NCBI GenBank assembly: GCA_947177975.1
Contig: CAMWWH010000005.1
Span: 1-38,773 of the forward strand
DNA from: an uncultured Clostridia bacterium
GTDB lineage: Bacteria; Bacillota; Clostridia; Christensenellales; Borkfalkiaceae
Length of the DNA: 38,773 nt
Direction of reading: 5' to 3'
The notes below the pieces were generated by a model. The model saw only the letters and a list, made by a program, of their open reading frames with translations. It made no database searches and was not told the DNA's origin. Positions 1-38,773 of this stretch are shown in pieces. Each line of letters starts with the position of its first letter. Within the stretch, counting starts at the first letter, position 1. Position numbers and translations under genes: made by a program.

Positions 1-8
1 GCTTTATA

Positions 9-2105
9 TTATTTCTTTTTAACTACCTTCTTGACCGTCACCGTCTTTTTAACCGTTATCGTCTTTTTGGGTGCGGGCTTCTTTTCAGCGGGTTTTTTCT
101 CCGATAAATGCTCGGGCATCTCGTGCTGCGGCACGTGCGAGGTGTCGCTCTTTGCCGCCTTGTGCGCCTTGTCGACGCGCGTCTTTTCCGCCTTTTCCTT
201 CTTCAACTCCTCCTCCGTGCTCTCGTGGAAAGGAATTTCAAGAATAATCGCCTCGTAAGGCTTTAAGGTAAAGCTTAACTTATACGGTCTGCCGTTGCAC
301 AGCTCCTTCGTCGCCTTTACACTCATATCCTCGCCGTCGTAGCAGGTCGAGAAAACCCTCTTGTACTTGCCCGATACGGGCGCGCCTACGCCGTAGTTTT
401 CGTACGTCATAGGGGTCATATTGCAGACGAATATAAGTCCGTCGTTGTAGTTCCACGGGTTGCGGCGGATAAACGCGAATATCGAACGCTGTACGTCGCC
501 GCTTTCAATCCACTCGAACGACTGCCAGTTGGTATCGTTGTGCAGTACCTCTCTTTCCTTATACAGGTGTAAGAGGGCGCGGTAGCACTCCATAACGCTT
601 CTGTGACCGGGGTCGTCGCACAGGTGCCAGTCCAAACTTACCTTATAATACCACTCGTTGATTTGCGCGAAGTCCTGACCCATAAACAACAGCTTTTTGC
701 CGGGGTGACCCATCATCATCGTGTAGAAGCATTTCAAACCGTTGAGCTTGTCCGAATGATAGCCGGGCATCTTGGTGTACATACTGCCCTTGCCGTACAC
801 TACCTCGTCGTGCGAGAGCACAAGCTGATAGTGTTCAAGGAATATATACTCGAAGGTATGCGTCATTAAGAAGTGGTGATATTTGCGGTATACGGGGTCT
901 TTCTTTATGTACGACAGCGTATCGTTCATCCAGCCCATATTCCACTTTAAGCCGAAGCCCAAGCCGCCGTCCTTTGCGGGCTTTGTAACGCCCTCTAAAA
1001 TGGAGCTGTCCTCGGCGATTATAAACGCGTCGGTGCGCGCGCGGAGTACGCTGTTTAAGTGACGGAAGAACTCGAAGCTCTCCAAATTCCAGTCGCCGCC
1101 GTCCTTGTTGGGGCGCCATTCCGTTCTGCCGAACGACGAATAAAGCATTGCCGCAACCGCGTCGGCGCGCAGAGCGTCGATATGGTATTTATTGACCCAG
1201 AAGAACGCCGAGGCAATTAGGAAGTTCGAAACCTCGGGTCTGCCCAAATCGAAAGCCTTAGTGCCCCACTCGGGGTATTCGGCGCGCAGGGGGTCGGTGT
1301 ATTCGTAAAGCGGAGTACCGTCGAAGTTGGCAAGTCCGAACTCGTCCTTGGGGAAGTGCGCGGGCACCCAGTCCAAAATTACGCCGATACCGTGTTGGTG
1401 CATATAGTCGACGAAATACATAAAGTCCTGCGGTGAGCCGTAGCGCGCCGTCGGGCAGAAGTAACCCGTTACCTGATAGCCCCAGCTCGGGTCGAAGGGA
1501 TATTCGCATATGCCCATAACCTCGACGTGGGTGTAGCCCATATACAGCACGTATTCGCACAGCTCGTGCGCAAGGCGGCGGTAATCGAGGTACTGGTCCT
1601 CGTCCCACCACATTTCGGTGTTCTTCTTCCAGCTACCCAAATGCACCTCGTACACCGCCATCGGCTTGGCAAGATAGTTCTCGCCCTTCTTGGCTTTTAA
1701 GTACTCGCCGTCGCCCCACTGGTAATCGTTGAGGTTGGTAACTATCGAAGCGTTTGCGGGGCGCTTTTCACTGCCGAACTCGTAGGGGTCGATTTTGTAG
1801 ACCTCGCTGCCGTCGGCGCGTACGATTAGATATTTGTACTTGACGCCCTCGCACATACCGGGGACGAAAAGCTCCCAGATACTGTCGTCGACCTTTTCCA
1901 TAACGTCGCTCCAAGGAGTCCAGCCGTTGCCGTCGGAAACGACGCAAATGCCCCTTGCGTTGGGCGCCCAGACTACGAAATGAGTGCCCCATACCCCGTC
2001 GATACAGCGGATATGCGCGCCCATCTTTTCGTACAGCTCGTAGTGCGTGCCGTGGTGAAAAAGATATCTGTCAAGCTCACCGAAAAATCTCTTTTCCTTA
2101 TCCAT
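9..2105 (-). CDS. glgB: 1,4-alpha-glucan branching enzyme (GH13) with Lys-rich tail
   Basis: Makes alpha-1,6 branches in glycogen in the cytoplasm. The N-terminal part (about 25-125) looks like the CBM48/early-set domain, followed by a GH13 barrel. The four GH13 regions are visible: DWVPAHF (245-251), DALRADAV with probable nucleophile D315, IAED with probable acid E365, and LSHDEV with H432 and D433. The region II/IV wording is typical of GlgB. The enzyme body ends near residue 630; the last ~65 residues are a Lys/Ala/Pro-rich tail ending in alternating TVKK/VVKKK units, absent from ordinary GlgB. The start follows a GGGGG ribosome site at 8-nt spacing. It lies downstream of a second GH13 gene, suggesting an alpha-glucan storage pair. 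No other glg gene is in the window. Confidence 0.96.
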   Translation of the reverse strand: MDKEKRFFGELDRYLFHHGTHYELYEKMGAHIRCIDGVWGTHFVVWAPNARGICVVSDGNGWTPWSDVMEKVDDSIWELFVPGMCEGVKYKYLIVRADGSEVYKIDPYEFGSEKRPANASIVTNLNDYQWGDGEYLKAKKGENYLAKPMAVYEVHLGSWKKNTEMWWDEDQYLDYRRLAHELCEYVLYMGYTHVEVMGICEYPFDPSWGYQVTGYFCPTARYGSPQDFMYFVDYMHQHGIGVILDWVPAHFPKDEFGLANFDGTPLYEYTDPLRAEYPEWGTKAFDLGRPEVSNFLIASAFFWVNKYHIDALRADAVAAMLYSSFGRTEWRPNKDGGDWNLESFEFFRHLNSVLRARTDAFIIAEDSSILEGVTKPAKDGGLGFGLKWNMGWMNDTLSYIKKDPVYRKYHHFLMTHTFEYIFLEHYQLVLSHDEVVYGKGSMYTKMPGYHSDKLNGLKCFYTMMMGHPGKKLLFMGQDFAQINEWYYKVSLDWHLCDDPGHRSVMECYRALLHLYKEREVLHNDTNWQSFEWIESGDVQRSIFAFIRRNPWNYNDGLIFVCNMTPMTYENYGVGAPVSGKYKRVFSTCYDGEDMSVKATKELCNGRPYKLSFTLKPYEAIILEIPFHESTEEELKKEKAEKTRVDKAHKAAKSDTSHVPQHEMPEHLSEKKPAEKKPAPKKTITVKKTVTVKKVVKKK

Positions 2106-2148
2106 AAATCAAATTAACCCCCATATATCATTAAATTAAAACTCATCC

Positions 2149-2268
2149 CTCTTGTCAGAAGCAAGCAAGACAAGGCGCAGGAGCACCGACCGCAGGGAGT
2201 GTACACAAGACGTACACGACCAAGGCGGCGCGGACTGCAACACAGTATTGCGCCGCTTATGGCAAGAG
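2149..2268. repeat. 120-bp imperfect inverted-repeat element between two GH13 genes
   Basis: The ends CTCTTGTCAGAAGC (2149-2162) and GCTTATGGCAAGAG (2255-2268) are inverted repeats matching at 12 of 14 positions. The exact centre holds a second pair, GTGTAC (2199-2204) and GTACAC (2212-2217). The whole unit can fold as one long interrupted hairpin. It sits just beyond the stop of the GH13 gene at 2273. No ORF is carried. It resembles a dispersed REP/MITE-like element or a large processing/terminator hairpin; only a genome-wide copy search can tell which. Confidence 0.6.
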
Positions 2269-2272
2269 AAGT

Positions 2273-4306
2273 TTAATTAAAATTTTTAGTATAAACGCAT
2301 CCGCCTTTAGGTGGCAACGATACATACATTCTGCCGAATTTTACTTCCTCATACTCGGGCACTGCGCCGTAGTCGCAATTGACGGTATATGCAAGCTTCA
2401 GCTTGTCCGTGCGGTTGTCGATAACCGTCCATACGGGCACGGTAAGCGATACGTTTTTGTCACTGCAATTTATCGCGACGATTGCGCAGTCCTTCTTGTC
2501 GAAACGCGCGTACACGATATAGCCGTTGCCCGCGTCGAGCGGCATTAAAGAACCCAGCTTTATGCAGTGTATCTTCTTGCGGAGCGCAATCGCGCTCGCG
2601 TGCATATCGTACACTTCCCAGTCCTCTCTGCCCCACGGGTAGGTGCGGCGGCAGTCGGGGTCGGTCCAGCCAACCTGTCCCACCTCGTCGCCGTAGTACA
2701 GCGCGGGACTGCCCGGCCAGGTCATCTGAATTAAAACTCCGAGGAATAAGACTCGCTTGTCCACTCCCTCGCCCGCCGCGTCGCCGCCCATCGATTTGAG
2801 CGTGCCCACCGTGCGGTTGGTGCGCGTCAAAAAGCGGGAATGGTCGTGGTTGGAAAGCTGGTTAATCGCGCTGTCGAGAGCGGGGCGCGGGAAGCGGGCG
2901 CTGTTTTTGAACATTGCCTCGAAAAACGCCTTTCCGTCGTACAGCTTGTTGTAGTCGATTGACGCCGAATGTTTTTCCATACCCGTTAAAAACCAAGTCA
3001 CGGGCTCCATAAACGCGTCGTAATTCATAACCGAATCCCACTCGCCGTTTTCAAGCCACTTGCACGGGTCGCCGTAGTGCTCGGCAAAGATGAACGCTTC
3101 GGGATTTGCCTTGCGCACCCTCGCGTGGAAAATTTTCCAAAACTTGTGATTGAACCTTTCGCTGTGCCCCAAGTCTGCGGCGACGTCCAACCGCCAGCCG
3201 TCGGCTTTAAAGGGTGCGGACACCCACTTTGCTCCCACGTCGTAAATCTTTTCGCACAACTCCGCGCTCTTTTCGTAGTTGAGCTTGGGCAGGGTCTTGT
3301 AGCCCCACCAGCCCTCGTACTCGCTGTCGGCAACGCGCGGTTTTTCGAACTTGAAATAACTGCGGTAGGGGCTGTCCACCGATTGGAACGCGCCCTTTTC
3401 GTACCCCTCTTTGTTGAGGTAAATGCCCTCTCTGTCCAGCCATTTATGGAACGAACCGCAGTGGTTGAACACGCCGTCGACCACCACCTTGATGTCCATT
3501 TCGTGCATTTTTTCAACCAGCGAGGCAAAGTATGCGTTCGCCTTTTCGAGGTTGGTCTTGTCGGTTACGCGGCGGATATACCTCGGCGCGTAGCCGTTGT
3601 GCTTTTCCCAGCCCTGCATATAGTGGTCGTAATCGTTGTCGATGACCGCGAGGTGCGGGTCGATATAGTCGTAGTCCTGCGTGTCGTACTTGTGATTGGA
3701 CGGCGACACGAACAGCGGGTTGAAATACACCGCCTCCACTCCGAGGTTTTTGAGGTATTGAAGCTTGACCTCAACGCCCTGCAAATCGCCGCCGTAAAAG
3801 TTGTTTACGTCCAGCGTGTCGGGAATTCTGTGCCAGTCGTGAATTTTGTGCGAGTGCCCGCCCGTGTAGTAGTACTCGTTATCTGCAACGTCGTTCGACA
3901 AATCGCCGTTGTAAAAGCGGTCGACGTAAATCTGATAGAACACCCTGCCCTTAGCCCAGTCGGGCACCTTGTGGTTGGGCACGAAGGAAAAATTGTACTC
4001 TTCCTGATTGTTTGTGACCGCGCCCAGACGGTTGTAATACAGCTCGTCGTCCTCGTCCACGAGCTTGAAGCAGTAGCTCACGGGTTTTTCGCCGCAGGTG
4101 AACGTGAGAGTGTAATAGTCGAAATTCTCGCTGTCGGTTTTAATTTTTTTCATCAACCGAAGCTTGCCGTTTATTACCGCGTAAACCTTGAAAACGTCGT
4201 TTATGAGCGTACGGAACGTTAAAGTTACTTTGTCGCCGCTTTTCGGCTCGTAAGGGGTTTTGAAATCTTCCGTTTCGTCTGTGAATAATGCCTGTCTGTT
4301 AATCAT
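2273..4306 (-). CDS. Intracellular GH13 alpha-amylase-family enzyme (neopullulanase/cyclomaltodextrinase-like)
   Basis: A 677-residue alpha-glucan hydrolase without signal peptide, so probably cytoplasmic and acting on malto-oligosaccharides or glycogen fragments. An N-terminal beta domain (about 20-110) precedes the GH13 barrel, which starts at VFYQIYVDRF. Catalytic regions are DGVFNH (277-282), GWRLDVAADL with nucleophile D374, FAEH with acid E409, and LSNHDHSRF with D488. The N-domain and region IV wording fit the neopullulanase/maltogenic amylase side of GH13; exact specificity cannot be read. I chose the ATG at 4306 because AGAAAGGA precedes it; the open frame continues upstream to 4456 but that part lies in a structured leader and looks noncoding. 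Confidence 0.92.
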   Translation of the reverse strand: MINRQALFTDETEDFKTPYEPKSGDKVTLTFRTLINDVFKVYAVINGKLRLMKKIKTDSENFDYYTLTFTCGEKPVSYCFKLVDEDDELYYNRLGAVTNNQEEYNFSFVPNHKVPDWAKGRVFYQIYVDRFYNGDLSNDVADNEYYYTGGHSHKIHDWHRIPDTLDVNNFYGGDLQGVEVKLQYLKNLGVEAVYFNPLFVSPSNHKYDTQDYDYIDPHLAVIDNDYDHYMQGWEKHNGYAPRYIRRVTDKTNLEKANAYFASLVEKMHEMDIKVVVDGVFNHCGSFHKWLDREGIYLNKEGYEKGAFQSVDSPYRSYFKFEKPRVADSEYEGWWGYKTLPKLNYEKSAELCEKIYDVGAKWVSAPFKADGWRLDVAADLGHSERFNHKFWKIFHARVRKANPEAFIFAEHYGDPCKWLENGEWDSVMNYDAFMEPVTWFLTGMEKHSASIDYNKLYDGKAFFEAMFKNSARFPRPALDSAINQLSNHDHSRFLTRTNRTVGTLKSMGGDAAGEGVDKRVLFLGVLIQMTWPGSPALYYGDEVGQVGWTDPDCRRTYPWGREDWEVYDMHASAIALRKKIHCIKLGSLMPLDAGNGYIVYARFDKKDCAIVAINCSDKNVSLTVPVWTVIDNRTDKLKLAYTVNCDYGAVPEYEEVKFGRMYVSLPPKGGCVYTKNFN

Positions 4307-4528
4307 AAAATCCTTTCTCGTCGATTTCTTCTGCTTGGGGCGCAAAAGAAATCCGACGAATTTTCGGAGGCTCTGCCTCCCTGCCCGCAATTGCTCGGCG
4401 CCCACGTAATAATATAATTGCGGGCATTCCCTCCGCTGAGGCGAAAGTATTCGCAAATTGGGTCGCGCTGCGCAAAAACGCGGTTTTGCTTGCTACGTTA
4501 ATTATTTCCAAAAATAGCTTATATTACC
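4307..4528 (-). promoter_or_regulatory. Long structured 5' leader of the GH13 gene
   Basis: About 220 nt separate the predicted transcription start (near 4528) from the ATG at 4306. The leader contains a 10-bp inverted repeat GCCCGCAATT/AATTGCGGGC (4383-4392 and 4416-4425) and an adjacent 6-bp hairpin GGAGGC/GCCTCC (4366-4380, loop TCT), and short CG-rich palindromes. I see no match to a riboswitch class I know. It could be a regulatory leader or an inserted dispersed element. It accounts for most of the 336-bp gap between the two divergent genes. Confidence 0.45.
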
Positions 4529-4534
4529 TTAAAA

Positions 4535-4563
4535 ATTGTACCATATCAGGCAATTAAAGTCAA
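4535..4563 (-). promoter_or_regulatory. Promoter for GH13-glgB
   Basis: On the minus strand, TTGACT (4558-4563), a 17-bp spacer, then TACAAT (4535-4540). This is a near-consensus housekeeping promoter pointing at the GH13 gene. GlgB has no equally clear promoter of its own in 2106-2272 and is probably cotranscribed. Confidence 0.75.
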
Positions 4564-4583
4564 TATGCAATTTTGGCAACCCG

Positions 4584-4612
4584 TTGACTTTATGCAAATA
4601 TTATGTTAATAT
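4584..4612 (+). promoter_or_regulatory. Promoter for the YitT-family gene
   Basis: TTGACT (4584-4589), 17-bp spacer, TAATAT (4607-4612), followed by an AAGGAG ribosome site (4626-4631) and the ATG at 4643. It is back to back with the GH13 promoter; the two -35 boxes are about 20 bp apart. Confidence 0.8.
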
Positions 4613-4642
4613 GCATTTACAAGATAAGGAGCGGTTTTATTT

Positions 4643-5608
4643 ATGTCGGAAGAAATAAAAGAAGAGCTTCCCCAAAAAGAGGAAGCATTGCCCGAGGCTG
4701 AAAAGCCTAAAAAGAAGAAGTTTACCAAGCCCACTAAAAAACAGGTCGGACACGAAATAATAAGCTGGCTGTTGATGACCCTGGGCACGGTTCTGGTCGC
4801 GGGCGGCGTTTACTTTTTCAAAGCTCCCAACCACTTTGCAACCGGCGGCGTAAGCGGTCTTTCGATAGTGCTTGCAAAGTTCGTGCCCCTAAACCAGTCT
4901 ACCCTCGTTCTGATTATCAACGCGGCACTGCTTGTAATAGGCTTTATATTCTTAGGCAAGGGCTGTACGATACGCACGCTTTACTGCTCGCTTATGTACT
5001 CGCTCGAAAACTTTTTGCTCGAAGAATTTTTGCCCATAGAAAAAATTACGGGCGGTGCGGCAACGCTGACGGGTCAGCCTTTGATGGAGCTTGTGTACGC
5101 TATGCTTCTGACGGGCATAGGCAGTGCGATAATGTTCAACTGCAAAGCGTCGTCGGGCGGCACGGATATTGTAGCTTTAATATTAAAGAAGTTCACAAGC
5201 CTGAACACGGGTATGGCACTTCTCATAACCGACGCGGCAATCGCGTTTTCGACCTTCTTTATTTTCGGCGCGGAAGCGGGACTTTTCTCTATGCTCGGAC
5301 TTTTTTCGAAAGCGTTTATAGTAGACGGCGTTATCGAAAATATCGGCAAGACCAAATATATCACGATTATTACTACGATGCCCGACGAGATAGGCAAGTA
5401 TATAACTACGGTAATGAAGCGCGACTACACTCATTACGTTGCGACGGGCGGCTACACGGGCGCGGAAAAGACCATTATGATTACCGTCTGCAAGCGCAGC
5501 GAAGCGCTTAAATTAAAGGCGGTTGCCAAGAAGCTCGACCCCGTTTCCTTTATAATTATTACCGACGCAAACGAGATACTCGGTAAGGGTTTCCGAGAGA
5601 CGCTTTAA
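4643..5608 (+). CDS. YitT family membrane protein (DUF161 + DUF2179)
   Basis: 321 residues. After a highly charged N-terminal tail (about 1-35, rich in Glu then Lys) come hydrophobic segments of the YitT/DUF161 transmembrane domain, including the family-typical glycine-rich stretches ATGGVSGLSI and SSGGTDIVAL. The C-terminal ~80 residues (from about PDEIGKYI) form the soluble DUF2179 domain with the RDYTHYVATGGYTG pattern. YitT proteins are widespread in Firmicutes; their transport substrate is not established. The charged tail is longer than usual. Single-gene transcription unit: own promoter upstream, strong terminator 23 bp after the stop. Confidence 0.93.
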   Translation: MSEEIKEELPQKEEALPEAEKPKKKKFTKPTKKQVGHEIISWLLMTLGTVLVAGGVYFFKAPNHFATGGVSGLSIVLAKFVPLNQSTLVLIINAALLVIGFIFLGKGCTIRTLYCSLMYSLENFLLEEFLPIEKITGGAATLTGQPLMELVYAMLLTGIGSAIMFNCKASSGGTDIVALILKKFTSLNTGMALLITDAAIAFSTFFIFGAEAGLFSMLGLFSKAFIVDGVIENIGKTKYITIITTMPDEIGKYITTVMKRDYTHYVATGGYTGAEKTIMITVCKRSEALKLKAVAKKLDPVSFIIITDANEILGKGFRETL

Positions 5609-5631
5609 ATCACAACAAAACAAAGAGTAAA

Positions 5632-5663
5632 AGCCGCGGCGCATTTGCGCCGCGGCTCTTTTT
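5632..5663. terminator. Bidirectional intrinsic terminator
   Basis: Perfect 11-bp stem AGCCGCGGCGC/GCGCCGCGGCT (5632-5642, 5647-5657), 4-nt loop, T-run on the plus strand and a shorter T-run (TTTTAC) on the minus strand. It serves the convergent YitT gene and lipoprotein gene. Confidence 0.88.
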
Positions 5664-5673
5664 AATTTTCGTA

Positions 5674-8600
5674 TCAGGATTCAACTTCTACAATTTCGAA
5701 TGTAGCGTTGTAATATATCCACAAATAGTACTTACCGCTTTCAAAGACCGTAAAATTATTGGTTGCATAATCACCGTAAACTATACCGTCAAGTTCTCCC
5801 TGGAACTTTCCGCTGCCGATCATTATGTCCATAGCATCGTAAGAAGATACGCCGTCAATCATCAATGCATAAGTCTTACCCTCTTCAAGTTCTATTTCGT
5901 ACTCCTTGTACAGATTATTACCCAAGTTAACGGTAACAGTCTGACCGACGCTTATGATGGATTCGTTTACCGTAACAGTTGCCGAAATCGTATTCGTTTC
6001 CTCGTTTACTGCCGGAGTAGCTACGTCGTAACCCTTGATTTTAATTACGGGCGTCTTGCCGGGCACAAGGATAACGTTGAAAGTGCCGTTTGCGCCGATT
6101 TCGTATTCTTCGTCGTTTAACGTAACTTTGGTTCCCTCTTCGAGATTGTTGCCGTTAAGCTTCAACGATACCGTATACGCTTTAACCACAGTCAAAGCCA
6201 CAGGTTCGGCGGTTATATCGCGGTTTGTCTTTCTAACCGTTTTATGAACCGTTACGCCACCCGAAGTCTGTGCGATATAAGCGAACTGACCGTACAGCGC
6301 GTGAGTTGCGGGAACTTCTACGATAACGTTGTAGCTGCTGTCATTCTTAGCACCCCCACGGAAAGATACGGGGTCGAGAACGCTGAACTCTGCTAAGCCT
6401 TCCGCGTCGGTCAATACCGTAAATGCGGACGTTTCCTCCTCTCCGTCTTCTCCGTACGAATGTGCCGACATGGACTGCGTTAACGTTACCTTTAAGTTTG
6501 CGAGCGACGCGCCTGCGGGAAGCTCTACACCTTCGGGAAGAGCAACCTTGACTTTATACGTCTGCCTTTCGTAAACGTTTACCGTACCGGTCGTCGCCTC
6601 GTCGAAGTTCTTGGCAATATACAGTTCGTCCTCGTAATAGTCGTGGGTTGCGGGCAATCCCGTAACTTTTACGTAATAGTTCTTTGAAGTATCCACGTTG
6701 CCAAACGTATATGTGCCGTCGTTATTGTTGGTTGCCGCAATATCAACTTCGTGTTTTACGGCTTTGTAGTCGCCGTCCTCGTCCTCTTCATACTCGATAT
6801 AATAGAGCGTTACGGTTACGTCGTTGTAAGTATTCGTGCCGTCGCTTACGGTAATCGTGTAATCGTGAGCTACGTACTCTTCGAAGGTGAAGTTGAAATT
6901 ACCTGTTGCACCGCTCTCGTTTACAACCTTGACGTAGTACGTCTGATTAGCCTGCATGAAGAAAGTCATCTGGTTTGAACCGAAACCGGCATGCTCACTG
7001 AAATCCTCATCAGAATAGCGGTAGAAATAAATACTGGTATCCTCGCTTTCGTACTTAAGCAAAGCATCTGCGCTTACAGTAGGCGTAATCGCGTAATAGA
7101 ACGTGCCCGGTTTAACTTCAAGCTCGGCTTCATCCGCCAACTCTACGGGGTCGCTTGCCGCAAATCCCTTATCGTCTGCGCCGAATACGCCGACAGTGAA
7201 TTTATATTCACCGTAGCCGCTTGCCGAAATATATACCGTGGCTGCGACGGGCGTAAATACGAGAGCCGCACCGCCCTCCGCCGTCAAGGCAGGTGAAGTA
7301 GCCGCCAAATCGCTGTACAAACTCAAATTCGATCCGGCCGCGGTAGTTTTAACTATATACTTTGTGCCTGCGGTAAGTCCGTCGAGCTTATACCACATCT
7401 GGAATTGGCTGGTGAGGTCAACGGCATTTTCCGTGCCGTCGATTTTCGCAACGATGGGATTTTCTTTTTCACCGGGTGCAACGAAAACGTTAAACGAGAC
7501 CTTGCAGTCGGTGCCCGTAGATTGAGCGTAGAAATAACAAGTGGTATTGCTCCAGTCGAACGTTATATAATCTTCCGAATCAATAGCTTCGGGCTCTTCG
7601 TTATTTATATTCGCTCCGAGCTTGTATACGGTAACTCCCTCGCCGAACGTAAGCTGAACGTTTTTAGAGTTGAACGTTTCTCCGTAATTTCCGGTAACCT
7701 TGAAGTATACCTTATCGCCCGCCGTAACGCCCGTTACGCCGAATTCGCCATTGTCGTTTACCGATACGGGTCTTAAAATATCGCCTACTGCGGGAGCTTC
7801 TTCTACGATAACCCTGAAAGCTACGTCAAGAGCGAAATTTACGTCGTTAACCATAGTTGTGTTGGTACCCAACGTCAAGCTCAGAGATTCGCCGGCTTCG
7901 AGTACAAATGAGACTTTTGCACCTTTTTCGCTTACCGCGGAAATACCGCTTTGCCAACCCGGAGTTACCGAAGTGTTTTCGGTTAAAACCTTAACGGTGT
8001 ACTTCTTCGCGTCGCTTCCGTTATTTGTCAACGTATATTGTTGACTTAAAACACTGTACACACCGCCGCCGTAGTCGTAGTCATCCGCAACTATCGTCGT
8101 GGTGTAGTTACCCGTTTCGGTAACGTTGATGGTCGGGTTGGTGCTGTCTAACGCAGTACCGTAATTGTACTTAACGTAGCCGCAATCGCTGCAGGTCTGA
8201 TGGGTGACGCCGTCTTCGTCAGCCTCGCTCTCCGCACCTAACGTGTGCGTAGCTTCGCCGCTCTTCTGGTCTTCGCATCCGCAGATTGCGGGGTGCCAGT
8301 GATGCGTCTTGTTGCTCTCCCACGAGTTTTCGTCGAATTCGTGTACGGTGTGAAGAACCGCCGTTCTTACCTTAAAGGTTACGTTCGAGTAAACTTCGAC
8401 CGTATAAACGCCCGCCGTAGTTACTTTAATAAGCTTATCGTAGCCTTCGCTGTCGATTTCGGTAAGGTTGTTGCCGTTGAGCGTGCCTATAGCTATGGTC
8501 AGACCCGTATCGACAACCGCGTCGTCGATAACTATCTGGTAATCGCCCGCCGCAAGCTTTACGGTATACCTCTTGGGTGCGTTAGCCGTTGCGCCCGTTA

Positions 8601-9138
8601 CGGTGATAGCTGCGTCCAAATCTACGTTGCCGCAAACCGAGCAAGCCCCGCCGTTTTCAGTGTCGTGTCCTACGACCGCGGTATTGTGCTCGCTGTTGTT
8701 TGCACATTCAGTGTGGTGACCTTCTTCGCCGTCGTTTACTACCTTGAACGCGTGGTTGTCGGCATCTTTGCCGATATTTACGTCGAATTCAACGTGATTG
8801 CCGTCCTTTTCGTACGTATAGGTAAGCACGCCGTCGGTAGAGCAGTTCGCCTCCGTCTTGGTTACGTGCGAGTAAACCGCGTCCGCGTCCTCGCCGTCAA
8901 GCGCGGGAAGCACTAACTGCGTATCCTCGGTCGTCGCGTCGCAACCCGATTTACCGCAAGTTCTCGTCGCCAGACCCGTTCCGCCGTTCGAGGGGTTTTG
9001 CGATACCGTCCAGCCGTTACCCCAGTCGTGCGTGTGACCTTCGTCGCCGCCGCCTTTACATGCGGCAAGTCCTACGCCGCCTGCAAGCACTACCGAGCAG
9101 GCAAGAGCCGCAAGTAATGCTTTCTTTGTCTTTTTCAT
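5674..9138 (-). CDS. Large multi-domain surface lipoprotein with His/Cys modules
   Basis: 1,154 residues. The N-terminus is a lipoprotein signal with lipobox LAAC (Cys27). Residues ~30-320 hold several His/Cys segments: HTHDW...CGKSGC, GHHTECANN...CSVCG, and a third with HWHPAICGC then CSDCG. The rest (about 330-1150) is Thr/Val/Gly-rich beta-type sequence that reads as a string of Ig-like or prealbumin-like adhesion domains; repeated patterns such as YYVKVTGLPATHDYYEDEL suggest related modules. No catalytic motif was recognised. Start choice: the ATG at 9138 has GGAGG five bases upstream; an ATG at 9150 would contain that site. It is monocistronic with its own promoter. Role unknown; surface binding or adhesion is inference. 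Confidence 0.88.
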   Translation of the reverse strand: MKKTKKALLAALACSVVLAGGVGLAACKGGGDEGHTHDWGNGWTVSQNPSNGGTGLATRTCGKSGCDATTEDTQLVLPALDGEDADAVYSHVTKTEANCSTDGVLTYTYEKDGNHVEFDVNIGKDADNHAFKVVNDGEEGHHTECANNSEHNTAVVGHDTENGGACSVCGNVDLDAAITVTGATANAPKRYTVKLAAGDYQIVIDDAVVDTGLTIAIGTLNGNNLTEIDSEGYDKLIKVTTAGVYTVEVYSNVTFKVRTAVLHTVHEFDENSWESNKTHHWHPAICGCEDQKSGEATHTLGAESEADEDGVTHQTCSDCGYVKYNYGTALDSTNPTINVTETGNYTTTIVADDYDYGGGVYSVLSQQYTLTNNGSDAKKYTVKVLTENTSVTPGWQSGISAVSEKGAKVSFVLEAGESLSLTLGTNTTMVNDVNFALDVAFRVIVEEAPAVGDILRPVSVNDNGEFGVTGVTAGDKVYFKVTGNYGETFNSKNVQLTFGEGVTVYKLGANINNEEPEAIDSEDYITFDWSNTTCYFYAQSTGTDCKVSFNVFVAPGEKENPIVAKIDGTENAVDLTSQFQMWYKLDGLTAGTKYIVKTTAAGSNLSLYSDLAATSPALTAEGGAALVFTPVAATVYISASGYGEYKFTVGVFGADDKGFAASDPVELADEAELEVKPGTFYYAITPTVSADALLKYESEDTSIYFYRYSDEDFSEHAGFGSNQMTFFMQANQTYYVKVVNESGATGNFNFTFEEYVAHDYTITVSDGTNTYNDVTVTLYYIEYEEDEDGDYKAVKHEVDIAATNNNDGTYTFGNVDTSKNYYVKVTGLPATHDYYEDELYIAKNFDEATTGTVNVYERQTYKVKVALPEGVELPAGASLANLKVTLTQSMSAHSYGEDGEEETSAFTVLTDAEGLAEFSVLDPVSFRGGAKNDSSYNVIVEVPATHALYGQFAYIAQTSGGVTVHKTVRKTNRDITAEPVALTVVKAYTVSLKLNGNNLEEGTKVTLNDEEYEIGANGTFNVILVPGKTPVIKIKGYDVATPAVNEETNTISATVTVNESIISVGQTVTVNLGNNLYKEYEIELEEGKTYALMIDGVSSYDAMDIMIGSGKFQGELDGIVYGDYATNNFTVFESGKYYLWIYYNATFEIVEVES

Positions 9139-9200
9139 AACTACCTCCATATATACGGTTATCTCAAACCGCTGTAAAAATTTAGAACTTCTTTGAATTT

Positions 9201-9238
9201 ATTCATAAATAAGCAGGAATTATGCAATTTTTATGAAT
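9201..9238 (-). promoter_or_regulatory. Inverted repeat in the lipoprotein 5' leader
   Basis: ATTCATAAA (9201-9209) and TTTATGAAT (9230-9238) are perfect 9-bp inverted repeats separated by 20 bases, starting a few bases after the predicted transcription start. It could be an mRNA 5' hairpin or an operator. Confidence 0.45.
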
Positions 9239-9248
9239 ATTTGCGTCA

Positions 9249-9277
9249 ATTATAATAAAATTACGGTGAAATGTCAA
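9249..9277 (-). promoter_or_regulatory. Promoter for the large lipoprotein
   Basis: Consensus promoter on the minus strand: TTGACA (9272-9277), 17-bp spacer, TATAAT (9249-9254). It predicts a leader of about 100 nt before the ATG at 9138. The 9139-9424 gap otherwise holds the leader hairpin, a terminator and a short direct repeat. Confidence 0.85.
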
Positions 9278-9349
9278 CTATTTATACACTCATACCCATA
9301 ACTATTCATTATTATAACTGTAACCGCTATTTATATTTTATCATAAATA

Positions 9350-9377
9350 AAGCCCCGCGGCAACCGCCGCGGGGCTT
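9350..9377 (-). terminator. Intrinsic terminator after KDPG aldolase
   Basis: Perfect 12-bp stem AAGCCCCGCGGC/GCCGCGGGGCTT (9350-9361, 9366-9377) with a 4-nt loop, followed on the minus strand by TTTATTTATG. It separates the aldolase gene from the lipoprotein promoter. Confidence 0.85.
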
Positions 9378-9387
9378 CAAACGTCAA

Positions 9388-9436
9388 TTGGAATTATTTA
9401 ACAAGATATCCGTTATTTTTGGAATTATTTAACAAG
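9388..9436. repeat. 18-bp direct repeat at the 3' end of the aldolase gene
   Basis: TTGGAATTATTTAACAAG occurs at 9388-9405 and again at 9419-9436. The second copy covers the last codons and stop of the aldolase gene; the first lies in the untranslated region, 31 bp away. It looks like a small tandem duplication of the gene tail. Confidence 0.85.
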
Positions 9437-10039
9437 TTCGACGGCTTTTTTGGTCGCTTCCTTAATTTCTTCGGGAGTACCCTTCATCATCCAGCTACCG
9501 CCGCACGCGATAATCTTGTCGTATGCGAGGTACTCGAGGATATTGTCAGCCGAAATACCGCCCGTGGGCATAATGTGCAGATAAGGGAACGCCGCGCAGA
9601 TTGCCTTGATGGTCTTTAATCCGCCGTAGTTGGACGCGGGGAAGAATTTGAGCGTCGTCAAGCCCTTAGCGATTGCCGCCATTGCCTCGGTGGGAGTTAC
9701 GATACCGGGCAGATACAGCATACCGTGCTCTGCGCAGCAGTCGGCAACTTCCTCGGAGAAGCCGGGGGATACGATAAATTTACTGCCCGCCGCAATAGCT
9801 CTTTCGCACTGGTCGCGGTTGATAACCGTGCCCGCGCCGACAAACATATCGGGGAACTTCTGCGTTGTCAGCTTGATAGCCTCCTCCGCGCAAGCCGTAC
9901 GGAAAGTGATTTCCGCGCAGGGCAGTCCGCCGTCGATGAGCGCCTGCATCTTGGGCAGAGTTTCGTCCAGAGAGTTGAGCACTACTACGGGCACTATCTT
10001 CATTTTCTTAATCTGTTCGATTATTTGTTCGTTGGTCAT
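9425..10039 (-). CDS. eda: KDPG/KHG aldolase (2-keto-3-deoxy-6-phosphogluconate aldolase)
   Basis: 204 residues, the usual length of a class I KDPG aldolase, which cleaves KDPG to pyruvate and glyceraldehyde 3-phosphate in the cytoplasm. Visible family motifs: CAEITFRT with active-site E43 and R47, VGAGTV (67-72), SPGFS (91-95), and LKFFPAS with the Schiff-base lysine K131. The GGAGGC ribosome site is 5-6 nt before the ATG. It has its own promoter and terminator. In pectin users this enzyme ends galacturonate catabolism, which fits the pectin genes at 20-38 kb, although the kinase and isomerases of that path are not in this window. Confidence 0.95.
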   Translation of the reverse strand: MTNEQIIEQIKKMKIVPVVVLNSLDETLPKMQALIDGGLPCAEITFRTACAEEAIKLTTQKFPDMFVGAGTVINRDQCERAIAAGSKFIVSPGFSEEVADCCAEHGMLYLPGIVTPTEAMAAIAKGLTTLKFFPASNYGGLKTIKAICAAFPYLHIMPTGGISADNILEYLAYDKIIACGGSWMMKGTPEEIKEATKKAVELVK

Positions 10040-10073
10040 AAATTGCCTCCATTAACTTTTATTACCAAGATTT

Positions 10074-10102
10074 ATTATATCACTCCTCCTTTTAATTTGC
10101 AA
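10074..10102 (-). promoter_or_regulatory. Promoter for the KDPG aldolase
   Basis: Minus strand TTGCAA (10097-10102), 17-bp spacer, TATAAT (10074-10079). The -35 box faces the plus-strand promoter of the CAT-like gene, with 27 bp between the two -35 boxes. Confidence 0.7.
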
Positions 10103-10129
10103 TACCCAAAAATAAAATTTTGCCCCGCG

Positions 10130-10159
10130 TTGACATACCCCGCGCCCTTATTGTATAAT
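10130..10159 (+). promoter_or_regulatory. Promoter for the CAT-like/TIR-like operon
   Basis: TTGACA (10130-10135), 18-bp spacer, TATAAT (10154-10159). Transcription would begin near 10166, leaving a leader of only about 8 nt before the ATG at 10174. Confidence 0.8.
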
Positions 10160-10173
10160 AAATAGGTAATATT

Positions 10174-10821
10174 ATGAAAATTATCGATATCGAAAACTGG
10201 AACAGAAAAGTAATTTATAAAAACTTTATCGGCTACACCAATCCGATTTTTTCCATCTCGGCGCGGCTGGACGTTACAAGCCTTTACGACTACTGCAAGC
10301 GCACGGGCGCGTCGTTTTTTACCACCTTTACCTTTATCGCCTGCAAGTGCTTAAACGCCGTCGAGGAGTTCCGCCTCCGCTTAAAAGAGGGCAACGTGGT
10401 TTTATACGACGTGATTAACCCCAGCTTTATCGTCAAAGGCACGGACGGAGTTATCTCGACCTGCCGCACGGAAATGTCGGAAAATTACCGTGAATATTAC
10501 GGCTCGGCGCGCGCGGCGCAGAAAGCCGCACAGGAGGCTTCGGGAGTAAGCTTTAACGGGGATAATCAGAACGACCTGTTCTTTATTTCCTGTATGCCGT
10601 GGGTTGACATACACTCCTTTTCCAACCCGTACGATATCGAAAACCCCGACATAAGCAGTATACCGCGCATTATGTGGAGCAAGTTCGTTCCCGAAAACGG
10701 CAGACTGAGAATGACCTTCGACGTAGCCGCACACCACGCGCTCATCGACGGTGAACCCGTTTGCAGAGCCATAAACCTCATTCAGGACGCGCTCGATAAT
10801 GTTGAAGAATTTTTAAAGTAA
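10174..10821 (+). CDS. Chloramphenicol acetyltransferase-like (CATase family) protein
   Basis: 215 residues, the length of classical trimeric CAT. The catalytic signature HHALIDG is present near the C-terminus, with base H188 and structural D192 in the exact H-x-x-x-D spacing of CAT enzymes. The N-terminal SFFTTFTFIACKCLNAVEEFR and the segment after FFISCMPWVDIHSF also match the family. It would transfer an acetyl group to a hydroxyl acceptor. Such divergent CAT-fold proteins are often not resistance enzymes, so the substrate is open. Only a weak AGGT site precedes the ATG and the predicted leader is very short. It is followed after 12 bp by the TIR-like gene, so the two are cotranscribed. 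Confidence 0.88.
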   Translation: MKIIDIENWNRKVIYKNFIGYTNPIFSISARLDVTSLYDYCKRTGASFFTTFTFIACKCLNAVEEFRLRLKEGNVVLYDVINPSFIVKGTDGVISTCRTEMSENYREYYGSARAAQKAAQEASGVSFNGDNQNDLFFISCMPWVDIHSFSNPYDIENPDISSIPRIMWSKFVPENGRLRMTFDVAAHHALIDGEPVCRAINLIQDALDNVEEFLK

Positions 10822-10833
10822 GGATAAAAGCAA

Positions 10834-12183
10834 ATGAAAGACAGAATTTTTATCGGTTGGAGCGGAAGCAACGAGGTTGCGCTCAAAGTCAAAAACGTTT
10901 TGGAAAACCGCTGCAATTACAAGTGTTCGATAGGCGGTAACTGCGAAAACGATTCCAAGATGTCGTCCGTCGGCGACACGGTTATTCAGCAGATTAAAAA
11001 CAGCAATCAGGCAATCATAATTTTTCAGAACCGCGCCGACGGTCAGGTGAGCAACAACCTCTTCTTCGAGCTGGGATATACCCTCGCTTCGTACGGCGTC
11101 GCCAAAATTCACTGCGTGCGCAGGGCAAGCGAACAGATTACTCTGCCCTCCGACTTCGACAGCGCGTTCGTCGAAGCAATTGACGATACGGACGAGGAAA
11201 AATTTATCGGCGGCATTGTGCGCTACTTCCTCGACAGGCAGAAGCTTTCTGTCAATACGAATAAAATGTACCTAATAGATAACCGCTATATAATCCGCGG
11301 CTTTATTCAGACGCACTTTTCCGAACAGGGCTCGAAGTGCTCTGACTACGAGCTGGCGCAGTACCTCCTCTTCTATATGCAGGCGGCGAATATGTTCGGC
11401 GACGTCAAGAAGGTGCAGGACGAGATACTTGCGTTTAAAGCGGCGAACCAGCACAACTTTTCCGCCGAGCTCGCGTTTTCCGTCAACATTTCGCTCGCGT
11501 TCTTCGAGTTGGTTTTAAACATTAAAAACGGCGAAAACGGCACTTTGTACATAGACAAAAACGCATACCATCAGTTCAAACAGCGCTACGACGCGCTTTG
11601 CACCGAGATTTCCGACGACCCACAGGGCATCTTCGACAACTGGGCAATGCTGTTTTTAAGCAATCATATGACCTACGGCAACAGTCTTTACACCAACTGT
11701 CCCGACCTTAGCGACGAGCGCCGCAAAAAGATTGCTCAGCGCGTCTGCGAATGGGCGGACAAAGCCGTGCAATACGCCGACGAGCTTGTAAAGTGCGCGC
11801 CCTTAGAGGAGAACAACGACCACATAGGTCTGCTGTCGTTCATGCTCGCATACACCTACCGCAACAGATTTTTGGCGGAAAGGATTTTGGGCAACGCCGA
11901 CTATCTGAAATGGCTGGAAATGACGAGAAAGGAGCGCGTTTCACTCAAAAAGCACTTCGGCTACGGCTCGATTGACACGCATTTAAGTGCGAATATAGAT
12001 ATGGAATATTACTTAAATCTTATCGAATATCTCAGCTTTGCCGAAGAACTCGATTTGGACGAGGACGACGTGGAAATATATCTCGACGAAATCAAAGACT
12101 ACCTCGACCGCGAAAAGAACAAGACCGACCAGAGCAAATATTTGGAGCGTATCGATTACATTTACAACAAACTTGCGGACTAA
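10834..12183 (+). CDS. TIR-like nucleotide-binding domain protein (PF10137-type) with helical C-terminus
   Basis: 449 residues. Residues ~4-135 match the predicted nucleotide-binding TIR-like family found in CBASS/Pycsar TIR effectors: start RIFIGWSGSN, a central AIIIFQNR strand, then NNLFFELGYTLASYG with candidate catalytic E79, and LPSDFD at 105-110. Family knowledge suggests NAD+ binding or cleavage when activated. Residues ~140-449 are mostly alpha-helical, acidic at the end, and not recognised; they may be the sensor or oligomerisation part. An AAGGA site precedes the ATG. It is the second gene of an operon with the CAT-like gene. No cyclase, Argonaute or CRISPR partner is adjacent, so a defence role is inference. 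Confidence 0.82.
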   Translation: MKDRIFIGWSGSNEVALKVKNVLENRCNYKCSIGGNCENDSKMSSVGDTVIQQIKNSNQAIIIFQNRADGQVSNNLFFELGYTLASYGVAKIHCVRRASEQITLPSDFDSAFVEAIDDTDEEKFIGGIVRYFLDRQKLSVNTNKMYLIDNRYIIRGFIQTHFSEQGSKCSDYELAQYLLFYMQAANMFGDVKKVQDEILAFKAANQHNFSAELAFSVNISLAFFELVLNIKNGENGTLYIDKNAYHQFKQRYDALCTEISDDPQGIFDNWAMLFLSNHMTYGNSLYTNCPDLSDERRKKIAQRVCEWADKAVQYADELVKCAPLEENNDHIGLLSFMLAYTYRNRFLAERILGNADYLKWLEMTRKERVSLKKHFGYGSIDTHLSANIDMEYYLNLIEYLSFAEELDLDEDDVEIYLDEIKDYLDREKNKTDQSKYLERIDYIYNKLAD

Positions 12184-12189
12184 ATAAAA

Positions 12190-12221
12190 AAGCCGCGCGG
12201 CGAAAATTCGCCGCGCGGCTT
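12190..12221. terminator. Intrinsic terminator between convergent genes
   Basis: Perfect 15-bp inverted repeat AAGCCGCGCGGCGAA/TTCGCCGCGCGGCTT (12190-12204, 12207-12221). The minus strand has the T-run (TTTTTTATTTA), so it is clearest for the helical-protein gene; it probably also stops the TIR-like operon. Confidence 0.82.
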
Positions 12222-12226
12222 AGGTT

Positions 12227-12666
12227 TTAGAGATAACTTTTCAGCTTTCTTTCGAAGCCTTCCTCTATCGCAATCAAATCGGTTAAGAGGTTTTTAACGT
12301 CGGTGTTCATAATCTTTTCGCCGTCGGTCAAAGAGGTCTTTAACGACGTTATGCCGTTTACCGTACCCTTAATCATCATCTGCGCGATGTTCTGTCTGGA
12401 GTTGTCGGTTGCGGCGTTCATCTTGATAGCCGACCACATCATCGCCTTCTTTATGGGCGAGGGCTCCTTCAGATCGAGGTCGTAGCGCGTTGCAAGGTGC
12501 GCCGCCTGCGAGCATATCTTCTCGTACTCCTCGTGCTCTCTCAAGAGCTCTTCCTTGATATCCTCGTCCTCCACCTCGGGCAGAAGGTCGGTGATGGAAA
12601 GCTGCGCGTACTGCGCGTTGCGGTAAATTTCGGCTAAAACTTCGCTGTCGCTTTTAAGATTGTCCA
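12227..12666 (-). CDS. Small all-alpha protein, possibly ferritin-like four-helix bundle
   Basis: 146 residues, function not recognised. The sequence reads as four amphipathic helices: SEVLAEIYRNAQYAQLSI, EDIKEELLREHEEYEKI, a middle pair around KKAMMWSAIKMNAATDN, and a last helix with LIAIEEGFERKL. The E-x-x-x and E-H-E-E-Y spacing recalls ferritin-like bundles but a full metal-ligand set cannot be assigned. No signal or membrane segment. The ATG at 12666 follows a GGAG site at 7 nt; an in-frame TTG at 12682 is less likely. A TATAAT-like -10 lies at 12717-12722 with a poor -35. Single gene, convergent with the TIR-like operon. Confidence 0.7.
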
Positions 12667-12743
12667 TTTTGTTCTCCTTCAAAATTTTGATACTATTACT
12701 TTGCGTAAAAGCTTAAATTATATGCAACCTGCGAAAAAAACGC

Positions 12744-12772
12744 TTGACTTGGGTTGTTTATTATGGTATATT
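12744..12772 (+). promoter_or_regulatory. Promoter for rplU-rpmA
   Basis: TTGACT (12744-12749), 17-bp spacer, TATATT (12767-12772), predicting transcription start near 12779. Confidence 0.75.
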
Positions 12773-12778
12773 TATCCA

Positions 12779-12885
12779 CGAGCCGTTCGGAACGGGCTTT
12801 TTTAAGTGCGCATTTTAAGCGTAGTGCGCCGCCTATGCCTTTGGCAACAACGTATCCGACGAGACTGGTTAGAGGAGGATTTTTT
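12779..12885 (+). promoter_or_regulatory. Ribosomal-protein L21-type leader
   Basis: A leader of about 107 nt precedes rplU. It starts with a bulged hairpin AGCCGTTCGGAACGGGCT (12781-12798) followed by a T-run, then a stem GCGCA...TGCGC (around 12818-12839) and the conserved-looking segment GCCTTTGGCAACAAC before the AGAGGAGGA ribosome site. Position and layout agree with the Rfam L21 leader that controls rplU operons in Firmicutes, where L21 itself is thought to bind. The match is from memory of layout, not a model search. Confidence 0.5.
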
Positions 12886-13323
12886 ATGTACGCGATTTTC
12901 GACAACGGAAACAAGCAATACAAGGTTTCCGTAGGCGACACCGTTAAGGTGGAAAAGCTCGCAGCCAAGGAAGGCGAAACCGTTACGTTCCCCGTTGTTA
13001 TGACGGCGGACGAGGGCGGCAAAATTGCTTGCGGCAGCGAGGTGGAAAAGGTTGTGGTTACCGCTGAGGTAATCGGTCACGGCAAGGACAAGAAGATTAT
13101 CGTCTTCAAGTACAAAGCCAAGAAGAACGAGAGAAAGAAGCAGGGTCACAGACAGCCCTACACCACCGTAAAGGTTACGGCTATCGGTGCAGGTGAAGTA
13201 AAGAAAGCGGCTGCCAAGAAAGCAGCTCCCGCAGCTGAAAAGGCTGCAACCGCAGAGAAGCCCGCTACCGCTCCCAAGAAGAGAGCTACCAAAAAGGTTG
13301 CGGAAACGCCCGCGGCTGAATAA
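12886..13323 (+). CDS. rplU: 50S ribosomal protein L21 with Ala/Lys-rich C-terminal extension
   Basis: 145 residues. Residues 1-101 are a complete L21: [14 protein letters not shown] start, [48 protein letters not shown]. Ordinary L21 ends there at about 100 residues; this one continues with ~42 residues of Ala, Lys, Pro and Thr. That tail is low-complexity and probably disordered, possibly contacting rRNA. The ATG at 12886 has a strong AGAGGAGGA site; an upstream in-frame ATG at 12754 lies before the promoter -10 and is not used. First gene of the rplU-rpmA operon. Confidence 0.96.
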
Positions 13324-13344
13324 TTGAAAGGAGATGCGACGAGT

Positions 13345-13620
13345 ATGATGTTAATTAAATTATTCGCCCACAAGAAGGGCGGCGGCTCTACCGATAACGG
13401 CAGAGACAGTAATCCCAAATACCTCGGCGTTAAGCGTGCCGACGGCCAGAAAGTTCTTGCGGGTAATATCCTCGTAAGACAGCGCGGCAGCAAGTTCAAG
13501 CCCGGCAACAACGTAGGCATCGGCAAGGACGACACTCTGTTCGCCCTCATCGACGGCACGGTTAAGTTCGAAAGAGTGGGCAAAGACGGCAAGCAGGTTT
13601 CCGTTTACCCCGTAGCTTAA
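13345..13620 (+). CDS. rpmA: 50S ribosomal protein L27 with cleavable N-terminal extension
   Basis: 91 residues. The core is clear: [15 protein letters not shown] at the N-terminus and [39 protein letters not shown]. Before AHKK there is a short extension ending in KLF, the Firmicutes L27 arrangement in which the Prp protease cuts between Phe and Ala to expose the mature end. Either ATG at 13345 or 13348 could start it; a GAAAGGAG site lies 11-14 nt upstream. In most Firmicutes prp sits between rplU and rpmA; here the gap is only 21 bp. The GTPase gene obg, often next, is also absent. Confidence 0.95.
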
Positions 13621-13630
13621 ATCGGATTAT

Positions 13631-13657
13631 AAAGCGAGAGCAAAATGCTCTCGCTTT
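13631..13657 (+). terminator. Intrinsic terminator after rpmA
   Basis: 12-bp stem AAAGCGAGAGCA/TGCTCTCGCTTT (13631-13642, 13646-13657) with a 3-nt loop and AT-rich tail AATATTTTATT. Confidence 0.8.
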
Positions 13658-13679
13658 AATATTTTATTGAGGTATTTTT

Positions 13680-14156
13680 ATGAAAGTGCGCCCCGTTCAG
13701 TTAAGCGACTACCCCGCATTTAAAAAACTTTTCTGCGACTACTATACCGAGCTCGACTGCGAGGAGGACCCCCTCCCCCTTTTCGACGACTGCCTTTTGC
13801 CCGACTTGAAAGCGGGGCTGTTCGAGGTCGGTATTTGCGAAATCGAAGGCGCGGTTGTCGGCTTTGTCATTTTCCAGATTGACGATATTTTAAACGACTG
13901 GAATTTCAAAGAGGGCTGCGGCGACGTGCGCGAGCTGTACGTTGCTCCCGCCTTCCGCCGCCAAAGTTTGGGCACTGCGCTTTTGCAGTATGCCGAAGCG
14001 GCTCTCATAAAATCGGGCGCAACCGAAATTTATACCCTTCCCGTCGAGGAGTGCGAAAGTTTTTTTATCGCCCGCGGTTATACCGACGGCGGCGAATATT
14101 GCGCCGAAGCCGACAACAAAGTGTTCATCAAAAATATGGACAAATCGGATTTTTAG
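13680..14156 (+). CDS. GNAT family N-acetyltransferase
   Basis: 158 residues, one GNAT domain. The start MKVRPVQLSDYPAFKKLF is the usual beta1-alpha1, the strand-loop VRELYVAPAFRRQSLGTALL carries the acetyl-CoA pyrophosphate-binding R/Q-x-x-G-x-A pattern, and the C-terminal ESFFIARGYT is the typical FY-x-x-x-GF region. It would acetylate an amine from acetyl-CoA; the acceptor is unknown. A TGAGG site precedes the ATG. It lies 23 bp beyond the rpmA terminator; the next gene's promoter is inside its 3' end. Confidence 0.9.
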   Translation: MKVRPVQLSDYPAFKKLFCDYYTELDCEEDPLPLFDDCLLPDLKAGLFEVGICEIEGAVVGFVIFQIDDILNDWNFKEGCGDVRELYVAPAFRRQSLGTALLQYAEAALIKSGATEIYTLPVEECESFFIARGYTDGGEYCAEADNKVFIKNMDKSDF

Positions 14157-14165
14157 TGATATAAT
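14137..14165 (+). promoter_or_regulatory. Extended -10 promoter for a leaderless AraC gene
   Basis: TGGACA (14137-14142), 17-bp spacer ending in TGA (an extended -10), then TATAAT (14160-14165). Seven bases after the -10 is the A of the AraC ATG (14172), so the transcript would start at or next to the start codon. Confidence 0.65.
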
Positions 14166-14171
14166 ACGGAT

Positions 14172-14912
14172 ATGAACGACATTACTTTTGCGGGCGGGGT
14201 CAACGCCGCGGAAGAGGCGAAAGAGCACGTGCACGGCGACTACGAAATAATTCTTTTCAATAGCGCGGGCTTTTTTTACGCCGACGGCTTGAAAAACGCA
14301 GTCCCACAAAACGGAGTTGCGGTTATACCCCCTCTCTTAAAACACCGCGCAGAGTGCGGGAACGCGGTGCGCGCAATACTCGATAAGGCGCTGTTGCCCG
14401 TCAAATCGGCTTTGACAATAGACGCGGAAAGCGCGGAAGAAATACGGCACGTAATAGCGCGCGCGTGTGCGCTTTTCAATGAGAGCGCCGTTAAAAACGA
14501 GGGAGTGCTTTCCGCTTACGGCAATCTTTTAGCCGCGTTAATTGCCGCATATTCCGCACCCAACGGCTATTCTCCCGCCGTTCAGGCGGTTCTGGACGAC
14601 TTGGAAAAGCATATCGGCGACGCCACCTATTCGCTCGAAGGCTTTATCCGTTCACTGCCCTTAAATTATGACTACGTGCGAAAGCTGTTTAAAAAAGAGG
14701 TCGGAGTAACTCCGCACGACTACCTCACGCGCGCGCGTATGCTCAGGGCGAAAACCATACTTTTATCGGGAGTGACCAACCGCTACTCCGACTATTCGGT
14801 GACGCAGATTGCCGAAGCGTGCGGATACTCCGAACCGCTTTACTTTTCGCGGGTGTTCAAAAAATATTACGGCGTTGCGCCGTCCTACTATACCAAAAAC
14901 GAAAGAGGATAA
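14172..14912 (+). CDS. AraC family transcriptional regulator
   Basis: 246 residues. The N-terminal ~100 residues look like a cupin-type effector-binding part (HVHGDYEIILFNSAG). The C-terminal ~100 residues are the double helix-turn-helix of AraC/XylS proteins: YSLEGFIRSLPLNYDYVRKL, then VTQIAEACGYSEPLYFSRVF and FKKYYGVAPSYY. No ribosome site is seen before the ATG, in keeping with the promoter placed directly on it. The following lipid-kinase-like gene starts 5 bp after the stop, so the two form an operon. The ligand and targets are unknown. Confidence 0.93.
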   Translation: MNDITFAGGVNAAEEAKEHVHGDYEIILFNSAGFFYADGLKNAVPQNGVAVIPPLLKHRAECGNAVRAILDKALLPVKSALTIDAESAEEIRHVIARACALFNESAVKNEGVLSAYGNLLAALIAAYSAPNGYSPAVQAVLDDLEKHIGDATYSLEGFIRSLPLNYDYVRKLFKKEVGVTPHDYLTRARMLRAKTILLSGVTNRYSDYSVTQIAEACGYSEPLYFSRVFKKYYGVAPSYYTKNERG

Positions 14913-14917
14913 AAATT

Positions 14918-15766
14918 ATGAAATACAAAGTTCTTTACAACCCCTTTGCGGGCAGAGTTAACGACACGGCTTTTTTCGACAGGCTTAAAGCCGCGCTCGA
15001 AGGCGACGAGCTCGAATACTACGACATAACGAAAATTACTTACTCCGAATTTTTGCCGAACGTGCAAGACGGCGAGGCGGTAATAATCGCGGGCGGCGAC
15101 GGCACGCTCAACCGCTTTATCAACGAGACCGACGGTATGGATATAACCGCGCCCGTGTACTACTTTGCGGCGGGCAACGGTAACGATTTCTGGACGGATA
15201 TAGGTAAAAAGGCGGGCGACAAGCCCGTGGAACTTGCGCCCTATATCAAGGATTTGCCCACCGTTACGGTCAACGGTAAGACGCATAAGTTTATCAACGG
15301 CGTCGGCTACGGCATTGACGGCTACTGCTGCGAGGTGGGCGACAAGCTCAAAGCCGCCGATAAGAAGGTCGACTACACCGGCATTGCAATCAAGGGGCTT
15401 TTATTCCACTTCAAGCCCGCCACCGCGAAAGTCACCGTCGACGGCGTTACCACTACCTTTAAAAACGTGTGGATTGCCCCCACTATGAACGGCAGAATGT
15501 ACGGCGGCGGTATGCTGCCCACTCCCGAACAGGACAGGCTGAACCCCGAACGCACCGTATCCACCTGCATTTTCTACGGCAAGGGCAGATTGAAGATACT
15601 GACCATATTCCCCAAGATATTCAAGGGCGAGCACGTCAAAAAGACCAAGAACGTTGCAATTATGAGCGGCAAGGAAGTCACCGTGGAATTCGACAAGCCC
15701 TGTGCGCTACAGATTGACGGCGAAACGGTTTTAAACGTTACCAAGTACACCGTTACGACAAAATAA
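14918..15766 (+). CDS. Diacylglycerol kinase catalytic-domain protein (DagK/YegS family)
   Basis: 282 residues. It begins KYKVLYNPFAGR, the usual DAGK_cat first strand, with the nucleotide-binding GGDGTLNRFIN (59-69) and the second conserved AAGNGNDF. The C-terminal half matches the LCB5/YegS substrate domain (INGVGYGIDGYCCEVG, APTMNGRMYGGGMLPTP). It would phosphorylate a lipid such as diacylglycerol at the membrane face. The ATG at 14918 has a GAAAGAGG site 9 nt upstream; the open frame extends into the araC-like gene but those codons are not used. Paired with the AraC regulator. Confidence 0.93.
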   Translation: MKYKVLYNPFAGRVNDTAFFDRLKAALEGDELEYYDITKITYSEFLPNVQDGEAVIIAGGDGTLNRFINETDGMDITAPVYYFAAGNGNDFWTDIGKKAGDKPVELAPYIKDLPTVTVNGKTHKFINGVGYGIDGYCCEVGDKLKAADKKVDYTGIAIKGLLFHFKPATAKVTVDGVTTTFKNVWIAPTMNGRMYGGGMLPTPEQDRLNPERTVSTCIFYGKGRLKILTIFPKIFKGEHVKKTKNVAIMSGKEVTVEFDKPCALQIDGETVLNVTKYTVTTK

Positions 15767-15777
15767 ATTCAATACAA

Positions 15778-15815
15778 AAGGCGGGCGCATTTTCAATGCG
15801 CCCGCCTTCCTTTTT
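15778..15815. terminator. Bidirectional intrinsic terminator
   Basis: Perfect 14-bp stem AAGGCGGGCGCATT/AATGCGCCCGCCTT (15778-15791, 15795-15808), 3-nt loop, plus-strand T-run, and TTTTGTATTG on the minus strand. It serves the lipid kinase gene and the convergent ABC exporter operon. Confidence 0.86.
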
Positions 15816-16713
15816 ATTTTGCTTTTTTGCCGCGGATAAAATTGATTGCCACATATACGCCGACCAACAGCGCGACTGCGGCAAGCATAACCGCGTACAT
15901 AACTCCGATACTCACGCTCTTATCAAAGAAATACAGGTTGCAATCGACGGAATCACTTATTCCCTTCACCACTTCGGCGGGAAAGCCGATATCGGTCATT
16001 TCCTTGAAAACTCCGCCCATCATATGGTTGCGCACGAGCGACGTGCCGTACGTTCCGGGGAGAAACATAACCGCGTTCCTGACCACCGCTCCGAACTGCG
16101 ACAGCGGCATATACGCGCCGCAGATAAAGCCGTAGCCTGCCGACACGATTGTTCCCACCGCCGTTATCTGCCCCTGCGACGAGAGGAACGTATTGATTAT
16201 TGCGGACAGCACCGTGCCGAACAGCGTTAAAATTACGACGTCCGAAAGAATGAGCATCACGTCGGCAAAGGTCAGAAACCAGCCAGTAATCGCAAGATAT
16301 ACAAAGCACAGCGCCGTCGCTATAAGGCATATTACCAACGTGCTTATCACTGTCGCGGCGTAATAGGCAAGCGCAAGCGTCGACTGCTTTACGGGCGACG
16401 TCAGAAGGTCGTCGCGCGCGCCGTTCACTTTGTCCTGCACCATTAAAAAGTTTGCGCAGAAAGCAACAGTCACGCACGAAACGGCAATCAGTGAAGAACA
16501 AAGCTCGCCTCCCACTAATCCCGAAATAATCTTGTCGCTGACTTCAAAACCTTCGGGAAGATTTTGCTTAAACGTGTCACGGTAGACGTTTGCCAAAAAG
16601 GTCGCAAACAGCACGAGCAATATAAGGGGCGTTATAAGCGAGGTGAACACCATGCCCTTGTCCTTTAAAAACAGCTTGATATTGCGCTTGGTTAAGTATA
16701 GAAATGTACTCAT
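15814..16713 (-). CDS. ABC-2 type transporter permease
   Basis: 299 residues. An N-terminal cytoplasmic start and first membrane helix (MVFTSLITPLILLVLFATFL) are followed by an extracellular loop (about 45-95) and five further hydrophobic helices, ending in a basic tail. This is the ABC2_membrane fold used by drug and antibiotic exporters. It overlaps the ATPase gene by 4 bp (ATGA) and has a GGAGG site inside that gene, so translation is coupled. With the ATPase it forms an exporter of unknown substrate. Last gene of a four-gene operon headed by a LytTR regulator. Confidence 0.93.
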   Translation of the reverse strand: MSTFLYLTKRNIKLFLKDKGMVFTSLITPLILLVLFATFLANVYRDTFKQNLPEGFEVSDKIISGLVGGELCSSLIAVSCVTVAFCANFLMVQDKVNGARDDLLTSPVKQSTLALAYYAATVISTLVICLIATALCFVYLAITGWFLTFADVMLILSDVVILTLFGTVLSAIINTFLSSQGQITAVGTIVSAGYGFICGAYMPLSQFGAVVRNAVMFLPGTYGTSLVRNHMMGGVFKEMTDIGFPAEVVKGISDSVDCNLYFFDKSVSIGVMYAVMLAAVALLVGVYVAINFIRGKKAK

Positions 16714-17630
16714 AAAGCTTCGCCTCCCGTAAGTTCCTTGCCCGTCACAGCCAAAAATACGTCGTCCATATTGCCCTTGAAAATCTCGAAATCGGTGAAG
16801 AGTTCGCGGTGCTCGGCTATAAGAGCAGCGGCGTGCGCGGTGTCGGGAACGCTAATGCGGACTGCCCCTCCCACCTCTCTGCACGGATAGCCGAGGGCGG
16901 TTAACTTAGCCGTATCCCCGCCGTAAACGTTGATATAGTCGTGGGTGTATGCGTTTTTGAGTTCGAGCGGAGTGCCCTCCGCAACCTTCTTGCCGCCGTC
17001 TAAAATGACGACGTAGTCCGCGTCCGCCGCCTCTTCCATATAGTGCGTCGTGAGGAAAACCGTCAGCCCCTCCCTTTCGCGCAAGTCGGAAACGACCTGC
17101 CATAAGAGCTTGCGGGTCTGCGGGTCAAGCCCCGTGGTCGGCTCGTCTAAAATGAGAATTTCGGGTTTATGTACGAGCGCGCGGGCAATATCTATGCGCC
17201 TTCTTTGCCCGCCCGAAAGCTTGCCGAGGGAGCGCTTCGAAAGGTCGGCAAAATGCAACAGCTCCGACAGCTCCTTAAACCGCGCCTTGAAATTGTCGCC
17301 CGTAATACCGTACAGAGCGGCACGGCTTTGCAGATTATCGTAGACCGTGAGGTGCTTGTCCAGTGCGCTGTTTTGAAAGACGACTCCGAGAGAGCTCTTT
17401 ATTCTTGCGGGCGCACCGTCAGCGTCCGCGCCGTTTATGATAACGCTGCCACTGTCCTTCGATATCTTTCCGCACATTATGGAAATGGTCGTGCTCTTGC
17501 CCGCGCCGTTCACTCCCAAAAATGCGAACAGCTCTCCCTTGCGTACCGAAAAGCTTAAATCGCGCACGGCGTGCACGTCTTTATACGTCTTGTTCAGATT
17601 GCGAATTTCTATTATCTTTTCCGAATCCAT
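16710..17630 (-). CDS. ABC transporter ATP-binding protein (DrrA-type exporter)
   Basis: 306 residues. Walker A GVNGAGKST (39-47), Q-loop VVFQNS (83-88), signature LSGGQRRR (138-145), Walker B EILILDEP (157-164), D-loop TGLDP and switch H in TTHYMEEA. The ~90-residue C-terminal part is typical of DrrA-type daunorubicin/multidrug exporter ATPases. It powers the neighbouring ABC-2 permease. The start lies 50 bp inside the DUF3021 gene and has its own GGAGG site at 9 nt, so the overlap is real. Confidence 0.95.
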   Translation of the reverse strand: MDSEKIIEIRNLNKTYKDVHAVRDLSFSVRKGELFAFLGVNGAGKSTTISIMCGKISKDSGSVIINGADADGAPARIKSSLGVVFQNSALDKHLTVYDNLQSRAALYGITGDNFKARFKELSELLHFADLSKRSLGKLSGGQRRRIDIARALVHKPEILILDEPTTGLDPQTRKLLWQVVSDLREREGLTVFLTTHYMEEAADADYVVILDGGKKVAEGTPLELKNAYTHDYINVYGGDTAKLTALGYPCREVGGAVRISVPDTAHAAALIAEHRELFTDFEIFKGNMDDVFLAVTGKELTGGEAL

Positions 17631-18075
17631 CGCTCTCTTCCTCCTTTTTTTCGTTCTCGCGCTTGCGCCGTCTGAGCGCAGTATTTATATTCCCCGCCTC
17701 GACCGAAGTCTTTAAATAGGTGATGCCGAAAATGCTTGCGTCCACTATGAGTACCGTCGCGAAAAACAGGAAAAACCCGCCTATACCCCGCCACATGCCG
17801 ATGAACCAGCCCGCCGTCGGCAACAGTATTTCAAGCAGAATACCGTGTATTATTATGCGTAAAAGCGTCTGGCGGGAGGTAAGCTCATTTTTCGACCAGA
17901 ACACTAAAACGGGCAGGTCTGCAACGAGCGAGAAAATCATTATTTTCCAGAAATATTCGAGCTCTACATACGTGTCGCCGCTCGCAAGACACCAGAAAAA
18001 GCTTGCCATCATCGTTAAGCCGTAGATTAAAACGTAGTGAAAACAAAATGTTTTTAAAAGCTGCTTCAAATTCAT
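17581..18075 (-). CDS. DUF3021 family membrane protein
   Basis: 164 residues with four hydrophobic segments (about 10-30, 42-60, 72-92, 98-120) and a basic/acidic cytoplasmic tail. The start MNLKQLLKTFCFHYVLIYG and size fit DUF3021, a family found next to LytTR-only regulators and thought to act as their membrane partner or anti-activator. It follows the LytTR gene by 12 bp, with a GGGGGG site. Its 3' end overlaps the ATPase gene by 50 bp. Confidence 0.85.
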   Translation of the reverse strand: MNLKQLLKTFCFHYVLIYGLTMMASFFWCLASGDTYVELEYFWKIMIFSLVADLPVLVFWSKNELTSRQTLLRIIIHGILLEILLPTAGWFIGMWRGIGGFFLFFATVLIVDASIFGITYLKTSVEAGNINTALRRRKRENEKKEEESDGFGKDNRNSQSEQDV

Positions 18076-18087
18076 TTCCGTCCCCCC

Positions 18088-18525
18088 TTATATCCCCATT
18101 ATCCTTTTCAGCGAGGATACGTACTGCCGCGACACCGTTACCTTCTCGCCGTTATCCAGCGTCGCCGTAAACCTGCCGTACAGCGCGGGCGAAACGCATA
18201 ATATCTTGTCCGCGTTTATAACCGTCGACTTGGTAGCACGGAAAAAGTGCGTGCCGTAGGTCAGCTCCTCAAATTCGTAAAGTTTGAGCTTACTTTCGTA
18301 CACCTCGCTCTCGCAATAGAAAAACGAGTTATTGTCCACGACCTCGAAATAATAGATATCGCCGAGGGGTAGTTTGTAAATCTCGCCGTCCTTGACGGCG
18401 GTCACTCCGCCGATAACGGCATTCAACGTCCTTGCGGCGTAAGTTAAATCGTCAGTGATTTTGCTGCACCGCACGATTATAACTTCCTCTTCACCCTCTT
18501 TAACTTTTTCGTAAATAATACGCAT
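18088..18525 (-). CDS. LytTR-domain DNA-binding regulator (no receiver domain)
   Basis: 145 residues. The N-terminal ~45 residues replace the usual response-regulator receiver domain; the LytTR domain covers about 48-143, with IYKLPLGDIYYFEVVDNNSFFYC, the FEELTYGTHFFRATKSTVINADKI stretch and the final NGEKVTVSRQYVSSLKRI. It binds DNA as direct repeats in known members. It heads the operon LytTR-DUF3021-ABC ATPase-ABC permease and is likely autoregulatory, as matching direct repeats lie just upstream. The environmental signal is unknown. Confidence 0.93.
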   Translation of the reverse strand: MRIIYEKVKEGEEEVIIVRCSKITDDLTYAARTLNAVIGGVTAVKDGEIYKLPLGDIYYFEVVDNNSFFYCESEVYESKLKLYEFEELTYGTHFFRATKSTVINADKILCVSPALYGRFTATLDNGEKVTVSRQYVSSLKRIMGI

Positions 18526-18541
18526 GGCTATCTCCGCTTTT

Positions 18542-18610
18542 ATAATACCATATTTCCCTTTGCCTGCGTATATAAAACGGTTAAGTTGCCGTTATTTGCT
18601 TTTAAGTTGC
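18542..18610 (-). promoter_or_regulatory. LytTR operon promoter with two phased direct repeats
   Basis: TTAAGTTGC occurs at 18581-18589 and 18602-18610 (GCAACTTAA on the coding strand), start to start 21 bp, two turns of the helix. A -10 TATTAT lies on the minus strand at 18542-18547, with no good -35, so the repeats end about 33 bp upstream of the -10. That is the layout expected for a LytTR-activated promoter. Confidence 0.65.
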
Positions 18611-18615
18611 AATTG

Positions 18616-18650
18616 AAAGCGTGCGCAACGATTATCGTTGCGCACGCTTT
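18616..18650 (-). terminator. Hairpin terminator between XRE gene and LytTR operon
   Basis: Perfect 16-bp stem AAAGCGTGCGCAACGA/TCGTTGCGCACGCTTT (18616-18631, 18635-18650) with a 3-nt loop. The T-run is better on the plus strand; on the minus strand the stem itself ends in CTTT. It lies just after the XRE gene and just before the LytTR repeats. Confidence 0.75.
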
Positions 18651-18662
18651 TTCTTATTTTAA

Positions 18663-19472
18663 TCACGCCATCATTTTTACTGCAAAATGCTTGCACCAAT
18701 CTACAAATAGCCGCCAGAACGAGGGAAGGCCGTCCATCTTCCGCCACGCTTCTTCTTTAAGCTCGGCAAAAGTTTCAGCCGTAACGGAAAGCTCGCTGCC
18801 TATCGCCGTTGATTTGCCTAAGGCTATTCTTCCTACCGCGTAGTCGCCGATTGCCACTAAATTTCCGTTCGCATAACCGCCGACCGCGAACAGTCCCACC
18901 GAGCACCCGCCGCAGCTGAAAAGCCCCAATGCAAGTCCGCCGAAGGAAATCAAACCGATTGCCACTCCGCCGAAAGCGAGCAAGCCGAGGGCAATCCCCC
19001 CGAACGCAGCGCCGCCGAGCGCTATCTGTCCTAACGTGACAAGCCCCAAGCTTAAAAGCCCCAGCGAGAACACTCCCATCGAAAGAAGTCCGAGCGAAAA
19101 TATGCCCGAGGAAATAAGTCCTATCGAAAAAAAGCCGTGCGCCCTTCTGCCAAAGCCGATATTTATGTGCACGAGAGGCATTCCCCAAACCTGCTTTTCG
19201 CTCTTATATTCGTAGCTCCATTTAAACGGATTAAAGCCGCTGTGCACTGCGTCCTTTTTCTCGGCGCCGTCACCTTGGTTGTACTTTATTAAGTAGTCAA
19301 TCGAACAGCCGAACATTTCACTCAATTTTATCAGCGTATCCGTTTCGGGAAAAGCGAGGTCGCTCTCCCACCGCGAAACCGCCTGCCGAGTTACTCCCAG
19401 TTCGTCGGCAAACTGCTGCTGAGTAAGCCCCAGCTTTTTCCTGCCCTCGCTTATCTTTTCACCTGTAGTCAT
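18663..19472 (-). CDS. XRE-family regulator with five-residue glycine repeat domain
   Basis: 269 residues. Residues 5-62 are a clear helix-turn-helix (LTQQQFADELGVTRQAVSRW). Residues 111-219 are a hydrophobic repeat of five residues in which Gly occupies every fifth position from 113 to 203 (19 in a row), with small or Ser/Ala residues before the next unit, then a one-residue shift and three more. The pattern suggests a beta-helix-like solenoid or a packed membrane-contacting stack. The C-terminal ~45 residues are helical. I chose the ATG at 19472 because of the AAAGGAG site; the frame runs on upstream without support. Own promoter, single gene. Confidence 0.88.
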   Translation of the reverse strand: MTTGEKISEGRKKLGLTQQQFADELGVTRQAVSRWESDLAFPETDTLIKLSEMFGCSIDYLIKYNQGDGAEKKDAVHSGFNPFKWSYEYKSEKQVWGMPLVHINIGFGRRAHGFFSIGLISSGIFSLGLLSMGVFSLGLLSLGLVTLGQIALGGAAFGGIALGLLAFGGVAIGLISFGGLALGLFSCGGCSVGLFAVGGYANGNLVAIGDYAVGRIALGKSTAIGSELSVTAETFAELKEEAWRKMDGLPSFWRLFVDWCKHFAVKMMA

Positions 19473-19493
19473 TTTTATTCTCCTTTCGTATTT

Positions 19494-19522
19494 AGCATAC
19501 TCCGCCGCCGCGGTAAAGTCAA
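19494..19522 (-). promoter_or_regulatory. Promoter for the XRE regulator
   Basis: Minus strand TTGACT (19517-19522), 17-bp spacer, TATGCT (19494-19499). The leader is short and contains the AAAGGAG ribosome site. Confidence 0.65.
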
Positions 19523-19575
19523 TAAACGCGGCTTTGCACCGTGTAACTTTTGAATTGCTTTTTACGATTATCAAT

Positions 19576-19611
19576 AAAAGCGCCCCGCGGGTAATCCCGC
19601 GGGGCGCTTTT
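19576..19611 (-). terminator. Intrinsic terminator after the pectate lyase operon
   Basis: Perfect 16-bp stem AAAAGCGCCCCGCGGG/CCCGCGGGGCGCTTTT (19576-19591, 19596-19611) with a 4-nt loop and T-rich end on both strands. Confidence 0.88.
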
Positions 19612-19624
19612 TGTTTACGTCAAA

Positions 19625-22600
19625 TCAGTTCCAGTTGCCAAGGAATTTGAGCTCCGCATAAGGGGCTTTCACCTTCTGAGCATTCTCGGAGTCGGTAAAC
19701 AACGTCCATGCGTCGGTACTGAATCTCAATCTGTTCGTCCAGAACGCGGTGTAAACAACGTTGTTCGTGTCGAATCCGTTATCCGTACCGAAAGGCTCTG
19801 AACTTACGTCGAAGTTGGAGTTGTGATCTGCAAATCTTGCGTAGCATCTGGAAACTACCGCATCGCCGTTTGCAATATATCTGCCGACAATAGCCGAGCA
19901 GTTTTTAACTGCAAACTCGGAAGCTTCCGTCTTCTGCTGTGCATAGTATAACGTACCGTCGAAAATGCAATACGACATTCTCAGACGTCCGGTACCCTTA
20001 TTGTGGCTGCCGAGTATGCCGCCCATATACGTTCTTGCATACATCGTTGCAATACTGTAACACGTCCTTATTTCCAGATAGTCTTTTGCGTTTCTGTCGT
20101 CCGCAGAGCCTACTATCGAGCCGACGTACTGTTCTGTTACCTTACCTATAACTGCGTCTACGTAGCAGTTTGATATATAGGTCTGCGTGCTGTCGAGCGC
20201 CGTACTTGCCTGTATGAAGCCGATAATACCCGCACTTCTTGCACCCGTAATGTCTATCTTGCGCGTGTAGTAGGTCGTGCCTTCCACATACTCGGTAGCT
20301 ACCACGTAATCGTCGCCGACCTTGGTATAGTAGATATCCTTATCGAAATTCGTCGATACCGCGTTGTCACCGGTCGTAGGCGCTTGCTCGTATACAGCTT
20401 CGTTTACAAGCGAAACCTGTTCAACGTCCAGCGATCCGGTCATAGCCTGACCTACCAGACCGCCGACTCTTACCGTGCCTTCAACGTAGACGTTGCGAAG
20501 CTCAATATTATACAGATAGCCGCCGTAGGTTGTTGCGATGATACCCGTCTTTTCTTTGCCTGCTATCTTTATATCGTGGAACTTGATATTCTCGATCGTA
20601 CCGCCTTCAAGCTTATAGATCATCGAACCCTGCTCGTTTGCGGCTTTATCTGCGGTTGCGTTAACTCTGAGTCCGCTTATCGCATGTCCCAAGCCGTTCA
20701 GAACGCCCTTGAAGGATACGCCCTTGCTGGTTACGTCGCCTACCCAGTCATTCTCGCCCGAAAGGTCAATATCGTCCGTGAGGAAATATATTGTAGACGA
20801 ATTGTTATCGAGAAGCATTCCCTTGAACTCTGCGGCAGTTGATATATTCTGCGTAGTTACGGCAACTTCCTGCACTTCGGCCGTAACGTCGCCGTCTAAG
20901 TTGCAGAGCACGTAATAAATATAGTAAGACGTAGAGTTGTCGTTATTGAACTGGTATTTAATGTTGTCGTTGCGGAACTCGTAGCCCTTGCCGTTTTCGA
21001 TGACATACGCAGAGGTAATATCCGTAATCTGGGTCGCACTCGAGTAAGCGTATAACTTACCGGTTGCGCTTGAAACCTCGCCGCCGATAGTGTAGCCGTT
21101 ACGGTTAACGATAATCTGGGGTTCGCCTACAAAGTTGACGTTCGCCGACGAGCTTGCAACGTAAATGTTGTAGCTGTAGTTTTTAAACTGATCACCGAGC
21201 GTAACCGTTTTGGTGATATTGTAAACGCCCGCAACACTCGTAGTAAATTTACGGATCGGTGCGGGATAAGCTAACTTATCCGTGCCGTAATTAACTACCG
21301 TTTTAACATCGTAAGTTCCCTCCGCCAGAAGCTTGCCGTTATAATCAGCCGCGTTTCTTACGGACATCTTAGGCTCCGACACCTTTGCATACTGGTCGAT
21401 AATAATTCTGCCGTCTTCAACACCTTCGAACACCGCATCGCCTATGGTTGGTACGTCCGCTTTAACGGTTATATTGAATTCCTTTGTCATTTTAGCCGAC
21501 GAAAGCAAAGTACTTGTTAAAGTTGCCGTAAGCTTAACCGTTTTATCGGTAGCGCCGCGGTGCACGATTGCTCTCGAGTCGTGCGTACCCGAAGGGCTTA
21601 AAGTATTATTCGCTTCAATTGATATGACGCTCTCGTCGGAGGACTGCCACGAAATAGTTACGAGTCTCATTCCAACGATAAGGTCGAAATCCTGGAAAGT
21701 CGCGTTGACGTTCGTGTTGACGTCAAGTGTAGCAACCGCCGACTTCACAGCAGCGTCAATCTCGCCTTCCGCATTAGATGCGTTAAAATAGCTGTAATGC
21801 GTATAATCTTCCCAAGAAGTCTTGGTAAGATCCGCGCCGATTCTGTTATCGTCACCGAACAACGTGCTGTAATTCTTGATTTTAAGAATTTCGCCCATAT
21901 TTATCGAGCCGTCTGTGTTACGGAAATCGGCGTGAACGGTTTTATTTCCCTTTCCGCTGAGATTGTAAACATATTCGGGATTTTCGACATCGCCCCAGGT
22001 TGAAGGCACCTTTTGGAAAATATCCGCATTAATTGCGTCTACTTTTTCGCCCTTCTGCGCGTACGCTTCGGCTCTCTGCGAAACGTCGACGCATGCTCCC
22101 ACTTTGTTAGCCTTGCCGTTAGCCATATCGAAATAGGAATACTCGGCAGAGCCTCTGTATTCGTCGGCACCCACGGTTTTAAGTCCGTTGTTGACGGAAA
22201 CTATGTTCGACATTAAGTTGTAGCTGTATGTCTGTCTTGCAAGGTTGATATTGCCGCTCTTGTTATCGTCTCTGACACCGTCACCTTTCAAAACAATCTC
22301 ACCGAACGTCGAACCTGCTACGGTATCGTTTATAGCCGCTGAGTTGTTATACGCCGTTACGTTTTTAACGCTCAGAACGCCGGGGTTCGAGTTATCCGTT
22401 ACGCCGTGCATACGGTTGTTGAAGGTTTGGCAGTTGTACAAGAATACGTCGCCTTCCATAACCGAGCCGCCAAGCTTGAAACCGTTGCCGTCGCCGTCGC
22501 GGGTTAAGTAACTGTTCGTATTGGGCTCGTCGAATGCATGATTATATTTGGGGAACTTAGCATTAAACGACGCCTGCGTTTCAGCCAAATAGCCGTTTTC

Positions 22601-23449
22601 GAACGCTACGCAGTTATAGATTATAACCGCACCTATGTTGCCGCTGTCCGTCTTTGCGAACAAGTCCCAGCCGTCGTCGGAGTTGCGGTAAGCAATACAG
22701 CCGTCGAAAATGTTGCCGTAGCCTACGGTAAGCTTTGCCGCAAATCCGTCGGCGTTCTCGCCGTACGTCTCGTTGTCGTAGTTGTTGTACGAAGTACAGT
22801 TTTTAATCAGGTTATAGCTGGGCCACTCGCCGATATCCGTATAATCGCCCTGGCTTCTGCCGAGCTGTAATCCAGTATCGCGATTGTCATAAAACTCGCA
22901 GTTTTCGATGACATTATAGCTGCCGCCGATATACATACCGTTATCGCCTGCACCGCGGATATCGACGCCCACCCAATGCCAGAAGTCACCGTCAAGCTGC
23001 ACGCCTCTGTTATTACTGTCAAATACCATATCGTAAAACTCGATTACCGCCTCTTGACTGGGGTCTGCATTTTTTACGGTGATGTATTTGTCGTACTCGC
23101 CCTTCTTCATTATTCTTATTCTTGTGTCGTATTTGTAAACGCCGGGTAAAACGAGAACCGTATCACCGGGGCTTAAGGGCGAATTGTCGTTCGTAAGCAG
23201 ATAAGCTAAATCGTAAGGTGCAGTCTGTGAGCCATCTCCTTCGTTAGTTCCCTCGGGTGAAACATACCATTCATGACCGCCCGAGTATTCCTGAATTTCA
23301 TAATTGGTCTGCAACGTGTCGGCAAGCGCGTCGATAGAAGGCGCGTTATTGTTGATAAGCGCAGCTCCGACGCCACCGAGCATTATGGATGCCGAAAGCG
23401 TTGCCGCAATGAGCGCCGAGTTAAGTTTCTTACTCTTCATTCTTTTCAT
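19625..23449 (-). CDS. Secreted PL9 pectate lyase with Ig-like and GLUG-like C-terminal region
   Basis: 1,274 residues. A signal peptide (about 1-43) leads to a right-handed parallel beta-helix. PL9 hallmarks are complete: NADGFAAKL with D234, NSDDGWDLF with D258, D259 and D262 (the four calcium ligands, same 24-1-3 spacing as in Dickeya Pel9A), and GNGFKLGG with probable catalytic K325. It would cut polygalacturonate by beta-elimination outside the cell. Residues ~560-680 look like an atypical bacterial Ig domain; ~880-1270 have GLUG-type turns (FKGVLNGLGHAISGL). No sortase motif or anchor helix is seen at the C-terminus. The ATG at 23449 has GGAG 9 nt upstream and lies one base after the stop of the lipoprotein gene. 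Confidence 0.95.
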   Translation of the reverse strand: MKRMKSKKLNSALIAATLSASIMLGGVGAALINNNAPSIDALADTLQTNYEIQEYSGGHEWYVSPEGTNEGDGSQTAPYDLAYLLTNDNSPLSPGDTVLVLPGVYKYDTRIRIMKKGEYDKYITVKNADPSQEAVIEFYDMVFDSNNRGVQLDGDFWHWVGVDIRGAGDNGMYIGGSYNVIENCEFYDNRDTGLQLGRSQGDYTDIGEWPSYNLIKNCTSYNNYDNETYGENADGFAAKLTVGYGNIFDGCIAYRNSDDGWDLFAKTDSGNIGAVIIYNCVAFENGYLAETQASFNAKFPKYNHAFDEPNTNSYLTRDGDGNGFKLGGSVMEGDVFLYNCQTFNNRMHGVTDNSNPGVLSVKNVTAYNNSAAINDTVAGSTFGEIVLKGDGVRDDNKSGNINLARQTYSYNLMSNIVSVNNGLKTVGADEYRGSAEYSYFDMANGKANKVGACVDVSQRAEAYAQKGEKVDAINADIFQKVPSTWGDVENPEYVYNLSGKGNKTVHADFRNTDGSINMGEILKIKNYSTLFGDDNRIGADLTKTSWEDYTHYSYFNASNAEGEIDAAVKSAVATLDVNTNVNATFQDFDLIVGMRLVTISWQSSDESVISIEANNTLSPSGTHDSRAIVHRGATDKTVKLTATLTSTLLSSAKMTKEFNITVKADVPTIGDAVFEGVEDGRIIIDQYAKVSEPKMSVRNAADYNGKLLAEGTYDVKTVVNYGTDKLAYPAPIRKFTTSVAGVYNITKTVTLGDQFKNYSYNIYVASSSANVNFVGEPQIIVNRNGYTIGGEVSSATGKLYAYSSATQITDITSAYVIENGKGYEFRNDNIKYQFNNDNSTSYYIYYVLCNLDGDVTAEVQEVAVTTQNISTAAEFKGMLLDNNSSTIYFLTDDIDLSGENDWVGDVTSKGVSFKGVLNGLGHAISGLRVNATADKAANEQGSMIYKLEGGTIENIKFHDIKIAGKEKTGIIATTYGGYLYNIELRNVYVEGTVRVGGLVGQAMTGSLDVEQVSLVNEAVYEQAPTTGDNAVSTNFDKDIYYTKVGDDYVVATEYVEGTTYYTRKIDITGARSAGIIGFIQASTALDSTQTYISNCYVDAVIGKVTEQYVGSIVGSADDRNAKDYLEIRTCYSIATMYARTYMGGILGSHNKGTGRLRMSYCIFDGTLYYAQQKTEASEFAVKNCSAIVGRYIANGDAVVSRCYARFADHNSNFDVSSEPFGTDNGFDTNNVVYTAFWTNRLRFSTDAWTLFTDSENAQKVKAPYAELKFLGNWN

Positions 23450-23450
23450 C

Positions 23451-24833
23451 TTAGTCTTCTCCCTCCGCGTCACTGTTGGTGTTGAGTATATCCGTCATTT
23501 TCAGACTCTCTATACGGGTATATCTGTTCGTGCCGATAAAGTCGCCGGCAGTCTGAACCTCTACGAACGTACAAATAGTATACGTGCCCGGTTTATCGAT
23601 GTAGAAAGTAAGCGTCGAGCTGGTCGTTACCGAATAGATATTGTCGTTATCGTCCTTACCGATAGTCGTGCTGGCGGCAGAGTAATCCGCAGCTACGTAT
23701 TCGCCGTCTTCACCTCTAATGGCAATCGACGAGTAGTTCGTACCGCCCGTAGACCTGCAACCGATAACCAACATACCAACGCCTTCGAAAGTTACGCTTA
23801 AAGTATCGCCCTTTATTTCGAGGCACTGGTTGCTGCCGCTGTTTCTGTACTGCGCTATGCCTCCGCTCAGAAGCGTAAGGAAGCTGTTGTCGTAGTTGTC
23901 ATCACCAACCGTACCGCTGGCAAAATTGCTTTGGCTCAGTACTTGGTTATCCTTTGTGGAGTCAGCCAACGTTGCTTTTATACCGTTGTAACTGTACTGT
24001 TTGAAATTAACGTTGCTGCTGCCGTTGTTGGTGATCTTGTAGGTAACGTTTTCGGATACCGTTACAGGTACGCCCTTGCAGTCCAATTCGGTGTAAGTAA
24101 CCGTTGCCTTCTTACCGTCGGCACCTGTCTCCTCAAACGTAGAGTAATTTCCGATTTCTACGTTCTTGTCTTTATAGTGACCTACCTGTTCGTTGTCTTT
24201 TAAATATACGTCCTTGGTTCTGCCGCTGGAATAAGTTACCTTGAAGTTCCAGGTATCCAGCATTTCGTCGAGACCCAATCCCTGCTCGGTCGTAAAGTTG
24301 CCTACGCGTTCGAAACCTTCAACCTTTTCCACAACGTATACGACAACGAACGACTCGTACACTTCGTCACCGATTTCCGCAGTCGCCCAGATGTTGTACG
24401 CGCCGCCGTCAACCGCCGAAAGATTGTCGAGCTGTACGTCGCCCTTATAATATTCCAATTCATACGAGGATTGTTTCAGCGTGATTTCGGTATTGTCCGC
24501 AGTAATTCCCGTTACACTGATATCGTTAACGGCAATGGCACGGGTCAACTTTGTCAGATCGTAATCCGTTTTCTTCTTGGTAACTTTGATACCCGTCAAT
24601 TCCAAATCGTATTGACAGGTTGTGCAGTGATAATTATCGTCAAACGTGTGCTCGCCTTTCGAACCCTTTACGTCGTCGCCGCACGTAGCCTCGTGCCAAT
24701 GCTCGACGGAATTGGATGTCCATTCACTGGCGAAATCGTGACTGTGACTTTTCTTGCAGCCGACTGCCGCGCCGCACGCAATAGCAGCCGCACTGACAAA
24801 AACCGCCGTAAGTACTAACTTCCACTTCTTCAT
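23451..24833 (-). CDS. Surface lipoprotein cotranscribed with the pectate lyase
   Basis: 460 residues, function not recognised. A lipoprotein signal with candidate lipidated Cys20 or Cys26 is followed by a His/Cys module (about 30-75: SHDF, HWHEATCG, HCTTC) that also occurs in the large lipoprotein at 5.7-9.1 kb. Residues ~80-270 read as two Ig-like/Big domains; ~300-450 look like a carbohydrate-binding-type beta sandwich (SVTFEGVGMLVIGCRS, LTFYIDKPGTYTICTF). Its stop lies one base before the pectate lyase ATG, so translation is coupled. A surface pectin-binding role is inference from position. The ribosome site GGGAGG is unusually far (about 15 nt) from the ATG. Confidence 0.87.
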   Translation of the reverse strand: MKKWKLVLTAVFVSAAAIACGAAVGCKKSHSHDFASEWTSNSVEHWHEATCGDDVKGSKGEHTFDDNYHCTTCQYDLELTGIKVTKKKTDYDLTKLTRAIAVNDISVTGITADNTEITLKQSSYELEYYKGDVQLDNLSAVDGGAYNIWATAEIGDEVYESFVVVYVVEKVEGFERVGNFTTEQGLGLDEMLDTWNFKVTYSSGRTKDVYLKDNEQVGHYKDKNVEIGNYSTFEETGADGKKATVTYTELDCKGVPVTVSENVTYKITNNGSSNVNFKQYSYNGIKATLADSTKDNQVLSQSNFASGTVGDDNYDNSFLTLLSGGIAQYRNSGSNQCLEIKGDTLSVTFEGVGMLVIGCRSTGGTNYSSIAIRGEDGEYVAADYSAASTTIGKDDNDNIYSVTTSSTLTFYIDKPGTYTICTFVEVQTAGDFIGTNRYTRIESLKMTDILNTNSDAEGED

Positions 24834-24923
24834 TTTTTGCTGTTTTTTCCTCCCATTTTCCCGCCTGATACCGCAAAGCGGATTGTCCGCCGCGCAGAAT
24901 TTCAGCTATAAATTATCATTACT

Positions 24924-24952
24924 ATTTTAATACAAATCGCTTAAAGTGTCAA
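24924..24952 (-). promoter_or_regulatory. Promoter for the lipoprotein-pectate lyase operon
   Basis: Minus strand TTGACA (24947-24952), 17-bp spacer, TAAAAT (24924-24929), giving a leader of about 84 nt. The 315-bp gap 24834-25148 holds this promoter and two terminators; I see nothing else in it. Confidence 0.78.
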
Positions 24953-25018
24953 GATATATATGAAAATATATTTCGCAATTTGTAACTTCTTCACAAAAAT
25001 ATTCTATTCATTTTCCCG

Positions 25019-25062
25019 AAAAAAATCCCCCCTCTTAAAGCGAGGGGGAGGCGTGTTGCCTC
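25019..25062 (-). terminator. Second intrinsic terminator, orphan hairpin pair
   Basis: On the minus strand a 7-bp stem CCCCCTC/GAGGGGG (25042-25048, 25028-25034) is followed by GATTTTTTTC. Just before it is a smaller stem GAGGC/GCCTC (25048-25052, 25058-25062). It lies about 70 bp beyond the GH105 terminator, with no gene between them. It is either a back-up terminator or the end of a small RNA. Confidence 0.7.
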
Positions 25063-25116
25063 AGCCAAGTCCTTTAATTGCTCGTAAGTTATACTAACCT
25101 ACGTCTGCAAAGCGAA

Positions 25117-25140
25117 GCCCCGCGGCTGTTGCCGCGGGGC
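25117..25140 (-). terminator. Intrinsic terminator after the GH105 gene
   Basis: Perfect 10-bp stem GCCCCGCGGC/GCCGCGGGGC (25117-25126, 25131-25140), 4-nt loop. The minus-strand tail TTCGCTTTGC is only weakly T-rich, which may explain the second terminator beyond it. Confidence 0.75.
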
Positions 25141-25148
25141 GCTCATTT

Positions 25149-26279
25149 TTATAATTGCTTTATTTCCGTATACGCCATTACGAACGGTCCCGTTCCCTTG
25201 GCGTCGTTTTCCACTACGGGTTCGGATATATAATACTCGTAAGAGCCGTCGCGGCGGCGGTTGGTTTCGGGTCCGAGCCCCGCCACAAGACAGATGCCGC
25301 CCAGATTGAGCTTGCCGTCAGTCGCCTTTAAATACTTATCGCAAATGCCGTTGAATACCTTCTCACCGACCTTTGCAAACCTCTTGTCCACATAGCCCAG
25401 ACGCGCGCCCTTCATCATTGCGTAAGCAATCATTGCCGAGCCGGAAGTTTCGGCGTAGTTGCCTTCCCTTCCTATCTGGTCTACGACCTGCCAGAACATA
25501 TTCGTTTCGGGGTCGATATACTGTTCAAGCCCCTCTATCGTCGTCTTGAATATTTCGCCGAGCACCTTCTTTGCCTCGGTCGCATCTTCGGGTAAATAAG
25601 AAAGAGTGTCTATAAGACCGACCGTGTACCAGCCTACCGAACGTAGCCAGAAGTTTTTGGATAAGCCCGTCTGCTTATCAGCCCAGAACGCCTGCTTGGA
25701 GCAGTCCCAGCCGTGATAATAAAGGCGCTTTTGCTTGTCGTACATATGGTCGAATACGCTCTTGAACTGCTTGACGATTTCGGAAAAATCGCCGTCGCCC
25801 GCTTCGGCAACGTAGCGCGTATAGAATACCTCCGACATATACATGCCGTCAAGCCAGACCTGATGGGGATAAATCGCCTTGTGCCAGAAGTTGCCGTACT
25901 CCGTGCGGGGCTGCTCGACTACCTGACGGTGTAACAGCGCGATAGCCTTTTTATACTTCTCTTTGCCCGTTAACTTGTACAAATCGAAAAGTATTCTGCC
26001 CTCGTTGAGGTTGTCGAGATTGTACGTTTCGAGATTGTAACCCCTTATCGTGCCGTCCTCGTATACGTAGTAATCGACGAATCGGTCGATAAAGTCAAGA
26101 TATTTCTTGTCGCCCGTAAGATTATATATCGAGTAGAGCGACGTCATCATACAGCCGTCGATATAGTTCCAGGCGGGCTGCTTGCCCATCCTTATGTTCT
26201 CGATATTCCATATCGGAGCTTCGGGCTTGGTCTCTTCAATCAGTCTGTCTATGTATTTTTCGATAATTTCGTAATTCAT
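25149..26279 (-). CDS. GH105 unsaturated (rhamno)galacturonyl hydrolase, YteR/YesR-like
   Basis: 376 residues, no signal peptide, so cytoplasmic. The alpha6/alpha6-barrel of GH105 is recognised by HQVWLDGMYMSEVF with catalytic D144 (D143 in YteR), the early AWNYIDGCMM, the WHKAIYPHQVW stretch and the late FWQVVDQIGREGNYAETSGSAM. The enzyme removes the unsaturated uronic acid left at the non-reducing end by pectate or rhamnogalacturonan lyases, so it would act on imported PL9 products. GGAAGG ribosome site before the ATG. It follows the GH28 gene by 14 bp and is the last gene of the importer operon. Confidence 0.95.
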   Translation of the reverse strand: MNYEIIEKYIDRLIEETKPEAPIWNIENIRMGKQPAWNYIDGCMMTSLYSIYNLTGDKKYLDFIDRFVDYYVYEDGTIRGYNLETYNLDNLNEGRILFDLYKLTGKEKYKKAIALLHRQVVEQPRTEYGNFWHKAIYPHQVWLDGMYMSEVFYTRYVAEAGDGDFSEIVKQFKSVFDHMYDKQKRLYYHGWDCSKQAFWADKQTGLSKNFWLRSVGWYTVGLIDTLSYLPEDATEAKKVLGEIFKTTIEGLEQYIDPETNMFWQVVDQIGREGNYAETSGSAMIAYAMMKGARLGYVDKRFAKVGEKVFNGICDKYLKATDGKLNLGGICLVAGLGPETNRRRDGSYEYYISEPVVENDAKGTGPFVMAYTEIKQL

Positions 26280-26293
26280 GATATTTCCTTCCG

Positions 26294-27832
26294 TCAGATA
26301 ACTGTCAGCTTTTTGCAGTTCTTGTTTATTATATTCTCGCCCTCGACGCCGCTGAACGTTACGTTTTTGAGCGTAACTTTTTCTACGTTGTCGATATACA
26401 ATCCCTCTTTGCAGAATTCGCGCACGTGTTCGAGCATTGCGGGCTTGAACGGCTTCGCGTCCTCTTTAAACGAGAAGCTGACGTTTTCCAGCGTTACTTC
26501 CTTTACCGGCTGTTCGACAAGTCCGTCGAAATACGCGCACATACACTCGCACTCGGTGCATTCGATATCCTTGAACAGGAACTTGCCCATATACGGAGTA
26601 TCGTCACCAATAGGGCGCTTTTCCCTCGACCATACGTACTCGGAATGACCGTCGGGGTCGCAGAAATAATACATATTTATAACAAGCGGCGTAATGACGT
26701 TTATCATTTTGATATTTTCGAATACTACGCCGTCGATTATGCAATTCTTACCCCTGCCGCGGCGCGACTTGATACGCAGTCCTCTGTCCGTGTGCTTGAA
26801 TACGCACTGGCAGACGGTCAGATTTTTTACGCCGCCCGAAATTTCACTGCCCAGCACTATCGCGCCGTGACCGTCCTGAAAGAGGTCGTTGCGGATTGTG
26901 TGGTGATTAGCGGGAGTTTTATACTTCGAGCCAAGATACAGCTTGCCCGACTTGAGCGCCACGCAGTCGTCGCCGACCGAGAAAATGCAACCGACGATTT
27001 CAACGTTGTCGCAACTTTCGGGGTCAAGTCCGTCGGTATTGGGACCCGTATACGGATTCTGCACTCTTAAATCGTAAAAGCCGAGGTTCTTCGAGAAGAA
27101 GGGATGCAGGTTCCAGGCAGCCGAATTTTTGCACGTAACGCCGTGGAAAACTACGTTTTCACACTTATTCAACGTGACGAGGCGGGGTCTTGCAACCTCT
27201 CTGCCCTTAGGCGTAGCCCACCAGGTGGACTTGTCCGCGTTGCCGTTGATAGCGCCCTCGCCTACGATTTTAATATTCTTCTTTTTATAAGCCGATACGA
27301 ACGACTGGAAGCAGGGATGGGGATTGCCCTCCCACGTTGCCAAAATTTCCTCGCCGTCCTCGGTTTCGATTTTAGCGGGCACGTAAGGATAATGCTCTTC
27401 GACGATATCGCCCAAAAGCTCGCCGCCCTTCTGAATTTCAATGGTTATGTCCGACGCGAGCACCACGGGGCGCGTATAATAACTGCCCTCGGGAATAATA
27501 ACTCTGCCGCCCTTAGGACAGCTGTCGATTGCCCTCTGGATATAGAAGGTGTCCTCGGTAACGCCGTCGCCCTTTGCGCCGAGCTCTTTAACGTTGACCG
27601 TGCCGCTCTCTCTATCCGTGCGGAATTTGAGAGTAAAGTCGCCCAAAGTTGTACCAACGACGTACTCGGTATCGGGCGTAAGGTTGAAAAGCGAAAATAC
27701 GTTGCTGTCCTTCTGCTCGCCTACCGTGTTGCCGTTAAGCTTGACGCAATACTTTTCGGGCGAATAGTACGGATTTTTATTTTGCAGTTCGAAGCACGCG
27801 GTCGTACTCGAAACAAAAAGTAATTTAAACAT
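26294..27832 (-). CDS. GH28 polygalacturonase, intracellular (exo-type likely)
   Basis: 512 residues, without a signal peptide. An N-terminal fibronectin-III-like domain (about 10-75) precedes the beta-helix, an arrangement known from bacterial exopolygalacturonases. GH28 motifs are complete: NTDGLD (D267, D270), GDDC (D288, D289), GHGAI (H322) and RIK (R353-K355). It would hydrolyse imported oligogalacturonides to galacturonate or digalacturonate in the cytoplasm. The exo assignment is inference from the N-domain and location. The start is fixed by GAGGAG 8 nt upstream and overlaps the previous gene by 8 bp. Confidence 0.95.
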   Translation of the reverse strand: MFKLLFVSSTTACFELQNKNPYYSPEKYCVKLNGNTVGEQKDSNVFSLFNLTPDTEYVVGTTLGDFTLKFRTDRESGTVNVKELGAKGDGVTEDTFYIQRAIDSCPKGGRVIIPEGSYYTRPVVLASDITIEIQKGGELLGDIVEEHYPYVPAKIETEDGEEILATWEGNPHPCFQSFVSAYKKKNIKIVGEGAINGNADKSTWWATPKGREVARPRLVTLNKCENVVFHGVTCKNSAAWNLHPFFSKNLGFYDLRVQNPYTGPNTDGLDPESCDNVEIVGCIFSVGDDCVALKSGKLYLGSKYKTPANHHTIRNDLFQDGHGAIVLGSEISGGVKNLTVCQCVFKHTDRGLRIKSRRGRGKNCIIDGVVFENIKMINVITPLVINMYYFCDPDGHSEYVWSREKRPIGDDTPYMGKFLFKDIECTECECMCAYFDGLVEQPVKEVTLENVSFSFKEDAKPFKPAMLEHVREFCKEGLYIDNVEKVTLKNVTFSGVEGENIINKNCKKLTVI

Positions 27833-28544
27833 TTTCAGTCTCCTCTTTCTTGCGTTTGTTGCGCTTTACCAAATACACAATCAAATCCTTTATTCCGATA
27901 AACGCCATATCCGCAATAGTTGTGAATACGCCGAACAACAGCGGTTCTACGCCAACGTGTATCTTATTTGTTGTTCCCTTTATCAAGCCAATCAGCAAAT
28001 TTAATCCTTCATAGCAATAATATACGGAAATGAGCACGACGACGTAGTAAATTATATTAGTAAAAAACGTCCAGAATTTTTTGAACGGAAACGGAAACAT
28101 CATATATGCGTTATATTCTTTCCTATCCGATTCCATATATCTGAATATTGGATTTACCAGAACATCGACAACAATGCCCATCACAACGCCCGTTATTATG
28201 ACCGTGTCAAGTGCGTCGGCAAACTGTATGCCGAACATTATAAAATAACAAACTGCACCGGCAAACCAAAATTTCACGAATAAAGCTTTCAGCCAGGTCG
28301 GAACACGCGAAAGCTTGTCTACCTTATAAGGGTCGAATTCTTTAGCCGCCTTTTTTTCGGACAGTTCCTGTTCGGTTACGCCTTCCTTTCCTATACAGTC
28401 TTCAACTTTATAGGAAACGGGCTCCTGACTTTCAACGTCCTCACCTTTAAGCGCGGCAACAAGCTCGTCAACCTTATCGACTTTCAGGTCGTAGTAGTTT
28501 TCGATTGTCGTCTCCCTGCTTTTTTCCTTCTTCTTTTTTGACAT
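27825..28544 (-). CDS. Uncharacterised membrane protein of the pectin importer operon (A)
   Basis: 239 residues, family not recognised. A long charged cytoplasmic N-terminus (about 1-80, starting MSKKKKEK) is followed by hydrophobic segments near WLKALFVKFWFAGAVCYFIMFG, TVIITGVVMGIVVDVLV, IIYYVVVLISVYYCYEGL and PLLFGVFTTIADMAFIG, and ends in a Lys/Arg-rich tail. Four membrane passes are likely. The ATG at 28544 follows AAGGACC; the frame continues to 28571 but without a better start. It overlaps the GH28 start by 8 bp. A hairpin terminator lies just upstream, so it may head a less-expressed distal part of the operon. Confidence 0.8.
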   Translation of the reverse strand: MSKKKKEKSRETTIENYYDLKVDKVDELVAALKGEDVESQEPVSYKVEDCIGKEGVTEQELSEKKAAKEFDPYKVDKLSRVPTWLKALFVKFWFAGAVCYFIMFGIQFADALDTVIITGVVMGIVVDVLVNPIFRYMESDRKEYNAYMMFPFPFKKFWTFFTNIIYYVVVLISVYYCYEGLNLLIGLIKGTTNKIHVGVEPLLFGVFTTIADMAFIGIKDLIVYLVKRNKRKKEETENV

Positions 28545-28556
28545 ACCGGTCCTTTT

Positions 28557-28588
28557 AAAAATAACCGACAAAAAACTTTTGTCGGTTA
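28557..28588 (-). terminator. Intra-operon terminator/attenuator before the enzyme genes
   Basis: 12-bp stem TAACCGACAAAA/TTTTGTCGGTTA (28562-28573, 28577-28588) with a 3-nt loop, followed on the minus strand by TTTTT and then the ribosome site of the next gene. It lies in a 68-bp gap inside an otherwise tightly packed operon, so it probably lowers rather than abolishes downstream transcription. Confidence 0.7.
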
Positions 28589-28612
28589 CTTTTTAAAACT
28601 GCAAATTCAGAT

Positions 28613-29377
28613 TTAATCTTCCACGTCAATCACTTCTTTGATTTCAGTAGACTCGACTACTTTTCGTGTGTTAATCTTATTAATCAACTTCTTATACAGC
28701 GGCAACGTCGCAAGAAGCAATGCATCTATGCCAACAAGCACTATATGCGCGATAGCCAATGTAAGCGACTGCTCCATATAAGGATGCATAGCGAAGTCAT
28801 TAGGTAAATATCCCGCACCGCCGTCTGCCTGAGAGGCGTGAAGATATTTATCCATTTCGACGTAATATAATACGTCGCAGGTTATCAGTATAGCCATAAA
28901 CACGAACAGCAACACTATAAACACAATGTTAGCTTTTTTGCGTTTGGGGAATGCACTACCGAACAGCGCGATTATAAGTACCGATACCAACGTATTCACG
29001 AATACGACCAATCCGCACCATTCAACCGCATTATTTTTATCGATATTACGCGAAAAAGTGAACAGCCAGATTAACCAAAGAGCAGTCGTAACAAATAATG
29101 CAAACAATACGATGGACTGAGGACTCCTCTTGAGCGCGACTATCCTTTTACGGAACCATTCCTTAACGGCAGCCAATACCTTTTTACCAACCGAAGGCTT
29201 TTGCTCTTCAACCGAATTTCCCTGTTCTTCGACGGTGACGGCTTCATTCTGCTCTTCGGCAGGTTTTACCTGTTCCTCGACGACAGCTTCGTTCTGCTCT
29301 TCGGCTTTAACGACTTCCGTCTGATTCTCGTTATCGGCTGCTTCGGGTTCTACCGAAACGTTCTCGATATCTGCCAT
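28613..29377 (-). CDS. Uncharacterised membrane protein of the pectin importer operon (B)
   Basis: 254 residues, family not recognised. The first ~65 residues are a Glu/Gln/Val-rich low-complexity segment with repeats of EEQNEAV and EEQ, surely cytoplasmic and disordered. Then come four hydrophobic helices (about 88-108, 120-142, 150-170, 208-230) joined by short basic loops, with an outward loop around HASQADGGAGYLPND. Ends in a charged tail. It lies 10 bp after the ATPase gene stop. The acidic tail could bind the basic loops of neighbouring subunits; that is a guess. Confidence 0.8.
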   Translation of the reverse strand: MADIENVSVEPEAADNENQTEVVKAEEQNEAVVEEQVKPAEEQNEAVTVEEQGNSVEEQKPSVGKKVLAAVKEWFRKRIVALKRSPQSIVLFALFVTTALWLIWLFTFSRNIDKNNAVEWCGLVVFVNTLVSVLIIALFGSAFPKRKKANIVFIVLLFVFMAILITCDVLYYVEMDKYLHASQADGGAGYLPNDFAMHPYMEQSLTLAIAHIVLVGIDALLLATLPLYKKLINKINTRKVVESTEIKEVIDVED

Positions 29378-29387
29378 AACTCCCTCC

Positions 29388-30497
29388 TTATACTATCTTC
29401 TTGCCGTATTCAACAACAGTCTCTTCGCCCTTTTCGTTTACCGATGTTACGGGCTTTTCGAAGAAGTGCATCTTTTCGGCATCGAAACCGAGTTTAATTT
29501 CGTCGCCGTATTTGTAATTGCACCATTCGGCAAATTTGCAAACGACAATCTTCTTATTGCCGATCTTTCCGTGAACCAACGTATTCATACCGAGATTTTC
29601 GTTGTTCGTCACAACGAAAGGCACGCTTCCGTTACGCTCAATATTTTCGGGTCTTACGCCGAGTACGACTTCCTTACCCTCGTAATCTTTAAGCGTGTCC
29701 TGCTGTGCGGCAGACAAGGGATAATCAAACAATTCACTCTTGAAATGTCCGCCCTCGACAACGCCGTTGAACATATTCATAGGAGGAAGTCCGATGAACG
29801 TCGCAACGAAAGTATTTGCAGGGTTCTCGTACAAATCGATAGGTTTACCGATTTGCTGAACGTGACCCATAGACATACATACGATTCTGTCTGCAAGCGT
29901 AAGCGCCTCGGTCTGGTCGTGAGTTACGTACATCATCGTAGCATTCAGCTTTTTATGAAGCAGTATAAGTTCACGTCTCATCGAACCACGGAGCTTTGCG
30001 TCGAGGTTGGATAAAGGTTCGTCAAAAAGGAACAGCTTGGGGTTACGAACGATAGCACGTCCGATAGCGACACGCTGGCGCTGACCGCCGGAAAGCTGCT
30101 TGGGCTTTTTGTTGAGCTGAGTTTTCAAGTCGAGAATCTCAGCCGCAGCCATAACCTTTCTGTGAATAACCTCTTTGTTTTCTTTACGAAGCGTAAGCGA
30201 GAACGCCATGTTTTCGTAAATAGTCATATGTCCGTACAGAGCGTAGTTCTGGAAAACCATCGCTATATCTCTGTCCTTGGGCGGGAGACGCGTACAATCC
30301 TTACCGTCGATAATAAGCTCGCCCTTGGTGATGTCTTCAAGACCCGCGACCATTCTGAGCGTCGTGGACTTGCCGCAACCGGAAGGTCCTACCAAAACGA
30401 TGAACTCACCGTCTGCGATGTCAAGATTGAAATCCCAAACAGCCTGAACGCCACCGTCGTAAATTTTATCCAAATGTCTGATGTTAACTTCGGGCAT
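29388..30497 (-). CDS. Multi-sugar ABC importer ATPase (MsmK/UgpC/MalK type)
   Basis: 369 residues. Walker A GPSGCGKST (37-45), Q-loop MVFQNYALYGHMT (80-92), signature LSGGQRQR (135-142), Walker B LFLFDEP (155-161), H-switch THDQTEA. The C-terminal ~130 residues are the TOBE/OB regulatory domain of CUT1 sugar ATPases (GVRPENI). It should drive the LplB/YtcP-type permeases of the same operon; many Clostridia keep only one such ATPase at a distance, so a dedicated copy here is notable. Start overlaps the previous stop as TAATG, giving translational coupling. Confidence 0.96.
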   Translation of the reverse strand: MPEVNIRHLDKIYDGGVQAVWDFNLDIADGEFIVLVGPSGCGKSTTLRMVAGLEDITKGELIIDGKDCTRLPPKDRDIAMVFQNYALYGHMTIYENMAFSLTLRKENKEVIHRKVMAAAEILDLKTQLNKKPKQLSGGQRQRVAIGRAIVRNPKLFLFDEPLSNLDAKLRGSMRRELILLHKKLNATMMYVTHDQTEALTLADRIVCMSMGHVQQIGKPIDLYENPANTFVATFIGLPPMNMFNGVVEGGHFKSELFDYPLSAAQQDTLKDYEGKEVVLGVRPENIERNGSVPFVVTNNENLGMNTLVHGKIGNKKIVVCKFAEWCNYKYGDEIKLGFDAEKMHFFEKPVTSVNEKGEETVVEYGKKIV

Positions 30498-31129
30498 TAT
30501 TGAACCTCCTTCGCCTCGGGCTGAGCTTCAACCTGCTTGTTTGCAGCGTTTGCCTCGTCAGCCGCATCAAGCTCGGCAAGTACTTTGTCCATATCAACTT
30601 CGCCGGATTCAACGGCTTTTACGTGCTTTTCAAGCTGAACGCAGCGCAAATAGCTCAATACCGCCGAAGCTACAAAGCAAGCTGCCGAAGCTACAAGATA
30701 GACTAATAAGAAAGTAAATTCTGTTTCGTTTACTCCCTTAGTCGTAGGCTCTAAACCGAAATAGTTTACGTTAAGTATTTTTTCCTTTAAGCCGTAGAGC
30801 GGCAACCAGAAGATTTTACCGATTTGAACAGCGGCAAGTACCAGTAAAACTATACAGAACTTTTTGTTGTAGCCCTTCACGCCTTCCGACGAAAGGAAAC
30901 TTACTAACAGAATAATCAGAGTTAAAATAACCGATATGCCTATATCGATAGAACAGAATTTCGTATACGACAAGCCGTCGCTTTCCAGCGCCGCCTTTAT
31001 TCCGTATATCAACATAAAGTAAAGGCATTCGAATACCAAACCGAGCAACGCAAGGTTCGCGCCCAGTTTGTTCTTTTTATAACGGTCAAGGTCGGCTCTT
31101 ACAAGCTTGTTAGACGTAGCTTTTTTCAT
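30497..31129 (-). CDS. Uncharacterised membrane protein of the pectin importer operon (C)
   Basis: 210 residues, family not recognised. N-terminus basic (MKKATSNKLVRADLDRYKKN), then four hydrophobic segments near LGANLALLGLVFECLYFMLI, IGISVILTLIILLVSFL, FCIVLLVLAAVQIGKIFW and FLLVYLVASAACFVASAVL, then a ~50-residue acidic Ala/Glu tail (DKVLAELDAADEANAAN). The ATG at 31129 has GGGAGG at 9 nt and comes one base after the stop of the preceding gene. Size and layout mirror its upstream neighbour, so the two may form a heterodimer. Confidence 0.8.
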   Translation of the reverse strand: MKKATSNKLVRADLDRYKKNKLGANLALLGLVFECLYFMLIYGIKAALESDGLSYTKFCSIDIGISVILTLIILLVSFLSSEGVKGYNKKFCIVLLVLAAVQIGKIFWLPLYGLKEKILNVNYFGLEPTTKGVNETEFTFLLVYLVASAACFVASAVLSYLRCVQLEKHVKAVESGEVDMDKVLAELDAADEANAANKQVEAQPEAKEVQ

Positions 31130-31130
31130 A

Positions 31131-31742
31131 TCACGCAACCTCCCCAACTAACCCTGAAGCGAGAAGTTCTTTTTCTCCCTTCATGAGCTTTATTTTCCAG
31201 ATTAAATTTAAAGTCCATGCGGCTGCGTTTGCCAAAACAAGCAAGAAAACCACTATCCCGAGTATAAACATTGCGGGAGACTTGGAAACGTCCTTGTAAG
31301 GCTGCTTACCGTCGGTAGCTTTAAGAGCATCGATAAGGGATGTTAAAGCATTCCAGTCCAAGCCGTAGAACTTTGCCATTAAAATTGCGATAAAGATTAT
31401 TCCGAATATCGCAACGATAACGCTCATAGCTATATTCAAGCCTATTGCAACGTAATTTGTTATGTAGTAATTACGGCGCTTATTCGATGCCGTTATAAAC
31501 AGAATTGCTACAATGCAGATATAAACTATTGCCATAATTACGAGCGCAGAAACAAAAGTCTGTGCGGGGTCGCAGAAGCTGTCGGAACCGCCGTACTCAT
31601 ATCTCATACTCTCCCAATTGTTATAGAACATTATATCAGACAAATTACCCGAATTGAATATCAGCGCATAAACGAAAACCAACGCCGCAATAATCAGCGA
31701 AACGAGCGCTAATATCTTTTGAAATTTGATTTGAGTTTTCAT
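31131..31742 (-). CDS. Uncharacterised membrane protein of the pectin importer operon (D)
   Basis: 203 residues, family not recognised. Four hydrophobic segments: about 8-30 (ILALVSLIIAALVFVYALIF), 63-85, 97-125 and 155-180, with an outward loop between helices one and two containing two Cys-free acidic stretches apart from one FCDP. Ends in a basic segment and a short tail. It is the first gene after the binding-protein gene, beyond a hairpin, and is coupled to membrane protein C by a one-base junction. Confidence 0.8.
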   Translation of the reverse strand: MKTQIKFQKILALVSLIIAALVFVYALIFNSGNLSDIMFYNNWESMRYEYGGSDSFCDPAQTFVSALVIMAIVYICIVAILFITASNKRRNYYITNYVAIGLNIAMSVIVAIFGIIFIAILMAKFYGLDWNALTSLIDALKATDGKQPYKDVSKSPAMFILGIVVFLLVLANAAAWTLNLIWKIKLMKGEKELLASGLVGEVA

Positions 31743-31762
31743 TTCTATTCCCCAAAAATTTT

Positions 31763-31794
31763 GTTACCTGCCCGCCCTTTGACGGGCAGGTAAC
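31763..31794 (-). terminator. Intra-operon terminator after the solute-binding protein gene
   Basis: 12-bp stem GTTACCTGCCCG/CGGGCAGGTAAC (31763-31774, 31783-31794) with an 8-nt loop, then AAAATTTTT on the minus strand. A second small hairpin CGCAGAT/ATCTGCG lies at 31819-31834. Such hairpins commonly keep the binding-protein message more abundant than the rest. Confidence 0.72.
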
Positions 31795-31852
31795 CTTTAA
31801 TTAGTTGAAACAATTCTCCGCAGATAAATCTGCGTTAAAGCATACGCTTAAA

Positions 31853-34708
31853 TTAGTCTAACTCGTAACCGAGGTTGTACTGCTTGTTTATAGCGTACCA
31901 GCCGTTCTCCATGATACCGACTCTGTTCTGGAAGTTACTGCTATTAATAAGAGTAACGATTTTTGCGCCGGTGTTATAGGTCTTATAGTTGCCGAGGGAC
32001 TCCTGACCGCAAACGTTTGCAGACGAGCCGAGACCGTAGTAAAGGATATCGATTAAGATATTGGTGGTCTGGTTGGTCTTGGAGTTGTTGTAGAAGTACG
32101 TACCAGAAATCTTCGTCTGGTTGGAATCCTTCAGAATCTGCTGTTCGTTCGCCGTCATAGGAAGCGCCGTGGGAGTAATGAGATACCAAGGGCTCTCGTT
32201 TTCGTCAAGCGTAAGCTTAACGTGCTTTAACGTACCGTTGAGCAACGCCTTGGTTACGGTAGCAGCACCGTTAATGCCGGCAGTTGCGGTAGCCTGATAC
32301 TCGAAGCCCTGATTCTTATTACCGATAGGCAACGTAGAACCGATGACGTAACGCGCATAGTTGGTGTAGTTATCTTTCGCACTGATAAGGATGTTATTGC
32401 CAGTACCGCCGCCGGTCTTGATGGAAACTGTAACAGGCACTTCTTGACCTTGTTGATTAGTGGTATAGCCGGTTATAACTTCAGTACTATTGCCATGATA
32501 GAAAGATGCATTCAAATCGGTAAGAACGGGAATCTGAGTACCGTTATATGCCAAACCTGTATAAACTTTTTCGTTATAGATGAAGTACTGACCCTTGTAT
32601 TCCTTCTTTACCGAATACTGTGCAGGCGCATAATTGGTTGCATCGGCAAGCTTAACGCCCACTTCGGCAGGAGTTTTATCGGTAACTTCATTCGCATACC
32701 ACCAGCCGTCGGCATCCTCGGTGTTGCCCTTTACGGACTGAGGTCCGTAGGACATAAGCAACTGACCGTCGGTCGAGAAGAAGTAGTCGATGAATGCAAG
32801 TACCGCGGAAAGCTTATCGGTATTACCCGTAATCGACTTGGGTACGCAGAAGCCGGTATTCTTAACCGAACGCCAGCTTTCGGTGAATCTCATAATGTCG
32901 GTGTGGTCGCCGTCGCCGTCGACGTCCCACTTGGAAACAGCGTTTACAATGGGTCCGAAGTTATACTTCGTATCGGCCAAACCCATACCTTTCAAAGTCT
33001 GAGTCTGAACGTAGTCGTGAAGCATAAACGTCTGTACGCCCGAATTGTCCGTCGCAATGGTGGTCGCCGAATAAGTAACGGTAGAAAGCAAGTTACCTTG
33101 TGTATCAGCCTGCAACTTACCATCCTCATCGTAATAGCCGTCTTTTTCAACGCCGTCTTCAGTCTTAGTCTTTAACACATAACCGTACTCGCCACCTTCG
33201 GATTTGGGCTTGGTCAAAACATCTATTTCTACCTTAGTATATTTCGCAGTCATATCGTTAGTACCGATATAGACGAGACCTTCCTTGGTAAGAGAGTTGA
33301 AGTTGTTGAGGATGTCATAGGTGCTTGCATCCCCACGCGCGTCCTGAATCTGACCGTTTGCATCGAAGTAGGTGTATTCGTAACGGGACTCGAGACCGCG
33401 GACGCCGTAAAGCTCGCCTGCGAGAGCCATAAGGTCTACACGCCTCTGGGTAGTCTGCTGACGACCTGCAATTGCGAAAACGTCTTCAACGTCAGACTTG
33501 CTGTTACTGAGAGCGGTCGCGCTGCAAACAACGCAACGGGACATCGCAACCAAAAGGTCAACGTCCCAGCCTGCGGATGCAGAAAGGAACACGTCGGAAA
33601 GCTTGGTGTAGAACTGAGCGCCCGCTTCGGTCTGATATGCAACCTTAATGTATTCCTGAAGAACCTTTGCAAGCTTTCCGCCGGATACTTCACCCTGCGT
33701 AGTATTAATTATAAAGTTCTGTATATCAACGATGTTGCCGCTTGTGCTGTCGGCGGGATAAGCCGTGCCGCCCGTCGCGTCGGAAATAGCCGTAGCAAGA
33801 GCAGACGTGCCGGTAGCCGCTTCTAACGCCGCTCCGTAGTTAACTTTAAGCTTAACGGTACCGATTACGCCGTTAGCGTCGGCAGTTCCGTTAGGGTCGG
33901 TCGTGTCTACCGTGTAAGAACCGTCAGTTCCCATATAAGCCGTTGCGGAAGATGCGTTAGATACGATAGCGCCGTAGTCAGCCTTAGCCTTCTTAGCATC
34001 TGCCTGTTCCTTGAACGTGCCGGTGTACGTAGCTAACTTGGTATCGTTGCCGTCGAGGATTTCCTTTACCCAGTTATGGTTAACCATCGAATATTTTTCA
34101 ATATCGTCGTTGCCGTCGAAGTAAGGAGCAGCATACATACCGCCCTTATAGTCGCCGGTAAGCGAGTACTTAGTTACGGGGTTCGCATCGAGGAACGCCT
34201 TGTAATTAGGCATATATTCGAGATAGTCCGTAAGGTTGAGGAATGAACCGGAGTTTTTGTTGATTTCTTCCAAAGAACCCGTGATTACGTCGTAATCGGA
34301 AAGGTTATTGTTCTTTATGGGAGTTGAAACCTGATCGCCCGAACCGAGGTTCTGGAACGAATCGTTAAGTTTTAAAGCAGAGGTCGTGCTGAGCTGAGTC
34401 TGTAAAGCTGCCCATGCAGGTTTTAAAGCGCCTGCGCCATACTGCTTGCCGTCGGGCATATAAGTATTACCGGAAAGATCGGACGAAGTGTAAGAAATGC
34501 CCTGCTGCTTCGTGTTCGAGTTACCTACGTTCAGATTTAACTGAGTATTCGCAGCCCAGGTAAGCTTGCCGCTTTCGTCCAACTTGGGCTTAACGACGCT
34601 GTCGCCGCCGTTATCTCCGCCGCCGCCGCAACCGAACATACCGAACGCCATTGTTCCTGCCATTACTACGGCAACCGCAGCGCTGGCAATTTTGAGTTTC
34701 TTGTTCAT
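31853..34708 (-). CDS. Very large ABC sugar-importer solute-binding lipoprotein
   Basis: 951 residues. Lipobox MFGC with Cys27 and a glycine-rich linker. The chain has the family-1 extracellular binding-protein style (YDVITGSLEEINKNSGSFLNLTDYLEY early; FTESWRSVKNTGFCVPKSITGNTDKLSAVLAFIDYFFSTDGQLLMSYGPQ later). The usual length of LplA/LipO-type proteins is about 450-560, so extra material, probably around residues 230-430 and 700-900, nearly doubles it. Ligand is inferred from context to be oligogalacturonides. AAGGAG ribosome site; a promoter-like sequence lies directly upstream. Third to fourth in the operon after the two permeases. Confidence 0.9.
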   Translation of the reverse strand: MNKKLKIASAAVAVVMAGTMAFGMFGCGGGGDNGGDSVVKPKLDESGKLTWAANTQLNLNVGNSNTKQQGISYTSSDLSGNTYMPDGKQYGAGALKPAWAALQTQLSTTSALKLNDSFQNLGSGDQVSTPIKNNNLSDYDVITGSLEEINKNSGSFLNLTDYLEYMPNYKAFLDANPVTKYSLTGDYKGGMYAAPYFDGNDDIEKYSMVNHNWVKEILDGNDTKLATYTGTFKEQADAKKAKADYGAIVSNASSATAYMGTDGSYTVDTTDPNGTADANGVIGTVKLKVNYGAALEAATGTSALATAISDATGGTAYPADSTSGNIVDIQNFIINTTQGEVSGGKLAKVLQEYIKVAYQTEAGAQFYTKLSDVFLSASAGWDVDLLVAMSRCVVCSATALSNSKSDVEDVFAIAGRQQTTQRRVDLMALAGELYGVRGLESRYEYTYFDANGQIQDARGDASTYDILNNFNSLTKEGLVYIGTNDMTAKYTKVEIDVLTKPKSEGGEYGYVLKTKTEDGVEKDGYYDEDGKLQADTQGNLLSTVTYSATTIATDNSGVQTFMLHDYVQTQTLKGMGLADTKYNFGPIVNAVSKWDVDGDGDHTDIMRFTESWRSVKNTGFCVPKSITGNTDKLSAVLAFIDYFFSTDGQLLMSYGPQSVKGNTEDADGWWYANEVTDKTPAEVGVKLADATNYAPAQYSVKKEYKGQYFIYNEKVYTGLAYNGTQIPVLTDLNASFYHGNSTEVITGYTTNQQGQEVPVTVSIKTGGGTGNNILISAKDNYTNYARYVIGSTLPIGNKNQGFEYQATATAGINGAATVTKALLNGTLKHVKLTLDENESPWYLITPTALPMTANEQQILKDSNQTKISGTYFYNNSKTNQTTNILIDILYYGLGSSANVCGQESLGNYKTYNTGAKIVTLINSSNFQNRVGIMENGWYAINKQYNLGYELD

Positions 34709-34736
34709 TTATTTTTCTCCTTAATTTATTTTTTGT

Positions 34737-34764
34737 TTTATAATGCAGGCTTTGCCTGTATCAA
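34737..34764 (-). promoter_or_regulatory. Possible internal promoter with palindromic spacer
   Basis: Minus strand TTGATA (34759-34764), 16-bp spacer, TATAAA (34737-34742) just before the binding-protein gene. The spacer contains the palindrome CAGGC-TTT-GCCTG (34746-34758). It could be an internal promoter overlapped by an operator, or just an mRNA hairpin. Confidence 0.45.
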
Positions 34765-34772
34765 TCTGATTA

Positions 34773-35720
34773 TTATTCCTTTACGCCGCCCATATTTACG
34801 CCCTTGGCGAAATACTTCTGAATGAAAGGATATATGCACAAAATAGGAATAACCGCGCAGATAACCATTGCATACACAACGGAAAGAGCCGACAAATCTT
34901 TGGTACTGTAACCGCCGCGGATAACCTCTTCCCACGACGCATATTCCTCGTGAGGTTTGACAAGCTCGGAAGATTTATCGATAAAGTCTCGGATATAAAC
35001 CTGTACAGGCCACGAGTAATTCTGCTGTTTCATCATTCTCATTGCCCAGAAATAGCCGTTCCAACGCGAAATCGCAAAGAACAGTGCAACCGTAGCAATA
35101 GTAGCTTTACTCATAGGAATGTAAACTTTCCAAAGAATCTGCATTTCCGTAGCGCCGTCGATTCTTGCAGCCTCCTCTATCTCAGCGGGAACGCCCTCGA
35201 AAGAGTTTCTTAACAGAATTACGTTGGTCGCGTTCATACCCATCGCAATGATAACCAGCCACTTTTCGTCGATTTCCGTCCAGGGCTTGCCTGCGATTGC
35301 AGCCATTATGTTACCGGTAGTCTGATAGTTTAAGAACTGAGGAACGATACCTGCGGAGAACCACATCGTGAATACGAGGAAGAAGTTCCAAGCATGTCTG
35401 CCCATCAAACGCTTCTTGGAGAGCGCGTATGCGCCCATAAGCGTATAAACCATACACCAGATGGTACCCACGACCGCCATAAACAACGTGTTGGCGTAGC
35501 TTATCCAGTATTTGTTGTCAGTGAAAACGTATTTGTAAGCTATACTTTGGAATTCGACCGGTATAATAACCACCTTGCCGCTTTCAACCGCGTTTGCCGA
35601 GCTGAACGAACAGCTAAGCGCATATATGAAGGGATACACGCACAACAACGCGAAAACTATCAAAAATACGTACGCAACAATTTTGAATATCAGTTCCGAT
35701 ACTTCTATTTTTCTTTTCAT
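34773..35720 (-). CDS. CUT1 sugar ABC transporter permease (YtcP/AraQ type)
   Basis: 315 residues with six hydrophobic helices, the first near FKIVAYVFLIVFALLCVYPFI. The EAA loop that docks the ATPase is EAARIDGA. The ending KYFAKGVNMGGVKE is characteristic of the YtcP/LplC permeases of oligosaccharide importers. Pairs with the LplB-type permease upstream (15-bp gap) to form the membrane channel. Confidence 0.95.
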   Translation of the reverse strand: MKRKIEVSELIFKIVAYVFLIVFALLCVYPFIYALSCSFSSANAVESGKVVIIPVEFQSIAYKYVFTDNKYWISYANTLFMAVVGTIWCMVYTLMGAYALSKKRLMGRHAWNFFLVFTMWFSAGIVPQFLNYQTTGNIMAAIAGKPWTEIDEKWLVIIAMGMNATNVILLRNSFEGVPAEIEEAARIDGATEMQILWKVYIPMSKATIATVALFFAISRWNGYFWAMRMMKQQNYSWPVQVYIRDFIDKSSELVKPHEEYASWEEVIRGGYSTKDLSALSVVYAMVICAVIPILCIYPFIQKYFAKGVNMGGVKE

Positions 35721-35735
35721 TGTAACCGTTCCCCC

Positions 35736-36791
35736 TTAGTACAGCGATACGCCGCTTGCCTTCTTGGCAACAGTGTTTGCGCCTATAACCAGAATCATAC
35801 CGATCAGGTTATTGACCATTTCCGCCGCTATGCCGAGTGCCGTACTACCACCCGACTCGCTCCAACGGTTGGAAAGTGTCGCAACTATATCCGCCGACTC
35901 GTAGTTGGAAGTGTTGGACATAAGATATACCTTTTCATATCCGACCGACAACAGCGTGCCGACTTTCATTATAAGCATTATTACGACTGTGGATAAAATC
36001 GAAGGAATTACGACGTAACGCATCTGTTGCATCTTGCTTGCGCCGTCTATCTGCGCCGCCTCGTAAGACGTGGGAGAAACCGCAATTACCGCCGCGAAGA
36101 ACACTATTGAGTCGTAGCCGCCGTGCTCCCAGATGCCGACAATCTGATAAATCGCTCTGAAATATCTGTCCGAGAACACCAAGCCGTAAGGAGACGTAGC
36201 TGCATCGTGCAACGCACCGGAGGGCGATATCGCCATCAACAGCTTAGATACTATACCCGTTCCCATTGTACCGCCGCGGAAAAGAACGATCGTCAACGCG
36301 GTGATAATAACGGTGGACATGAACTTAGGCAGGTACACACATACCTGCATAATGCTTCTTGCTATGTTGGACTTTACTTCGTTAAAGAAAAGCGCCAGAA
36401 TTATAGGGAACGGGAAGCCGAACAATAATCCGTAGAACGCGATTATGAACGTGTTCCTGAACGCACGCCAGAACTCGTTTGCCTGACCTCCGAAGAATAA
36501 CTCTTTAAAGTTCGTCAGACCGTACCATACCTGATCTTCTACCTTGGTCGCACTTGCAGGGTTCTTAAAAGCCGCAAGCAACTGGTACATCGGCAAATAA
36601 CGCCAAAGCAAATATACCACTACCATGGGAACAAGCATTAAATACAAACGCCAGTCCTTTAAGATGGTAATTCCGGTGGTCTTCCAGTGGTTCCTCTCTG
36701 TTTCGTCCCTTACTTTCTGCTCCTGCGACATGCTGTATGTGCCTGTCGCTTCGTCATATTCAAGGAAATCGTCACATTTGAGCTTGAACAT
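35736..36791 (-). CDS. CUT1 sugar ABC transporter permease (LplB type)
   Basis: 351 residues. A soluble N-terminus of ~45 residues precedes six membrane helices, with LYLMLVPMVVVYLLWRYLPM as the first, typical of LplB. EAA loop is EAAQIDGA. The C-terminal GIAAEMVNNLIGMILVIGAN and last basic residues match the family. The ATG at 36791 has GGGAGGG 7 nt upstream; the open frame continues to 36812 but that GTG/ATG region contains the ribosome site. Confidence 0.95.
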   Translation of the reverse strand: MFKLKCDDFLEYDEATGTYSMSQEQKVRDETERNHWKTTGITILKDWRLYLMLVPMVVVYLLWRYLPMYQLLAAFKNPASATKVEDQVWYGLTNFKELFFGGQANEFWRAFRNTFIIAFYGLLFGFPFPIILALFFNEVKSNIARSIMQVCVYLPKFMSTVIITALTIVLFRGGTMGTGIVSKLLMAISPSGALHDAATSPYGLVFSDRYFRAIYQIVGIWEHGGYDSIVFFAAVIAVSPTSYEAAQIDGASKMQQMRYVVIPSILSTVVIMLIMKVGTLLSVGYEKVYLMSNTSNYESADIVATLSNRWSESGGSTALGIAAEMVNNLIGMILVIGANTVAKKASGVSLY

Positions 36792-36833
36792 TGTTTTCCC
36801 TCCCAATATCATTAAATATATATGAGTATATTT

Positions 36834-37532
36834 TTAATCGTATAAATCGTTTTCGCGGTTTAAAATACTCAGCGATTCCTCGTCGATTTCCACGGGTTCG
36901 TCGCCGAACGCATCCCGACGCATTCTGTCGCGGCGCTCTTTATCAATCCGCTTTAAATAGCTCTTCTGGTCTTCGAACATTCCGTCCAGCCGCCGCAGAA
37001 CCAAAATCACCACTACCGACATTACCAGCGACAGCATATCGGCTATTGCAAACCCCGCAAAGCCCGACCACGCGGTCAAACCGCTTATCGGAGAAATAGC
37101 GTATGTAATCGCAAAGACTACCGACCTGCCGAGATAGATACTCAGCCAACCGCCGATGGCGAACAGCGCCGAGCTCCACCACCGAGCCCTTATCTTATCC
37201 TTGCCTATAAATTTTATCGGGATAAGCATGAGCGCTATAAACGCATTTCCTATAATATATGTTGCATACTGCAAGCCAGACGCCGAACCGGACAACACAC
37301 AGCTCAACAGTCCGCAACACGCTGAGTAGATTATGCCTTGCCAGCCCCACCTCATCATTACCGTCAGTACTATCGGTACGAGCAACGAGAAAGTGTACGT
37401 CGCCGCGGAAGGAAACCATTTCCCCGCATAAAACGTAAGTATTTCGGCTACCGCTAATATCAATGCGAAAACGAATAAGTCCGTCGTCCTATATTGATTA
37501 ACAGATATCAGTCTTGAACCGTTTTTTCGCAT
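36834..37532 (-). CDS. Six-helix membrane protein, first gene of the importer operon
   Basis: 232 residues, not firmly recognised. Five to six hydrophobic segments begin at about residue 18 (DLFVFALILAVAEILTFYAG), with conserved-looking MRWGWQGIIYSACCGLLS and a final helix around ADMLSLVMSVVVILVLRRL, then a ~50-residue charged C-terminus (KERRDRMRRDAFGDEPVEID). The spacing of helices recalls ECF-transporter S components or the membrane proteins of unknown function seen before sugar-permease genes, but no binding signature is evident. First gene after the operon promoter, 42 bp before the LplB-type gene. Confidence 0.75.
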   Translation of the reverse strand: MRKNGSRLISVNQYRTTDLFVFALILAVAEILTFYAGKWFPSAATYTFSLLVPIVLTVMMRWGWQGIIYSACCGLLSCVLSGSASGLQYATYIIGNAFIALMLIPIKFIGKDKIRARWWSSALFAIGGWLSIYLGRSVVFAITYAISPISGLTAWSGFAGFAIADMLSLVMSVVVILVLRRLDGMFEDQKSYLKRIDKERRDRMRRDAFGDEPVEIDEESLSILNRENDLYD

Positions 37533-37563
37533 AGTTTATCGTTTCGCACAAAAAATACAAAGC

Positions 37564-37578
37564 ATAATGTTACATTAT
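37564..37578. promoter_or_regulatory. 15-bp palindrome, candidate operator
   Basis: ATAATGT-T-ACATTAT is a perfect 7-bp inverted repeat with a one-base centre. It lies just downstream of the predicted start of the importer-operon transcript and 58 bp upstream of the pectinesterase -35 box, a good place for a repressor controlling both divergent units. Confidence 0.5.
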
Positions 37579-37594
37579 CACATTTAGCTTAATC

Positions 37595-37623
37595 ATTATA
37601 ACACGCACAAATTTAAAAATCAA
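37595..37623 (-). promoter_or_regulatory. Promoter for the pectin importer operon
   Basis: Minus strand TTGATT (37618-37623), 17-bp spacer, TATAAT (37595-37600). Confidence 0.75.
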
Positions 37624-37635
37624 TACTTTTTTTAA

Positions 37636-37664
37636 TTGTTTCACAAAAAAAATTATGCTACAAT
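37636..37664 (+). promoter_or_regulatory. Promoter for the pectinesterase gene
   Basis: TTGTTT (37636-37641), 17-bp spacer, TACAAT (37659-37664), followed by AAAAGGAG and the ATG at 37691. Divergent from and 12 bp away from the importer-operon -35 box. Confidence 0.7.
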
Positions 37665-37690
37665 ATTGCCGTTAAAAGGAGCTCCCTCTT

Positions 37691-38659
37691 ATGGATATTC
37701 TGAACGTCGCGCCGAATGACAATTTGACCGATATCTTGTCAAAAATTACTCAACCGACCACAATATATCTTAAAAAAGGCGTTTATCACACCAAACTCGT
37801 CATTGCCGCCGACGACGTCACTCTGATTGGCGAAGACCGTGAAACAACGGTTATCGCCTACGACGATTACGCAAGAAAACCCCACTGCGACGGCAGAGAG
37901 TACAACACTTTCCGCACTTTCACCGTGTGTGTAACGGGTGAAAGAGTCGTGATAGACAACCTTACGATAGCCAACACAAACACCTCGCCCGAAACTCAGG
38001 GACAGTGCGTCGCTCTGTCGGTAAACGCAAAGACGTTCCGCGCGAAAAACTGCGATTTAAAGTCCACGCAGGATACCCTTTTCACCGCTCCATTCCCCGA
38101 CGACCTCGTTATAAGATATTCGGGACTGACCGACGACCCCACATATTACGACGGATTTATTCCGCGCGAGCAGTTATATATGGAGGGCGGGGCTTTCCAT
38201 TATTTCGAAAACTGCCGCGTTTACGGCACGGTCGATTTCGTGTTCGGCGGTGCGGCGGCTTTATTCGAAAACTGCGAGTTTATTTCGCTTAAAGAAAAGC
38301 GCGGTATCGGATTTGTCGCAGCCCCCTGCCATTCGCTCAGACAAGAGCTCGGGTATCTGTTTTACAAGTGCAAATTCGCAAACGGCGGCGCAGACAACGG
38401 CAGCGTGTACCTTGCAAGACCTTGGCGCGATTTCGGCAAGTGTGTATTTTTAGACTGCTCGTTAGACAGCCATATTTCGCCCCTGCTCTTCGACAAGTGG
38501 AACGACACCTACCGCGACAAAACGGCGAGGTTTTCATTCTGCAACTTGAAGGGCGGAAATCTTGCTCCCGTGACTTGGGCGCGCGAAATCACTACCGAAC
38601 GCGCAAATGAAATTATAAATGGTTTTACGGCACTGAAAAAGAAGTATTTTGACAAATAA
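37691..38659 (+). CDS. Pectin methylesterase (CE8), intracellular
   Basis: 322 residues, no signal peptide. CE8 motifs are complete: STQDTLF with Q127 and acid/base D128, GTVDFVFG with nucleophile D182, and LARPWRDFGK with R243 stabilising the intermediate. It removes methyl esters from galacturonate residues, giving methanol and free acid. A ~25-residue insertion after QDTLF is larger than in secreted plant-type enzymes and includes the YYDGFIPREQLYMEGGAFHYF loop. Being cytoplasmic, it should act on imported methylated oligogalacturonides, before GH28 and GH105. Divergent from, and probably co-regulated with, the importer operon. Confidence 0.96.
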   Translation: MDILNVAPNDNLTDILSKITQPTTIYLKKGVYHTKLVIAADDVTLIGEDRETTVIAYDDYARKPHCDGREYNTFRTFTVCVTGERVVIDNLTIANTNTSPETQGQCVALSVNAKTFRAKNCDLKSTQDTLFTAPFPDDLVIRYSGLTDDPTYYDGFIPREQLYMEGGAFHYFENCRVYGTVDFVFGGAAALFENCEFISLKEKRGIGFVAAPCHSLRQELGYLFYKCKFANGGADNGSVYLARPWRDFGKCVFLDCSLDSHISPLLFDKWNDTYRDKTARFSFCNLKGGNLAPVTWAREITTERANEIINGFTALKKKYFDK

Positions 38660-38675
38660 TAATATATTATGAAAT

Positions 38676-38705
38676 AAGCCCCGCGGCGATTTCGCCGCGG
38701 GGCTT
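38676..38705. terminator. Bidirectional intrinsic terminator after the pectinesterase gene
   Basis: Perfect 14-bp stem AAGCCCCGCGGCGA/TCGCCGCGGGGCTT (38676-38689, 38692-38705), tail TATTATTTT on the plus strand and ATTTCATAAT on the minus strand. It separates the pectinesterase gene from a convergent gene. Confidence 0.87.
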
Positions 38706-38720
38706 TATTATTTTCACAAA

Positions 38721-38773
38721 TTAAAATCCGAAATATTCCTGCGCGTTGTTGTAGCAAACGTCCTCGACGATTT
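38721..38773 (-). CDS. 3' end of a gene running off the window
   Basis: The last 16 codons before a TAA at 38721-38723 read IVEDVCYNNAQEYFGF. A C-terminal N-A-x-x-Y/L-F-G pattern is common at the end of amidohydrolase and TatD-like TIM-barrel enzymes, so that is my best guess. The gene begins outside the window and a terminator follows it, so the reading frame is likely real. Confidence 0.5.
   Translation of the reverse strand, partial: IVEDVCYNNAQEYFGF

What the first reader, a model, noticed from the sequence alone, without database searches (positions are those of the whole stretch)
27825..31742. Four uncharacterised membrane proteins built into a complete CUT1 oligogalacturonide importer operon
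Between the binding protein and the GH28/GH105 genes there are four small proteins (A-D), each with about four membrane passes and long charged, low-complexity cytoplasmic tails, and a fifth six-helix one heads the operon. They are interleaved with the ATPase and translationally coupled (TAATG, one-base junctions). A standard CUT1 importer needs only a binding protein, two permeases and an ATPase. The sequence suggests an enlarged importer or a membrane complex linking uptake to intracellular processing.
Basis: partly seen in the sequence, partly recalled or inferred. Interest (0 to 1): 0.72.

Follow-up and report, generated by a model that had tools for sequence, protein, structure and literature searches.

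The report
Nine-gene pectin-sugar importer with extra subunits
Some Clostridia carry a sugar importer of a known type whose genes are mixed, nearly always in one fixed order, with five membrane protein families that match nothing known, so this pump may need more parts than the textbook version.

Summary
In detail: A-D are four 4-helix membrane proteins interleaved with the importer's ATPase gene; E (about six helices) heads the operon. None of the window's five matches a known family above its cut-off. The neighbourhood test is positive: a cassette, E-permease-permease-binding protein-D-C-ATPase-B-A, is complete in one order in 68 of 80 named Clostridia loci (the best 80 of 276, picked by D); 11 are contig-end pieces and one looks chimeric. 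It also occurs without adjacent GH28/GH105. In 200 genomes the cassette-type permease occurs ten times, in ten A-positive genomes; other permeases score far lower. The core is an AlgM1/AlgM2-type importer with an enlarged AlgQ-like binding protein. Cassette permeases and ATPases branch apart from others; the ATPase has Gly for Pro at residue 89 in 87 of 90. Two conserved hairpins split the operon. Best reading: A-E are accessory subunits of a uronate-oligosaccharide importer. Physical contact is untested; structure prediction failed. A link to intracellular processing has less support.

The parts
36834..37532 (-). E: about six-helix membrane protein (232 aa), first gene of the operon; no known family
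35736..36812 (-). AlgM1/LplB-type permease with about 35-40 N-terminal residues that do not align with AlgM1 (start more likely the ATG at 36791)
34773..35720 (-). AlgM2/YtcP-type permease
31853..34708 (-). enlarged AlgQ-like substrate-binding lipoprotein (951 aa; Cys27 invariant in 32 aligned)
31763..31794 (-). GC-rich hairpin between SBP and D; conserved in position, with compensatory changes in relatives
31131..31742 (-). D: four-helix membrane protein with RRxYYxxNY in the cytoplasmic loop, its named residues invariant in 74 aligned
30497..31129 (-). C: four-helix membrane protein
29388..30497 (-). cassette ATPase (MsmX/UgpC/AlgS type) with Gly at position 89
28613..29377 (-). B: four-helix membrane protein, KEWxRKxxVxLKR before TM1, KINT after TM4, variable acidic N-tail
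28562..28588 (.). hairpin (palindrome) between B and A; conserved in position
27825..28544 (-). A: four-helix membrane protein with a long charged N-tail bearing a conserved motif
26294..27832 (-). GH28 polygalacturonase-type enzyme; no signal peptide apparent by eye
25149..26279 (-). GH88/GH105 unsaturated uronyl hydrolase-type enzyme; no signal peptide apparent by eye
37691..38659 (+). divergent pectinesterase; no signal peptide apparent by eye
37595..37623 (-). promoter-like site upstream of E (10 of 12, TG before the second hexamer); such sites are about as frequent in shuffles (23 found, mean 19.4)

Best explanation
The operon encodes an ABC importer of the AlgM1-AlgM2/LplB-YtcP branch of CUT1, for uronic-acid oligosaccharides (here most likely oligogalacturonides), whose working unit includes extra membrane subunits A-E. 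Shown: the nine genes form one conserved cassette; A follows this permease clade in the genomes sampled; cassette permeases and ATPases branch apart from the others. Inferred: A-D sit beside the permease pair with basic cytoplasmic loops facing the ATPase and the extended permease N-terminus; they let the pump accept a bulky lipoprotein carrying a long polyanionic chain, and stabilise or gate the pathway; E, missing in the most divergent version, may be a later addition. The SBP/D and B/A hairpins probably make the binding protein more abundant than D-A. Imported chains are then cut in the cytoplasm by GH28 and GH105.
For: 68 of 80 named loci (picked by D) have all nine genes in the same order on one strand; 11 others are contig-end pieces. 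In 25 of 25 loci from another A search (three already among the 15) an MsmX-type ATPase, B and A stand in that order. The ten cassette-type permeases (437-620 bits) lie in ten A-positive genomes; the next best scores 284, although 107 of 200 genomes hold some match. Cassette permeases and ATPases each fall on one side of a branch, SH-aLRT 100. Genome G032 holds two cassettes, each with A-E, one without GH28/GH105. Permeases match AlgM1 at 1.5e-84 and AlgM2 at 2.1e-74; the SBP profile matches AlgQ2 at 5e-10. The ATPase has Gly89 in 87 of 90, Pro in 20 of 20 others. Stems exceed shuffles at SBP/D and B/A, not at E/LplB or YtcP/SBP.
Against: No physical interaction was tested and no fold is known. 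Gene order alone is compatible with assembly, sensing or an unrelated co-expressed membrane complex. The cassette ATPase keeps three of four residues linked to multitask ATPases (D77 90/90, R104 88/90, K154 90/90), which argues against strict dedication. L160 lacks E. The permease N-terminal stretch is only partly present in the three most divergent cassettes, and some other permeases have long N-termini too. Weak partial D-like hits occur without the cassette (L177, L178, L179), probably chance. Substrate is inferred from neighbours only.
Confidence: 0.6

Rival explanations
1. A-E are assembly, insertion or quality-control factors for the permeases or the large lipoprotein (a YesL/DUF624-like role), needed to build the importer but not part of the finished pump.
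For: Same co-conservation; hairpins before D and before A suggest lower expression than the binding protein; DUF624 proteins are recalled to sit beside CUT1 permeases.
Against: Five families for assembly alone would be unusual (inference). No profile similarity of A-E to 21 DUF624 proteins was seen, but the control also failed (7%), so that test says nothing.
Confidence: 0.2
2. A-E form a regulatory or sensing module that reads transport activity or substrate and controls the pump or the cytoplasmic enzymes through their charged tails.
For: Conserved motifs in the A N-tail, D loop and B termini; ATPase change near the Q-loop (the Q-loop assignment is recalled).
Against: No Pfam domain over its cut-off in the window's A-E; tails are short or missing in L160, which keeps A, C and D.
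Confidence: 0.12
3. A-E are an independent membrane complex that merely shares the operon.
For: No direct contact data exist.
Against: The ATPase gene lies inside the set; the order is kept; ten of ten cassette-type permeases lie in A-positive genomes.
Confidence: 0.05
4. E is an ECF-type S component giving the importer a second substrate-binding membrane subunit.
For: Length and helix count.
Against: Profile comparison with 25 ECF S-component proteins: probability 0.4%, while two parts of that set find each other at 99.6%. None of 69 E proteins matches any Pfam family at E 0.001.
Confidence: 0.03

Closest known systems
AlgM1M2SS-AlgQ1/AlgQ2 alginate importer of Sphingomonas sp. A1 (PDB 4TQU)
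   Same: Both permeases, the ATPase and the binding protein are homologous; its substrate is an acidic polysaccharide (PMC8286568 and PMC9314435, passages seen).
   Different: Described there as AlgM1, AlgM2, AlgS and the binding proteins; here five further membrane proteins, a binding protein of 677-977 aa in 68 complete loci against solved AlgQ chains of 490-516 residues, and an N-terminal permease stretch absent from AlgM1.
YtcQP-YteP and YesOPQ with MsmX in Bacillus subtilis
   Different: MsmX is shared among several importers there; here an ATPase gene of a separate branch lies inside the set, together with A-E.
YesL/YteU (DUF624) membrane proteins
   Same: Recalled as small uncharacterised membrane proteins beside CUT1 genes.
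   Different: No PF04854 match in this genome; relationship by profile could not be tested, the control failed.

Membership tests
CUT1 / AlgM1M2SS-type ABC importer (core) | two BPD_transp_1 permeases homologous to AlgM1/AlgM2 | tested here: met
CUT1 / AlgM1M2SS-type ABC importer (core) | MalK/MsmX-type ATPase with regulatory OB/TOBE domain | tested here: met
CUT1 / AlgM1M2SS-type ABC importer (core) | lipoprotein binding protein homologous to AlgQ | tested here: met
   whole-sequence 5e-10, made of two stretches each near 1e-3; Cys27 invariant in 32; no Pfam match
CUT1 / AlgM1M2SS-type ABC importer (core) | transport of an acidic oligo- or polysaccharide | not testable with these tools
   inferred from GH28, GH105 and pectinesterase neighbours
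Multitask ATPase (MsmX) | residues D77, R104, E110, K154 (PMC7658222, passages) | tested here: inconclusive
   of 90 cassette ATPases 90 D, 88 R, 90 K; position 110 is V in 59 and I in 23
DUF624 / YesL | match to PF04854 or profile similarity | tested here: inconclusive
   no PF04854 match in own genome; profile control failed
ECF S component | profile similarity of E to PF12822 proteins | tested here: not met
   0.4% against a control of 99.6%
Any Pfam family for A-E | match above the curated cut-off | tested here: not met
   nothing over cut-off for the five window proteins; 348 aligned members at E 0.001, none for A and E, scattered matches in one or two members per family for B, C, D, cut-offs mostly not shown

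The most novel reading that the evidence does not exclude
A nine-component ABC importer: five extra membrane families, about 22 added helices, are structural subunits that widen or guard the pathway so that Gram-positive Clostridia can pull long polygalacturonate chains whole through the membrane, a counterpart of the Sphingomonas alginate importer with a subunit make-up that I know from no other ABC importer.
Probability: 0.35. Interest if true: 0.85.

Novelty: new variant of a known kind. Interest (0 to 1): 0.62.

Why it matters
Type I ABC importers are described as two permease domains, two ATPases and a binding protein (PMC7658222, abstract). If further membrane families are obligatory, the part list of one branch of these pumps in Clostridia is incomplete, and five unnamed families get a testable role. 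It would also bear on how pectin enters Gram-positive bacteria and on whether long chains can be imported whole.

Tried and rejected
E as an ECF S component: no support at profile level. Common origin of A-D: profile comparisons give at most 29% (B with D) and 18-22% for B-D, C-D and B-C with deeper alignments; similar layout, no proof of homology. DUF624 origin: untestable, control failed. Solved relatives of A-E by sequence: nothing below E 0.2. RNA families: none at gathering scores in the window, none at E 0.5 in 28500-32000. Viral contigs, query A: 39 pattern matches, none confirmed. A in 299 genomes of the phylum: only the window's own, so the cassette is sparse there. D in the class: 8 of 391 genomes, 4 strong and 4 weak and partial. 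Literature: eight searches ran; none of the listed titles and abstract starts describes these five proteins; listings were capped and the library lacks most subscription papers. Co-variation between proteins was not tried: too few sequences.
Full report
What is there. The window is contig C5 of a 1.47 Mb draft genome, 80% complete. On the minus strand an operon runs E - AlgM1/LplB-type permease - AlgM2/YtcP-type permease - binding protein - D - C - ATPase - B - A - GH28 - GH105, with a pectinesterase diverging from its head. A KDPG aldolase lies at 9425-10039. The draft genome has eight BPD_transp_1 matches; two are this pair and the other six were not identified further; the cassette permease profile finds one match in it.

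The five extra proteins. The window's A-E have no Pfam match above cut-off and no NCBIfam match above cut-off. Scanning the members of larger alignments (69 E, 74 D, 65 A, 68 B, 72 C) gave at E 0.001 nothing for A and E and only scattered matches, one or two members per family, for B, C and D. Averaged hydropathy gives four helices for A-D and about six for E. The loop between helices 2 and 3 of A-D is net basic, the outer loops net acidic; for D the net charges along the chain are +2.0, -1.8, +2.9, -2.8, +0.5. B's two tails and the C-tails of C and E are net acidic, so the orientation rests on the loops. Conserved cytoplasmic features are RRxYYxxNY in D, KEWxRKxxVxLKR and KINT in B, and E.TIENYYDLK..VDELV in A. 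Profile comparisons do not show that A-D share an origin.

Neighbourhoods. A was found in 15 of 121 family genomes, 25 of 396 order genomes, 26 of 150 genomes of one other family with a divergent query and 1 of 299 phylum genomes; D in 8 of 391 class genomes, 4 of them only weakly. Eighteen regions were taken around A; with a second near-identical copy on one contig and a fragment left out, each of A-E was found in all 16, the window's own among them (A is cut by the contig end in L029). A named-genome scan for D found 276 loci, of which the best 80 were kept; some are the same places as G-handle regions (for example L101 = L032, L103 = L033), so the sets are not independent. Of these 80, 68 have all nine genes in one order on one strand; 11 are contiguous pieces at contig ends; L044 has D, C and an ATPase whose second half departs from the cassette type, which I take as an assembly join. 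Records named Coproplasma, Christensenella, Lachnospiraceae and Oscillospiraceae are among the 80. Of 15 order-level A loci, 13 are complete, one is a contig fragment and L160 is an eight-gene version. In 25 of 25 loci (the query's own place left out; three already among the 15) an MsmX-type ATPase, B and A stand in that order. Weak D-like places that I looked at (L177, L178, L179) have no cassette.

Tied to one permease clade. A profile of the cassette permease found matches in 107 of 200 order genomes. Ten places score 437-620 bits and all ten lie in genomes positive for A; the next best is 284 bits. G053, of the same genus, has neither A nor a permease match. In trees the cassette permeases (29 rows against 20) and cassette ATPases (26 rows against 15, from 26 chosen loci) each form one side of a branch with SH-aLRT 100; the trees are unrooted quick searches and L160 is a long branch in both. 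Cassette ATPases share 76% identity with each other and 49% with the others. At residue 89, six residues past the glutamine that I recall as the Q-loop, 87 of 90 cassette ATPases have Gly and 20 of 20 others Pro; the five solved relatives shown have Pro too. The exceptions are L161, L162 and L163. The permease carries about 35-40 residues before the part that aligns with AlgM1; this stretch is only partly present in the three most divergent cassettes, and some other permeases have long N-termini that do not align with it.

What it imports. The permeases match AlgM1 and AlgM2 at 1.5e-84 and 2.1e-74; the binding-protein profile matches AlgQ2 at 5e-10 in two stretches; the ATPase matches MsmX and AlgS. 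GH28 or GH105 lies in 67 of 80 loci and in 64 of the 68 complete ones. L160 instead lies near a heparinase II/III-like gene and, judged by eye, an SDR and a cupin, which hints at another uronate polysaccharide. L030, L032 and L163 have no GH28 or GH105 hit; ten of their neighbours scanned were not pectin enzymes by Pfam. L030 has two binding-protein genes. So uronate oligosaccharides are the likely cargo, by inference only.

Expression. The gaps SBP/D and B/A are not coupled. A stem of nine pairs or more occurs in 91% of 75 and 93% of 59 gaps, median stems 12 and 15 against shuffled means of 7.7 and 7.8; the control gaps YtcP/SBP (62) and E/LplB (49) have such a stem in 45% each, median 8 against 7.4 and 7.9 (gaps of 35-250 bases only). 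In 19 chosen sequences the SBP/D stem has compensatory changes at 7 of 11 pairs. Few carry a strong T run (12% and 7%), so they may be mRNA-processing or attenuation sites rather than full terminators. This suggests, but does not show, that the binding protein is made in excess over D-A.

Mechanism and limits. The evidence shows tight linkage and purifying selection, with Ka/Ks 0.03-0.28 for A-E where computable in 8 of 14 close pairs, many with saturated Ks. It does not show contact. E as an S component is unsupported, with a working control; the DUF624 test had no working control. The multitask residues D77, R104 and K154 are kept in the cassette ATPase (PMC7658222, passages), which counts against strict dedication. 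Pathway widening, contact with the permease N-terminus and delivery of long chains are inference.

Against print. Eight paper searches listed no account of these proteins in the titles and abstract starts shown. I saw passages of PMC5730181, PMC11466899, PMC9314435, PMC8286568, PMC6344614 and PMC7658222, not whole texts. PMC5730181 ties MsmX and YtcQP-YteP, and probably YesOPQ, to polygalacturonan and rhamnogalacturonan use; PMC9314435 and PMC8286568 describe import of alginate as a polysaccharide by AlgM1M2SS.

Verdict. A real, strongly conserved nine-gene importer cassette with five unnamed membrane families: a new variant of a known kind.

Noticed in passing
L072 and L085, gene E: E is 35% identical between these two loci while the other eight proteins are 74-94% identical, as if E had been swapped within the cassette.
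   Followed up: no
L030:5157-7565 and L034 (both genome G032): One genome holds two cassettes; in one of them a second binding-protein gene stands where GH28 usually follows A.
   Followed up: partly
L027 and L028 (G116 contig C1; also L061 and L063): Two near-identical copies of the cassette lie about 20 kb apart on one contig; real duplication or assembly error was not settled.
   Followed up: no
L160:1746-8842 and 10703-13795: Most divergent cassette: no E, short tails on A-D, near a heparinase II/III-like gene and, by eye, an SDR and a cupin; hints at a different uronate polysaccharide.
   Followed up: partly
L163:4855-5931, L107, L108, L109, L111, L113, L115 and others: A second MsmX-like ATPase of another branch often lies close to the cassette; of 20 such ATPases none has D77 or R104 and one has K154, residues which the cassette ATPase keeps.
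   Followed up: partly
window 19625-24833: A large exported protein (1282 aa) and a lipoprotein (460 aa), with relatives beside the same enzymes in L022, L031 and L033; the larger has only a sub-threshold aBig_2 match.
   Followed up: no
window 28562-28588: In the six relatives printed the B/A hairpin keeps its sequence (about AACCGRCAAAA...TTTTGTCGGTTA) more than the SBP/D hairpin does; it might be a protein-binding palindrome.
   Followed up: no
L044:1760-2942: ATPase whose first part is cassette type and whose rest departs from it; probably an assembly join inside a conserved gene.
   Followed up: partly
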